DNA of 64,000 nucleotides, taken from the NCBI GenBank assembly GCA_008330645.1, contig VLTN01000030.1, positions 262,001-326,000 of the forward strand. Direction: 5' to 3'. Made by a program: the position numbers and the translations under genes. Below are positions 1-64,000 of this stretch, piece by piece (the stretch's first letter is position 1; the number at the start of each line of letters is the position of its first letter). Under the pieces are notes generated by a model. The model was not told the origin of the DNA, made no database searches, and was given only the letters and a program-made list of their open reading frames with translations. This DNA is from Cafeteria roenbergensis (Eukaryota > Sar > Bigyra > Bicosoecida > Cafeteriaceae).

Positions 1-5
1 TGGAT

Positions 6-3000
6 ATGGCGTCTCCGCCTGGGGCCGAGGATGCAAAGCTCGCGAAACCGCCCTCGTTCTTCGTGCCGACGTCGGGAGCCGGCGACATGTCGGGAAACCC
101 CCAGGGTCAGACCCCGCCAGGCCACTCAAGAGCGGTCACCATCGGGTCACCGGATCAAGCGGCGCGGCAGGTAGCAGCAGCAGCGGCCCGTGGCAGCGGC
201 GAGGCGGCGGCGGTCGGGCCAGCGGGGTCGGCAGCTGCCGGTGGCTCGCCGCGCGACGAGGGGTCACTTCCTAGGACGCAGGGCGACGGGTCATCGTCCA
301 ATCACGCGGCAGGGCGGGGTCTGGGCCGGGCGCTGACGCGGGCTGCATCAACGGCGGTTAATTCCGCCGACGTGACTCGGTCGATGTTGGCTACCACTCT
401 TGCTCCGCGCATGCTGACGATCAGAGCCCACCGCCACGCTGCCGCTGGCGGCATCGCTCGCCGGCAGTCGCTGGCTTCCAGTCGTCCGTCCATCATCAAC
501 GGGTCAGATTCTGTGACCAGCGGCAACGCGCGAGGAGCCAGCGGGTTCCAGCCGGGCGATGGAGTTGAAGTTGCAGTTGCAGTTTCAGCTGGTGACCAGG
601 ACAAGTCCCCTGCGGCGTGGACGGCGAAGCGAGACTCCGCCGACGTCACTGACAACCCCTCAACGGGCGTTGTTGGGGGTCCCCGCCGAAGAGTGGCAGG
701 CTCACCGGCTCCATCGGGCGCAAGGGCTGCCCACGTGAGGGCCAGCCCCTCCGGCGCCCCAGGGGGGCGGCCGCTCGCGCCGAGGGCCGGTAAGTCCGTT
801 AGGCTGCTGGAGACGCTCGACGAAGCTGCCTCTGCCGCAGCCATGTCTCGCACCACCAGCGGCGACGGAACCACCACGGGGGAACAATTCGCCGATGAAG
901 CTGACGATGTCACCGCGACACGAAACCGCGGAGTCGCGTCAAGTGACAGCGGGGATGAAGGCGGACAGCAGAGTGGCAGCGCCGGTGCTGGCGCTGGTGC
1001 TGGCGCTGGCGGCGTCGACATGACTGGTGACGTCACAATGGTTGAGAGCACTCTCGATGGCGACGTCGATCTGGAAGGATTGTGGTCCCGTCACCTGTCG
1101 GTGGATGACGTCATGTCGTCGTATCTGCCTCCGGCGCTGTGCTGCGCAGTGAGAGACGCCACATCGCTCAGCGCCCCGGCCTATCTGTTCACACCGGCTC
1201 TATTGGCTGCCAGCCAACGTATTCAAGAGTGGCTGAGGCAGGGAGCGGCTGTCACTCGGGCGGAGGAACTTTCTTTCGACCAGGAGTGTGGAGCCAAGCT
1301 GGCAGCGCTCGATGCCGTCCTGACTGCCTCGCAATGCGCCGTTGATGGCAGCGTGATTCGCGGTGACAGGTCGGAACGGATGCTGATGCTCGGCGACACT
1401 GGGCCCATCACCTTCCAGTCAGGAACCAGTCTTACCGGGGGCGGCAACAGCAGCAGCGGTGGCGGTGGTGGTGGCGGTGTTGGCTTGCGTGCCGGCAGCG
1501 GAAACGGCAGCGGAAGCACAGTGACCCCGCTCGGGGTCACTGGTCCCGGCGGGGGATGGAGGTCCAAGCAGCCCCTGGGCGCGAAAGGCAGGGGCTCTTC
1601 GAAGCTGCTGGTGCTGGGCGGCCTGCCTGCCGCGGGCCTGGCCCGCTCTCCCGTTCGAAGTGGCTCTACCAGGACGAAGAGTGGTCGGGACATTGCGCGG
1701 GGAACGAGCGCGTCGGACCTCCTCGCCTCGGCATCAGAGGCCACGGAGGGCGATGATGATGGGGAGGTGATTGGCGACGGCCGAGTTGCGGGTGACAGCA
1801 TCGACGGCATGAGGGTCGAGCCTGCCTCCGCCTCTGCAAACTCCGCAGATATGGCGGAAGTGCAGGGGGGCGTAAACACAACTGCAACCGCCGCCGACGT
1901 CTTGACCGCCGCCGCCGACTCTGTGGGCGAGTCGCGGCCCGGTCACCAGCGGGTCACATCGTCTTCGTCGTCAATCGCCGGCCTCGCGACAGCAGAGGCC
2001 ATCCTGTCAGGCGACGTCGACCCGAGAGACGCACTGATGCTCCGCCCCCCCCAGCACCGGCCACCGGCTCTATCGGCTCTGCCGGGAGTGTTCGAGATTG
2101 CGTCGGCGTCGCTCCAGCAGTGGTCGTGGAGCATCTTTGATTTTGTCAACAACCACTGTCGGAGCAACTTTTTGCCGGCGGTGGGGCTTGCCACCCTTCG
2201 CTCCTGGGGCACGCTGGAGCGGTTACACGTCCCTGAGGTGCCTGTGGCGCTCTACCTAAGCGCTGTGGAGCGTGCCTACCGGTCGCCGTCCTATCACAAC
2301 TCGCTTCACGGGACAGACGCCACCCACTCGATGACGTGGCTGCTGCACTCGCGGCGGTTCGACTGTCTCTCCGACGTTGAGCGATTCGCGGGCGTCATCG
2401 CTCCGGCCATCCACGACGTCGCTCACCCGGGCGTCAACACCGGATACCTGACGTCGTCGGGGTCCCGTCTGGCTCTGCGCTACAACGACACTTCGCCCCT
2501 TGAATCCTTCCACGTGGCGGCGTCGTTTGAGCTTGCGGCAGCGATGGGAGACGCGTCTCCGCTGCTGGCTCTCGCGGAGTCAGACCGCGCCTACGCGAGG
2601 TCACTCATCATTGAGATTGTTCTTGGAACGGACATGTCTCGCTCCATGGAGCTGACGGCCAAATTTGTCACCGCGGTTTCGGAGGCTGACCCCGTGTGGA
2701 AGCGGATGCGCCGCCACCACGGCGATGCCGGGCTGACTCGAGTGAGGATTCGGCCGTCCCTCCCGGGCGACGTGGACGTCGACAACGCCAGCGGGAGCGA
2801 CGGCGTGGGCAGCGCTGGCGAAACCGGTGCCGGAGTGGTGGTGCCTGTACGGCTGGCGCTGGCGGCGGGGCGGAGCCGGCGGCGGGTGGCGGCGGCGGCG
2901 GCAGCGTCGGCGACGCGGGGCGACGGCGGCAGCAGCCCCGCCAACAGAGGGGGCGGCAGCAATCTGGGCGGGGTGTCTGGGGCGTCGGTGGCCTCTTCCT

Positions 3001-3644
3001 ACAGGCGGGACGACAACGGCGACCTCGTCGTTCCAGCGCTCGAAAACGTGACCACGGCCATGGTGTTTGCGATGAAGTGTGCTGACATCGGGCACTGCTG
3101 CAAGCCCTTCGACCAACACCAAGAGTGGTCGCGTCGCGTCGTTCTGGAGTTCTGCCTTCAGGGCCGGCGCGAGGCGGAGGCGGGGGGATCCCCGCCCCCC
3201 TTCATGGACGAGGCGAACCTCCACACCACGCACAGCAGCCAGGCCGGGTTCCTGGGGTTCGTTGCCGTGCCCATGTGGCGGAAGCTGGCTGACTGGCTTC
3301 CAGAGGCCAGCGAGCCGCTCGCCGTCGCCGAAGCGAACAAGGCCACGTGGGACGAAGTGGCCTTTCGCGGGGACGAAGTGGAAAGACGGGTGGAAGGATT
3401 GGCCAGGGCGGGGCCCGAAAATTCCGGTGCCATGGCCGCGGCCGTCACGGCCAACCCCACGCTGGACCCCATGTGCGCCGCAGACCTGCGCAAGGGCCTG
3501 TCCGAGAACGTGACGGCGCTGATCGGCACCGTTGCCGCGCCGGGAGACGAGGACCTTCACAGGTTCGTGGGGGCGACCATGGCCATGTATCACCAGCAGG
3601 TGATTGACGAGGCGGCGGCGCGCGCTGCAGCGGAGCAGCGCTGA
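6..3644 (+). CDS. 3',5'-cyclic nucleotide phosphodiesterase (PDEase I family), 5' end possibly outside window
   Basis: Hydrolyses cAMP and/or cGMP; class I phosphodiesterase. The catalytic domain is at residues about 700-1190 of 1212. Visible motifs are YHNSLHGTD (about 764), the HD metal motif in AIHDVAHPG (about 802), LRYNDTSPLESFH (about 824) and KCADIGHCCKPFD (about 1025), which match the family order HNxxH, HD, YND and the third metal aspartate. The first 690 residues are low-complexity Ala/Gly/Ser/Thr with no recognisable regulatory domain (no GAF, PAS or transmembrane segment). Inside the catalytic domain, between VWKRMRRHH and the KCADIGH helix, there is an extra stretch of about 100 Gly/Ala/Arg-rich residues. 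Substrate preference cannot be read. The ATG lies five bases from the window edge in a frame still open upstream, so more 5' exons are possible. No intron is needed in the visible part. The family is secure; the true start is not. Confidence 0.9.
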   Translation: MASPPGAEDAKLAKPPSFFVPTSGAGDMSGNPQGQTPPGHSRAVTIGSPDQAARQVAAAAARGSGEAAAVGPAGSAAAGGSPRDEGSLPRTQGDGSSSNHAAGRGLGRALTRAASTAVNSADVTRSMLATTLAPRMLTIRAHRHAAAGGIARRQSLASSRPSIINGSDSVTSGNARGASGFQPGDGVEVAVAVSAGDQDKSPAAWTAKRDSADVTDNPSTGVVGGPRRRVAGSPAPSGARAAHVRASPSGAPGGRPLAPRAGKSVRLLETLDEAASAAAMSRTTSGDGTTTGEQFADEADDVTATRNRGVASSDSGDEGGQQSGSAGAGAGAGAGGVDMTGDVTMVESTLDGDVDLEGLWSRHLSVDDVMSSYLPPALCCAVRDATSLSAPAYLFTPALLAASQRIQEWLRQGAAVTRAEELSFDQECGAKLAALDAVLTASQCAVDGSVIRGDRSERMLMLGDTGPITFQSGTSLTGGGNSSSGGGGGGGVGLRAGSGNGSGSTVTPLGVTGPGGGWRSKQPLGAKGRGSSKLLVLGGLPAAGLARSPVRSGSTRTKSGRDIARGTSASDLLASASEATEGDDDGEVIGDGRVAGDSIDGMRVEPASASANSADMAEVQGGVNTTATAADVLTAAADSVGESRPGHQRVTSSSSSIAGLATAEAILSGDVDPRDALMLRPPQHRPPALSALPGVFEIASASLQQWSWSIFDFVNNHCRSNFLPAVGLATLRSWGTLERLHVPEVPVALYLSAVERAYRSPSYHNSLHGTDATHSMTWLLHSRRFDCLSDVERFAGVIAPAIHDVAHPGVNTGYLTSSGSRLALRYNDTSPLESFHVAASFELAAAMGDASPLLALAESDRAYARSLIIEIVLGTDMSRSMELTAKFVTAVSEADPVWKRMRRHHGDAGLTRVRIRPSLPGDVDVDNASGSDGVGSAGETGAGVVVPVRLALAAGRSRRRVAAAAAASATRGDGGSSPANRGGGSNLGGVSGASVASSYRRDDNGDLVVPALENVTTAMVFAMKCADIGHCCKPFDQHQEWSRRVVLEFCLQGRREAEAGGSPPPFMDEANLHTTHSSQAGFLGFVAVPMWRKLADWLPEASEPLAVAEANKATWDEVAFRGDEVERRVEGLARAGPENSGAMAAAVTANPTLDPMCAADLRKGLSENVTALIGTVAAPGDEDLHRFVGATMAMYHQQVIDEAAARAAAEQR

Positions 3645-4393
3645 TGGGGGTTCTCCTGGGTGCGGGTCTGAGTGGGACTGGTCCGGGGAGGGAGCTACTC
3701 TCCGTTTCTGCCGGTGTGTGGCTGCGTGCCTGCACTTATTGCTTTGGATGGGGCACTGCTTCCCGATTGTCTGTGTTGGCATGGCGACCTTGTCGGCTTT
3801 TTTGTTTTGCCTTGTGGCCGGAACTACTGCTTGTTTGCGGAACCGCGCCTCACAGCTGCGCGATCACACAGGCCATGTCCTAGAAGCACGCGCACGCTCT
3901 CCCGGACTTCTTCAGCTGGGAGCAAACCAGTGCTTGGGTGCTCGGACGCACGTCCCGTGAGCGGGGCCGCTGTCTTGCGGCCACCTTCCGCTGGAACTGC
4001 ACAGCCTCCCTGTCCGCCAGCGTGGGCAAGCGAACAGTGGCGCTCTGTGCTGGAAAACAGAGCCGACCCAGCAGTATCAAAGGAACGCCTTGCTCTGCCG
4101 GCTCCGGGCCGCCGACGAAAAACGTTTTTTTTGCAGCCCGTTGGTCGCCCACGCAGGCTGTCTGCGCAGGGCACTGCGAGGCTGGTGACCCGGCTGGGAC
4201 GTGGCTTGCTTGGCAACCGATCGGTGCTGCGCTGACGCCAGTCGGTTCCGTCGACCCTCCGGTGCTGGCGGCGCGCGGGTTCGCGCTGCCGTGCCGTTTG
4301 TCGCGGGACCGGTTTCAGTCGCCCGGCACGCGCTGCGCACACAGCCCTCGCGCTGGCCTGGGTGCTTCGCGCCAGTCGACAACTGCCGACCCA
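3645..4393. other. intergenic, nothing recognised
   Basis: Gap between the phosphodiesterase stop and the preferred start of the next plus-strand gene. It contains the T-rich segment gcttttttgttttgccttg near 3798 and no conserved coding, tRNA or repeat signal. The downstream frame is open through much of this gap, so part of it could be 5' coding if an earlier start is used. Confidence 0.5.
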
Positions 4394-7300
4394 ATGTCCA
4401 CGCAACGGCCTCGTCCGAGCGACGAGCAGACGCGTCCGCTCCGGGCTGTGCTGGTCGCTGCCGCGGCCAAGGCTCCCGGGCACGCCGCCGTTGTGGACGC
4501 CCTGCTCCTCCGGGAGCCCACCACCCTCTTCTCGCGGTCGGAAGTGCAATCTGCACAGACAATCGACTTGATTCGAGCACGGGTAGTGGCTTTGGCGGCT
4601 GCGCTAGAGTCCATGCCAGCGCCGTGCGCTGTCCTGCTCAGTGGCCTGGGATCAGCGCTTCTTATCGGCGGCCCGCTTGCGCGCCAGGCAGTGTGCCGCC
4701 TCGTTCGGGACCTCGGAACCTGCGCCCTTTCGGGGCTCACACGCTGCCGCCACGAGGCCGCCCGGACGGCGAGAAGCGCCGTGACGGCGAGCGAGGACCC
4801 AGCAGCGTCTGGTGCCGTTGCCGCGCCCCAGGAAAGCAGCGGCCCCTGGCTCGCAGCAGCCTTGTGGGTGTGGATCTGTGGCAGCCCCGGCACGTCCGTC
4901 AAGTCCCGCCGCCGCAGCACCCTGCCGCCAGGTGTGCGGAGGGCATGGAACCGGCTTCCAGCTGAGGAGCGAACGCGGCTTTTCGAGACGCTAGCCACGG
5001 TCGAGCACGGACAAGGGCTGCGGGCCATCGTCGCTGCTCACGCTCGTTGCTCTGGGCCGGACCGGCACGAGGCCGTCGCGGCACTGCTGTGGACAGCGGC
5101 GATCTCGCCGTCGCGGAGCGTGGCTGCCTGCATCGTGGAACCGCTCACCGAGGTTGCCGCCGCCGTGCAGGAGGCCCATTCCAAGCACGAGACGAGCCTG
5201 CAAGCCAGAGACGGCTGTGGCTCCGACGGGCGTTCCAGCAGCGGAGCTGGAAGGGTCGACCGTCAGGCGCCGCCTGCCGGCGCAGCCCGTTGCGCGAGGC
5301 TTGCGGAGATGGCGGTCGTGGTGGCAAGCTTCGCGTCGGACCTGTTGCGAATCTCTGGTTGCCTCGCAGTGGGCACGGGCGGCGACGTGGCAACGGAAGC
5401 AAGCTCGCTTCAGGGACGGGGGAAGGTGGCGGATGGCGGCTCGCCCCAGCCGCACGCAGCTCAGCACATCGAGCCCCACGCCCCACAAACCGTCGGCAAG
5501 CGCGTCCTTGGCGCGCTGGTTCGGAGCGCTGGCGCCATCGCCGCGCCCCTCACCATCGTGCTGGCATCCTACGCCGACCCCGACACGTCCTGGAGACACC
5601 TGCTCGTGCAGCTGGTGCCAAGGAGGGCGCACCACCGAGCGGTCGCGTTGCTCGGCAGCATTGCGCGACGCGTGGCCACCAAAGCGCCTGCTGTGGCTTG
5701 CGCGGTGGTCGTCGTCGCGCGGCCCGGCCTTGCTGCGCTGGCCAGCGACACGGCTGGCCCTACGCTGGTCATGGGCGACGCAGCCGTGCAAAGCCTGGCC
5801 GACCTCGTGAAACACATTGCCGAGCAGGCAGCAGGCCGTGACTGCTCGTCTGGCAGCGGGCCCGTCGCTGGCACGTGGGGCACAACGAGACCCGCTCCGC
5901 TGGTGCTCGCGGCAGCTTCGGCTCTTCTCGGCTGCGCTGAGTCGTGTCGTGCTGCGCTCGCCCCTGCAGCCCGCAACCGCACGGTTCCGGGTTGCCCCGC
6001 GTCGGCCGCTAGTGTGCAAAGCCCTTTTGCGTCAAGCGCAAGCCACCTTGGCCCGGCTTCGGCGGCCCGCTCCGGAGGTCAGTGCAGCCGCAAAGAGGGG
6101 GCATCGACAGGCCCGGAAGCCTCGTTCGCTGCCGGTCCGAGGGGGCACCCAGACCACGGCCCCGACATGGAGCGCATCCGACTTCGCTACAGGCACTGTG
6201 CAACGGCGCTCCGCACCGCCGTGGCCATGCTTGCGCCCGGCCCTGCGAGCGCGTTGACTGCTTCGTGGGCCACTGCAGTGGCGCGGTCCGCGCTCCCCCT
6301 CGTGCTCGAAGACGTCCCCACGCTGCAGCGGGCAGTCACTGCGCCTATGCTGCCCCCTGCGGTCGCAAGGCGCCTCGCTCGGGTTGCAGCGGACGGTGTC
6401 ACTCGCAGCAGTGGTGCCTGCGCAGCGGCAGCGCGATGCTTGGTGACGCTGCTGATGCGCGAGCCGGCAGTGGAAGCAGCGCGAGCCATGCGGGGGCTGC
6501 CGCGCGCCGCTGCAGCTGGCAGCGTGGCAAGTGCGGCTGGGACTGCGGGTGCGGACGACGACCGAAAGTCCACGTCTGGATCAGACGATTCAACCCGGCA
6601 GGCAACACTGCAGCCCGCGATGGCGTTTGCCGCCGCCAAGGCTGCGCTGCAGCGGGCCCGCGCGCACCGGTCACGCCGCCCTCCGCTGCAGAAGGCGGGC
6701 GCTCTCCGTGGCGCGGCTGCTGCAGAGGCGGCTGGAGCGCGAGGCCCCTTGCCGAGCGCTGGCCGCCAGTCCCCCGTCAAGCTGTCCGCGGCGCCGAGCT
6801 CAGGGCGCCCAGCCAGTCCCCCTGCCGGACACGGCGGCGCAGCCATGTCTGTCCCAGCTCCGACACCACGAAGCCGTCCTTCTCGCACCCCGCGAGGCCA
6901 TCCAGCCCCGCAACTCTCCGACGGCGCCGTGGCAGCTGTCGCAACCCTGGTGAGGCGCGGGTTTGGCGCCACGCTCGTCTCGGGCAGCGTCGCTTGGCGC
7001 GTCGATTGTCTGCCGTTGGAACCCACCAGTCCTTGCCAAGGGACGCGCGCAGGGCTCAAGGCGAATTCGGCCCGGGCAGACTCTCTGGGACTGCCGGGCT
7101 CCCAAGCTCCCTTGGATTTCGAGGCTGCCACTGTGCACCCCAGCCTTCTTGCAACTATTTTCGGGCCAGCAGCAGACGGCAGCCACGGTGCGGGCCCGCT
7201 GCTGTCCAAAACCAAGCTGGGCGGCGTGCTCGGCGGGGTGAGCGACGCAGTCGAGTCAGCGCAGCAGGCATTCGCCGCTATGTCAAAGCAGACTCGCCGG

Positions 7301-8578
7301 CGACGGCACGCGCAGCGCCGCCGGCACGCTCGCGGGGCATCGCCAGCAGATGACGGCCCGGAGAGGGACCACGCCGGCCCGGCTTCGGCAAGCGCGGATG
7401 GCGAAACCGCCAGTGCGCAGCCGCCCGACCCGCCGGAGCAACGGCGGAACAGCGCGCCGGCGGAGGACACCGCACAGCGGGTGATGGAGGCTACAGCGCC
7501 CCCGCTTGGCCCAGTCGAGCTTGGAATCGCGCAGGGGTTCGCTTCCGCCAGCGGCGCGCCAGCGGAGGCCAAGGGCCGAGTGGCCAACGCATGCGCCGAC
7601 GCGGTCGCGGCGCTGGCCCAAACTTGCGGGCCTGGCATGCGGGCCCTGCTGCGCCGAGAGGCCCTGGGGTGCGTGGACGCGCTGGCGAGGCACCCCATGT
7701 GGTTTCCAGTCGAGGCTGCTGGAGCCATCGGCCGGGCGATGGGCATGCTGCCTTCCCTCACCCAACAGGTCCTGCGCTCAGCAGGCGCAAATGCAGGCCT
7801 CGTCAACGCAGCTGTCACCAACGCGAGGATTGACGCGGCCGGACTCGAGGCGACCACTGACGCGGGAGCCCTCTGCCTCCCGCGCCAACTCACGCGGCCC
7901 CTCCCAGCGGCGAAGCCTTTGCCACCTGCCGCCACACCACTCCAGGCCAAGTCCTCGGTCCGCCCCCGACCCCCGTGCGCAACGGAGCGGGAAGCGCAGC
8001 TCGTCGGGTTCGCGGCGAACGGTCGGCCAGCGTCGCCGCCGGCTCCGCCGCTGTCGCCGTCATCGCCAGACTCCCCGGGCGACAGGCAGCCGCATCAGAC
8101 AGTTGGGTCGTCGGCCGAATCCGTGCCATCGTCAGGGGCTGGTGCCGAGTGCATCCGCCCCGTCCGCCGCAAGCCGACCCGCGCAGCCGAGTTTGCGGGC
8201 GCCCCCGCGCAGCTGGAGGGGGAGCCCCTCAAGCGCCGACGCCGAGCTGCCCCTGCCCAGGCGCGCCGCCCCGCCATTTGGGTCGATGAGGATGGGCAGG
8301 CGCGCCCGCGGGCCACTGGCCATCGTCGGGCACCCTCGGACAGGAGCGCGTCCACTGCCGGGGCTGCGGGCACCGCCACGTCGGACCCCGTGCTCGGCAG
8401 TGCCATGGCCGTCGCCAGCCCCATCCCCTGCTCGCCAGTGAGGCATTTGCAGCCGCATGCGCCCCCCACCCCGTTGCTCGTCGGGATGACGCCGATGGGG
8501 GCGCGGCCCGGCCGCCGCCACTTCCTTCGAGGACGGCCAGCCGTCGCGCTGGCGGCGCCGGACTTCTCCGCCGACTGA
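4394..8578 (+). CDS. unrecognised Ala/Pro/Arg-rich protein, 1394 residues
   Basis: I do not recognise this gene. The reading frame is open for over 4.6 kb from 3938. I chose the ATG at 4394 (MSTQRPRPSDEQ) because the residues before it look like random GC-rich translation, while the helix-forming, Ala/Leu-rich pattern begins after it. The N-terminal 500 residues are predicted by eye to be helical (repeated Leu/Ala/Val helices such as RLVRDLGTCALSG and RRAHHRAVALLGSIARR), which would suit a HEAT-like solenoid, but no family signature is visible. Residues about 680-1394 are Pro/Ala/Ser-rich and disordered looking, with a basic cluster EPLKRRRRAAPAQARR near residue 1280 that could be a nuclear localisation signal. 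No transmembrane segment or signal peptide is seen. A nuclear scaffold role is possible but not supported further. The long open frame makes the gene likely; its exact start is uncertain. Confidence 0.6.
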   Translation: MSTQRPRPSDEQTRPLRAVLVAAAAKAPGHAAVVDALLLREPTTLFSRSEVQSAQTIDLIRARVVALAAALESMPAPCAVLLSGLGSALLIGGPLARQAVCRLVRDLGTCALSGLTRCRHEAARTARSAVTASEDPAASGAVAAPQESSGPWLAAALWVWICGSPGTSVKSRRRSTLPPGVRRAWNRLPAEERTRLFETLATVEHGQGLRAIVAAHARCSGPDRHEAVAALLWTAAISPSRSVAACIVEPLTEVAAAVQEAHSKHETSLQARDGCGSDGRSSSGAGRVDRQAPPAGAARCARLAEMAVVVASFASDLLRISGCLAVGTGGDVATEASSLQGRGKVADGGSPQPHAAQHIEPHAPQTVGKRVLGALVRSAGAIAAPLTIVLASYADPDTSWRHLLVQLVPRRAHHRAVALLGSIARRVATKAPAVACAVVVVARPGLAALASDTAGPTLVMGDAAVQSLADLVKHIAEQAAGRDCSSGSGPVAGTWGTTRPAPLVLAAASALLGCAESCRAALAPAARNRTVPGCPASAASVQSPFASSASHLGPASAARSGGQCSRKEGASTGPEASFAAGPRGHPDHGPDMERIRLRYRHCATALRTAVAMLAPGPASALTASWATAVARSALPLVLEDVPTLQRAVTAPMLPPAVARRLARVAADGVTRSSGACAAAARCLVTLLMREPAVEAARAMRGLPRAAAAGSVASAAGTAGADDDRKSTSGSDDSTRQATLQPAMAFAAAKAALQRARAHRSRRPPLQKAGALRGAAAAEAAGARGPLPSAGRQSPVKLSAAPSSGRPASPPAGHGGAAMSVPAPTPRSRPSRTPRGHPAPQLSDGAVAAVATLVRRGFGATLVSGSVAWRVDCLPLEPTSPCQGTRAGLKANSARADSLGLPGSQAPLDFEAATVHPSLLATIFGPAADGSHGAGPLLSKTKLGGVLGGVSDAVESAQQAFAAMSKQTRRRRHAQRRRHARGASPADDGPERDHAGPASASADGETASAQPPDPPEQRRNSAPAEDTAQRVMEATAPPLGPVELGIAQGFASASGAPAEAKGRVANACADAVAALAQTCGPGMRALLRREALGCVDALARHPMWFPVEAAGAIGRAMGMLPSLTQQVLRSAGANAGLVNAAVTNARIDAAGLEATTDAGALCLPRQLTRPLPAAKPLPPAATPLQAKSSVRPRPPCATEREAQLVGFAANGRPASPPAPPLSPSSPDSPGDRQPHQTVGSSAESVPSSGAGAECIRPVRRKPTRAAEFAGAPAQLEGEPLKRRRRAAPAQARRPAIWVDEDGQARPRATGHRRAPSDRSASTAGAAGTATSDPVLGSAMAVASPIPCSPVRHLQPHAPPTPLLVGMTPMGARPGRRHFLRGRPAVALAAPDFSAD

Positions 8579-8970
8579 GGCGGCCAGCCAGCACCAAGGG
8601 TGCCCGCCTTCTTAGCCGGGTGCAGCGGGCTTCGAGAGAGACGAATTATCAAGAGTGCGTTGCAACGCCGATGCACGTCCAACGTCGCTATTGCTCGAGT
8701 GTGCCGCTCGAATCGAATCTCCGTCACCTCGCGAAGCTCAGAGCAGATGCCCAAACTTCGGCGCTTGGAGCCGAAAAACTCGCGCTTTCGTCTCACGAAG
8801 TGCTCGGGTTTCGGCACGCAAAGAAACACACAGTCACTCGCACACGTAAGGCCGCGCGCGCAAGCCCTGGGCCAGATTGCGGGCGTGCGACGCGTCGCAC
8901 GCCCGCACCGCCTGCTGCAGGCCCGAGGTGCCGCGCGGAGGGCTCAGGGGGGGAGGGGCGGGCCAAGAGC
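8579..8970. other. convergent intergenic gap
   Basis: Space between two convergent 3' ends. The part from about 8640 to 8840 is less GC-rich than its surroundings and presumably holds 3' untranslated sequence. No gene or repeat was recognised. Confidence 0.5.
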
Positions 8971-10279
8971 CTACTCGCTGTCGCCTCCGTCCTCGCTGCC
9001 GCCGCCGCTCTCGCTGCCAGTGTGGTGGGAGCCCACAGCAAGGGGGACGCCGTACTGGTCGTAGCTCGACATGCCGTACATGCCGTAGGGGCCGTAGGGG
9101 CCGTAGGGGGACATCGAGTTGCGGCCGTAGGGGAAGGCAGGGTGGCCGTAGCCGGGGGCGCCGCCGTGGAAGGGCATGCCGTGGCCCGCGCCGCCGTTGT
9201 GGAGGAGTCCCCCGTACCCGTGGGGTCCCGAGAGGCCGAGCGCCATGAAGTCGTGGGGCTCGAGGGTGCAGAGGTTGATGTGCTTGCAGATGTCGACGGG
9301 CTCGACGAGGCGCATGATGAGGTCGGCGACAACGTTCTGGTTCTTCATGACGATGAGCTCGCACGCGGAGCGGAAGACCCACTGCACGCGGGGGCAAAGG
9401 AGGGCTGCCTCGGTGGAGATGGTGGCGCGGGAGAACTGGTCGCCAAGGCGGTCGATGAGCATGTACAGCACGTAAGAGCAGGCTGCGGGATCGCGGGAGA
9501 GGGCTCACACGGGCGATGGATCAAGAGGCGGAGTGGTGGCTGGGGAAGGCGACCATTGTGTTTGAACCAGGCTGGGCCAGCGGGAGCGGGCGGGCGGGCG
9601 GGAGGGCGGGCGGGAGGGCGGGCGACCGCGAGGCGAGCAGCCGCGATTTCGCCCGCTCGGCCTCGGCCCGACAGCTGGGCGCCGCCAAGAGAGGCTCACC
9701 CTCGCACTCGACGCGCTTGTCGTTTCCAAAGACCCAGGTGCCCTGGTTGTTGTGCCACAGGCCGTAGTGCTGCACGGTGGGGGCGGCGGGAAGGGCGGGT
9801 CAAACGGGGCACAATCGGAATCGCCGAGCCGCGAGAGCGCAGGCGCAGCCGGCTGGCCCAGGGGGCGCCCGCCTGCCACCTCCCCACGCCGCGCATCGAA
9901 CTGCGACCGGGTTTATCCCGCTCGGGCAGCTGGGCAGGGCCGGGGCGAGCCAGGCACGCGTGCTGCGGCGATTCACGGCTCGGCCGGCAGGGCAACAGCC
10001 GGGCTGGCGGCTTGCCCGCGCCTTGCGGCTCACCTGGGGCTGGAAGTTCCCGCCGAACCGCCACATGGCGCGAGAGTGCGCGTTGGCCGTCAGGGCCGAG
10101 GCGAAGCGGGCCTTGGAGGACGCCTGCAGGAAGGCCTCGTCGGTCTCCTGAGAGCCCAGGTCCAGGGTCACGCCGCGAGGCGCCTTTGCGGCGGGGCGCT
10201 GCTCCGTCGCAGCCGCGGGCGCCTCGGCGAACACGGCCACTGCCATCAGGGCAGCGATGGCTACCCTGATTCCGATCAT
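8971..10279 (-). CDS. secreted saposin-B domain protein
   Basis: Three exons on the minus strand: 10279-10034, 9769-9700 and 9482-8971, giving 275 residues. The first exon encodes a signal peptide (MIGIRVAIAALMAVAVFAEA). The exon 2/3 junction creates the paired cysteines CEAC that open a saposin-B domain (about residues 103-175). The remaining cysteines follow with family spacing: C-x10-C in CPRVQWVFRSAC, then ICKHINLC. Saposin-B folds are small disulphide-bonded helical units that bind lipids or membranes, so a secreted or lysosomal lipid-binding protein is likely. The C-terminal 90 residues are Gly/His/Tyr-rich (HGYGG, PYGPYGPYGMYGM) and end in an acidic Ser/Gly/Glu tail. Both introns start GTGAGC and end in GCAG. 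The second, with several GGGCGG runs, could form G-quadruplexes. The gene is divergent from the channel gene at 10504, with 224 bases between start codons. Confidence 0.8.
9586..9628. repeat. GGGCGG/GGGAGG run inside the saposin gene intron
   Basis: Tandem cgggcgggcgggagggcgggcggg on the plus strand, within the second intron of the minus-strand saposin-B gene. At least six G3 runs with spacers of one to three bases make a G-quadruplex possible on the non-template strand. Confidence 0.7.
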
Positions 10280-10503
10280 GACTGACCTAGGGCTTGGCGC
10301 TTGGTGCCGCTCGGGGGCGGCACTCGGGTGCGGTTTGCAGAGCCCGGACGTCGGCAGCCTGCTTGCTGGCCGGCTGCTGGCCAATCGCCTGCCACCCGCT
10401 GATCGCGCGTTTGACAGCCGACGTTTCCCGTGCCCGGTCGCCCTGCCCTCACTCTGGCTGCTCGGCCGCAGCCAAGCCAGCCGCCCTTGCCTGAGCCCAG
10501 GCA

Positions 10504-13500
10504 ATGGCCGCTTCTGTGGCGCCGCCGGCCCGGCTGCGCAAAGATGGCTCCTCTGGCCGGGGCGACTTGACGGAGTTCGACGTTTTTCTCAAGGACGCGC
10601 CGAACCCGCACCTGTCGTGGCAGCGCGTCGTGGAGCACCGCGACCGCACGCACCCGCGACGGTTCGTCACCGGCGACGATGGCTCGGTTCACCACGAGCA
10701 GCTCAACTCGTGCACCATGAACGTGGGCTGCCACAAGTGAGGCAGGGCCCGGAACGCGCAGCGTTGGCCCGAGAACGCGCGTTCTCGGGCCGCGAGTTCC
10801 TTCGCCGCAAGGGGCGCCCCTCCCCGCCCCCGCGAGCCCTGAGCGCGCGATTGTTTGTGCCAGGCAGTGTGCTCGCCTCCCCGTGCCCCTGTGCCGGGGC
10901 GCCCCTTCGCACGCAACTGCGACAGCCAACGCTCGGGCAGCAAGACCGGCAGTCGACACCCGCCCTCGCGGACGGTCCACGAGCCTCCCAGTCCCAACTT
11001 CGCACAACCTGCATCACGGATCGCAGGGCCTGCCCAAGCATGTGCCGGAACAAATCGGACGACGGCGACCTCATCACGTTCGGAATCGGCGTGTCCGTGA
11101 GCCGTGGCAATTTGTTGCGCAACGACGCAACCGGCGTTGCCTGGCGCGTTGCCTGGCACTTGGCGCTGCGGTCCGCCACCGGCTCTCCAAGCGCTGGGTG
11201 CACCATTGCTTTCGTGGTCTTCCCTGCTTCGCAGCTCTTTTTCAAGTTTGCAAAGTTCGTCATCGTGCTCATGCTCGTGCTGACGCTGCTGCTGGCGCCT
11301 TCGCTCGTGATCTATGCGATTGGCGACACCGACTGGAGAGCCGGCGGCACGGCAGCTGATGCTACCCAGCTGTGGCGATTCACGCCCGCAAACATTGGGT
11401 CATCCAGTGGCATTTGCGACTCGGCGTACGCCGGCGAGGGGGACAGCCTGAAGCTGCGCTGCCCTTCGGGCACTGTGATGACTGCAGTGACTGCTGCCTT
11501 CGGGCTCAACGTTGGCGAGTGCTCGTGCCCGGCGGCCCGCATCCCCGACGAAAACGACCAGTGCCCCGACCAGCGCCGATCTGACGGCACGTGCGCGCCA
11601 GGAGAGGTTTGCCAGTTTTCCTCGGAGCGCCCCATCGAGCTCAAGGCGGGGCTTGCCATCACTACAGGGGCCTGCTGCGCAACGAAGCTCACAAACGGCA
11701 TCGCGGACTTTTCCGACATCAACTTCCGCGAGGAGGAGGACTGCAGCGCAGCATCCGCCAACCGGCTGGTGGAGGCCATGTGCTTGCGGCAGCAAGAGTG
11801 CGAAATTTCTGCGAATGAGGACACCCTGCATGTCTGGCAGGCCCCCAGCTCCGTGGACGGGACTACCTTTGCTGCTTGGCGGACCTGCAACGGAACCGAA
11901 GCGGAGATGGGCGCGGAGGCGGCGAGGCAGTACAAGAGCTCGCCGTCAAGCGTCGTGGTGGCTCCCGGCGTGGACATGTCCCAGGCCTCGCAGGTCTGCG
12001 CTCAGCGATTCTCTTCGCAGGGTGGACTGGACACTGCCACGTGCAGCAACCCGTCGCAAAGCGAGGACATCACCACGTCGTTTACGTACCAGAACGAGCT
12101 CCTGAGCGGCAACCGCTCGGCCAGCAGCTCCCACGTCCGTCTAATGGCCATTGCCACGTGCACGTCGCTCTATGTGGAAGTGCCGGGCTACTTGCACATT
12201 CCCAAGGACGATGTAGCACGCATCGTCATGGTTTGCGACATCTTGATGATCATCGGTTTCCTCATTGCGATTTCGATCCTCTCGCGGCGCGAAGCTGACG
12301 AGGCCGAAAATGTGTCCTTTGCCTCCCCGGCCGACTACACCGTGGTCATTCGAGACCTGCCCCCGCACACTGACGTCCGCCAGCTGGACAAGGCCCTTCG
12401 AGAGCACCTTCGGACGCACCTGAACAGGAGCCTGCCCGTGGTCAAGGACAACGCCAAGCTTGCTGACCACGGCTGCAGTGTGGCCGACATCAACTTCGGC
12501 CTCGACTCTGAAATCCTCACCGAGCTCAAAGTGGAGCACGGGGAGGCTGCCGCCAATATCCAGAGGCTGGTTGCCGAGATGAAGGCTCGCGGCATCTCGT
12601 GGAAGGAGATCCAGGCGACTCGCGACTACAAGTTGCTCATGGAACAGGGGGGAGGCTGCGCTGTGCGCTTCTGCGGCGGGAGGTGTCTGTCGTGCTGCGG
12701 GAGCGAGATTCTGCAGCTTGCCTACCACGTGGAGCAGGGCAAGGCGTGGCTCCGCGCAGCCAGCGCGGAAGTCGACCAGGTTCGGGAGCGAGACCGCACC
12801 ACCAAGGCTGTGTATGCGTTCGTCACCTTCGTGGAGGAGGAAGCCGCGTTCCGGGCAAGGGCCGAGTTCCCGAACTCCACGTGCTACTCCCGCCTTTGCC
12901 TGCCAGCAGAGGCAAGGCTGCCTTACAAGGACCCCGAGAGCGGCGACGACAAGCTGTGGCCGCTCAAGGTGCAGCGGGCCGATGAGCCGTCCGACATCAT
13001 TTGGGAAAACATGCGCTTTGCCAAGTCCACAGACGGAGCGATTCGCCGCTTCTGCGCGACCTTCCTCACCCTCCTGGTCCTTGTGCTTGCGTTCGGAGCA
13101 ATCTACGTGCTGGAGAGACAGCGTGTCCTGGCCGACCGCCAGTACCCTGAGACCGACTGCTCCGTGTTTGCCAATCCAAACGACAAGGTGGCTGCCTTGC
13201 TCGACGAGAAGTTCGAGGCCTTTGGCGAGCCGACCGGAAAGACGGGCCGCATGCAGTGCTACTGCACCAACCTCCTTCTGAACGCGAGCGGCAACCCGCT
13301 TGCGCTGTTTGAGGAGCAGTTCCCCGTCCCCGAGTCCTACGAAGTTGCCTCGGCCACGAGGGACAGCATCCTTGGGTCGGACGCCGCCGCGACGCAACGG
13401 GGCTCGGCCGGGTCTGGACTATCAATCACGTCAATGCCGTCCGGGTGGCACCTTGAGCAGCTCTGCGGCAGGTGGGTCGAAACATACGTTCAAGTTCAAC

Positions 13501-16373
13501 TGCTCACCTACGGTTCAGCGGTGATTGTTCTCGTCGTCAAAGCCATGGTCATCGCCTTCATCCGCTTGGTCGTCCGACACGAGAAGCTGACGTCCAAGAC
13601 GCAGCAAACGCTTTCTCGGGCGTCCAAAATGTTCGTCTCGCAGTTTATCATTACAGCCATGCTCGTCGTCCTGATCAACGCCCGAATCAACGAGCCCGGC
13701 CTCAGCTCGCTCTTCATCGGCGAGCACGCCGACTTCACTGCCGCCTGGTACAAGGGCCCCGGGACGTCCATCATGCTCACGATGCTCCTCAACGTGTTCT
13801 TCGATGCCTTCACCCCGATGCGGAGAGTGGCCGTGCGGTGGTTTGCGCAGTGCCGCGACCGGGGCTGCACCCTGCGAGCGACCAGCGCCAAGACCGGCCA
13901 CCGCCGCATCACCAAGGTCGCAACCCAGGCGGAGCTGAACGAGCTGTACTCAGGCATTCTCATGCCCATGGACGAAATGTACGCGTCGATCGTCAACCAA
14001 ATTTTCGTGTGCATCACCTTCGCCACCGGCATGCCGCTGCTCGTGCCTGTCGCCGCAGTGTTCGCCATGGTGTTCTTCTCCATGCACCGCTGCCTCTTTG
14101 TCAATAGCTACCGCACGCCAGCGTCTACCAGCGAGATCCTGTCCAAGAAAATGACCGCGTTTCTTCCCGCTGCAGCGGTGCTGCACGCTTTCCTGGGGGC
14201 GTGGATGCTCTCCAACCCTGAGGTCTTCCCTGCGACGACCGAAATCGAGGCCGCAACGGCCGCAAGCGGCCAGGCCGAGATCGACCAGGCCATCAACTCC
14301 ATTGGGGAGGCCTCACAGGCGTTCTTGGACTCGCTGCGCTCGCTCACCTTTTCGGGCTACAACATTGGAAACCGGCTCGCCAAGGCGCACGTGTTCCCTC
14401 TTTTCGCGGTCGGCATTATCCTGCTGGCGCTGTTCATCGTCCGGTACACCATTGGAAGGGCGGTGTATAAGCTGGGCAAGAGCGTGTGCACGGCCTGCCG
14501 CTGCTGCTGCTCGTGCTTCCTCAAGGCAGAGAATGCCGGTTTCGAGGACCTGAAGCCGTACTTCGACGCGCTCCCAGACGCCGTTCTGCAGGACTTCCCG
14601 CGCAAGTACCACCCCAAGCCAGCGTTGACCGCTGCCTACAGGCTGGCCAAGATCCGTCGCCGCGAAAACGCGACAGTCAAGCTCCGCGCGGCACGAGTGG
14701 TCGAGACGAAGCTTGCGGCCCTCCGAGCGGCACGCAAGTCGCTTGAAGCGACGCATGCGCACGTGGCAGCCCTGGCAGCCAGGATCGAGTCGGACAACCA
14801 GTCTTCGGCACCCGTCCCGGAGGCCACCCGGGCGGCTCTGGTGAAGCAGCTCGAGGAAGCCACGCAAAAGCTCGAGAGAGAGTCGCAAATCGTCAAGGCA
14901 GCGCAAGAAGAGGCAAGCCAGGCCCACTCGCGAGCCCGCCGCATGCGGGCACGCGAAATGCTAGCGCGGCGTCTGTCGCGCGTGACCAGCAAGGACGAGG
15001 AGACGCGCATCCGAGGACAGCTCGGCGCCGCTGCCGGCGCCGGCGACCCAACCGGCACCCCTGTCGCCCCGGACTCAACAGCCTCCAAGGTCATCTCGTC
15101 AACCATGGTGCACTCGTACGACGTGGACGACAACGCTGCCTACATGACTAGCTTCGGCTTCCACGTCATGCGCAGCTTCGCCGACCCCGATCTGCTCCGC
15201 GAGATCCACAGCGTGATGCCCGTGCCGCACGGCGCGCGCGAGGCCCGCCGCTCCCGACGCGTGCTCGAGCGCAGAGTGGAGTCCGCGGCGTCCCCGCCGT
15301 CAGCGCCTGCGACAGCGACGGACGTGGTCGTGCCCCCGCTCGAGCCCAGTGCCGTGGTGCCGCCGCTGGACATGGTCGCGGAGGCCGCCGACGAGGCCCT
15401 CCCCGAGGACTCGGAGGAAGCAATGGACGAGGAGGCCGCCGCAGCGCTCGCTGCTGCCCAGGAGGATGAGGAGGACAACGAGTGGGAAGACCGGTACGGC
15501 CCGGCCGACGGCTTCTACGACACGCCGCTTGGGGACCTGGCGAAGCGCAACTCCGATATGCGCCCAAGCCTGGACCTGGAAGCGGATCAAGACGCGGGTG
15601 GCATTTCGATCCAGAGGGACGGGACAAGTCCGGCGGGGGTGTACCCGGGCGACCTGAGCGCGCGGTCTTCGCACGCCTTCGCGACCAGGGGAGACGACTC
15701 CACCATGGCACCTGGCCGTCTCCCTGGCGAAGAGTCGGCCGCCTCCGCCCGCACCCCGTCCGCAGCCCGGCAGGAGACACGCGTGAGCGGCGTCGTGACG
15801 GAGTCGCTCGCGACCTCGCCCCACAGTGCCGACGCCAAGGCGACTCCTGGCAGGAGCCCAGCCGCCCTGGCCGCATCCGGCACCTCTGGGGCGTTCTCGC
15901 CCGCGGCGGGCGCAACGGTCTCTCCCTTGGCCGGCGTCCCACGCGCGCAGCCCCCTGCCGCAGACGACGCGCCTGGCTGCCACGACGCGCAGCCGAGCCA
16001 AGGCTCCGTCGCCCTCAGCGTGGGAGCCGACGACGTGGTCTCAAGCTTCCCTTCGGCGGCTGCTCGTGTGGCCAAGGCGCAGGCAAACGCGCTTCACGCC
16101 AGCGGGCGCAGCACCCCCACTACACCGATGTCGCGCGCCGCCAGTCGAGGCCCCGAGGCCTGGGAGGGGGAGCGCGCTCCTCCTGCCGTCCCTGCAGAGG
16201 CGCTGGAAGCGCCTGGTGCCGTGTCGCGCGAAGGCTCCACCCGCCTCGGCGAGGACCAGCCTGCGGCCGGTGGCCTGCGACTCGAAGGCGTGCGCATGGC
16301 GGCGGCCTCGCTCGAGGCCGAGCGCTCACCGTTGTCCTCGCATCGGCTCGAAAAGTCCAAGTCCAACGCCTAG
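10504..16373 (+). CDS. OSCA/CSC1/TMEM63-type mechanosensitive cation channel
   Basis: Three exons, 10504-10736, 11027-11096 and 11235-16373, encode 1813 residues. The family (DUF221/RSN1_7TM) comprises stress-gated cation channels of the plasma and internal membranes. A hydrophobic N-terminal helix (KFVIVLMLVLTLLLAPSLVI, about 105-130) is followed by about 300 Cys-rich extracytosolic residues, then VMVCDILMIIGFLIAISIL (about 430). A cytosolic loop carries family signatures YTVVIRDLPP and DIIWENM. A bundle of seven or so helices follows between about 709 and 1175 (for example LTLLVLVLAFGAIYVL, VCITFATGMPLLVPVAAVF, FAVGIILLALFIV). The tail of about 640 residues has a coiled coil (about 1250-1340) followed by an acidic disordered region. 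Exon 2 restores the frame exactly (K-ACPSMCRNKSDDGD). The Cys-rich insertion and long tail make it about twice the usual OSCA length. Confidence 0.85.
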
Positions 16374-16903
16374 CCTGAAATTTGCCCTGCCCTGGTGGCG
16401 CGATTGTTGCTTGCGAATCCGAAACTGAGAGACTTGTTGCGTCGCCTCCGCCGCGGTGTGCGCGCGACGAGCGAATGTGGTTGTGTGTCTGTCTGGCCGC
16501 AGCATGAGGAGGTCTGGCATTCCGAATTGACGTTACAGAAAGGAACCTTGGAGCAGCCGGGCAGGGCGCAGAGAGGAGCAGCCTCGTCAGCCAGCGGCGC
16601 CGATCTGTTGCAGCCCCTCTGTGCATGGCTGGCAGCCGTTGTCAGCTCGCTCGCCCCCCATGGCCTGCTTTCCTGTGGGGCATCTGCTTGGCACTCGTCT
16701 CACCGGTTCCTTCGTGGCCGCGGCGCGCCGCGCCACCCACAAAACACGCACCACAGAACGCACAGACACACACTCACATACACACACACACGCTGAGCGT
16801 CTCACCACCACCCTCGGCGTTCCCGTGCCAACGTCCTTCGCAAACGCGCGGGGCCCGCCGGTCCCAGCGTCGGCCGTCGCCTTGTCTTGCCGAAGCTGCG
16901 CGC
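16374..16903. other. convergent intergenic gap with CA-rich microsatellite
   Basis: Space between two convergent 3' ends. It includes an imperfect CA repeat at about 16756-16792. No gene was recognised. Confidence 0.6.
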
Positions 16904-18160
16904 TCAGGCGCGGGCCTCGGCCGCCTCGGCCTCAGCCTCCTCCTCGCTGATGCCGTCAAAAGCGGTGCGCACGGCGCCGGCAGGGAGCTCTGCCCAAGGG
17001 TCTTCCATTGGGGCGGTTGCGGGCTCTGCCGGCTCCGCCTGTGTGGCCCCGGGAAGCGAGCCCAGCACGTGCGTTGGCGTGTCGCCGTGGGGCCCCGACT
17101 CGCCGGTGATTGCATTCTGACTGGGGGGGGCGTCCTGCCACTGCTGCCACTGCTCCTTGAGCTCTGCCAGCAGCGTCCTCCCAGTGCTGCTCACCCTGTC
17201 TCTCACGAACCGAGAGACGCTCTGCTTGTCGTCCTGCTGCTTCGCGCCGTCCTTGTCGGTGGCAGGGCCCGAGGAGAGCGCCGCGGCAGCAGCTGCTGCT
17301 TCAGCGACGGACTTCTGATGGGCCGAGTGCTCCGACTTGACGTGCGCGGCGAGCCAGCGGTAGTCAACGACGACGGATGTGAAGCCGGTTGCGACGCCAC
17401 AGAGAACCACGGTGACGAGCCGGTGGCGGTAGGGGAAGTACCTGACCACCCGCTCCATCGACCGCCAGGCCAGCCCCACGGTCTGCAGCGCGGAGGCCTC
17501 CGCCCACGGCAGCGGTGCAAGCTTGCGGATGCGCGGCCCCAAGATGGTCTCGCGGAGAAAGATGACCCCCGCAGCAGACGCGGCGCACCAAGTTGCCTTG
17601 GCTGCCCCGAGGCCGAAGGTGCGGTCAGCGGGCGCGACGGCTGGGAGGACGACGCGCATCGTGCCGGCCGTCATGTCGTGCACTCCCCAGGCGACGCCCA
17701 CGCCGGTGATGGCGATGCCGGTGAGGGGAACGGCCTGCGGAAAACAAAAAAAAGCAAAAGGGGCTTCGGCAACGGATCCTTTTGGGGGGGAGGCGGGGGC
17801 GGGCGGCGCGGGCTGCAGGAGGTGCTCCGTGCGGGCTGGAGGCGGCGGAGGACGCTTGGAAGCGACTTTGCGCAAGAATCAGCGTCCCCAACAGGCGCCA
17901 GCCCCGTGGCGCGCGGCCGGGCTGGACCCGGCACGCCCAGACAGTCACGGCTACCCGCCTGGCAAGCGGGCGGCACGCTTTTGCGTCGGGGGGACGAACG
18001 CCGGCCGCGCGAGCCGGACTGCTTCGTGGCCAGCCGCCTGCAGGGGAGCCCGTGGCACTCATACGCGCAGCCCCACTCAAGCCCGCCGACATCTGCGCTG
18101 AGCCCGCAAGAGACTCACCGCCATGCGCCGGAGCACCCATGCGACGGGCGCAAACGCCAT
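16904..18160 (-). CDS. unrecognised small multi-span membrane protein, 290 residues
   Basis: Two exons on the minus strand, 18160-18119 and 17734-16904. The intron starts GTGAGT and ends in a long T-tract followed by TCCGCAG, a textbook 3' splice site. Three or four hydrophobic stretches lie in the first 160 residues (AVPLTGIAITGVGVAWGV, ATWCAASAAGVIFL, LVTVVLCGVATGFTSVVV), joined by short loops with basic residues. The rest is a hydrophilic Ala/Glu-rich tail ending in an acidic EEEAEAEAAEARA segment. The length and short, basic, hydrophobic N-terminus (MAFAPVAWVLRRMA) would suit a mitochondrial inner-membrane protein, but no family was recognised and this is inference. A TATATAA sequence lies 83 bases upstream of the ATG. 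Confidence 0.7.
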
Positions 18161-18714
18161 GGCAGCAGCTTGGGTTCTGTGCCCTGCCGCAGCGACTGCA
18201 GGAAACGATCGCCTTGCGCCGAGCTCGTCTTTGCCTGCGGCGTTATATATGCGGATGCGCGCTCCCCGCTCCGGCGGGAGGAAGCACGTCAACGGTGGGA
18301 CCCATCAGGAGGCCACTTGCGTGCGTGGCTGTGTACGAGTGGCACTGGCAGCCGCCGCGGCTGTGGCAGCTTGTGATCGCCACGACCAGCGTTGCGAGCA
18401 GCCTGCCTGCCGTGGAGGCGCTTCCGTTGGGCGCTGAGCACTCACGACTGCTTGGAGGGGGGGGAATGTGGTCAAACAGGAGGGGGCTGCCTTTGGGCGT
18501 GTGCGTGTGCGCGCAAAAACCGTGTGCGCGTGCGTGTGGCTCTGTGTGAGCCCGCGCGCGACCGGCGGTCAGAGCGGAGCGCAGGATCAAGAGGCGGATG
18601 CATCGCTGCAGCAGTTGCGAGCGCGTGGTCACGGCAGGGGGAGTAAGGGGGGACGCCACGCCACGCCATGACGGGGATAGCTCCGCAATGCGACACGGAC
18701 CATCGACGGCGCAA
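18161..18714. other. intergenic region with promoter of the membrane-protein gene
   Basis: Spacer between the start of one minus-strand gene and the stop of the next. It contains the TATATAA element and runs rich in GTGCG alternations near 18500. No additional gene was recognised. Confidence 0.5.
18243..18249 (-). promoter_or_regulatory. TATA-box candidate
   Basis: TATATAA on the minus strand in otherwise GC-rich DNA, 83 bases upstream of the ATG of the 290-residue membrane protein. The position fits a core promoter with a short leader. This is inference from sequence and spacing only. Confidence 0.45.
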
Positions 18715-20882
18715 TCACGGGGCTCCCTGTAGGGCCGCCCGGCTGAATTCGACGCCGATGGGCAGGTGGTCGCTTCCCACAGCGTTCGCTCGGATGTACG
18801 AATCGGACTGCGGCAGCGGCATGAGCGTCAACACGGCAGCGGCATTGGGCGTTGGAGGCGTGGGGGGGCGGGGGAGGGCGCGTTGCTGGGCGAGCGAGCC
18901 TGGGAGGCGGCGGGACACGCCTGCAGAGGAAGACACCCCCCCCATTCGCCAGGCTTCAGCAACTTCGTCTGGCTCTGCCCCATCAGCCTGCTCTGCAGGA
19001 GGCGGGGGGGGCGCGGGGCGCGGGCCGCTGCGCCGTCTCTCACCACAAGGGGCTGCAGTCGCTCTGACGCGAGCGCGTAGTCGAGACGCCAGCCCTTGTT
19101 CTTGGAGCGCATGTCCGCCCTGGCGCTGAAGAAGGACCACTGGGCGGCGCGGGCGTTGCCCGGCTGCGAGAGCCACGTGTCCGTGAAGCCCATTCCGGGC
19201 GCAGACGGGGAAATGTCCGTTGCGAGGGTCAGCGGGTCGACGAGGTCGCTGGTGGCGGCGGCTGCTGCTGTGGGTGCTGGCTCTGCCGCTGCAGCCGTCG
19301 ATGCTGCTGCTGCTGCTGACGACGGCGACGTCTGCTTACCATCACCACCGGATCGCGGGGCAATCATCGCTGCAAAGTTCGCCCGCTCCGCGTCGCAGAA
19401 GCCAGCAGCCTTATTCCGCATACGTTTCGGGTCATACACGTCATAGTCCCGGAAGGCCACGTTCAAATCACCGACGACCAACACTCTCCCACGGCGTCGC
19501 TCCAGCGTTGCCAGGTGCGCCCGAAACGCCGGATCCCACCGGGTGGTGCGGAAGTCGAGCCGGCCCAACGTTTGGCCGCTGTTCGGGGTGTAGCAGCCTA
19601 CGACTGCGAGTCCTTCCCACTCCAGCGTGACCACCCTTCCCTCTTCGTCGAGCTCTGCCTCGCCCAGGCCGGTAGAGCTGGCGATGGGAGGCGTTCTGGA
19701 GAAGGCCGCAACCCCGGCGTATCCTTTGCGCGACGTGGTGCACGCCCACACTTCGTGGGCGAAGAGGTCTGGGCCGAAGAGCCGGTGCGAATTGAATCGC
19801 TCGTCGGGCTTTGGTTTGGCCGTACGGCCCTTGCGCGAAGGAGTCTTGCCCGCCGGCGCCGAGGCTGAGCCTGACACTGGAGCCGCCGCCGCTGCCGCTG
19901 CCACGGCTGGCGCTGGTGCCGAGGCGTCGCCAGCAGCAGCCTTGGGCTTGCGATCCCAGCTTAGCGACAGCTGGCGCTTCGCAGGCGCAGCGGCAGCAGC
20001 GGCCGCAGTGGCTGCAGCGGCTTCGACGGCAGCGCCGTCATCGCCGCTGGCTGCCGCAGCGGCTGCTGCCGCTTCGGCCTGGTGCTCATCAGACATGGAC
20101 TCGGCAGCTGGCAGCCCCGGGGGCGCCACCAGCGAGTCATCCAGCTTGGTCTCGTTCAGCACGAGCACGTCGGGCAGCTCTGCCCGTGCCCAGGCGCGGA
20201 AGCCACCGCCGCGCCGCACGAGGGCGCGCAGGCTCGCGACATTCCTGAAGGGGCGGTGTGCGTGGCGGGGGAGGGGCGGAGGAGGACGGGGGGAAGGGGT
20301 TGGGGGGGGCAGGGGTACGATTGGGCCGCGCGGGAATGGCAACTGCTCGGGGCGCGGATTGCGGCGCGAGATGCCCGGGGGGATGCGGAGGGGACTGGAG
20401 CGAGCGCAGCGTACAGCAGCAAGGCGAGCTACTGAGTGCAACGGGAGCGCGTAGGGAAGCGCGGGGCGCTCAGCGGGGCAGCGGCGGAGGGAATGCCGCT
20501 CAATGGCAAGTGCCGTCAACACGAATGGCAATCGCGCGCGGTCCGACGGATCCAAGCGGCGGGCGAGCACCGCGGCTGCTGCGGTCGAACCGCGTGGCGG
20601 GCGCTCGGGCCGAGCACGAAGGAAAGCGTGGCGGCGCGGGCGGCGCGGCGAGGGGGCTCACCAGCACATGACCTTGAACGTGGACGCCTGGTGCGCAGCA
20701 TCGCGGGGGGGGATGTTTGCGGCGAACGCATCGGCGTTGGCTGCCTCGGGGATGCTCCTCACGGTGTCGGGCACGATGTAAGCCACGGCGGGAGCACGCT
20801 TGCGCGGGGAGGCAGCCGCCGGGCGCGCGGCCTTGGCTGGGGTTGCGGCATCGCCTGCGTCAGAGGCGGCGCGCTTGGGCAT
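18715..20882 (-). CDS. AP endonuclease (APE1/exonuclease III family)
   Basis: Base-excision-repair endonuclease that cuts 5' of abasic sites. Minus-strand exons 20882-20662, 20244-19044 and 18807-18715 give 504 residues. The exon 1/2 junction rebuilds the first motif KVMCWNVASLRA. Next come NETK (metal glutamate), GCYTPNSG (catalytic Tyr/Asn), VVGDLNVAF (Asp/Asn), NKGWRLDYAL, and in exon 3 GSDHLPI (the Asp-His pair), so all core catalytic motifs are present. The residue equivalent to human Asp70 is Ala (WNVAS rather than WNVDG). The N-terminus has Lys/Arg clusters that would suit nuclear import. Two Ala/Ser-rich insertions are unusual: about 100 residues after the NETK strand and about 40 after RANFAAMIAP. 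Intron 1 ends in TTCAG, one of only two non-GCAG acceptors here. The gene is divergent from the gene at 21120, 237 bases away. Confidence 0.9.
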
Positions 20883-21119
20883 GGTTGTGGCGCCGCTTCC
20901 CAAAGCTGCGGGGTAGGACTTCGCCGCTGCTGCGCGCACGCGGCCTGCTGCACGGCCAAGCGCTCGAATGGCGTCGTTGCGGGTGCGAGCCGCGCACGTC
21001 AGCCATGCCGCCCGCGGCCGACAGGGGCTCTGCCGGCCATCCCGGCGACGGCGGCATTGCGTCGCCCGGGCCACTTGCGCTGCAGGCCAGGGCAGGGCAC
21101 GCCCTGCTGCGGAGCAGCG

Positions 21120-21968
21120 ATGATGTCGACATTGGGCCGCGCGGTGCGGGCGTGGCAGCGGCTGCAGCGGGATGACTTCCTTCGACGGCCGTGAGGCTTG
21201 GCACGCCGGCCGCACGCCGGGCAGCCCTGTGCGAGCAGGCTTGTGGGGAGCGGTATCACGAAGAGATGGGTATGCATGCACTGTGCTTGCTCTTGACGGG
21301 GGGGGGGCGACTGAGGCCTTCCCCGGGCTGTCACGCTGCTGCGCTGCTCTCGAAAGTCCCCGCCGGCTCGTCTGCCGCGGCCCTCGCAGCCGCAACGTGT
21401 ATCAGTACACATGGGACGCGGCCAGAGTGTCGGCCCTGGTGTTCGGCGGATATTGCTGCGTCAAGCTTGCTTGGGAGCTCGCGTACGAGACGATGCCGGA
21501 CGCGTTTCGGAGCGCCGAGCTGGCCAAGGCATCAGGTGCGCTTGCGTGTCGCCGGCATGCAGGGCGCGGCGCTGCCGTCCGCATGCGCATGGGCGGGCGT
21601 TTTTTGTTTTGCGTTTTGCATTCCTGTGCCTGTGAAGGGGGAGCGCGCCCCGCGGCCGTGGCCCCCGCGGCGTCGTCTTTTGCCTGGCCACACACCCGTG
21701 CGCTCGGCCACGCTCGACGCCTGTGACCGCAGCTGTTGAGATGGACCGGGAGCGGGCCAATGCGTGGAACGACAAGGAGGAGCGGCCTATGAGCGAGAGG
21801 GAGTTTCTGGTCAGCAGGGCGCTGCGCAGGCGACACCAAATAGAAGCGTCGCTCGGGTGTGACCGGCCGCCCGATATGAGCGAGTCTGACGCTGCGGCTG
21901 CCGCCGCTGCTGGCCTTGCGCGCGGGAGATTCGCCGTTAAACCGAGCGGGGGCGGCGCCAGGAGGTGA
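21120..21968 (+). CDS. unrecognised small single-span protein, 150 residues
   Basis: Three exons, 21120-21190, 21390-21535 and 21733-21968, keep frame across GTGAGG and GTGCGC donors and two GCAG acceptors. The start MMSTLGRAVRAWQRL is basic and amphipathic, as in mitochondrial presequences. One hydrophobic segment follows (VSALVFGGYCCVKLAWEL, about 35-52). After it come a charged helix rich in Glu and Arg (MDRERANAWNDKEERPMSE) and an Ala-rich tail. The architecture resembles accessory subunits of respiratory complexes, but no family was recognised and the function is open. Both ATGs at 21120 and 21123 are usable. The gene is divergent from the AP endonuclease. Confidence 0.6.
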
Positions 21969-22931
21969 CAGTCTTGGCGGCGCGTCCAGCTGCGCATAGC
22001 CTTCGCTATTGTCTTTGCCAGCCCGCGCACTGAGCGCGCCCACAGGCGTCGGTGGGGCGTTGAGGGGGAGGGCGCACTTACGGGAACAGGCAGCATTGGC
22101 GTGTGCGCGTGAACTGCATTGGGCACCGAGCTCCCTGTTTCAACCACGTATGTGTTGTCACCAGCGGCCAATACATCGTGTACGGCATGGCCGTGCCCCG
22201 CGCGACTTGTGCCTTTTCTGCGCGACGCGTCGGCTGCAGCGACCGCAACACACAGCCCGGAACCAGGAAATCACGACTTCTTGCAGTCCCACTCCAAGCG
22301 GTTCTTGCGTGCGAACGGCTTCCGCCACGGCTCGGTTTTTCCATTGGGCATGTGGCACGTGTGCGACAGAGGACTGAGCTTCATGGACAATGCTGCATAG
22401 TGTTTGATGGCAGCATTGCAGATGCCGCTGCTGCTTTCGAGTGGCTCCCAGGCATCGCGAGGCTTGGAACCAATCGGCCTGCAGTGTTGTTCCGAACGGG
22501 AGCGCTGGGCACAATGTCGACTTCGACTGGCAAAATCGCAGCTTGCCGCCGTCTCGACTCGCCACTGCAGCTCACCCATCACGCAAAGGGAGGAGCAGCG
22601 CTTGTCCAGGACACCGTGCGTGCTGAAGCGTTGGAGGCAATGCATTTTGACTCGGACACAACCAAGACTGCTTCAGTGCCCCGCCGCCCCGCACGGCCAG
22701 GGCGCCGAGGCAGTCGTTCAAGCACCAGCGCGCACGCACGCTCAAACACGCATCAACGCCTCGGCGATCCACACCCACGCAGACGCAACCCTTTTCGCAA
22801 GCGACGGCAGCCGCCGCCAGGCCCATCAACAGCAGCCGCCGCTGAGCCCAGCAGCAGAAGCAGCAGCAGCAGCATAAGCAGCGGCCGCTGCAACGCGAGG
22901 GGGGCGGCGCCTCGGGGTTGCTGGTTCGAGC
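21969..22931. other. convergent intergenic region, relatively low GC, with CAG-rich stretch
   Basis: The longest gap of the left half. From about 22080 to 22700 the base composition is visibly closer to even than in the rest of the window. A CAG-rich microsatellite lies at about 22820-22880. Open frames exist on both strands, but none shows a conserved motif or consistent codon usage, and no tRNA fold was found by eye. Confidence 0.5.
22820..22880. repeat. imperfect CAG microsatellite
   Basis: Interrupted CAG/CCG run (cagcagccgccgctgagccc and following cagcagcagcagcagcat). It is outside any supported coding exon. Confidence 0.7.
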
Positions 22932-23677
22932 TCAGAAGGCCTTGGAAGCCGCCCTGAGCGCCCAGCCGCACCCGTTCGCCGGGACGATCCAATCGGCCAT
23001 GATGCCCACCTGCCCCACAAGCCACAGGAGCAGCGCAAGGGACACTCCCCCGTACACCAGCGCGCCGACAATGGCCCCGCTGCGAGATTCGCCCTTGGCC
23101 ACGTCGGCAGGGCTCGTGAGCCGACGTGCCTCCATGGCCGCCCGCCCCGTGGTGGGGCTCGGCTTGAACACGCACGCCCGGAGGACCAGGCCAATCGCAA
23201 TGAGGCCGAGGGCGCCCATGGACGCCACTCCGAGGCCCTCGTGGCCGGTGTACCAGGCCCCGGAACCGAACGCGCCGAGGTATCCCTGCAGCATCAGGGC
23301 AGTCGTCTTGTGGAGACGCGTGCTCTCCGAGCAGATGGCTGCGGGGAAACACAGGGGCGTCGGGTCACCGGCACGAGTGGGGCGCATCCGGTTGCGATTG
23401 CCGGCACGTGGGGCGCTCCAGCCCAATCACAGCGACTCCCCGTAGCGCCCGGGCCGAATCACACGCTCGCCCCTGGCGAGAGCTTCCGCGTCCCCGCCGA
23501 CACGGCGCAAACTCCTGGGACAAGCGCGCGGCGCAAGGAGCAGTGCGGGCGCGCGGGACTCGGACGAAACGCACGCTGGCCGTCCTTGGCTGCAGATGCT
23601 GACGCGGCGCCAGCCCCGATCGCTGCTGCCGCCACCAGCAAGGCAAAAACGGACCGGCCAAGCCAGGACGAGCCCAT
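22932..23677 (-). CDS. TM2-domain-like membrane protein with signal peptide
   Basis: Two minus-strand exons, 23677-23575 and 23338-22932, give 169 residues. A cleavable signal peptide ([20 protein letters not shown]) is followed by a short Cys-containing luminal segment. Next comes the hairpin core [18 protein letters not shown], which resembles the TM2 signature in which Leu-Gly-x-Phe-Gly is followed by an aromatic-Tyr-x-Gly turn. After a hydrophilic loop, the last helix ends [17 protein letters not shown], like the Asp-containing second helix of TM2 proteins. TM2 proteins are small two-helix membrane proteins of mostly unclear function. The assignment is tentative because it rests on pattern similarity alone. 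The start lies 185 bases from the S13 first coding base on the opposite strand. Confidence 0.6.
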
Positions 23678-23862
23678 GGCGGCCTGGAGCCGCGCGCTGG
23701 TGATCGTCGCGGCGGGGCGCGGCTGTGCGAGCAGAGCCACGCGTGCAGAGCAGGCGGCCAACCAGCCCGAGTGCGCCGACGTCCGCGTGACGCGAGGGCG
23801 CAGCGGCCAAGCCTGGGCCACCCGGGGTCTCAGCACCGTCAGTAGTCGCACCCTCTCTCAAC

Positions 23863-24977
23863 ATGTGAGAACGAGCCATGTCTCCTGGCCACAGCAGCCC
23901 CATATCCGGGAAACTCGGCCTGGGTCGGGCTCGGGGAGGGGCTTTTGCGGGCCTGAGGCGCCTCTGCCGCTTGGCCGGCCTTCGCCCCCCCCGGCCAGTG
24001 CCCCAGGGGCGTCCGCCGCGCCGCGCGACTGCGTGGTTGAGGGGCGATGGCAGCGTGCTTGGCCGGCCGGTCCGAACCCCGTCGGGGAGTGGGGCGCGGC
24101 TCATTGCGACCAGTGCAGCCTCACGCCGACCGCGTGGCAACTCTCGGCGCGCCCCGCCGGCGCTCGCGCTTCCGGGGAACCGGGGCGTGGTGCTCCCGTC
24201 CCCGTGAAGCATGGCGTGTGTCGCACTTGGTGCCAGGACCAGGTCCGTGCACGCCCTCGTCTCCGCCGAGGGCGCACTGTCGAAATGCCACCGCGTTCGC
24301 CCCTCTCCGTGCCGCTTCCCGTCGCCTTGTGCTCGCAGGGGCCGCCTCCACGGACCTGGGTGAGTGACACTGGCCGATGCTTCTGGCGCATTGCGACTGG
24401 GCGTGTCTTGGAGTCGCCCGTGCTCGTTCAGCGCGGCCCGGCAGACGGCTCTTGTGCTCCTCGTGCTGCACGCCGATTGTTTTTGCCGCCTGGTGAATGC
24501 CCCGTTCCCGCGCCCCCCGCCTCCCGTCTCGTTGGCTTTCGCAGCAAGGGCATCTCTTCGTCGGCGCTGCCGTACAAGCGCACGGCCCCGTCTTGGTTCA
24601 ACAAGAAGGCGTCCGAGATCGAGGACAGCGTGGCCAAGTTCGCTCGCCGCGGCCTCCGCCCGTCCCAGATCGGTGTCATCCTCCGTGATAGCCACGGTGT
24701 GGCCCAGGTCAAGGCCGTCACCGGCGCCAAGATCCTGCGCCTCCTCAAGCGCCGCGGCCTCGCCCCGGAGCTCCCCGAGGACCTCTACCACCTCATCAAG
24801 AAGGCTGTGTCCGTGCGCAAGCACCTCGAGAGCAACCGCAAGGACAAGGACTCCAAGTTCCGCCTCATTCTCATCGAGTCCCGCATCCACCGCCTGGCTC
24901 GCTACTACAAGCGCACTCGCCAGCTGACCCCCAACTGGAAGTACGATTCCGCCACCGCCTCCACCCTCGTGGCTTGA
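23863..24977 (+). CDS. RPS13: 40S ribosomal protein S13 (uS15), start codon split by an intron
   Basis: Component of the small ribosomal subunit. Coding exons are 23863-23864 (the bases AT), 24339-24359 and 24545-24977, giving 151 residues, exactly the usual eukaryotic length. The spliced start reads [20 protein letters not shown], and the protein continues through [15 protein letters not shown] and the closing [19 protein letters not shown]. Intron 1 begins GTGAGA directly after AT and ends CTCGCAG before G, so the initiation codon exists only in the spliced mRNA. Exon 2 is 21 bases. The sequence before the AT is pyrimidine-rich (ccctctctcaac), as in many ribosomal protein leaders. No other ATG gives the conserved N-terminus. 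The gene shares its upstream region with the TM2-like gene. Confidence 0.92.
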
Positions 24978-25516
24978 GCTCGCCTTGCCTCGCTGCAGAG
25001 ATGGAAGGGCGCGGCTCGCGCCCCGGCCTCCTCCGCGCAGCGGCCGTGCGCTGCCGTCGCCAGCATTTGCCGCCGCGCCGCTGCCAGAGCTGGCTGTTTG
25101 CCGTCTGCACCGCGCGCGAGTCATGGGTGTGCCCGCGCGCGGCTGCTTCACGACACAGATGAACCCCGGGAAGGTGTCTCGTCGCTTCGCACTCGCTCCG
25201 CCCCCACACACTGACACATGGCGGACAAGCACACAGGCGGGCAGGACTGCGTCCCGCGAGTTTGAGCCCTGCCAGAAGCCGCCGTGTTCACGAGCTGAGA
25301 ACCGGGCGAGGGGCAGCGGCCCAGGGGCCAGACAAGCGGGGCTGAGCACGCCCCGTGAGCTCGGGCTGGCCGTGCCAGAAGCGCTGCGGGCGCAACGAAA
25401 TCGGCCTCGCGCGCTGCCGAGCAGAGCTGGCTGCCGGCGAGTCTTTGCCACGGCGTGCCTGACCGGATTCACTCTCGCTTCGCCTCTCCGCCGCGCAGAC
25501 TTCCCAGCCCCTCACG
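24978..25516. other. intergenic, nothing recognised
   Basis: Spacer between two plus-strand genes, holding the S13 3' untranslated region and the next promoter. No conserved frame, repeat or RNA fold was seen. Confidence 0.5.
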
Positions 25517-26221
25517 ATGGCTGCCCGTGCCACCACCAGCTTCAACGCGAAGAAGATGTTCGACATTGCCGGTGAGGGCGGCTGGGCCGGCTCGCACGAG
25601 CGCGGAGACGCGTTTGACTGGGGCGCGACAGTGGTGCGACCGTTGTGGAAGCGGGGCTCAATCCGGCGCGCTCGCGCGTCCTCCCCGCGGAATCCTCCCC
25701 CGCAGGCACGCCCGTGCTAGTCTGCACGACGTTTGCTCTGACGATGGCCACGTACTCTGGCGTGAGTGGGCGTCTCAGTGCGCTGCTCTCACATGACGGA
25801 CGGGACTTTGACGGCAGTCACTGTCGGGTCGAAGCTTCGCTTTGGATCGGTCCGCCCGCCGCGCTGTCCTCGCAATGTTCTGCCCTGCGATGGCGTGCTT
25901 GCGTGCGGCGTTCTGTGCGCGAGCGCCTGGCAGCCTCCTTCTGGGCTCCAAGTCGCGACCACGCCTGCCGCTGTTGCCGGGTCGCCGCCTCTTCGGTCGC
26001 AGATCCGGTGCCTGTTCAAGAACCCGGACGTGCGCAACCGCAAGACTCTCCACGAGCCCATCCCGGGAGACGCGACCGCCAAGGCTGGCCGCGCGTGGCG
26101 CGTGCAGCACGAGGACCGCCACATCGGCAACGAGGCAGGCAACGTGTCCATGTTCGCAGCACTTGGCTTCAAGCGCATCGACCCCGTGGAAGAGTACTTC
26201 CCCACTGCCAAGCGCGCATGA
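25517..26221 (+). CDS. small B12D/NDUFA4 (MLRQ)-like mitochondrial protein
   Basis: Three exons, 25517-25571, 25706-25761 and 26003-26221, encode 109 residues. A short N-terminus (MAARATTSFNAKKMFDIA) is followed by one transmembrane helix (TPVLVCTTFALTMATYSGI) and then KNPDVRNRK. The order helix, short spacer, NPDVR-x-x-K matches the B12D/MLRQ family, small subunits or partners of respiratory complexes in the inner membrane. The C-terminal 60 residues (GNEAGNVSMFAALGFKRI and following) are not part of the core family. An alternative acceptor (gctag, 25722) would shorten exon 2 by five codons in the same frame; I preferred CCCGCAG. Family assignment is by short motif only. Confidence 0.6.
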
Positions 26222-26712
26222 GACCGCCCGGACAGCAAGGCCTTGACGCTCAGCACCGATTGTTCTCTCAGCCGCTGGCCGCGTCGGCAAGCCGGAGCCG
26301 CGCTGGACCGCCCCAACCGACCTCGTTGTCGTCATCGATGGCGGGATGCCAGTGCATCCCACCTGGCTGGAGGTGCGCCCGCGCGGCCTTGGCTGCCAGG
26401 CCTCTGCCTCTGCCCCGCGAGTCCTTTTCCGTGTCGGTGTGTGGCCTCGGTGCGCGCGCGAGTTGGAGCGCCAAAGCCAGGGGCTGCATGCCATGGCTGC
26501 TCGTTGCACTCGCTGGCTCATGCACCGAGCGAGCGCTTGGCAAGGAACGAAGGCTGCGTTGGGCTACTCGGGGAGCGCGCGGGCAAGCAAGCAAGCAAGC
26601 ACACACGCGCGAATCGAACGCAAAAAAAACACGGCCCGGTGTCTACAGCGGAGGGGAGCGGGGGGGGGGGGGGGGGGCGAGTGAGTCGCGCCAGCCTCGC
26701 CAGGGCAAACGC
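26222..26712. other. convergent intergenic gap with poly-G tract
   Basis: Space between the B12D-like gene and the SmD3 gene. It includes an AAGCAAGC-type run near 26585, an A8 tract near 26621 and an 18-base G run at 26660-26677. No gene was recognised. Confidence 0.6.
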
Positions 26713-28085
26713 TCACGACTGCCCCCATCGGCTGCGCGCTGGCGGCGGGGCCGTGCCGCTTGGCCCTGCAGCACCAGGCGCCCCGGTACCGTACATTGGC
26801 CCACTTGCGGCAGCGCCCGGGGCGGACGACGGCGCGCCCGATTGAGGGTGGCTGGCCAGTCCACCAGCTGACGCGGGTGCTTGGCCAGAGTGGCTTGACG
26901 GGGGGCCCGGGGCAGGGGCTGCGGCTCTGCCGGGTCCCTGGTGTCCGTACGGAGGGTGGCCGGGGGCACTCTGCCCGGGGTGTGGCTGGAGGTGTCCGGG
27001 TCTGGCGTGCTGGTCGTGGAAGCCGGGGGGCGGGCCGCCGAAGCCAGGGTGCTGGTGCATGGGGGGAGGGCCCCTGTGGTACCCCCCGTGGGCCGGGGGG
27101 GGCGGGCCGCGGGGCGGCATTCCTGGCGGCGCCGCGTGAGGCGCGAACGGGGGTCTCGCCCCCATGAACGGCGGGGGGGGCCGGGCCATCGCGCTCATGG
27201 GAGGCATGCCCATCGGCATCGCCGGGGGTGCCGCTGCGAGGGTGCGGGGGCAGGTTGAGAGGGGGGCGCTGGGGGGTGGGGGACGGGCGCGTGGCGCGCA
27301 AGCTGCAGCAGCTGGGTGGTGCGGGCTGCGAGTGTGGCCGGCACCGCAACTGGGCGCGATCGCGACGGCCCCGCGGCGGCCACCACGCGGCAAGCCCCCC
27401 GCCCCAGCATGGCACAGGGGGCTGCGCGCGCGCGAGCTTCGGACGCCCGAACTGGGCCGATTGGTGCGGATCACGGCTCGCGTCGCGCTGGTGTTGCGTG
27501 CCGCGGGAGGCAGCTGCTCCTCCCTGCTGCGTTTGCGGCCACCGCGCGACGCCTCGGCGGCACTTCGCACGCGCGCGGTGCGGTCGCGGGGCCGCACGGG
27601 CCACCGTCAGGGCCGAAAAAAAAATCGGGGCGCGCTGGGGGTAGCCGCGGCGGCGCGTACTCGAGCGAACGGCTGGCTGCTGCGCGCACACGGGCCGAGT
27701 TGCGACAGAGCCGAGTGCCGCGCAAGCCCTCACCACGCATTGCGTCCCTGGCCAGGTAGCGCCCGCGCCCGAGGCCACGAACGTGCTCCTTGCCGTCCTT
27801 GGCGTCGCGCACCCGGCCGAAAACGGGCGCCTTTTCCAAAATCTGGGGCAGCACCACTAGCCTGATCTGCCGCCCCGGCACGAAGATGTGGTCGAGGTGC
27901 ATGGTAGACCCGTCGCGGCGCGTGACGAACACGTTGCTCAATCGGCAGTTCATGCAGTCCTCGACGGACGCCAGGAAGCCGCGGTAGGTGTCGTCCGAGC
28001 GCGTCTCAATGGTCACCGTCATGCCCTCGGCGTCCTGCAACACCAGCACCGGGATGCCGATGACCATCCGCGCAAGGCCTGCCAT
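26713..28085 (-). CDS. SNRPD3: small nuclear ribonucleoprotein SmD3 with Pro-rich C-terminal extension
   Basis: Core subunit of the heptameric Sm ring on spliceosomal snRNAs. Minus-strand exons 28085-27734 and 27233-26713 give 290 residues, against about 120-130 in other eukaryotes. The Sm fold occupies residues about 7-90: IGIPVLVLQDAEGMTVTIET, YRGFLASVEDCMNCRLSNV (Sm1) and the Sm2-type strand HIFVPGRQIRLVVLPQIL, which are D3-type rather than B-type. A short RG segment (RGLGRGR) follows. Exon 2 then adds about 170 residues rich in Pro, Gly, Met and His (MPMGMPPMSAMARPPPPF), resembling the Pro-rich tail normally carried by SmB. The ATG at 28085 has a strong context (accATGG). The in-frame ATG at 28067 (MVIGIPV) would give the more usual short N-terminus. 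The intron starts GTGAGG and ends CTCGCAG. Confidence 0.88.
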
Positions 28086-28436
28086 GGTGCCCTTCCGGGG
28101 AGGGCGCTGGCCGCGCCGCTTTCGGGGTCCAGCAGCCGCGGGCGCCGCAGCCCCAGGCGTGGCGAGGGCGGCGCGGTCGGCGGCCTTTGCCGCCTGCCGC
28201 TGCTTTGCATCCAAGGCGCGGGCGCGGGCTCTGCCGGAACCCGGCGCCCTCTGGCCGGGAGGTGGCCAGGCGAGCCTCTGCTCGACGTCCGCCGGCCAGC
28301 CGCCCGAGGCCGCAACCCGACCAGCACCAGCGCCGCGCCGCGCAGACACGCGGCTGGGCGGGCTCTGGCTGACCGCTCTTCGGAAGCGCTGCCCAGGCCG
28401 CCGACCGCTCGGTCGAGACCCCGGGCCGAGCCCGCA
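28086..28436. promoter_or_regulatory. divergent promoter region
   Basis: The 351 bases between the start codons of SmD3 (minus) and the secreted protein gene (plus). It must hold both promoters and both leaders unless further upstream exons exist. No TATA-like element was seen. Confidence 0.5.
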
Positions 28437-31400
28437 ATGGCTCGCCTCGTTCTGGCTGCCCTCGCGGCAGGGCTGTCCCTCGCCGCAGCGGCCGGACTGC
28501 GCTCCAGGCAGGACCCAGGCACCGCCGTCGGGCCTGCGACGTGGGCGACCACCGTGGGCCAGGCCGGGCCCAAGTTCCGGAGCATGCCCGCCTGCAAGAA
28601 GGTGTTTCCCGTGCCGGGACACCGCGCCGTCGCAGTTCGCGTGGACAAGGAGGTCAGTCCGCGCCCCCGGTGCCCGTTCGGCGTGCTCCGCCATCCCGCG
28701 AGGCGTCTGCCCAGCGCCGCGAAGGGCAACCGCGGGGGGAATGGGCAGGGAGGCGCCCGGCGTAGGGCTTGGCGGCTCAGTCGTGCGCCCCGCAAACCGC
28801 TGCCGTTCGGCCCGTCGCTTGCTGCTGCTCCTCGACTGCGCGCAGGTCCGCTGCTTCTGGATGGTCATCTGCGGCGAGGAGTACTCCTTCCGCATCTACG
28901 ACCGCCGCGCCAGGCAGATCCGGCCCGACGGCACATGCGAGGCCGGAGACATCATCGGCGAGGTCAGTCTGCTTGCGCCCGCTCCGAGCAACGGCAGCGC
29001 TTCTGGGGGCCAGCCAGTCGTGGGGCCAGTGTCCAGCCGCCCTTTCGGTGCACTGGGTCGAGTCGGGGGTTGGGGGGGTGGCCTCACGCCTGTGCAGACC
29101 CGCGCAGCCCCTGCCGAGGCAGGCCCTGCCCGCCGAGGCAGCCCCTGCCCGCCGAGGCAGCCCCTGCCGAGGCAGCCCCTGCCCGCCGAGGCAGCCCCTG
29201 CCACCACCCGCCGCCCGCCACCCGACCGGCATACGCCCGCTCCCCTCGCCGCCACCGCCACCGCCACCGCCACCGCCACCGCCACTGCTGCCGCCACCGC
29301 CACCGCTGCCCGCAGTTCCGCGTCAACTATGACCCCGCCCCGGTAGAGCCAGCTCAGGGCACCGTCAACAACGTCCACTTCCCCTTCCCGCTCATGTGAG
29401 GCCCACGCGGCAGCTAGCGCCAGCGCCTTGACTGGCCGCAGCAGCGTCAGCTGCGCAATCTGCGCAACAAGCAGCGCCTCACCCGCCCCCTCTGCCCCGA
29501 GCCCGCTCCCGCTCCTCCCCCCCCCCCCCCTCCTGTCCGCAGCCTTAACATCTGGTCCAAGACGGCCGGCCCCGAGCAGATGGAGGTAGCCTTCAACTCC
29601 CCGCAGCAGCGCGTAATGTTCCTCGAGCAGCTCACCCCCGAGCGCCTGCTCATCGCCCTGCAGCCTGCCATGCGCCAGCTCATGCCGGCATGCGCGTCAG
29701 TGGAGCGCCTTGCCCGCGTCAGCGCCGACACCGGCAGGGAGTTCGTGCGCCAGTGGCTGCTCCAGGCTTTCCGGGGGCTCGCAACGCAGTCCCCCCCGCG
29801 CCAGTTCTGCGCCCCGACGGGCGCCACTTACCCCGACGGCCAGCCCAAGATCATGTGCGACAACGGCTGGGAAACCCCCCTGGACCTGAGGACCATCATC
29901 CACTACACCAACTGGCACTCCCAGCCCACCTCCATCGACAGGGACATCCGCGCCTGCGCCCAGGCCCTCCAGGTCCCCCAGTACGTCCGCGGCCTCAGCG
30001 GCCTGCAGACGCGCGACCTCCTCGACTTTGAGGGAACGGGCCTGGACTTCTTTGGGCCCTTCATGGCCGGAAATTTCCGCCACGCAGAGCGCACCGCGCG
30101 CCGCTTCGTCCCCATCGAGTCCAGCGGTTACACCTGGGACCTCATGGTGATCCTCTCGGTGTTCGAGGCCATGGCCATCAAGGACTGCCACTCGGCGTCG
30201 GACCGCGACGTGTTCTCCTTCTCTGTGGCCGACCCTCGCATCAAGCGCTCCCTGGAGGAGGCGGCAAAGAAGCCCCACAGCACCGCCGTCGTATTCCCCT
30301 TCCCGCTCGACGTCATGGGCGGGAACATCCGCACCGGGGCCGAGTGCCCCCCCGCTGTGGTGTACCTCGGCCAGCCTGGCTTCGACGGCCCTGGGGGCCC
30401 CTCTCAGCCCCTCATGGCCACCTCCGCAGGAGGGCTTACCTCCGCGGCCGCATCCAACCCTTACGCCGCGGCCATGGGGGCATCGGTGTCCGCGTCGCTC
30501 CTGCAGGAGCGGGCGGCGGCGGCGGCTTCGGCTTCGCGCGCTGAGGCCGCCGCTGGCGCCGCCGCTGGCGCCGGTGCCAAGGCGGGGGCAGAGGCCGCAG
30601 CCCAGGCCGCAGCCCAGGCCGCAGCCCAGGCCGCAGCCGAGGCCGCAGCGGAGGCGGAGGCGGAGGCGGAGGGTCTTCGCCGTCGCCACAAGCACACCCA
30701 TACCCATACCCACGGCCACAGCCACGGCCACAGCCACGGCCACAGCCACGGCCACGGCCACGCGGCCACGGTCTCAGCGGCGGCCGCTTCAACGGCCCAG
30801 CATAAGCACCAGCACCAGCACAAGTCCGGTGCAAAGGCCCCCCCATCCAACGCCCGCCGCGCCACGGCGGCCATGCACGGGGCTCCCGCCGCGTCGGCGA
30901 CCGCCTCGAAGCCGACGTCGGCAGCTGCCCGCCAGCAGCTGGCAGCGGCCGAGGCGGAGGCCGCATCCGCCCTCCGCTTCGCCCACGCCGCCGCCCACGC
31001 CGCCGCCAAGTCCTCGTCCTCCTCGCCGGGCTCCGCCGGCCCGGGCACCATCCCCGCCGGCAGCAACGTGAACTACGGCCAGGGGACGTCCGGCGCTTAC
31101 GGCTCCGCGCCCTACGCGGGCTCTGCCGCCTACCCCCACCAGGTGGGATACGGCGCCTACGGCCACGGGTACTCTACCGCCTTCAGCCCGGGGTACACCC
31201 CCAACATGCGCGGCACGGCGGCCGTGGGCAGCCCCGGCCAGCCAGGCATGACCCTCACGATGCCGCAGTCCAACATCCCGATCCGCGTGGACTCCAACGG
31301 ATACGCCGCTGTGCCCCCTCTGGCGTGCGCAAACATCGTGCGGACAGTTCCGGGAAAGCGCTCCGTCTGCGCCATGCGGTCCGAGGGCGCCCAGCCCGGC

Positions 31401-31667
31401 GGCACGGAGCACGGGGAGGCCCTCACGGCCCCCCGCGGGGAGTTCCGCTTCGCCCCGTTCACCATGTTTGCGGTGATGGACAACCGCTTCGCCGGCGTCG
31501 CACCCGGCCCCGAAGCTGTCCCCGGGTCCGGACCCCTCCAGGTGTACATGCTGGCTGAGATCCAGCAGCCGCCCCCCAACGTGCTCAACGTGCTTCGCAT
31601 GAGCGACAGCGGCGAGCCCAGCCTGTGGTACTACCCGCAGCCCCAAATGGCCCCGCGGCTGGCGTAG
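28437..31667 (+). CDS. unrecognised secreted Cys- and His-rich protein, 845 residues
   Basis: I do not recognise the family. Four exons, 28437-28652, 28846-28962, 29316-29395 and 29543-31667, keep frame through GTCAGT, GTCAGT and GTGAGG donors with GCAG acceptors. The apparent stop after exon 3 is removed by splicing inside CTCATGTGAGG. A clear signal peptide (MARLVLAALAAGLSLAAAA) opens the protein. Residues about 50-430 look like a folded extracellular domain, with scattered Cys and aromatic residues (VRCFWMVICGEEYSFRIYD, TGATYPDGQPKIMCDNGWE, YTNWHSQPTSIDRDI). Residues about 450-620 are Ala-rich and include a His run at about 520-548 built of His-Gly-His-Ser units, a potential metal-binding segment. 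A second folded-looking part at about 690-845 has NIVRTVPGKRSVCAMRSEG and FTMFAVMDNRFAG. Gene status is good; function is unknown. Confidence 0.75.
29100..29312. repeat. GC-rich minisatellite and CCACCG repeat in intron
   Basis: Repeats of gccgaggcagcccctgcc (about 29105-29210) are followed by a CCACCG run (about 29255-29310). Both lie inside the second intron of the secreted protein gene and so account for its poor coding character. Confidence 0.75.
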
Positions 31668-32053
31668 CCGCCCTCCTCAGCTCCGCCAGCGGCGATGGCA
31701 GCGCCAGCCCCCCCCTCCCCCCCGCCTGGCGTGCATCTGCCAACGGTGGTCCTTGGCCTCGGCCGGCCATTGCGGCCTTGGCTTGCTCGTGTGTGTTCGT
31801 GAATTGCGTCGTCGGGTCCAAACAGGCGCAGTTGTGGCTCGCATCGCGGCCCCACGCGTGCCTTTCTCGTGCAGCGCGCGACCATTGACTCGTGCACTGG
31901 CCGCACGGGCACACGCACACAAACGCACCCCTGGGAGCGCGCGGGGCGGCCGTGCTAGCAATGCCCGGCGCTGGGGCACGGCCGTTCGCGCTGGCGCAAG
32001 CTGGAGCTCTGCTGGCAACTGCCGACGCCGCCGCGGCGCCACTCGCGGGCGCC
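31668..32053. other. intergenic, nothing recognised
   Basis: Spacer between two plus-strand genes. The frame of the dynein light-chain first exon is open back to 31892, so the leader boundary is not fixed. No repeat or RNA gene was seen. Confidence 0.45.
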
Positions 32054-33041
32054 ATGGCAGCGGGCGGCGCAGCATCCACAATCATGAGCGACATGGACGA
32101 CCACGGGAAGATGAAGGTGCGCCCAGCTGCCCTGCTCGGATGCGTTCCTGCAGACGCGTCCGAGACGGCCAGCCCGTTGCAACGCGCCGCGGCTTCAGCA
32201 CTGGCCCCGGCATGTCCGCGCCCTCCCACGCCTGCCCCGCCCCGCAAGCTGAGCGCGCGCAGGCCGATGCCCGGTCCTGGATCAAGGAGGCGCTGGACCA
32301 TTCGGAGCTCACGTCGGAAAAGCAGCAAGCAGGCTACGTCAAGGTCAGCTCCTGCACCGCAGCCTCCCTGCTGGCCGGCCCTGCCTCCCGCACGGCGCGC
32401 GTTCCTTGAGGCAGGTATACGCCATGCCCGGACGCGTATGTGCGAGCCCGCGCGGGTGTGCGCGCGTGTGTGTTGGGGAAGGGCAGGGATGGAGGCGCTG
32501 CCTTGGTAAGCGGCCGGCGCTGCGCGCGGCCTTCCGGGCGCACGCCATTTGTATACCACCCCCCGCGCGTGCTCGTTGCGATGGCGCTGTCACTGGCCCC
32601 GTGCCTCCCCACATCCCTTCCCGTTTCGCTTCGGCAGGCTCGGCTGGATGAGGCGTACGGCCCAACGGTGAGCCGTTCGATTTGCCCGCCGCACCCCACG
32701 CCCATCGGACGCTCTCGGCAGTCTGAGCGGCGACGTGATGATGGTCTGCTGGCGTGTTTGCTCGCCCGTGCGCGCCGCCACGCTGCCGGCGCCTCCCCGA
32801 CCCCCGGCCGCTCGCCCCGCGGAAGCAGCGTCCCGCGCTCCCGCGATGTTCCCCACAAGTGCATGCGCCACCGCGCCAACGGCCTCGTGTTCTTTGTGCA
32901 AACCGTGTGCGCGTGCGATCCATCCCGCAGTGGCACTGCGTGGTGGGGTCGGACTTCAAGGCGCAGTTCACTCACGAAAGCAAAACCTTTTTCTTCGTCT
33001 CTGTTGGCAAGACCAATGTGCTTCTGTTCCGCACGACCTAG
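32054..33041 (+). CDS. DYNLL: dynein light chain, LC8 type
   Basis: Small dimeric hub protein of dynein and many other complexes. Four phase-0 exons, 32054-32116, 32263-32343, 32638-32667 and 32931-33041, give 94 residues. Exon 2 supplies the first helix (ADARSWIKEALDHSEL), exon 3 the second-helix end ARLDEAYGPT, and exon 4 the beta core WHCVVGSDFKAQFTHESKTF followed by FFVSVGKTNVLLFRT. These match the family pattern W-H-C-x-V-G, T-H-E-x-K and V-x-L-L-F. The N-terminal 21 residues are not conserved; the internal ATG at 32084 (MSDMDDHGKMK) would give 84 residues and is equally possible. All acceptors end GCAG. Together with the rest of the gene set it is consistent with a cell that has microtubule motors, but it does not by itself prove a flagellum. 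Confidence 0.9.
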
Positions 33042-33994
33042 GCCCGGGGGAGTGCGTGCGGGGGGGGGGCGGTGCTACGACGCAAATCGCTCGGCCTGAT
33101 GATGCCCGGACGGGCAGAAGGGGGGGTGGCTGCGCACCCCTCAGCCTCGCGGTTTGGGGCGCCTTGCCGCGCCGGAGCCAGGGGCATGGAACTGCGGCGA
33201 TTGCCTCAGCCGGCGTCGTGGAGCCACGCCTCCCAGGGCTCCAAGTGGTTGTCTTGGATCGGGCTCAGTGTCGCCGCTCCCTCTGGCCCGCGTGAGCAGG
33301 GCAGCTCGCGCTGGCAGCGGCCGAGGCGGGCCTGCCTGTGCTGGCCCTGGAGGGCACGCCACTCGGCGCTGCCCCCACGTTTTTCGCCAACGCCAGGGCG
33401 AGCCCTTGCTCGTCAGCCTGGCCCATGCGAGGGCAGGTCTGATCGCTGGGTTTGCGTGTGAATGCCAGCTGCAAAGTTTACGTGCTGCTCGACTCAATGG
33501 CGATGCCCAACAATGTTGCGCATCGCGCCCAAACCACACGCATGCTGCCAATCGGTGGACCCACTGCAAGGTCCGTGCCCAGAAACCAGCACAAGGCACG
33601 CGCTCGGTGCTCGGGTTGGGCGCCACCTGCTCGACGGCCACGGCAGGAAGGAACCCTCGCGCGAGATGGCCGATCTTCGTCCGCACGGCAGGAGGCCGCC
33701 CACGGAAGGAATCAACTTGAGCAGCCCTCGAGCCTCGCCATCGAAAGTCGCCCCCCAAATCGCAAGGCGCTGGGAATCGCGGGGTCGCGAGACCTCGCAG
33801 CCGTCGACGGCAAAAACGCAGCGCTGGATCGCTTGGCCGCCGCCGGCATGCAGCCGTTGCCCCAGAGCTCCACCGCTGCCAAAGGCTGAATTGCGCATGC
33901 CGCTTTGCACAGCCTTTCGGAAGCACAAGTTTCCCTGGAAACAAGCCATGCGGCGAGACCCAAGGCCGGCAAGCTCGCGCAGACGGCACCGCAA
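33042..33994. other. convergent region with unassigned open frames
   Basis: Lies between the dynein light-chain stop and the rhamnose mutarotase stop. Several competing short frames have acceptable codon content: a minus-strand stretch of about 65 codons ending WEAWLHDAG near 33221, and a plus-strand stretch with ALEGTPLGAAPTFFANA near 33340. None carries a recognisable motif or a convincing exon chain. A small gene may be hidden here, but I cannot support one. Confidence 0.4.
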
Positions 33995-34958
33995 TCAGTC
34001 CGTGTGGAACACCTCCTCGGCCACCGCCCACCACGCCTTTCCCGATGCAGCGGCATCCGCCGAGCCCGATGCCGGGTCCGCAGCAATGCTCTCCTGGCTG
34101 CGAACAGGGACAGCGCCAGGTCGAGTCGGCAGCAGCGTTTGGCAGGCTGCAGCACCGTGCACAATAGCTTGCCCCGGACGGTTGAGTCAAGGGCCAGCAG
34201 GAGTCCGGCGCTCACCACGGGTCGGTGATCTCCCACCACCTGCGCGTGCTCTCGTCAGCGGCAATGGCCGCCATGTCAGCGTCCCAGTCCGTGCCCACGT
34301 ACTCAAAGTTGGCGAACAGCATCTCCGTTTCTGCGCAGCGGAGGCGATGCGCGGGCGCCAGAGCGCGGGAATGGGGGGGAGCTCTTGGGTTGGGCGGGAA
34401 ACCGTCTCTTTCGCGTTTTCCGCTTCGGAGGGCGTGAAACTCGACGCAACCCGGCGACGAGGCCGGCGCCTCGTGGCTCCGAGCCAGCGGCGCGGCGCCT
34501 CTCTCGACCCAGCTCGAGCCCCGGCCCAGATTCCACCTCTGGCCAAGCTCTCGCACCCACTGTCGCGGGGGGAGTGCACACGCCCCGCCATTGCCAAGCC
34601 GCCTCGCCTCGGGATCGCGGCGCGGCCCTCACCGCGGGAATAGAAGATCGTGTAGTTTCGGATGTTGCTCGCTGCGATGCGCCCCAGGACCTCGGGCCAC
34701 ACGGCTGCGTGCAGTTTCCGGTACCTGAAGTGCCAGCGATCCCGAAACGCCGGGAGGGACAGGGGAACAAAGAGGGGGCAACGGCTTGCCGCGACTTCTC
34801 GAACCGCCCGGCTGCCCGACGGCAACCGAGCCCCGAGCCGGGCACGCAGCGTCGGCTCGCGCGAGGCCGCGCCCTGCTCACTCGTCCAGCTTCTCCGGCT
34901 TCAGCCGGATGATCTGCGCGACGCGGCGGGGCTTGGTCGCAGTCGTTGCGTCTGCCAT
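33995..34958 (-). CDS. rhaM: L-rhamnose mutarotase (RhaM/YiiL family)
   Basis: Interconverts alpha and beta anomers of L-rhamnose. Four minus-strand exons, 34958-34882, 34724-34633, 34330-34216 and 34097-33995, give 128 residues. Splicing yields LKPEKLDEYRKLHAAVWPEV, which contains the conserved Tyr and His of the active site, then NIRNYTIFYSR, LFANFEYVGTDWDADM and WWEITDPCQES, and the closing WWAVAEEVFHTD. The Cys of TDPCQ is created by the last junction (TG then C). Reading on without splicing would stop at TGA two residues later, so the terminal exon is well supported. Introns of 157, 302 and 118 bases have good GTGAG donors; the first acceptor is TTCAG. No other rhamnose gene is nearby, so it stands alone. 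The start lies 281 bases from the F-box gene on the other strand. Confidence 0.92.
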
Positions 34959-35239
34959 TGCGCCTGGCCCGAGTGCGTGCCGGCCGTGGCGTGGCAACGC
35001 CGGCTCTGCAGCGGCCCGGCCCGGCCCCCATGCGAGTCCCTGGCCCGTGCTGGCTGCAGCAGCGCGCCCCACCTCGCGCACTCGGGGCCCTCCGATCCCG
35101 CGGACGACGGCGCTTGAACCGTCATTGGGCGTGCAGGCTCACCCCGGGTCTGCAGAGCCGGACGGCACATCAGGCTCCAGTCACCTGGACGCCCGACTCC
35201 CACCCTTGCCGCGACCGCGGCGGGTGGCCCCAGGGCGGG

Positions 35240-38200
35240 ATGGCTGGCCCTTCCGTCCTGACCGACCGCCCGGCTCTCTTTGGGCACGTGCTCGGCTTCC
35301 TCGAGACGCAGGACTTGGTGTCGGCCGAGGTGAGTCGCGCGGCTTGCTGCGTCAGCAGCATCGGGTGATTCGTTTGCGCGAGGCCCAGAGTTTTTGCAGT
35401 CCAGCCCGCGCTGTTCAGCAACAAAGCCGGGCCCGCTGTTCCGGACCCCATCGCCCCCGCTCCGCGCCGCGCCTCCTGCCCCTGGAAGCGCAGTGCGTGT
35501 GCTCGGGCTGGCTCAGGGCGGTCCGGTCACCCCACGTGCACCCCAGCCCGTGGGCAGTCCAGCTCGGCCGCACATTCTTCTTGTGGGACGACCAAGTGGC
35601 CTCGGCGGACGCGCCTCTCGGCCTCGAGCGCGCCGTTCTCGGCGCCCACTGCTGCAAACCACCGCCCCCCTCACCGTGGGCCGGCGCAACGCACGCCCAA
35701 GCGCGCTCTAGCCCGGGGCAGCTCCATTCCAGGCGCGCGGCAGAAGTCGAGGCTGCCTCCCCTGCCCCGCCGTCCAAGCGACCCCACCTCCAGCCCGGCG
35801 TGCCAAGCCATGCCAGCGAGTCATCTGCCACCTCCGCGGCTGTCGCTGGAGCGGCAGCGGACCGAGGCGGCGCCGAGCCCCTGCTGCCGCGCGCCCCGCC
35901 GTTGCGGTCCCCATCTCCGCCGCCGCGCCCCCTCGCCCAGCCTGGCGCTCGTGCGTCGGCCTCCCCGCTGCCCGCACTCGCCACAGCGGCAGCGGCACCG
36001 GGCTCGCCAGTGGCTTCACAAGCGTCATCGTCCACCGCTGCCGTCTCGCAACTCTCGTCGTCCTCCTCCTCCTCCTCCTCCACGTCCGCGACGTCGGCGC
36101 GCCTCTCATCGGCAGGAACGGGGAGCGTGTCGCGTCTCTCGTCTGCGACGTCGGCCCCCGTCGCTCAACAAGCCTCCTCGTCAGCAACGGACGCCGGGCT
36201 CGCAGCGGACGCTGTCAACAACACTGCAGCTGCCGCCGCCACAACACCTGCCCCGCCGCTTCCAACGGCAGCGCCTGCAGATCCTCCAGTCCCGGACTCA
36301 CAAGCGGCGCCGGTAGACCCAGCAAGGCGCCTCGGCTCGTCCTGGCAAACGCGACCGCAGCCGCAGCATGGACCGGTCGACGACGGCCGGCTTGCGCCAC
36401 GCACGGCTCTGCCTGCGGCAGCGGGGTCGGTTGCAGCCCCCACTCCGGAGCAGGGCCCCCAGGGGCAGGCACAGGGCCCCCCGGGGCAGGCGCAGGGCCC
36501 CAGGTCTAGGCCCCCGTGGTGGCACCCGCTCAGGCTCGACACACCTGCCGCCAGGGCCGTGATGGCGCGGCGACACGACCTTGACGCGCAGGTGAGGTCC
36601 ATCGTGCGGGTGGCAGAGCTGGGAAGGATCGCCATGGATGACGTCATCCACGCGATCATCCCCGAAGCCACAGGAGGCGCCAACGGCGACCACTCTTGGG
36701 GCGTGCCTGCCTTCGCCGACGGACCAGAATCGCAGCAGCTTCCTGCAAGCGACAGCTGGGCCCAATCCATCACCCATCAGCAGTCAGTCAGGGCAATCGC
36801 GGCTCTGCACACACTGCCGCTGTGCTGGAGGCAGGAGTCGCTGCTGCGGGTGTCGTGCGGGGCGGCGGGGGCCTGGCAGAGCTGCGGGGATAGGTGGTCT
36901 GCAGCCACCGTGTGGAGGGTGACGTGCGCGTCACTCCGGTCGCAGGACTTTGCGGCATCAGCTGGCACCGCCGAAGTGGCTCTGCCACCAGGCTCTGCCA
37001 GGCTGGATGGACCGACATTCGGGTCCGGTTTCGCCATCCTGCGCTGCATCTCGGAGTGCTGGTCGCCGGCGGAGGCGTATGGTGCGGTGGTTCACAGAGC
37101 CGCCCCGCCACACAGCTCTGCCGGCAGAGCCGTGCGCGCAGCAGTGAGCAACGTCATCCGAGCGGCGGGGCTGCGCCAACCGGCCGGCCCGGATGCCGGC
37201 GTCACTGCTGCCACCGTCACTGGAGCCAGCGTCGCTGGTGCCAGCGTCACTGCTGCCAGCGTCACTGCTGCCAGCGGCTCTGCTGCCAGCGTCTCTGCTG
37301 CCAGCGTCACTGCTGCCAGCGTCGCTGGTGCCGTCGGGGGTGGTGTGGGTGGAGCTGCCGGCGGCTTGGAAGGATTGGAAGGATTGGAAGGGTCTGCTGG
37401 TGCGCCGGAAACCCTGCGGCTCGGGTACGTTGAACTTCCCGGTCATTTGCTGGTCGCGGCTCCATCAGATGCGATTCTCGATGCGGCAGCGGAGTCGCTC
37501 GAAGCAGAGCTGCGCGTAATCGATCGGTCCGTCGGCCGCACCAGCGCTCGTGACACGGCCGCTCTCGCCGAAGAGCGAGCGTTTGCGCAAACAGCTGACG
37601 GGCAAGCTGGCCGCCCAGCCTGCAGTTCGAGAGACGCTGAGCGACCCGCTGCGCGCGCTCCGGCGGCCCCTTCACCTGCAACACATCCCAGCGGTTTCGC
37701 GTCCGGCAGAGCCAGAAACCCCTCCGACCCACTTCCAGCCGCCCTGGCCGCTGCGGCGACAGAGGCAAATGCGCCGCCGGACCTCCGGCGGGTGGCCGCG
37801 CTGATGCGAGCGGTTACACGCCACGTGGCAGCGGCGCCGGCGGACGCATACTTCGCCGCCTCCTCCAGCATGGTTCACAGCAGCCTGCGGGGGGGCGGCG
37901 CCCTGCCCATCGTAGCGTCATCAGCGCTGGCAGAGCTAGCTGGTAGAGCCGGCCTTGGGGGCACGTTCTGCATCGGCGCACCACTTCACTTCATCGCCGG
38001 ATACAGTCCGGAGTTGGCTGCCGCAGTCGCAGCCGAGCGCGAGGCGTCAGCTGACGCAGCCCCGCCCGTCACGGGTGCTGCTGGTGCTAGTGCTGGTGCT
38101 GGTGTTGGTGCTGGTGCTGGTGCTGGTGCTGGCATGTCAGCCGATGCTGCAGAGCCGTGGCATCCGCGTGAGCCTGCGAGCGCTGTCCTGGCCACATGGC

Positions 38201-39942
38201 ACTCCAGCTCTGCCAGAGCGCGTCGCGCCATGGAAATTGCCTCAGCGGTTTCACCGGACTCGGTGGGCGATAGCTCGAGGTGGTCCTTCCTCGACCCGTT
38301 TTCTGGCGAAACCGCCACGGCTGATGAAGCCCTTGCCACTCTTCACAGCCGGCTCGCTGCCGCTGGGCACCGTGCAGAGCTGGGCCCGGACCAGTTTGCG
38401 AGGTTCATGGCCCCGACTCCGGCACGCGAAACCGCGAGAAGAGTGGTAAGAAACCTGTTCAACGCTGATTGGAAAAGCAGAGCCCGTGATGCCAGCATGG
38501 TCATCGTTGCGGTTTCGCGGCTCTGCTTCGGGGCGTCGTCGTCGCCGCCCGCTGACGTCCTGACCCGGGCGGTTTCGGAGGGGGCCCTTGCCTGGGGCAT
38601 CGAGGGCAGGTCAGCGGTTTCGGCTCGGCGGCTCCGCTTTGCCGCCTGGAAGGAGTGGGGTCACTCAGGGTGCAAGGTGGTCGCCGAAACCGCCATGCGG
38701 TGCGGGCTGTGTCAGGCTGACGCGGGCAGTCGTGACTCCGGCTCTGCCACGGCAAGGGCTCTGTCGCCGGCCGCGGGTCCGACCCTCGCCCCGCAGCAAC
38801 CGCAACTACAACCGCAACTTCAACAGCAACCACTGCAGGGAGATGTCGCCGCCGGGCAACCGTCTGCTGAGCAGCTTGCGTTTCTGTGGGAGGGTATGCC
38901 TGGCCGGATGACGTGGCACGGCAGAGCTTGCGATGGCCCGAGCGGGGCGGCGGCTTTGTGGCTGGTGCGACGTCTGGCATCTCGTTGCGCTCGCCTGCAG
39001 AGTATGACCGCAGGCGGCGGCAGCGGCGGGGGCGGTGGCGGCGGGGGCGGCAGCAGCGGCGGTGGCGGGGGTGGCGAGGGCAGCGGCAGCGGCAGTGGGG
39101 GCGGCGGGGGCGGCGGGGGCGGCGGGGGCGGCAGCGCTAGCAGAAGCAACGGCAACGGCAACAGCAGCAGCAGCAGCAGTGCTGGCGGCAGCGGCAGCAG
39201 CAGCACCCCCCCCCCTGTGGCGGGTGGCGGTGGCCGCGGTGAACTACAGACAGCAGCGGCACCAGCAGCCGCTGACTCTGCCTCTGCTGCCGCCGCAGGC
39301 GGAGCGGCGGAACGCCCAGTGCCAGGCGAGCGAAAGCCCGCTGACGGCGCACCGGAACAAAGTTTAGCCGCCCCGGCGGCAGGCGCCTGCGGCTCTTGCC
39401 TCGTGGGGCCGTGCTGCCGGCTCCACCAGGGCCGCAGCTGGCCCCCCCCCCAGCGGAGCCCCGCGGGTCACTGGCCCGCTGGAACGTTTTTCCGCCACAA
39501 GCACACTCGCCACCGCTGCGTCATAGTGTCGGCTGATGCCGTCTGCACGGCCGACGCAGCGTGGCAGGCCCAGACCGGCGTGTCGGCGCTGTCCCGCGGA
39601 GCGGCGCAGCCATTCTACCGGTGCCTCGTCGATGCGAGGGACGTCGGCGCGGGGGTCGTCACGTACGTCCCTGATGACCTGGTCGTGATTGAGCCTCTGG
39701 AATCGGCGGAACCAACATGGCCGCATGCTCCGGAAGGCGCTGACGCGGCCGGGGCAGGCGCGCAAGCCGCGGCCGCTGGAGACCTGGAAGCGGACGTGAC
39801 CGCGTGCGTGCGGGTAGGGCTGGTGGTTCGTCCGGCCGACGGGTTTATGCACCCGCAGCTGGGCGAGTTTTTGCGATGCTCCTCGACACAGTCTGCTGTC
39901 GTGAACGCCCGGGGCCAGCTTCGCGAGGCCGACCACGCGTGA
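35240..39942 (+). CDS. FBXO21-like F-box protein with SirB1-like and YccV/HspQ-like domains
   Basis: Probable substrate receptor of an SCF ubiquitin ligase. Two exons, 35240-35329 and 35494-39942, give 1512 residues. The F-box spans the junction: LFGHVLGFLETQDLVSAE, then CVCSGWLRAVRS. A transglutaminase-like SirB1 segment lies at about 793-870 (SLRGGGALPIVASSALAEL and CIGAPLHFIAGY). The C-terminus (about 1355-1512) is a YccV/HspQ domain: FFRHKHTRHRCVIV, QTGVSALSRGAAQPFYRCLV and the closing HPQLGEFLRC. F-box, SirB1 and YccV in this order is the FBXO21 architecture, normally about 630 residues. Here the linkers are hugely expanded, with Ser runs, Gly/Ser runs (39010-39200) and Ala/Ser/Val repeats (37200-37330). 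The DNA words GGCTCTGCC and GCGGTTTCG are strikingly frequent. It is divergent from the mutarotase. Confidence 0.85.
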
Positions 39943-40474
39943 TCCGAGCGGCAACCTGGGGCGAGCAGGCTGGCGGGCCCGGCCCCTGCGTGGTCAGGTG
40001 CATGCCGGCCTGTTGCGTTGCTGCGCTGCGTTTAGGCGCGCTTCCTGTCTCGGAACCGGATTCCTGAATTATCCCACGGACCTTGTTGAACCGCTCGCTC
40101 TGTGCCCTTGGCACGTTGCCCAAGGCATGGACCGGGGCCGTCCGGGTGCCTAGTGTGCGTGTCTGGTGGCGCTCTTGTTGTGGCCGATGACCGCTTGCGG
40201 ACACCGCAGCCGCGCGCGCGCGCGCGCGCGTTGAGCCATTGCGAAACGAGCTGGGCGCGATTCCGAGCGACTGCCACCGCGTCGCTTTCCCGCCACGGAG
40301 GCGGCAAGCTCGCCATGCGAGCACACTGTTCGGAGCTCTGTTTGCGTCCGACCACACGCGGCAAGAGCCACTGGCGCATTCCGCGTCACCGGCACGGCGC
40401 AGCGTCGCAAAACGCCGCGCGACGGAGGCAGAGCAACCAGCGCTGCTACTGCAGCCGCACACACACTGCTTGCG
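39943..40474. other. intergenic with GC dinucleotide run
   Basis: Spacer between the F-box gene and the ankyrin gene. It contains a pure CG alternation at about 40211-40230. No gene was recognised. Confidence 0.5.
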
Positions 40475-43400
40475 ATGGACGTGCCCGTCGACTGCGAGGC
40501 GCCCCTGCGAGGTGCCGCCATCGCAGAAAGCGCCGTCAGAGGCGACCTGACCACGCTGTCGAAGCTCTTGGGCGCTGGCGCGAGGGTGGACTCCCCACTT
40601 GGGCCGGTGAGTCGCTGCACCGCTCTGGCCTCGTAGGGAACCGGTCAATCCTGCCGGCGGCGCCACCCGCGCTGCCGCGGACTGGCGGGCCAGAGCCGAG
40701 TGCCTCGCGATCACGTCAAATCGAAGGGTGCAACAGGGCAATCGGGCGCGGGGTCGAGCCTCTGGCACGGCTGCCTGCGAGAGCGAGCTTCGAAGCTCGG
40801 GGCGTTTTCCGAGCTCGCAGGAGGGCATGGCCGCGATCCACCACGCGGCGGCCGCGGGACACCCAGCCATTGTGTGCCACCTGCTAGCATACGGGGCATG
40901 GGTGGATGCGCGCGATGAGGTGAGGCGGGGGCGCTGCGGAGTCTGCCGGCGCCGGGGCTGCAGTTGCCTTTGCGCCCCGCAAGACAGGCTGCAAGGGAAC
41001 CGACTGCCGTTCCCTCCCCCTGCGCCTGGCCACGAGCCACGCCGGCGACCGGCCCCGTCCGCTGCGCAAGCGCGTGCAGAAGGGCCGGACTGCTGTCCAC
41101 CATGCTGCTTGGGCTGGGCACTCGTTCATGATAGACTACCTGGCGGACTGCGGCGCAGATCTCGACGCGAGGTGCAATGTGAGAGATTTCTGCCCGAAGT
41201 TGTCGGCCACACACCCGGGAAGGCAGGCGGGAGAGGCAGAATACGCTCGTCAGGAGTGTGCAGCTGTCACAGTGCGCAAACGCGGCGAGTGTGAGAGCGG
41301 TTCGCAGCTGGGATCAACGGCGTTGCACATCGCGGCGGAATCAGGTCACGCCGACGCGATTCGGACGCTGCTACTGCGCGGTGCGGGCAAAGACTCCCGA
41401 GGCGACGTAAGCTTGCAGTGCCACGGCGATGCGGCGCGCGCTGCGCGATTCGGTTTTCCCGCCAGTGGACGAATGAAGCGTGTCCGTCCGCCTCTGGCTC
41501 CGCTCCCAAGCCCACCACGACAAAGCCCCAGCCCTGGCTGCTTTGCTGCGGGTAGGCTCGTTACGCAAGTGCGCATTGCGTTCTGCGATGCCCTGTCGGC
41601 TGCAGGATGGAGCCTGCGCCCTCCACAGCGCTTCCTGGGAGGGTCATGTCGAGGCCGTCAGTGCCCTGCTAGACAGTGGCTTAGGCGTCGGCGCAGTGAC
41701 CAAGGTATGCGAGGAATACGCCGGCCGGCATTGCCGAGGAGGTGGGCAGATCGCTTGCCTGGGGACAGCCTTGGCCGCCAGCCAACGCGCGCCCGCCTGC
41801 GCCGCGACTACTGGCCGCCGAACCCCCTCCCGCAGTCTGGCCTCACCGCGCTTCACTGTGCTGCCGGCGACGGCTACACGCGCACCGCGGCGCTCCTGCT
41901 CCAGCGCGGTGCTGATGCCGAGGCCAGGGACCTTGTGCGGAAGCGCTTCCGCGGCGCTGTCCCTGCCTGAGATGCAGTTGTTGCCCCGCCATGCCACTCC
42001 TTGGAACCGAGGCCCGCCAGCCGCGAGAACGTTCGCCAGACACGCGTCCTCGTCCCGCGCGGCCTCGCTGCGGCGCGATGCAAGAGCCTTGGGCCGACTT
42101 GCGTCGTCGCCCTTCGTTTCCCGCCATTCCTCGCGCGAGGATCCGTCCGCCGCCTCGGCGCAGGATGGCCAGACGGCGCTGCACCACGCGGCAGCTGGGG
42201 GGCACGAGTCCGCCGTTTCCGTGCTTTTGGACAACCACGCCGACCTGGAGGCCGGGAGCAACGTCAGTGGGCTGGGCGCCGGTTTTGCCTCCGCTCCGCG
42301 TGCAAGCATGGGGCGCTGCAGAGACGGTGTGCCTGCCTTGGCTGGCTTGCCGGTCCACCATCTGGCCTTTGCTCGGACCTTGACCTCGCCGGAAAGGTGA
42401 AACATCGCCAACGGCCCGCAGGATGGACTGACAGCCCTGCACTATGCCGTGTGGGAGGGACACACCGGGGTGCTTCGGACACTGCTGAAACGCGGCGCCA
42501 GAAGAACCGCTCCGAGTCAAGTGAGCAACTCCGCTGCAGCTTGCGTCGCGATGATGCGCGATACCGCCGTGCGGATGCTGCGCACGAAACTCTGTCGACA
42601 GGCACGTCACCGGGGTCGCGGGAAGACAGGCCGCGTTTTGACGGCGCCATCGTGACGTGACCCAGAGGCGCCCCAGCCCGCGCGTCCGAAGCTCACGGCA
42701 TTTGGGCCGACCAACGGTCGGAGGAGCCTGCCCCACCAATTTCGGCCCAACCAACCTCGCAGACGACTGTTGGCGCGCTCCACCTCGCGGCCGTGCGGGG
42801 CAATGCGGGCATGGTCAGCGAGCTTGTCAAGCATGGCTTTGACCTTGAGGAATCGGACGCGGTGAGAGGCGTTGTGAATCCAGCCCGCCGCCCGCTGTCG
42901 TTTCGTCCCGAGGCATCTCTCGAGGGAGCTCACCGCCGCCGCCCACCTCTTATCGTCAAAGCCTCGACCACCGCAGGCTGGGCAAACCGCACTACACAGA
43001 GCTGCCTTGGGCGGGCACGGCCCAGTGATCACCAAGCTGCTGACGAGCGGGGCGCTGGCTGAAGCTCAGGCTGCCGTTAGTTTGGGGCAAGCGCTGTAGG
43101 CTCAGAGTTCAGTTCGGTAACCGGTTGGGTTCATATTTGTCCGCAGACGTAGATTCTACCCCGACAAAACAGACGAGCCATCTGGCATCGTCACGACACT
43201 CTCTTGGGCTACGCGGCTCCCCCACAGCGTGCTGGGGGCTGCCCTCGGCGTGACTCAGAGGGTCCCGAGCTCTGGTCTACCCGCCTGCGTCGGCGGCCAA
43301 GACAAGCAGCTCGCCGGCAAGGCGCGCGCAGCGTGCGCTTCGCTTTGCCCGCCGTGCCGTGCGAACGCTCGCACAGCACTCCAGGGCCCGTTGCGGTCGG

Positions 43401-45027
43401 CTTTGAGGTTGTGTGAGAGCAAAGCCGCATTCGTGACCCGCCCGCCCATCCCGCGGCAGGCTGGGAGGTGGCTTGCGAGGTTTCAGTGCCCCTGTGGGTG
43501 CAGACTCCGAGCAAGGCACTGCCACTCCTAGCCTGCTGGCGCCGGACACCTAACAGGTGCCCATTTGGCCACTGCTGGATGCGTGATCACCATTCCCTAC
43601 GATCACACGCACCAGGGCGAATCGGAGGCGTTGCCGGACAGCGACAGCATCGCCGGGGCTTGGAAGCTCTGCCGCGCGTGGTCAACTCCACGCAAGTGTG
43701 TGCGCTCCGCCGTTGCCACGGTATGGCGTCGCAGAATGGCGCCACTGCACTGCACGTGGCCGCAGAGGCGGGGCACGTTTCTGCAGTTGAGATCTTGCTT
43801 CAACTCGGAGCGGACATCGCAGCCACGACGAAGGTCGGTAATGTGTAGCCTCTGTCACGGGCTTTGAGGCATGGCCATCGTTCACAAGCGTTGGCCGCTA
43901 GCTACAGGCATGGTCCGACCCGTAGTGACGCACTTGCTGCTCTGCATCGCCTCCGCGCAGACGGGAGCGACACCGCTTCACGCTGCGACAGCACAAGGCC
44001 ACGTCGACGTTGTTCGCCTGCTCCTTCGCCGCGGCGCCGCGGTGGGAGTCACGGACATGGTGAGCGTGCCCGCCAGGGCGCCTCAGCGCCTGGCTTTTCG
44101 AAAAGACGTCCGAGGCGGCTTGTCCTGCACCCCGAGCCCCTGTATCCCTTCTGCCGGGGGCACACCCATCACCCATGCGCTCGGCAGGTGTGCGGCCTCG
44201 GAGGATCCCGAAAGTGAGAACTAGCGCAAGGACCAACTGCCTGTCGCATCAACTCGATGCGGATTCCGGCCCGCTTTCCCTCCTGATCGATGAACCGCAG
44301 AGGGAATGGACTGCACTGCACGCGGCTGCCGCTGGCGGGCATGAAACCATTGCTGGGGTGCTTCTTGAAAACGGGGCGGACCCAGGCGCCAAGGCGCAGG
44401 TTCGAAATCGGCTCGAGCGTCAGGCAAGGCCGGGGCTGCGCCGAACTGTTTGACGACGAAGAACAGGTCGGGCTGGCAACCAGGGGGGCATAAAGCGACG
44501 CCTTGCATCCTCGTGCCATCACCAGCAAGACATGCCGACTCGCCATTCGTGCTTGCCCGCAGGGGGTCACTGCGGGAATGCTGGCGAGCGAGAACGGTTT
44601 TTTGGCCCTCGCTCGAGGCATCGACGGCGTGAGCGCCGCAAGCCAGTTGTGGCCGGAGCTGCTAGTGATTCGACGAGAGGACCCCTGTCCGGTGTGGCCT
44701 GCGGGGTGCGTTTCGCCGACTGGCGGTTGCTCACCTGTCTCCGACCCTCGCTCAGTTGCCGAACGGGGCAGCGGACAGTCTCCCATCCTGCTCAACGCCC
44801 TTGCCGCCTTGAAGGTGGAGGCAGACCTTCGAGGGGAACTCGTTGCAGCCGCTGACACCGAGGCCCAGCTCCGCGCTGAGCTGGCTGCGTCGGCGACGGC
44901 TGAGGCGCGATTGCGTGCCAAGCTAGCCGAGGCGGCCAAGGTCGAGGCCAGGCTGCTGGCGACGTTGGCTCGCCTGGAGCCTCGCGCACACGCTCAGCGA
45001 CCGGTGCAGCATTTGCCTGACGGTTGA
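40475..45027 (+). CDS. ankyrin-repeat protein, one 99-base exon per repeat
   Basis: Fourteen phase-0 exons encode 594 residues. Exon 1 (40475-40606) has 44 residues. Twelve exons of exactly 99 bases follow, starting at 40821, 41080, 41308, 41606, 41836, 42164, 42422, 42763, 42977, 43735, 43961 and 44301. Each encodes one full 33-residue ankyrin repeat beginning at the consensus turn (for example DGQTALHHAAAGGHESAV, TGATPLHAATAQGHVDVV). Exon 14 (44563-45027) encodes a C-terminal domain ending in an Ala/Glu/Leu coiled coil (about 522-580, LRAELAASATAEARLRAKL). Introns are 115-242 bases except the tenth (659). Donors vary (GTGAG mostly, also GTATGC, GTTAGT, GTCGGT, GTTCGA), and all acceptors end GCAG. 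Ankyrin stacks bind proteins; no catalytic domain or membrane segment is present. Intron 13's GTTCGA donor is the weakest call. Confidence 0.88.
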
Positions 45028-45712
45028 GTTCCGCTTTCGGTGTGAAAGAGGGGGGCTGGCCCGTGGGCGAGTCGGCCAACGCCTCCGCTGGCCCTGCCGG
45101 CCGCCGCTGCCTTGAGAGGCTTCGGCTGCAAATGCGCGTATTGTCTCCTTCGAATCCTTTCGGCTCAGGTGGCGGGCAGGAAGCGCCAATCATGCCTGTG
45201 CCAAATTCACCGCATGCATCGCGGAGCGCAACCACGCGAGCCGCCCTGATTCCACCTCGCCGGGCTTTGCCACAGCACTGCATTTATCAACGTAAGTCAC
45301 GCACTGGCCGGCAGCGCGCAACGGCTGCGCCTGGACAGACAACACAGCGAATCGGGAGCCGAAACAGATGGGCTCTTCGTTTGCTTCACAGCTGCGATCG
45401 CCAACGAGGCACAGCTGCGCCGATGGCTCGCTTGCTCTCCAAGCAGCGCTTCACACTGACACAGGCCTTCCGTCAAGCAAGTCGCGAATGAGGCAGCAAA
45501 TTCGGCATCGACAGCAGTGGCAAACGCGCCACTCAAGATGCAGGCAGGGGACACCTAAAAGCCCCTGCCGCACGCTGGGAGGGGGCAGGCGCAACCGCAT
45601 TCAACCAAAACCAGCCAACTCGGCGCGTGAGATCCGCAGTCCCGCGCACGAGACGACGCGAGGCGCAATACCCGCATGTGGCGTGCAAGCAAGCATACAA
45701 CAGCCACCTCGA
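45028..45712. other. convergent intergenic gap
   Basis: Space between the ankyrin gene and the giant TRAPPC10-like gene. Composition is less GC-extreme than in the genes. No coding, RNA or repeat feature was recognised. Confidence 0.5.
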
Positions 45713-48700
45713 TCAGCTGACGGTGTCTGGCGCAGGGTCGTTCACAGCGGCGACAGGCGGTTGCAGCGCCGCTCCGATGTGCACGAGGCAGACGGCTGAC
45801 TGGCACTGCCTGCGTGGCGCTGGACCGGCTGGCTCAGCGGGCTGCGCTGCCCGGAGTCGCTCGGGAAGCGGCTCTGCCCGACGGCGTCTGTCCCACTCGG
45901 GCACGAGGAGTGATGTTGCTTCGACGGCCACTGACAGAACTGGGCACTCATCCGACGTCACAGAAACGCCCAGACTGAGGTCAGACGCCGCGTCGCGTCG
46001 CCGCTCCCACGCCAGAGCGGCATCCGACACTGGAACCCTAAGCACCACCACGCACGGACCGGCACTGCTCTGACGCCTGGCGACGCACACAGAGGCAGTG
46101 ATTTGCCCGTGACTCTCGAGGGACGTCAAAATGACTGGCCGGGCAATCTTGGAGCCGGGGAGTGGCTGCCACTCTGCACCGCGGAGGTGGCGCCAGGCAG
46201 ATCCGGTCACGACGCAATCACCCGAGTCGCCTGAATGGTCCGGGAATTCGACTGGCGCTCCATCAACCGCCAGCTCTGCCGCAATCCGCAGCGTGACGAA
46301 CGGATGAGGGCTCGCCCCAGTTGCGGTTGCAGTTGCAGTCCTCAGGGGTGGCGAAGGGGGCATTGCATCTTCCTCAACTGCAACTGCAACCTCAAGCATG
46401 GTGGTCGGAGCTGCCTGCCGATGTCCATCAAGACGGACGAGTCGAGACGTCGCGATGATGGGGCATGATGGCCGAGGGACCACGCATGTCGCCTGACGGT
46501 CACCTGAGGGCGTAGGCCCTCCCATGACGAAGCTCTGCCGAGACGCGTCTCGAAGCGCCGAACTCCACCCCGGCCCCAACAAAAGCGGCGAAACCGCGCC
46601 GCGTCGCTCCTGAATCGCCCGCTCAGCTGTCGCCCATGCACGGCTCCGGCTCACAGCAGCCGGAGCCAGCCTCGCGCGGCTCGCCGGCCCACCGTCAGAA
46701 ACGCCCAACGGCCGTGAGTCCACAGCGCGGCGTGGCTGACCCGCGCGCGGCGGCGGCATTCTCCCGCCAGCAGCAGAGGCGGCAGCTGCTGCAGTGGCAC
46801 CACCATCTGCTGCTGCGGCAGCACCATCTGCTGCGGCAGTGGCACCATCTGCTTCTGCAGCGGCAGCAGTCACTGGCACCGGCGCTGAAGGTGCTGCGGG
46901 CGGCGCCCCTCGGCGGTAGAGCTCGCTACGCGCAGCTTCGTGCAGAGCCACTTCGGTGCTGGACAGAGCTCTGAGCGACGATCGCTGAAAGACCAGCCCG
47001 CAGCTGAGAGCAACCCTAACCGCGTGAATGACCCACACGCCAGGAGGAATCCTTCCTACCGGCACACGGACAAACGTTGGCCCGGGGGCAAGCGTCACTG
47101 CCGCCGGTGACTCGAGGCCGACGTGCAGCGAGTGCTGGTTCGTCAGACGCGGGGTCGCTGGAACCGTCACGATGAGAGCTCTGCGAACGCCCTTGGGTCG
47201 ATGGCGCCGACTCGAAGTGTGCTTAGGGGTGGTGGCTCTGCCAGCAGGGCCCTCGGTCGTCAGCTGACCAGGCTTCGCCGGGGGCTTGGGGCGACGGAAC
47301 CCAGTCAGGTGCGTGTCATCGCCAGCAGCAGGGCCCGTCGCTGCCCGGCCGTCTCGATGGGTCTGACTCAACGGACCACCACTCTGAAGAGGCCGTCGAG
47401 GCGAAACCGACATGGCAGCAGCCCCACCGGCAGCCACGGATCCCAGCCCCATACTAGGTTGGGTGAGCGACTCCTCGACAGAGACAGAGCGACGCACCGC
47501 TGGGTCATTGTCGGATGCGCCCGCAGGCCGTCTTGCAGCCTCTTGGTCAGGTTGCAGTTGCAGTTGCAGTTGCAGATGATCGCCCGACGCTGGGAGCGAC
47601 ACCGATGGCCGCAGCGGCGGTGGTGGCGGTGACCCAGCGTTGACCGATGCGCGATGTGGCTGTGATGTGACCGGCTGATGCAGTTGCTGCTGCTGGGGCA
47701 GGCTGGGCCCAAGCGGTGGTCTCTCGCTGTGGCGTCGGCGAATCGTTTCGCCGGCAGGCAATCGCTCTGCAGAGCCGTCGATGACGTCAGAACCCAAATC
47801 TGCAGGGTGGGCTGCGGGTTCTTCGTCCGCCGCCGCGGCTCTGTCTGCGTCGCCAGGGGCTTCCGGCGGCTGGATCACCGTGACTGCGCCGTCGGTGAAT
47901 TCGTCAATCGCCCACGACCGGACGCTGCTTCTGGCAGAGCCGATGCTTCCAGACTGGTGAATCGCGTGCGATCGACCAAACGCCCCCAGCGACGGAGTCG
48001 AGCTCCGCGACCCGCTTCGGACAAATGATCCGCCGACGCGGGCGCCCGAGTCGGTCGAGTCGATTGTCGACCGACGTGACAAACCGCCGGTGTCAGACCC
48101 ACCGATGTCGTGACCTGTGGCGGATGTGACAGGACCCATCGCGACTGCGCGGGGCCCCGGGCGGTCGGCCCATCCAACGGATTCTGAGTCTGACAAACGC
48201 GATGATGGTCTTTGAGACGACGAAACCGCTGAAGCCTCCGATGCCAAGGAATCGACTCGCGAGCGACGATTGACGATCCTTCCAGCCATCACGTCTCCAT
48301 CAGCCGGCGGCAGAGCCATACGACCGCCTCCAACGGACACGCTCGATCGCGTGGTCTGACGGCCCGTTGCTGCCCTGGCCGCATCAGCCGCCGTAGCTGA
48401 CTCTGCAGCACCATGCGCGGTGACGTCATCCGCGTCACTGTCGTCGCCGGAACCAGCAGCACCACCAGCGGCAGCACCACCAGCATGGCCAGCGCCAGCA
48501 GCAGACACAGCGCCAACACCAGCGCCAGCGCCATATCCGGGCTTGTCGTCAGCCGCACCGCTGATGGCGGTTTCACCATGGGTGGTCGACGTTTCCAACG
48601 GATTTGCATCTTCTGAGCCCGGCTCTGCCAGCACTTCGAAACAATGCTGCTCTGCCTGTTGCAGAGCTGTCCAGGCGGCAGCCGGCAGGAGTGTCGCGCC

Positions 48701-51700
48701 TTCCGCGAGCCACAGGGCCCCCCGACGTGAAACCGCATCGTCAAGGAGGACCCTCTGATTGCTGGATGACCGCGAAGTGGCAGAGCCAGACCTGCCGCTC
48801 CCGCGAGCACCAACACTTGTTGCTTGTGCCGCTATGCGCTGTTGATGCTCAAGTGATGTGGGTGGCGGCAGAGCTGCGACGTCAGGCCGAACCCTGAAGA
48901 GCTCCTCACGGGAGCGTAGCGGTGAGACGTCAGCAGGGTCCAGCAGATCTGACGCGACATACGCTTGTCCTGAGGCTATCAAGCAGACTTCATCCGTGAG
49001 GCCCTGGCCCGCTGAGCGCAGGGCTGGGGGGCCTCGACCGCTGCTGCCACTGGGCGCTGCAGCTGCGGTTGCTGTCGCACGCGCTGTTGCAGTTGCAGCT
49101 TCAGAGCCTGCATGCGGCGTGGCCGTGCCTGCACCTGGGGTCACTGCACCGCAGTGCATGCGAAGCCGCTTCTCGGCAAGAGTGGCAGCCTCCTCTCTCG
49201 CACGAAACCGCTGACTGGGCTGTGACTCGCGACTCCGGAGCCAGTTCTCAACGGATCGGTTTTTCCAGAGCGACGCTCGCAACCAGTGCCCGGAGGCGGG
49301 GCTGTCAAGAGGCGCGGCGGCGAAACCGCGCATGCGACGAAGTGCCTCGCTGCGGTTTCGCCTACGGATTCGACGGAGCGCCGTTGCTGCGGAGATGACC
49401 GGGTTTTGACAGGGCCGTGATGGCTCAGTGCGTCCAAATGTGGCGCCTGTTCCCGAAGCGGTTTCACCACTGGGAGACGGGGTGTCGGCGCTCGCCATCT
49501 CCGTCGCGATGGCGGCAAGCAGAGCCGATCCTTCCAGCTCGAGGTCCGACGTCGACGGGTCATCGTCAAGGTCTGGGTCGTCGCCGACGGAGGGCGAAGG
49601 CTGCCACCCATTCTGGAAGGATCCAAGCAGAGCCCAAGGTGCCGATGTTGACGACTTCACAGCAGGGTGTCCGTTCAGTGACGCAGATGTGACGCTGAAG
49701 CGTGTTTGACTCGACTCTGACTCTGGCTGCGACCCCGTCAGCGACCCAGCACCAAGAGCTGCCGGGACTGCCGCCACGCTGGCGGGGTCACTGGAATCAG
49801 CAGCGCCATCGCCGCCAGCCACGTCGCTGGCGGGGTCACTGCCAGCGACGTCCGCAGCCTCTGGAGCTGCCGCTGCGGGTGGCGAAACCGCTGGATCGGG
49901 CTCGGCAGGAGCCGGTTCGACACCGCCACCGTTGCCGCGACCGGTGCCGGCAGCGTCGCCGTCGCCGTCGCTGGTGGTCGGGCCAGCGCTGGATGCACAT
50001 GTGACTGACCACAGATGGATCAGTGACAGGGCCCCTGCGAACCTCGCGGGGTCCACGGCGGCATCGCGAGAGTCGCTCTTCACGCGACGTAGCTCGATGG
50101 ACAGCTGAGCGACACCAACGGACATGGAGCTTAGCGTGTTGGTCAACATCACGAGCGCATCAGCTGCGCCACCGGCTGGCGGGAGAACGATTGGCCCGGA
50201 ATCCCGGCTTGTGAGCGCCCAAGTGCCCAGCTGTTGGGCGTTGCAGCGAGCGCTGTGCGATTGTCCAGTGGCGGGGTCAGACGCAGCCGTCAGGATGCCA
50301 GCTGCTGAGAGAATTCCATCGGGCAATTGCAATGCCGCCGGCCAAAGACCCGAGATGATCGGACGTTTCGAGTCGTTGCCCGGAGTGTGGGTTGACCGGC
50401 CGCTGACCCGTGTCTGATGGACACAGCAGGTACCTGCCTTGCCGCGGTCGACATCTCTGCTGTTGCTGTCGTCACCACCGCCATCGGCAGCTACGGCGGA
50501 AACTGCAGTAGTTGTAGTTGTAGTTGCAGTTGCAGCAGCACCGACGCTTGCTGCGGGACCCATCACCGGTCCCCCCGGGGCCCCAAGTGACGTCGCTTCC
50601 ACCTCCCCCTCAAACACGCGCAGTGACTCCGGGTGACTCAGCTGCTGTAGCAGCGATGATGCGACCCGTGATGCCGCGTCGACCAGGATCTGACCCGGCA
50701 GAGCCGGTCGAATGGCGAGCAGAGCCAGAGAGGCAGCGCCTGCCCCGTCGATGACGGTCCTCACGGCTGCAGTCGCAGCGGCATCACTCTGCTCAACCGA
50801 CGAAACCGCACCCTCCGCGGCCCGCATGCCACAGCTTGCGTCGCCAGCGGCAGCCTGCTGCTGTTGCTGCTGCGCCTGTTGCTGTTGTGACGACTGCAAC
50901 TGCAACTGCAACTGCTCGGAACCGTCAGCAACGTCTCTGGCGAGATGAGCCCCGCCGTCACTGGCCCACAGCGCTGCCAGCGCCATGACCGCGCCGAGCG
51001 ATGTGTCCTTGACCGAGTGGTGACTGGCATCGGGTCGGGCTCGCCGTCCGCTGGCCAAGGATCTGCCGAGCGCAGTTGCTGCTGCTGCAACCGCGCGAGA
51101 GGCCGCCTGTGGTGTGGACGGACGGGCGGCTGACGACATCACGACGCCATCAGCTGACGACATCAAGTCGCCATCAGCTGACGAGTCGGAGCTTGAAGAC
51201 GATGACTGTGGACCAACATTGCCAACGATGCGGACCGCACGCTCTGCCGACCGGCAGAGCTCCTTGATGCAATCAGCGATGTGACGCGACACGGCGTCTG
51301 TCACCACCGCCTCTGCCACCCTGGCAACGTGATTCCCGCTTGACGCCATCGCTTGCAGGGCGGCTCTGCCGGTGCTGTGCTGAACGAGCTCTGCCGCAAT
51401 CGCCTCGCATTGACGGGCTGCAGAGCCGACTTGGTGAAGTGGAGCTTGAAGGGTGGTGAAAGCAGGGTCCATCAGCTCCCCATCAGAACCAGGTCGCTCA
51501 GACATCAGTTCCAGCGCATCGAGAAGAGCCGACACCGCCAATCCAACGGATTTAACAGCGTCGCTCATTCTGATGAGCGACCCCATCCGCGCCAGCAACT
51601 GCCCGGAGCCGTGCATGCCTCTGGAACACAGTGCCAAGCCGCGCGCCGTTAGCATATCAGCGGTTTCGCGCCGCCTGTCGGGCAGAGCCCACTCTCCATG

Positions 51701-54700
51701 GCACCACAGCATAGCGCGGTTCAGCGACGAAGTGGACTGCAGAGCCAGCATGCGCCACGGCCCAAAGCGAAGGCTCTTCCATCGACGAACCGCTGACGAC
51801 GCAGCCGACATGGCAGACAGGAGCTCCGACGATGTTGACGTCGGCGGCGCATCACGAGAGCCGTACGACGCCGGTGACGCGGCCAATGATGGTCCGGCGT
51901 GGGTCCGGCTCGACGTCGACTGACTGCCCAGGCCAGGCATCGTGCTGTGCTTTGGACTGCCTGCTGATGGCCTGGAGACTTGCTCGTGATTGGCCGAATC
52001 GAGAGATACATCGAGGGATGCAAAGGCGTCTCTCACCCGCGAACCTGCGGGGCGGTTACTGAGCTGGTGACGACGCGGTGACATGGCAGTGACCCGATCG
52101 ATGAAATCCACCCGACCCGCTAGCCCCGCTGCGCGCAGTGGTGACTCCACACCAGCACCGGCACCGGCCCCGGCTTCCGCGTCGGGTGCCGTTCTTGAAG
52201 TGGCTCTGCCGGCAGGGCCGAAGCCGAATCCGGATCCAGTTCCCATGCGGGAAGCGGGGGACGCAGACGATGACCAGGGAGTGATGTTGCGGCGACTGGC
52301 TGGTGATGCTGCGGTCGGGACGCCAGCCGATGAGGCTTGCCGCTGCTGCTGCGGCTGCTGCGAGTAACGGTCGATCGCCTCCTCCAGCGCATCGGCAAGC
52401 GAAGTGGCTCTGCCCAGGCAGTTGGCTGCCGCGTCGCTCAGTCGCACCGTGAGAGACGCCCCCTTTCGCCACGGCCTGCGGATCGCCGCGCCGAGAGCGC
52501 GCGCGGCCGAAGACTGGCTCCGGCAGAGCCACGCGCCGTAGACCGACAGCACGGCAGAGCCGGACCACTTCACGTCGCTGGAGGGATCTGCGGCGGCAGA
52601 TCGGTGAGCGGCTTCGCCTCCTGACGCAGGGAGCGATTGCGAAGGAGGTCTTGATGGCATGGTGATGGACGGACGATGTGATGGTGATGGAGGGGGTGTG
52701 AGCAGCGCGAGCGTGCGCCGAAGCGGCTTGGACGCTTGCTTGTCCGGAGTGTTGGTCAGGCTGGCTGAACGAGTCAGCTGATCGTCGGATGGCGTCAGCT
52801 GACCGAGACCTGAAGCGGGATGTTCGGCTGTGCGGACGTCGACGGTGGGCGGGGGTGCCGGATGCGGTGACTTGGCCGAGGACGATTGCGGTTGCTTTGG
52901 CGGCGACGACGTCAGCAGCTGCGGCGGCGGTGGCGGCGGCGGCGGCGGCGGCCGGGGCTGTGGCGGTACTGCAGAGCTCGGCAAGTGACTTGGTCGAGAT
53001 GGAGTCGTGACTTGGCCGAGATCTGAGCGTTGCGCGGGAACCACACCGTCCGACCGGCGGCGGCGGAACAATGGGCCGGGAGGCCCGGAAACGGTGGCAA
53101 CTGCAACCGCACCAGTTGCTGATACACCCGGCCCCGCTGGCACTTCGTGCGGTTTCGTGCCATCCATGAGGAGCGCCGCCCGTGCCGCAGCTAGCAGAGC
53201 CCCGAGGCGACGCAGGGCAACAAGGTGAAGTGAAGCACGCAGTGACTCCACGTCCAGTTGCTCTGCCAGCAGTTTGAGCGACGCTGCCCCGTGGACTTGG
53301 CCGCTGGAGGTGCCCACGGCCTCGTCAAGGCTGCGAGCAAGACGCGACGCCGGCTCGGCCAAACTTTCAGCCGTATCCATGGCCAGGCAGAACGAGGCGA
53401 CGTCGGCCGCAGCGACCATACCGGCAGCGCGCGGCATTGCTGGCGTGCCTGCCGCCGCCGCCGCCGTTACCCCGCGGCCGCCAACGCTGCCTGGCTCTGT
53501 CTGCGTGAGGCCTGGCCGGAACGCCGTCGCTGGGGTGTCCGTTGCGGAGCCGGAGAGAGACAGTCTCGCACCGACATTGGGCCCAGGCTCTGCTGCAGTT
53601 ACGGTTGCAGTTGCGGTTTCACGAGCAACGGAGTCAGACTCGCTGGCCTGGAGCCCCGGCCGCAGCCCTCCCCAGCCCGTTGATGTTGAACTTGCAACGA
53701 CAGTGTGACCCCTGCCAGACCTCGAAGGCATCGGTACAACCCACCGCCCGTTGAGACTGCAAGTGAAGCGACCCTCCGCATCGGCGGCAGGAACTGTCAC
53801 CTCCTCCGGCGAAATGAGAGAGGCGGCGAGGTCGCTGAGATCCGACCCGCCAGAGAGAGCTCCACTGCCGGCAGAGCCTTGCAATCGAGAAGCTCTGCCG
53901 GCAGAGCCGTCAGGTTGACTTGAGGCGGCTGCTGGGGCTAGGGGTGTCTGCATGACCGGCTCTGCCGTCAGCTGATGCGCGGGGCTTGCCCTCGCAGTGG
54001 CGTGGCTGTGCCACTGATTGGCAGAAGACTCGGCGCTGACCCACTCGTGATGGGCAATGTTGAATGCCGTGGTTTCTGCTGTCAGCAAGCAGGATCGGTG
54101 GGTCAGACCCAGCTTCCGGCAGAGCTGCGAACACCTCACTGACAAGTAGTCGATGACGTCAGCACGAGACAGCGTCCCGATGGACCCGTGATGGAGGCGA
54201 GTCGTCGCTCCAGGCTGCAAGGCAGGCGGCGGCAGAGGCAGCTCTGCCAAATCGGATCCTTCTCGCGTCACATCGGCAGAGCCACCTCGCGAACCAGTCA
54301 CAGGCGAATCATGCGCCAGTCTAGATTCCATCAGCTGACCACGCTTGCCGCTGTCGGTCCGGTTGTCGCCGCCGCGACCGCCGCCCCGTGACCGCGCCAG
54401 CGGCGAGGACGTCAACACTGCAGATCCACTTCGAAGTGGGAAGTGAGGGTCGGAAGGGGCCGGCGACGACACCGCTGCCAAGTCGGGGTCTGTCGCTTGC
54501 AGTGATGCGCGCGTGATGGCCGAGAGACACTGGTCCACGTGCGCGATCAGACATGTCACTGCAGAGCCGTGAGCTAGGGGCGGCGGCATACACGGCAGGG
54601 GAACGTCCCTTCCAGACGAAGTGGGATGACCATCGAGGAGCTCTGCCGGCTCTGCCGTATTGACCATAGTCCACCACTGGCGCAGCTGCGGCGGCGGCGC

Positions 54701-57700
54701 CGTCGCGATGGCGAGAGCCTGTGCTGCCAGCCGCATGGCTCTGCCGGGGTCACTCAGCGATAGAGCTCTGCCGCCTGTCAGCGCTGCGACGGCGAGACGT
54801 TGGCGCCGATGACGCTTGGCTGCAGAGCCGTTGAGACGTCGGCGAGATGACCTGATCCTGCCGCCGAGCGATTGACCAAACGCAGCGGGAGACGCTGGGC
54901 TCCTGCCTGATGATCGCGTGACTGACCGAGGACTGGCCCGTGATGGGCTGCTGATTGGGCGGAGACCTGCATCGCGTGAGGTCGTCGAACCACCGGCACG
55001 ATCCGCAGCCTCATCACCGGCCCCAGAGACTTCACTGGGGCCGTCAGATGCTGCTGCTGCTGCTGCGGCGGCGGCGGCAGCGGCGGTGCCGCTGGAGGAC
55101 TGGAGCGGTTTCGCAGCGGCGCCGGGTTTGGCAGAGTCTTGGCTGAACGCGGCACTGTCAGAGGCCCGGCGTGACGGAGACACTGCCGCCGCCTCATCAG
55201 CTTCAGCTGCAGCTTCAGCTGCAGTTGCAGTTGCAGTTGCAGTTGGTTGCCCATCTTGGTGCCCAGGGCCCCCCCGGGCATGTGCGGTCCGGCTGCCGCG
55301 GCCTGTGGACGGCGCGCGCCCGGAGTGTCTGCGAGATTCTGCCGCCATAGCCTCCGCGACGGCTCCCGCCTGTCTGCCCCACATCAGGCGCTGTGATGCC
55401 GCGCGTGACTTGTGCTTGACTGGCTCGTGACTGGGGTCACCCGCTGCGTCGTCCACGTCCAGCCCGACCTCAGCAGCGGTTTCGTCGGTTTCACGGGGTG
55501 TGACTGCGTCGGGCTCCGAGGCGTCAGACCGCGGCTCGTCACCGTCGTCCTCGTCGCCAGCAGCGGTTTCGTCGGGGTCAGTTCCGGTTGGACCACCATC
55601 GTCCTCTATGAGCGGCAGTTGCAGCTGAGCATCCGGCGTCGATAGGGCTGTGAGGCGGCTCTGCTTCGACGGCCGACGCCGCAGTGATGGACGCTTGAGC
55701 TTCGAGTGACCCGGCTGGCCACCCGCCGACGCCGAAGCCGACGCCGTAGTCGTCGTCGTCGTCGTCGTCGTCATGCTGCCGGGGTCTGGTGCCGCCGACC
55801 CCTCCAGATCGAGCGCAGCCACTGCCCGCAGCCGGCTCTGCCGGAAGTCGCGCGCTCCCAGCTCTGCCGCTACAAGCAGAGCCGACAGCTCGCTCTGTCG
55901 TGACGCGGTCATGACCACTCGAGGCGCCTTGGGCCCGTCGTCCAGTGACCCAACCAGCAGCCCGGCCTCTGCATCACTGGACGAATCATCGGCGGCAGCA
56001 TCAGCGCCGCCGTCGACGCAAGCGCTGCCTTCGCCCTCGGCGCTGTCCTCGCCGCTCCCGGCTCTGCCGCGGGTCACTTTGTCAAGATACCTCTCAAGCT
56101 CTGCCATGCTGACGCCTCCCAGTGTCGGCAGAGCTGCTGCTCGGCGTTTCGCGACAGAGTCGCGCACCGGATTGGCCCTGGCAGATTCACCTGAAGTTGC
56201 AGTTGCAGTTGCAGTTGCAGTAGACCGAGCGATGCGCCTCCAGTGACCGGCCACGTCGACACCCTGCATGTCCGGCTCTGCCATCACCACCGAGTCAATG
56301 AGTGACTCCTCCTTTCCAGAAGTGACCCACCCTAGTGCCACTCTTGCCGCGGCGTAGCCTGCAAGGGCATCCTGCCCGAGGCCGGCTCTGCCCAGCAGCC
56401 GGCAGCGGCTGTCCGCTATGGCGAGGAAGCGAAGTAGAGCTGACCAGTGACCCACGGGAAGTGAAGCTGTCGCTTCCGAAACGGATCGGTACGATATGGC
56501 CAGGGCGTTGCTCAGGCCAACCTCCACGGAAGAACGAATGACCGAAACCAGAGACTCCAGGGAAGCCCACTGCAGCGGTGCGGCGGAACGATTGGCCGCG
56601 GCGCCGCTCCCAGCCGTCGATCCCCGGGACCCCGCCGACGCGTCGCCAGTGGCCTGTCGTCGCCCAGTGATGCGCCCGCGAAACCACTCGTAGCCCGCCC
56701 GAAGTGGAGGCGATTGCGATTGACGAGGCGCGCTGGCAGAGCCGCCTCTCGCTGCTGACGAATGCCTGCCTGACCCGGCACCTGCCGCAGCGGTTGCAGT
56801 TGCGCTGGGGTCACTGGAGCCATCGTCTGACGGGTCGACCCTCGCCACCTTGGCGGCAGCGGCTGTTGCAGTTGCAGCGTCGTTGGGAGTGACCACCACG
56901 AACGGAAGTGATGGGCCCCTCGCCGGCGAAACGTCCCGCCGAACAGCGTCACACGCCGCGGTGGCGGCGCGGGCAGCCGCCCGGGCCCTGCGAATGGTGT
57001 CACTGCCGCTGCCGGTGTAGCTGACTGGCTGAAGCACGAACACCACAGCCGCGGCAGTGACAGCCGCGCCACTGCCGCCGCCGCCGCCCCCGCCGCCGCC
57101 GCCCCCGCCGCCGCCGCCGCCGGCCGCCGCCCCACCGCCCCCCGCTGCTCCGGCTGCTGACGACGACAACGACGACGACGACGACGGCAACAACCCGGCT
57201 GTCGACCCCGCCCCTGCGGCAACATCCTGGTTGCAGGCACGCACAAACGCTGTCACTGTGTCGCGAAACCGCCGGGTGTAATCAGGCTGCGTGGGACACG
57301 ACACGACCAGCAAGTGACTCATTGCGTCACGGTGCCAAGCGCCTTCGCGAAACCGCAGCTCTGCCGATCGGATGGAAGTCAGCACCGGGTCTTCGGCGCG
57401 TCGTCCCCAGCGCGGTGAGGCTGATTTGGGGGTGATGGCGACGTCGACGAACCGGTGCCGGAAGTCGACGTCGATCGGTTCGGGAAGCCGGTGCGTGAGA
57501 GATGCCTCCCGGCCAATTGATCCGCCGAAACCGCCAGCACCAGCGCCAGCGCCACCGCCTGTGGCAGCGTCAGCACCGGCACCAGCGCCGCCACCGGCAC
57601 CCGTTCCAGCGCCGCTGCCCGTGCGGATGCCGACGTCTGCGAACGTGGGCGTCAGCAGCGAGTCGTGGGGCGGAGCGAGGGGGTGGCAGGGCGCCGCGGC

Positions 57701-58090
57701 GATGCGAGGCTGACGGAGTGGCCGGCTGGCTGGGCCTCCGGCCATAGGCAGCACGCGGCTGCCGGCAGCGCGAGCGACACGCCGCCATCAAAACCAGCGC
57801 GAGACACGCGCCGCCAGCGCCGCCAGCTGCGCCACCGAAGCCGGCGTGGCTACTTGCTGCATGAGGGGGGAGAAAGGGTGGCCCCTTGGGGGGCAAGGGC
57901 CCGGCTTTTGCTCACTCGTCAGAGGCAGCCAGCGAGCTTGCAGCTGCTGCTCGATGCTGGGCCACAGGCCGCAGGTGTCGTGCACCGCCACCGGAACGCG
58001 CGCCCAGTCAGCGTTGAACGAGTCAGGGGTGTTGCGCAGCGACCGCTCCCTCGCCCAGGCCGGGAACTCGCCGTCAGCGCCGGCCGCCAT
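45713..58090 (-). CDS. giant TRAPPC10/Trs130-like TRAPP II subunit, about 4032 residues
   Basis: TRAPP II is the Golgi exchange-factor complex for Rab11/Ypt31-type GTPases. Minus-strand exons 58090-57916 and 57636-45713. Exon 1 carries the TRAPPC10 N-terminal pattern VAVHDTCGLWPSIEQQLQAR followed across the junction by WLPLTN, comparable to WPSIE-x-L-x-x-RLPLRN in the family. A second shared element is HLLVVSCPTQPDYTRRFRDT near residue 166. A helix corresponding to the family PGW/ALxxYDEL region is GRAGLGQDALAGYAAARVAL near residue 460. The remainder is interspersed with Ser, Gly, Pro, Thr-Ala and Gln runs and acidic patches; ordered islands (for example ADMLTARGLALCSRGMHGSG) recur to the end. 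Typical family length is 1100-1260, so this is more than three times larger. The 11.9 kb frame is uninterrupted. Family identity rests on short N-terminal matches; the C-terminal half is not confirmed. Confidence 0.65.
46320..56880. repeat. dispersed GTTGCA/TGCAAC hexamer arrays inside the TRAPPC10-like gene
   Basis: Short arrays of the same hexamer occur near 46323, 46379, 47549, 49070, 50508, 50886, 53598, 55198, 56196, 56791 and 56866, in two orientations. On the coding strand they are read as Leu-Gln, Thr-Ala or Val-Ala repeats depending on frame and orientation, so the DNA repeat, not the peptide, is what is shared. Confidence 0.75.
57058..57140. repeat. CCG-type run encoding poly-glycine
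   Basis: Nearly pure ccgccgccgcc sequence on the plus strand, read as Gly-Gly repeats near the N-terminus of the minus-strand TRAPPC10-like protein. Confidence 0.75.
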
Positions 58091-58660
58091 GCTGCTTGGC
58101 GGCTTGCTCAGCCTGGTTTCCGGGAACAGGCCCAACCCAACGGCGCCCCCTCGCGCCCGCCAGCTGCGCCGGTCTGACAAGGGCCAGGCGGGCTGAGAGG
58201 CGAGGGCCAAAGTGCCGCGTCTCGGGTGGAAAGGCGTGCCCGGCTGGGATTCCGCAATGCCGCCCGCGGTTGCAGAGCCGGCCGGCATCAGGGCCACTCC
58301 GTTCCTGAGCTTGCGCAGGCCGCTGCTGCCTTGTCGGGCGTGGTTTGCCGTCGCCATCCGTGCGTGCGTGAGGGCCTCAGGCCGTGCGGCCGTTTGGGCC
58401 TGCGTGCGCTGAGTGCTTGTGCGTGCATTCGTGTGCCACTCGAGCGCGTGGGGTTGCTTGTCCTGGATTGCGCTGCCAGTGCCGCCCAAGCCTCGAGCCT
58501 CCTCGCAACCACTGCACTGCCTCGCGCACACACAAGCGCGCGTGCTGCGCGCGGGGCAGCAAGCGGCGCGGCGTTGGAACCGGAGGGCTGGCGGGGCCGC
58601 GACGGCTTGCGCGGTTCAAGGAGCGGCGGCTTCTCCGGCGCGCCCGTGGCCCGCAGGCGC
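58091..58660. other. intergenic, nothing recognised
   Basis: Spacer between the start of the TRAPPC10-like gene and the stop of the aminopeptidase, both on the minus strand. It should contain the TRAPPC10-like promoter. Further upstream non-conserved coding exons here cannot be excluded because the exon 1 frame is open. Confidence 0.45.
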
Positions 58661-61600
58661 TCACTCGGCTGGCGCGCTCAGGTGGCGGACAACCCCCGCG
58701 AGCAGCGCCACTCCGTAGCCGGTGGCACGCGCGCCCACAAAGCTCGGGTACGCCATGTCAACGTGCAGCCAGCTGTTGCCCGGCGTTGAGACGAAGGGCT
58801 CGATGTGCGCGCCGACAAACTGGCCGGCGCAGCTGGACTGCGCGTTGGCCCGGTCAGCGACGGAGTTCTTCATGTCGGCCACCGCGGAGGCGAACTCGGC
58901 GTTGAAGAACTCTGGGCAGTAGGGCAGAGCGTGGCACAGCTCGCCGGTGGCGCGGCCGATGGCCGGCACGGTGCTCTCCAGAGTGGGGTTGTTCGTGTAC
59001 AGGGCAGCGAAGTGGCGGCCGGTGGCGACGCCCTGCGCCCCCGTGAGCGTGGCGATGTCGATGATGGCCCCGGGGTTGAGGTGCTTGGCGGCGTAGGCGG
59101 CGCCGTCAGCCATCACGCTGCGAAGTCGGGGCAGAGTTGGAGGCAGAGTTGGGGGGGGGGCAGAGTGGGGGGGGGGCAGAGTTGGGGGGGGGCAGAGTTG
59201 GAGGCAGAGTTGGGAGGGCAGAGTTGGGGGGGGCAGAGCTTGGGGGGGGCAGAGTTGGACGGCGCAGAGTTGGAGGGGGGGGGCAGCAGTGGCAGGAGCC
59301 GCTTGGGGAGAGCAAGGTCGCACGGGCGAGCGCGGCAATGGCGGCGTCGACGGCAACCAGCGATCGGGAGACGTGTCTCGGCAGAGCCACGGGTCAGCAG
59401 AGGCAGCGCCCTGAACCGCTGCCCCCCGCACCCCTTGCCTGGGACTGCAATGCGTCAACTGCGCCTGCAGCTGGGGGTGGGGTGAGTTGGGGGGGGGGGG
59501 AGAGCTCCAACTAGGCGTTCATAGTTGTAGCACAACTCACAGACGTCCCTCAGCGTCAGTGTTGTTGACCTCGACAGTCTTGCCGCTGTACATGTACAGG
59601 ATATCGTCCGGGCGCATTGCGACGTCGGAGACGCTGTTCTCGGCGAGGCAGAGGATCGCGTACACGGGGCGAGTGAGCGACACGTCGTCGCTCAGCGTGC
59701 GGAATGCGCCGAGAACGGCGGCCGCGCCCCCCATGTCCCGCTTCATACCCGGCATGCCGTCCTTGGACTTGATGGAGAGCCCCCCCGTGTCGTACACGAT
59801 GCCCTTGCCCACCAGGCAGATGGAGGGCGCGTCGGCGGCGGCGGCGGCGGGGCGGTGCTCCAGCACAACGAGCGCGGGCAGGTGCGTTGCGGCCTTGCCA
59901 ACGCCCCACAGGCCGCCGAAACCGCGGTCGCGGAGCTCCACCCCGCGGATGACCGTGGTTGACGTCGCCTTGCTGTCGGCAGCAACCTGCGGAGGCAACG
60001 GGGCGGAGGCGACGGGGCGGAGGCAACGGGGCAATCGCACCAGCCGTCGGGTCGCGCCAGCAACACGCAATCGCACCAGCGGGCGCAGTCACGCCAGCGA
60101 ACCGGGTGCTGCCCCCCAGCGGAACAGCGCGGCGCGGCGTGGCAACTCCAACACCGCGGCGCGCCATGGCAACTCCAACACCGCGGCGCGGCGTGGCAAC
60201 TCCAACACCGCGGCGCGGCGCGGCTTGGCGCTGCTTGGCGCTGCATGGCGCTGCATGGCGGGCCATGGCGCTGCATGGCGCGGCTTGGCGCTGCATGGCG
60301 CTGCATGGCGCTGCTTGGCGCTGCTTGGCGCTGCATGGCGGGCCGTGGCCCGGCTTGGCCACGGGCAGCACCCGCGCGCGCGTCGCACCTTGAGAGCGAT
60401 GTCCACGAACGCGTCCGTGTGCAGCTCTGAGGCGGGTGCGTCCACGAGGGCCGCCGCGATACGCGCGGACGCGCACACAGACCGCACGGCGTCGAGCGCC
60501 TCCTCCGTGACCCCGGCGCCGCTGGGAACGAGCTGCGATCGACCAAGGAATCACAGCGGGCGCGGGCACGGGGGCCGGGTGGGGGCGCGGGCGCGCGGAA
60601 GGGAGGGGGGGGGGGGGGGGGGGGTCCTATTGGCGCATCGATCCGATCGCGTCACGGACGCGGGCGGGCGCGCCGCCGGGCGAGGCGGCGACGGATGGCT
60701 CGGGAGCAGGCATCCCGCCAGTCACCCGCCAGTCACCAGCCGGGCACCCGCCGGTCAAGCTTACGGTGATTGCGGTGCGGCGCGAGGCGCGGGCGCCTGC
60801 GCCGGTCTTGCGAGAGTACATTGGGAAGGCCTTTGCAACGGCGACGCAGTATGCCGGGAGGTACTCTGGCGCGTGCACGGCGGCCACGACCATGCAGGGG
60901 CCGGAGAAGGCGATGCCGGAGAGGGCCTTTGAGATGGCGTGGGGGTGGGCGGGGCAGTTGTGGTGGCTGCAAGCCTCGGGCAGCATGACGACGATCACGC
61001 GCGACCCCATAAACGTCTCCCGCACGACCGGGGCGGCGGAGGGGGCGGGGGTGTCGGCGATCATGGCGGTGAGCAGGGCGCTGGTGCCGTCCGTGAGCCC
61101 GGACAGCTCTGCGGGGGGCAGGCGGCGGACAGGGATCACCGACTCTCGGCTTGCAACTAACTCTGCATTGGGCGATTAACTCTGCAACGCTTCAAATCAC
61201 CAGGCTTCCAACGACCAGGCACGACGCTTGGGTCGCCCCTGCTGCGGCCGGCCGCGGGCGCTGGCGAGCTCACTGTCGAAAGCAGACGCAAGGTCCGCCT
61301 TGTGGCCGACCACGACGATGACCTCGCACTCGGTTGCGCGGCTAGCATCGGCAGAAATCTGCGGGAACATGAGTTGACTTGTCACCACGCGTCAGAGGCA
61401 GTGGGAGGCCTGCCCAGCAGCGGCCCCGCGGCGACACATGCCACCGCAGGGACGCGGTGCCAACGCAGGACGCGTGCCCACGGACGCCCAGGGCGCGGCT
61501 ACCGGGCGGCTCGCCGAGGCTGGCGCCGGGAAAGTCGGCAAGCGGGCTCCGGCAACGTGCAATCTTTCGCACCTCGAACCGGTAGCACGGACGGCTGAGG

Positions 61601-61677
61601 ACGCCACCGTCGGGCGCACCGCCGGTGCGGCTCGACGGACTGCTTGGCGAGGCGGGGGAGACTGCGGCAGCGGCCAT
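58661..61677 (-). CDS. NPEPL1-type leucyl aminopeptidase (M17 family)
   Basis: Metallo-aminopeptidase. Six minus-strand exons, 61677-61573, 61358-61274, 61108-60765, 60532-60389, 59986-59541 and 59117-58661, give 526 residues, close to 523 for human NPEPL1. The M17 metal and catalytic motifs are complete: VGKGIVYDTGGLSIK, MKRDMGGAAAV and NNTDAEGRL, followed by IIDIATLTGAQGVATGRH and MKNSVADRANAQSSCAGQF. The N-terminal domain matches NPEPL1 in CEVIVVVGHK and VAVAKAFPMYSRKTGAG. The first exon (MAAAAVSPASPSS to CYRFE) is less certain; the ATG inside MFPQISADAS at 61373 is the alternative, but it overlaps a good TTCCCGCAG acceptor. A TATA-like element lies 48-59 bases upstream of 61677, which supports the longer model. 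Two introns hold minisatellites and one holds a 20-base G run. Confidence 0.9.
59122..59290. repeat. G-rich minisatellite, GGCAGAGTTGG units
   Basis: About ten imperfect units of ggcagagttggggggg on the plus strand, inside the last intron of the minus-strand aminopeptidase gene. Unit length varies with the length of the G run. Confidence 0.8.
60129..60360. repeat. two adjacent minisatellites in an aminopeptidase intron
   Basis: About three units near 27 bases long (gtggcaactccaacaccgcg) at 60129-60215 are followed by a 10-base repeat (ctgcatggcg and variants ctgcttggcg, cggcttggcg) to about 60360. They fill most of the intron 59987-60388, immediately next to the 5' splice site at 60388. Confidence 0.8.
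60605..60624. repeat. 20-base poly-G tract
   Basis: Uninterrupted G run on the plus strand within the intron 60533-60764, i.e. poly-C in the pre-mRNA. Its length is likely unstable and may be affected by assembly. Confidence 0.8.
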
Positions 61678-61724
61678 TCCGAGAGGAGCGGAGCAAAAGG
61701 GTGTGGCTTCTCCCGTGCTCGGCC

Positions 61725-61736
61725 AAGTATATATTC
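61725..61736 (-). promoter_or_regulatory. TATA-box candidate of the aminopeptidase gene
   Basis: GAATATATACTT on the minus strand, 48-59 bases upstream of the ATG at 61677 and isolated in GC-rich DNA. The spacing fits a core promoter with a very short leader. Confidence 0.5.
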
Positions 61737-61942
61737 CCGATAGCGAATATCGCAGACATTCTGTTGGTCGCACCCGGAACAGTGCCGCGGCGCGAGGTTG
61801 GAGACCACACACATGCGGCGCACGCAAACACACATTCCAACCCGCGCCCAAGCCAATCCCGTCGGTCCACTTGTGCTGCCCCTACCCTGCCCGCCCCCCT
61901 TCCTCGTGATCTTGCTGCCGCAAGTGCGAGCTCTGTGCTTCG

Positions 61943-63520
61943 TCACGGCTTCGCAACCGAACCGTCCGCACGGGCCCTGCGCGCGTCCCGCTGCTCGATA
62001 GCGGCCAGCCGCTCCACGAGGGCGGGGTGCGAGAAGAAGTATGCCGAGTACAACGGGTCAACCCAGGGCGTGGACAGGTTCTCGACGGACATCTTGACGA
62101 GCGCTCGGGAGAGGGGCGCGGCGTAGCCTTGATCGACGGCAAAGGCGTCCGCCTGGTACTCGAGCGTGCGCGTCATGAGGGCCACAGCGAAGCCAACCAC
62201 GGGGGTCAGGGGCGCGAGCCCCAAGGACAAGAACAGCTGCAGCCTCGCGATGGGAGGGGCCTCACCAGCTGCAAAGCCTGCCGCCTGGGGCAGCTCGTCG
62301 TAGGCAGCCGCGGCGCCGTAGGCACCGAGCATCAGCCCCAGCTGGGTGAGAGACGCGCCCAGCAACATCAGCGTGTGGCCAAGCTTCCAGTGCCCGAGCT
62401 CGTGCGCCACCACCGCGACGGTTTCGTCCAGCGAGGCGTGCGCGAGGAGGCTGTCGAACAGCGTGATGCGCTGCACGGGCCCGAGCCCGATGACGAAGGC
62501 GTTGCTGTGGCTCGACCGCAGGGACCCGTCGGCAACGACAATGTCCTTGCTTGAGAAGCCCTGCGCGATTGCGAGCTCCTCAATGGCCGCGCGTGGAGGA
62601 CCGGCGGGGAGCTGCTCAAGGGTGTTGAACGCGGGCTGGATCAACAACGGGTACGCAAGGTTCCCGAGCACCGATGCGGTGGCCAGCCCACCCCAGAGGT
62701 ACAGGGGCAAACGGGGACCTCCCACCGACAGAATTGCAACCAGACCAGCGACAACGGGCCCTCCGATGGCCGCCCCGATGGCAAGGCTCTTGAGCTGGTC
62801 CTGCGCCCACAGCGCCAGCGTCTGCCGGTTGAACCCGTGGCGCTGCTCCACCACAAACGACGAATACAGCTGCAGCGGCCAGTCCGCCACGGATTCGACC
62901 AGCGACAGCGCCCCCATGAAGGCCACGCCCCGTGCGACGTCCCCTAGCATGCCAGCATCGTTCGGCCCCATCACAGCTCGCACAGCCTGCGAGGCAGCGG
63001 CCCAGATCGCCGGCATGGCCCCGCTCGCAACGAGGGCAAGGTCTGTTCCGAGCCCGACCACCGACCGAATGATCGAGAGCTCGCTGCGGTCGCGGCCGTA
63101 CGCCTGCGCCTTGGCCACGCTCGACAGCACTCGCTCCTCGAAGGACTCCCCAGGCCCGCCCTTGGCGCCCGTCTCGGAGGCAGCCGACGAAGCAACTCGG
63201 GTGCGCGCCTGGGCCAGGACGGTGCTGTCGGCAATGTCCATCCACTCCAGCACGGGACCAGCTGCGCGGCCCTCGGACGCCAAGCTGCTGTCGGCCTCGT
63301 CAACGCGCCGCACCGCCCTCAGGAGCGGAGCAGGAGCGCCCTCGTTCGCAAAGAGCCGATGCTGGCGAAGCTTGAGATACACGTTCCACCCGGTCAGCGC
63401 TGCCAAGCCTACCACGGTCGCGCCCAGCACTGCGTCCGACTCGGGAGAAAACTCGCCAGTCGCAAAGCCGAAGCGGGCCGCATGGCCCGTGCGCTGCAGC
63501 AGCTCGAGCGAAGATTCCAT
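61943..63520 (-). CDS. STE24: CAAX prenyl protease 1 (Ste24/ZMPSTE24)
   Basis: Endoplasmic-reticulum zinc metalloprotease that trims farnesylated CAAX proteins. A single exon encodes 525 residues (family about 450-475). The zinc motif HELGHWKLGH lies at about 372-381, and the third ligand is in LEYQADAFA at about 451, so the M48 active site is complete. Many hydrophobic segments match the multi-span barrel (VLGATVVGLAALTGWNVYL, GGPVVAGLVAILSVG, LFLSLGLAPLTPVVGF). Family motifs VVEQRHGFNRQTLALW and RSSHSNAFVIGLG are present. A loop of about 100 residues after the first helix (EADSSLASEGRAAGP to RDRSELSII) is longer than usual. The ATG at 63520 precedes a short soluble N-terminus; the longer frame upstream is unlikely coding. 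Unlike its neighbour it has no introns. Confidence 0.93.
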   Translation of the reverse strand: MESSLELLQRTGHAARFGFATGEFSPESDAVLGATVVGLAALTGWNVYLKLRQHRLFANEGAPAPLLRAVRRVDEADSSLASEGRAAGPVLEWMDIADSTVLAQARTRVASSAASETGAKGGPGESFEERVLSSVAKAQAYGRDRSELSIIRSVVGLGTDLALVASGAMPAIWAAASQAVRAVMGPNDAGMLGDVARGVAFMGALSLVESVADWPLQLYSSFVVEQRHGFNRQTLALWAQDQLKSLAIGAAIGGPVVAGLVAILSVGGPRLPLYLWGGLATASVLGNLAYPLLIQPAFNTLEQLPAGPPRAAIEELAIAQGFSSKDIVVADGSLRSSHSNAFVIGLGPVQRITLFDSLLAHASLDETVAVVAHELGHWKLGHTLMLLGASLTQLGLMLGAYGAAAAYDELPQAAGFAAGEAPPIARLQLFLSLGLAPLTPVVGFAVALMTRTLEYQADAFAVDQGYAAPLSRALVKMSVENLSTPWVDPLYSAYFFSHPALVERLAAIEQRDARRARADGSVAKP

Positions 63521-63710
63521 TGCCGAACTGTACAGAGGCAGCAAGCGCTCACGCGTGCTCGGCGAGTGCGCCTTGCGGGGTGCGCCGTGGCGTGGCCTTT
63601 TGGGGGGTCGGTGACATATTTCAGATTTCACAAAGATCGGAACTGCACAGCCAAAGGGGCACGTGCACGCCACGCCACACGAGCAAAAGCGCCCCAAGGC
63701 CCACGCGTCG

Positions 63711-64000
63711 TCAATTGTCCGCCAGCCACGACGCCAGCGCCGCCGCTCGCGACGCCCGCACGGACTCCAGCCGCTCCGACAGCGCCGCCGACAGCCGCGC
63801 CCGGGTGCCCTCCAGGTCCGACAGAACGCGAACCACCGTCGCAGCCAGCGAGTGCGGCGTGGGCTCGGGGCTGGTGACGTACGCGCCGCGGAGGTCGTTT
63901 GTGTCGTCGCCCCAGGATGGCTCGGAGACGACGACGTGTCCGGCGGCGATCCAGCGGTCGCACCGAAGGCTCTCGAACACGAAGTTTGGAACAGCGTAGT
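63711..64000 (-). CDS. 3' end of an unrecognised gene, cut by window edge
   Basis: The frame is open from the right edge to TGA at 63711, about 95 residues. The visible part reads VPNFVFESLRCDRWIAAGHV, then VVSEPSWGDDTNDL, followed by a helical Ala/Arg/Leu-rich end with RVLSDLEGTRARL. The pattern 'phe-glu-ser-leu-arg-cys, then val-val-ser-glu' is reminiscent of the nucleotide-sugar-binding end of some glycosyltransferases, but this is a weak resemblance and I do not assign a function. The 190 bases between its stop and the Ste24 start should include the Ste24 promoter. Confidence 0.55.
   Translation of the reverse strand, partial: YAVPNFVFESLRCDRWIAAGHVVVSEPSWGDDTNDLRGAYVTSPEPTPHSLAATVVRVLSDLEGTRARLSAALSERLESVRASRAAALASWLADN

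Follow-up and report, generated by a model that had tools for sequence, protein, structure and literature searches.

The window, as we call the whole 64-kb stretch of DNA that was analysed, carries on its forward strand a gene that in the full model spans 40475-45027, with 14 exons and 594 residues, and in which a degenerate cap repeat is followed by 12 ankyrin repeats, a half repeat and a coiled-coil-like tail (Table 1). Between 40821 and 44399 lie 12 phase-0 exons of 99 bases each, equivalent to 12 ankyrin repeats of 33 residues, and all of them translate to 33 residues without insertions or deletions. The repeats follow the 33-residue consensus GxTALHxAAxxGH, the same as that of ankyrin-repeat proteins generally, with H9, A11, G15 and L23 invariant in all 12 and up to nine residue types in the other columns. 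In the spliced protein these tandem 33-residue repeats score above the Pfam cut-offs, which places it in the ankyrin-repeat superfamily (Ank_2, E 1.2e-79 and 263.4 bits with a cut-off of 27.3; Ank, 231.6 bits with a cut-off of 21.1), and all seven Pfam families found at E 0.001 are ankyrin-repeat models.

Exon 1 ends at the repeat position common to the gene, and an in-frame stop is present upstream of it at 40232 with no in-frame ATG between. The open frame at 40235-40633 gives a weak match to the ankyrin profile (E 0.32) in the part that becomes exon 1. Exon 14, when read by eye, starts with a degenerate repeat whose cut is shifted by one codon downstream relative to that of the other exons, and its tail shows a 14-residue period, EAxLRAxLAxxAxx, also seen by eye. 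This period suggests a coiled coil and hence a multimeric scaffold, the tail being the part that would multimerise the protein.

Table 1. Exons of the ankyrin gene and two of its introns, in positions of the window.
Feature	Position	Strand	Remarks
Exon 1: start codon, short N-terminus, degenerate N-terminal cap ankyrin repeat	40475..40606	+	132 bases, GTGAGT donor
Exon 2, repeat 1	40821..40919	+	99 bases, phase 0; scan, profile, splice sites, register
Exon 3, repeat 2	41080..41178	+	99 bases, phase 0; scan, profile, splice sites, register
Intron 3	41179..41307	+	129 bases, open, multiple of three
Exon 4, repeat 3	41308..41406	+	99 bases, phase 0; scan, profile, splice sites, register
Exon 5, repeat 4	41606..41704	+	99 bases, phase 0; scan, profile, splice sites, register
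Exon 6, repeat 5	41836..41934	+	99 bases, phase 0; scan, profile, splice sites, register
Exon 7, repeat 6	42164..42262	+	99 bases, phase 0; scan, profile, splice sites, register
Exon 8, repeat 7	42422..42520	+	99 bases, phase 0; scan, profile, splice sites, register
Exon 9, repeat 8 (the furthest diverged; 27-36% identical to the other repeats)	42763..42861	+	99 bases, phase 0
Exon 10, repeat 9	42977..43075	+	99 bases, phase 0; scan, profile, splice sites, register
Intron 10	43076..43734	+	659 bases; other introns 115-242
Exon 11, repeat 10	43735..43833	+	99 bases, phase 0; scan, profile, splice sites, register
Exon 12, repeat 11	43961..44059	+	99 bases, phase 0; scan, profile, splice sites, register
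Exon 13, repeat 12	44301..44399	+	99 bases, phase 0; scan, profile, splice sites, register
Exon 14: C-terminal half repeat, linker, tail, terminal stop codon	44563..45027	+	half repeat read by eye

The gene content of the window is eukaryotic and its GC content is 62-73% in 2-kb steps. A Cafeteria-like bicosoecid might, at a guess, match such a composition, a published account giving about 70% GC and 1.67-1.89 introns per gene (PMC6972860). With 13 introns in 4.6 kb the ankyrin gene looks intron-dense beside its neighbours, as judged from open frames, five of which exceed 1200 residues in the window. Pfam models were run on 14 of the 86 surrounding open frames listed with at least 200 residues. 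The genes of the window include a PDE4-like phosphodiesterase, RPS13, an LSM protein and a STE24-type protease, and there is a match to the cytosolic domain of 10TM transporters. The top matches of RPS13 are probably plant ribosomes, which is not diagnostic. On the reverse strand, 45713-57754 is taken up by a single open frame of 4013 residues that converges with the ankyrin gene; it contains several simple-sequence stretches and has no Pfam match at E 0.001. Upstream, at 34786-39942 (+), an open frame of 1718 residues stops roughly 0.5 kb short of the ankyrin start codon. It contains a YccV-like domain along with a transglutaminase-like match below threshold, an arrangement that presumably resembles that of FBXO21. 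The PDE4-like frame at 6-3644 (+) has an interrupted catalytic domain, residues 892-1022 standing in place of about 25 residues of PDE4A, with a GGC-rich tandem repeat at 2860-2940 in the interruption, which is either an insertion or an unspliced intron. No tRNA genes were found in the window, and no RNA families either in the window at the gathering score or in 40400-45400 at E 0.1. For relatives on viral contigs, nine stretches fit a pattern and none of the nine encodes a relative at E 1e-3.

When 40401-44900 was scanned for 99 open bases with AG before them and GT or GC after them, 35 stretches came up. Twelve of these are the ankyrin repeats. The remaining 23 are without relation to the repeats and coincide in part with introns, or with exons read in another register. 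When a profile made from the 12 repeats was run against the six frames of the window it matched the 12 strongly, the next match being at E 0.24, and no further strong ankyrin match is present in the window. As the exon limits could have been picked to fit, the register was slid by up to 40 bases in either direction as a control. At zero shift AG, GCAG and GT are present at 13 of 13 introns, while at every other shift they are present at no more than three, two and four of the 13, respectively; within the gene AG occupies 5.8%, GT 4.7% and GCAG 0.9% of positions. Thus the 12 internal exons are of constant length with a single repeat in each, and the 13 introns all start with GT, end with GCAG, lie in phase 0 and share one repeat position, the last junction being one repeat codon short. 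The first-pass annotation had described 12 consecutive 99-base, phase-0, single-repeat exons with a constant boundary; the exons are confirmed in all 12 cases by scan, profile and register slide, and the boundary by the agreement of all 13 sites at zero shift only. On its sequence the ankyrin gene is a genuine exon-repeat array, old and highly regular, with an architecture of a kind already known.

Splice sites were ranked by a model trained on the other 12 introns. The chosen donor ranks first in eight of the 13 introns and fourth or better in all 13 (among 7 to 19 GT candidates within 150 bases), and the chosen acceptor ranks first in seven and fourth or better in 12 (among 13 to 23 AG candidates). 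The branch-point motif CTNAY was found in the last 60 bases of only two of the 13 introns and gives no support. By eye, the RPS13 gene of the window appears to use GTGAGT and CGCAG signals like those of the ankyrin gene, so that these are likely to be the signals of the host. RPS13 also has an apparent 21-base internal exon at 24339-24359 (+) between two introns, with CGCAG before this exon and before the next, again by eye. At 40821 and 41080 (+) a second AG lies three bases past the acceptor of repeats 1 and 2 in a NAGNAG-like arrangement, and use of the alternative acceptor could lead to the loss of one codon.

Eight of the 13 introns contain an in-frame stop, and four of the other five have a length that is not divisible by three. 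Intron 3 is the only one that is not forced by frame or stops, and reading through it would add 43 residues between repeats 2 and 3. Its donor ranks first of 17, its acceptor ninth of 23, the worst of the set, and the pyrimidine share before this acceptor, 0.35, is the lowest. Since it alone can be read through and has the poorest acceptor and the fewest pyrimidines, intron 3 is the likeliest to be optional, if any is. The earlier model of 14 exons and 13 introns therefore stands for the 12 introns that are compelled by length or stops, with intron 3 placed by geometry and by the likeness of its splice sites.

Pairwise identity between the repeats has a mean of 39% over residues (27-55%) and 49% over bases (35-60%), and adjacency does not raise the similarity of two repeats (permutation p 0.68). 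By codon position, identity is 0.55, 0.57 and 0.35 at positions 1, 2 and 3, with 0.29 expected at position 3 from composition, reflecting coding constraint and old divergence. With third-position identity near chance and no signal of order the duplications are old, in agreement with the original suggestion of old rather than recent duplication, and a recent tandem burst is ruled out by these two observations together with the mean identity of the repeats. The best pair of repeats reaches 55% residue identity, so that the recent or ongoing reshuffling of repeat exons of the brown-algal type is not seen. The mean similarity that the repeats retain could be maintained by the constraint of the consensus alone.

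The 13 introns, of 115 to 659 bases, were compared in 78 pairs after trimming 8 bases from each end. On the same strand the mean score is 18.5, against 17.8 +/- 0.4 for shuffled sequences. Only the pair of introns 4 and 10 rises above the shuffles, with a score of 36 against maxima of 23-34 in 30 shuffles; the match is marginal, lies in a GC-rich stretch and was not taken as homology. On the opposite strand the best score is 25, reported without a shuffle baseline. That the introns are unrelated in length and sequence, as had been claimed, holds when all thirteen are aligned mutually, bar this marginal pair. A lost repeat in intron 10 was also considered and rejected, as a frame-shift-tolerant profile scored 17.1 there against 17.9 +/- 2.8 for shuffles, 22 of 40 of which scored as high; the reverse strand gave 17.7, without shuffles of its own. 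By comparison, the 12 exons, each left out of the profile in turn, score 29.2-70.7, and the maximum in the 40 shuffles of intron 10 is 24.6.

In the usual numbering of the ankyrin repeat, residues 2 and 3 lie in the loop joining neighbouring repeats. The exons here, which we take to begin at consensus residue 3, with the conserved glycine in the next codon, are cut between these two residues, and because the cut falls in the inter-repeat loop each exon is a frame-neutral unit. The codons at the junctions belong to the most variable positions in the repeat, with nine residue types at exon codon 1 and eight at codon 33 over the 12 repeats. The MAG|R pattern of a favoured insertion site is present at two of the 13 junctions (15%), against 22 sites in the 1785 coding bases of the gene (1.2%). 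For targeted insertion this share is small, but it clearly exceeds the frequency over the whole coding sequence of the gene, making this a weak argument.

These observations bear on how the introns came to share one position. An intronless ankyrin array might have gained its introns singly at the same place in each repeat, the position being set by a signal in the sequence or by a periodicity of the repeat DNA or its chromatin. Independent insertions would be expected to leave introns without mutual homology, as is found beyond the one marginal pair, the surroundings look intron-poor, judged by the long open frames alone, and MAG|R is more frequent at the junctions than elsewhere in the coding sequence. 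However, 11 of the 13 junctions are without MAG|R and the junction codons vary strongly, so that no common target sequence is visible today, and we consider such piecemeal gain improbable. The shared register and phase in the absence of a visible target would instead speak for duplication of an intron-flanked exon rather than for introns inserted one at a time. The two MAG|R sites in 13 argue, if weakly, that the register is better accounted for by copies of an existing unit than by 13 independent insertions.

It would therefore seem likely that the locus is a functional nuclear gene encoding an ankyrin scaffold of 594 residues whose repeats grew anciently by duplication of one intron-flanked 99-base exon. 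The repeat domain would have been built long ago as this exon was duplicated through recombination between introns; as the introns have no common sequence beyond the marginal pair, we infer from position alone that the flanking intron was duplicated with it. Ankyrin arrays bind proteins via variable surface positions, and the repeat surface of this protein, if the gene is expressed and functional as we would expect, presumably also binds proteins in a scaffold role.

Animal ankyrin genes such as ANK1 have single-repeat 99-base exons, and the animal ankyrins carry 24 repeats followed by ZU5, UPA and death domains. A member of this family (ANK1/2/3 type) acquired from an animal with its 99-base exons kept would account for the exon length, and the top natural structure matches, within the best 60 of 463, are ankyrin-1 and ankyrin-1/ankyrin-2 chimaeras, although these fall below a designed repeat protein and the matches listed include many unrelated ankyrin-repeat and designed proteins, as similarity of consensus would give. 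The protein has about 14 repeats rather than 24, and no ZU5, UPA or death domain is among the seven Pfam families found in it at E 0.001. With these domains absent this is not an animal-type ankyrin gene, and acquisition from an animal is extremely unlikely. For the ankyrin-repeat superfamily as such, regular one-repeat exons are, to our knowledge, not a feature. The nearest works are probably those of Street et al. 2006 and Zambounis et al. 2012. Among the literature matches listed, with most subscription journals outside the coverage, no title or summary describes an ankyrin gene of a protist in which each repeat has a 99-base exon of its own.

The correspondence of exon and repeat itself has precedents. 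In repeat proteins the exons often comprise whole-number multiples of the repeat unit, and in 26% of the human repeats classed as 'separated' an exon contains no more than one unit, according to PMC3995336; the present gene resembles such animal repeat genes in that its exons hold whole repeat units. Exon shuffling may account for some, though not all, repeat expansion (PMC1553488, in the part available). The accessible text of PMC5135030 has giant exons rather than repeat exons as its subject, and in that of PMC8781854 a term search finds no mention of exons or introns. Among the literature matches the closest likeness is to the LRR-ROCO family described for four brown algae in the available sections of PMC11378527, where one LRR is encoded by each 72-base, phase-2 exon, gene SJ02233 has 16 such exons, the exons shuffle as units and diversifying selection is reported. 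Both systems have one solenoid repeat per exon with constant exon length and phase, but the algal genes combine 72-base phase-2 LRR exons with ROC-COR GTPase domains whereas here the exons are of 99 bases, in phase 0 and encode ankyrin repeats. The same text also refers to NB-TPR genes of Ectocarpus, in which TPR exons are shuffled, and to the similar-sized LRR exons of the rat luteinizing hormone receptor gene (PMC11378527). To call the present array remarkable, as the first-pass annotation did, is thus an overstatement, one solenoid repeat per exon being already established, for instance in the brown algal ROCO genes (PMC11378527, as far as available).

A further proposal had been that exons could be skipped without harm to the frame, and indeed the frame is kept in 12 of 12 single-exon skips and in all 78 skips of contiguous blocks. 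The exon lengths alone produce this result, which is no sign that skipping takes place. Active alternative splicing, in which combinations of the 12 symmetric exons would give varied repeat numbers and binding faces, is compatible with ancient duplication of an intron-flanked exon. It has a precedent in the alternative transcripts of brown algal LRR-ROCO genes, as many as nine in Ectocarpus according to the available text (PMC11378527), and in-frame retention of intron 3 could add to it. Against it, the splice sites mostly look usable, with no donor and only one acceptor ranked below fourth, and the repeats are old and without recent reshuffling, so that we regard such use of the array as unlikely and constitutive splicing of all exons as the default expectation. 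A combinatorial binding protein, with varying sets of exons, intron 3 sometimes kept and many variants, would make the gene the ankyrin counterpart of the brown algal LRR arrays, which by analogy is conceivable but quite unlikely.

With frame-neutral exons cut in the loop between repeats, the gene would be a convenient system in which to ask whether splicing to different repeat numbers is used or merely possible. It provides a very regular natural match of exon and structural repeat outside the animal ankyrin family. If the lineage is stramenopile, the ankyrin repeat would join the LRR exons of the brown algae, and the TPR exons cited with them, among the repeats that are encoded in this way.
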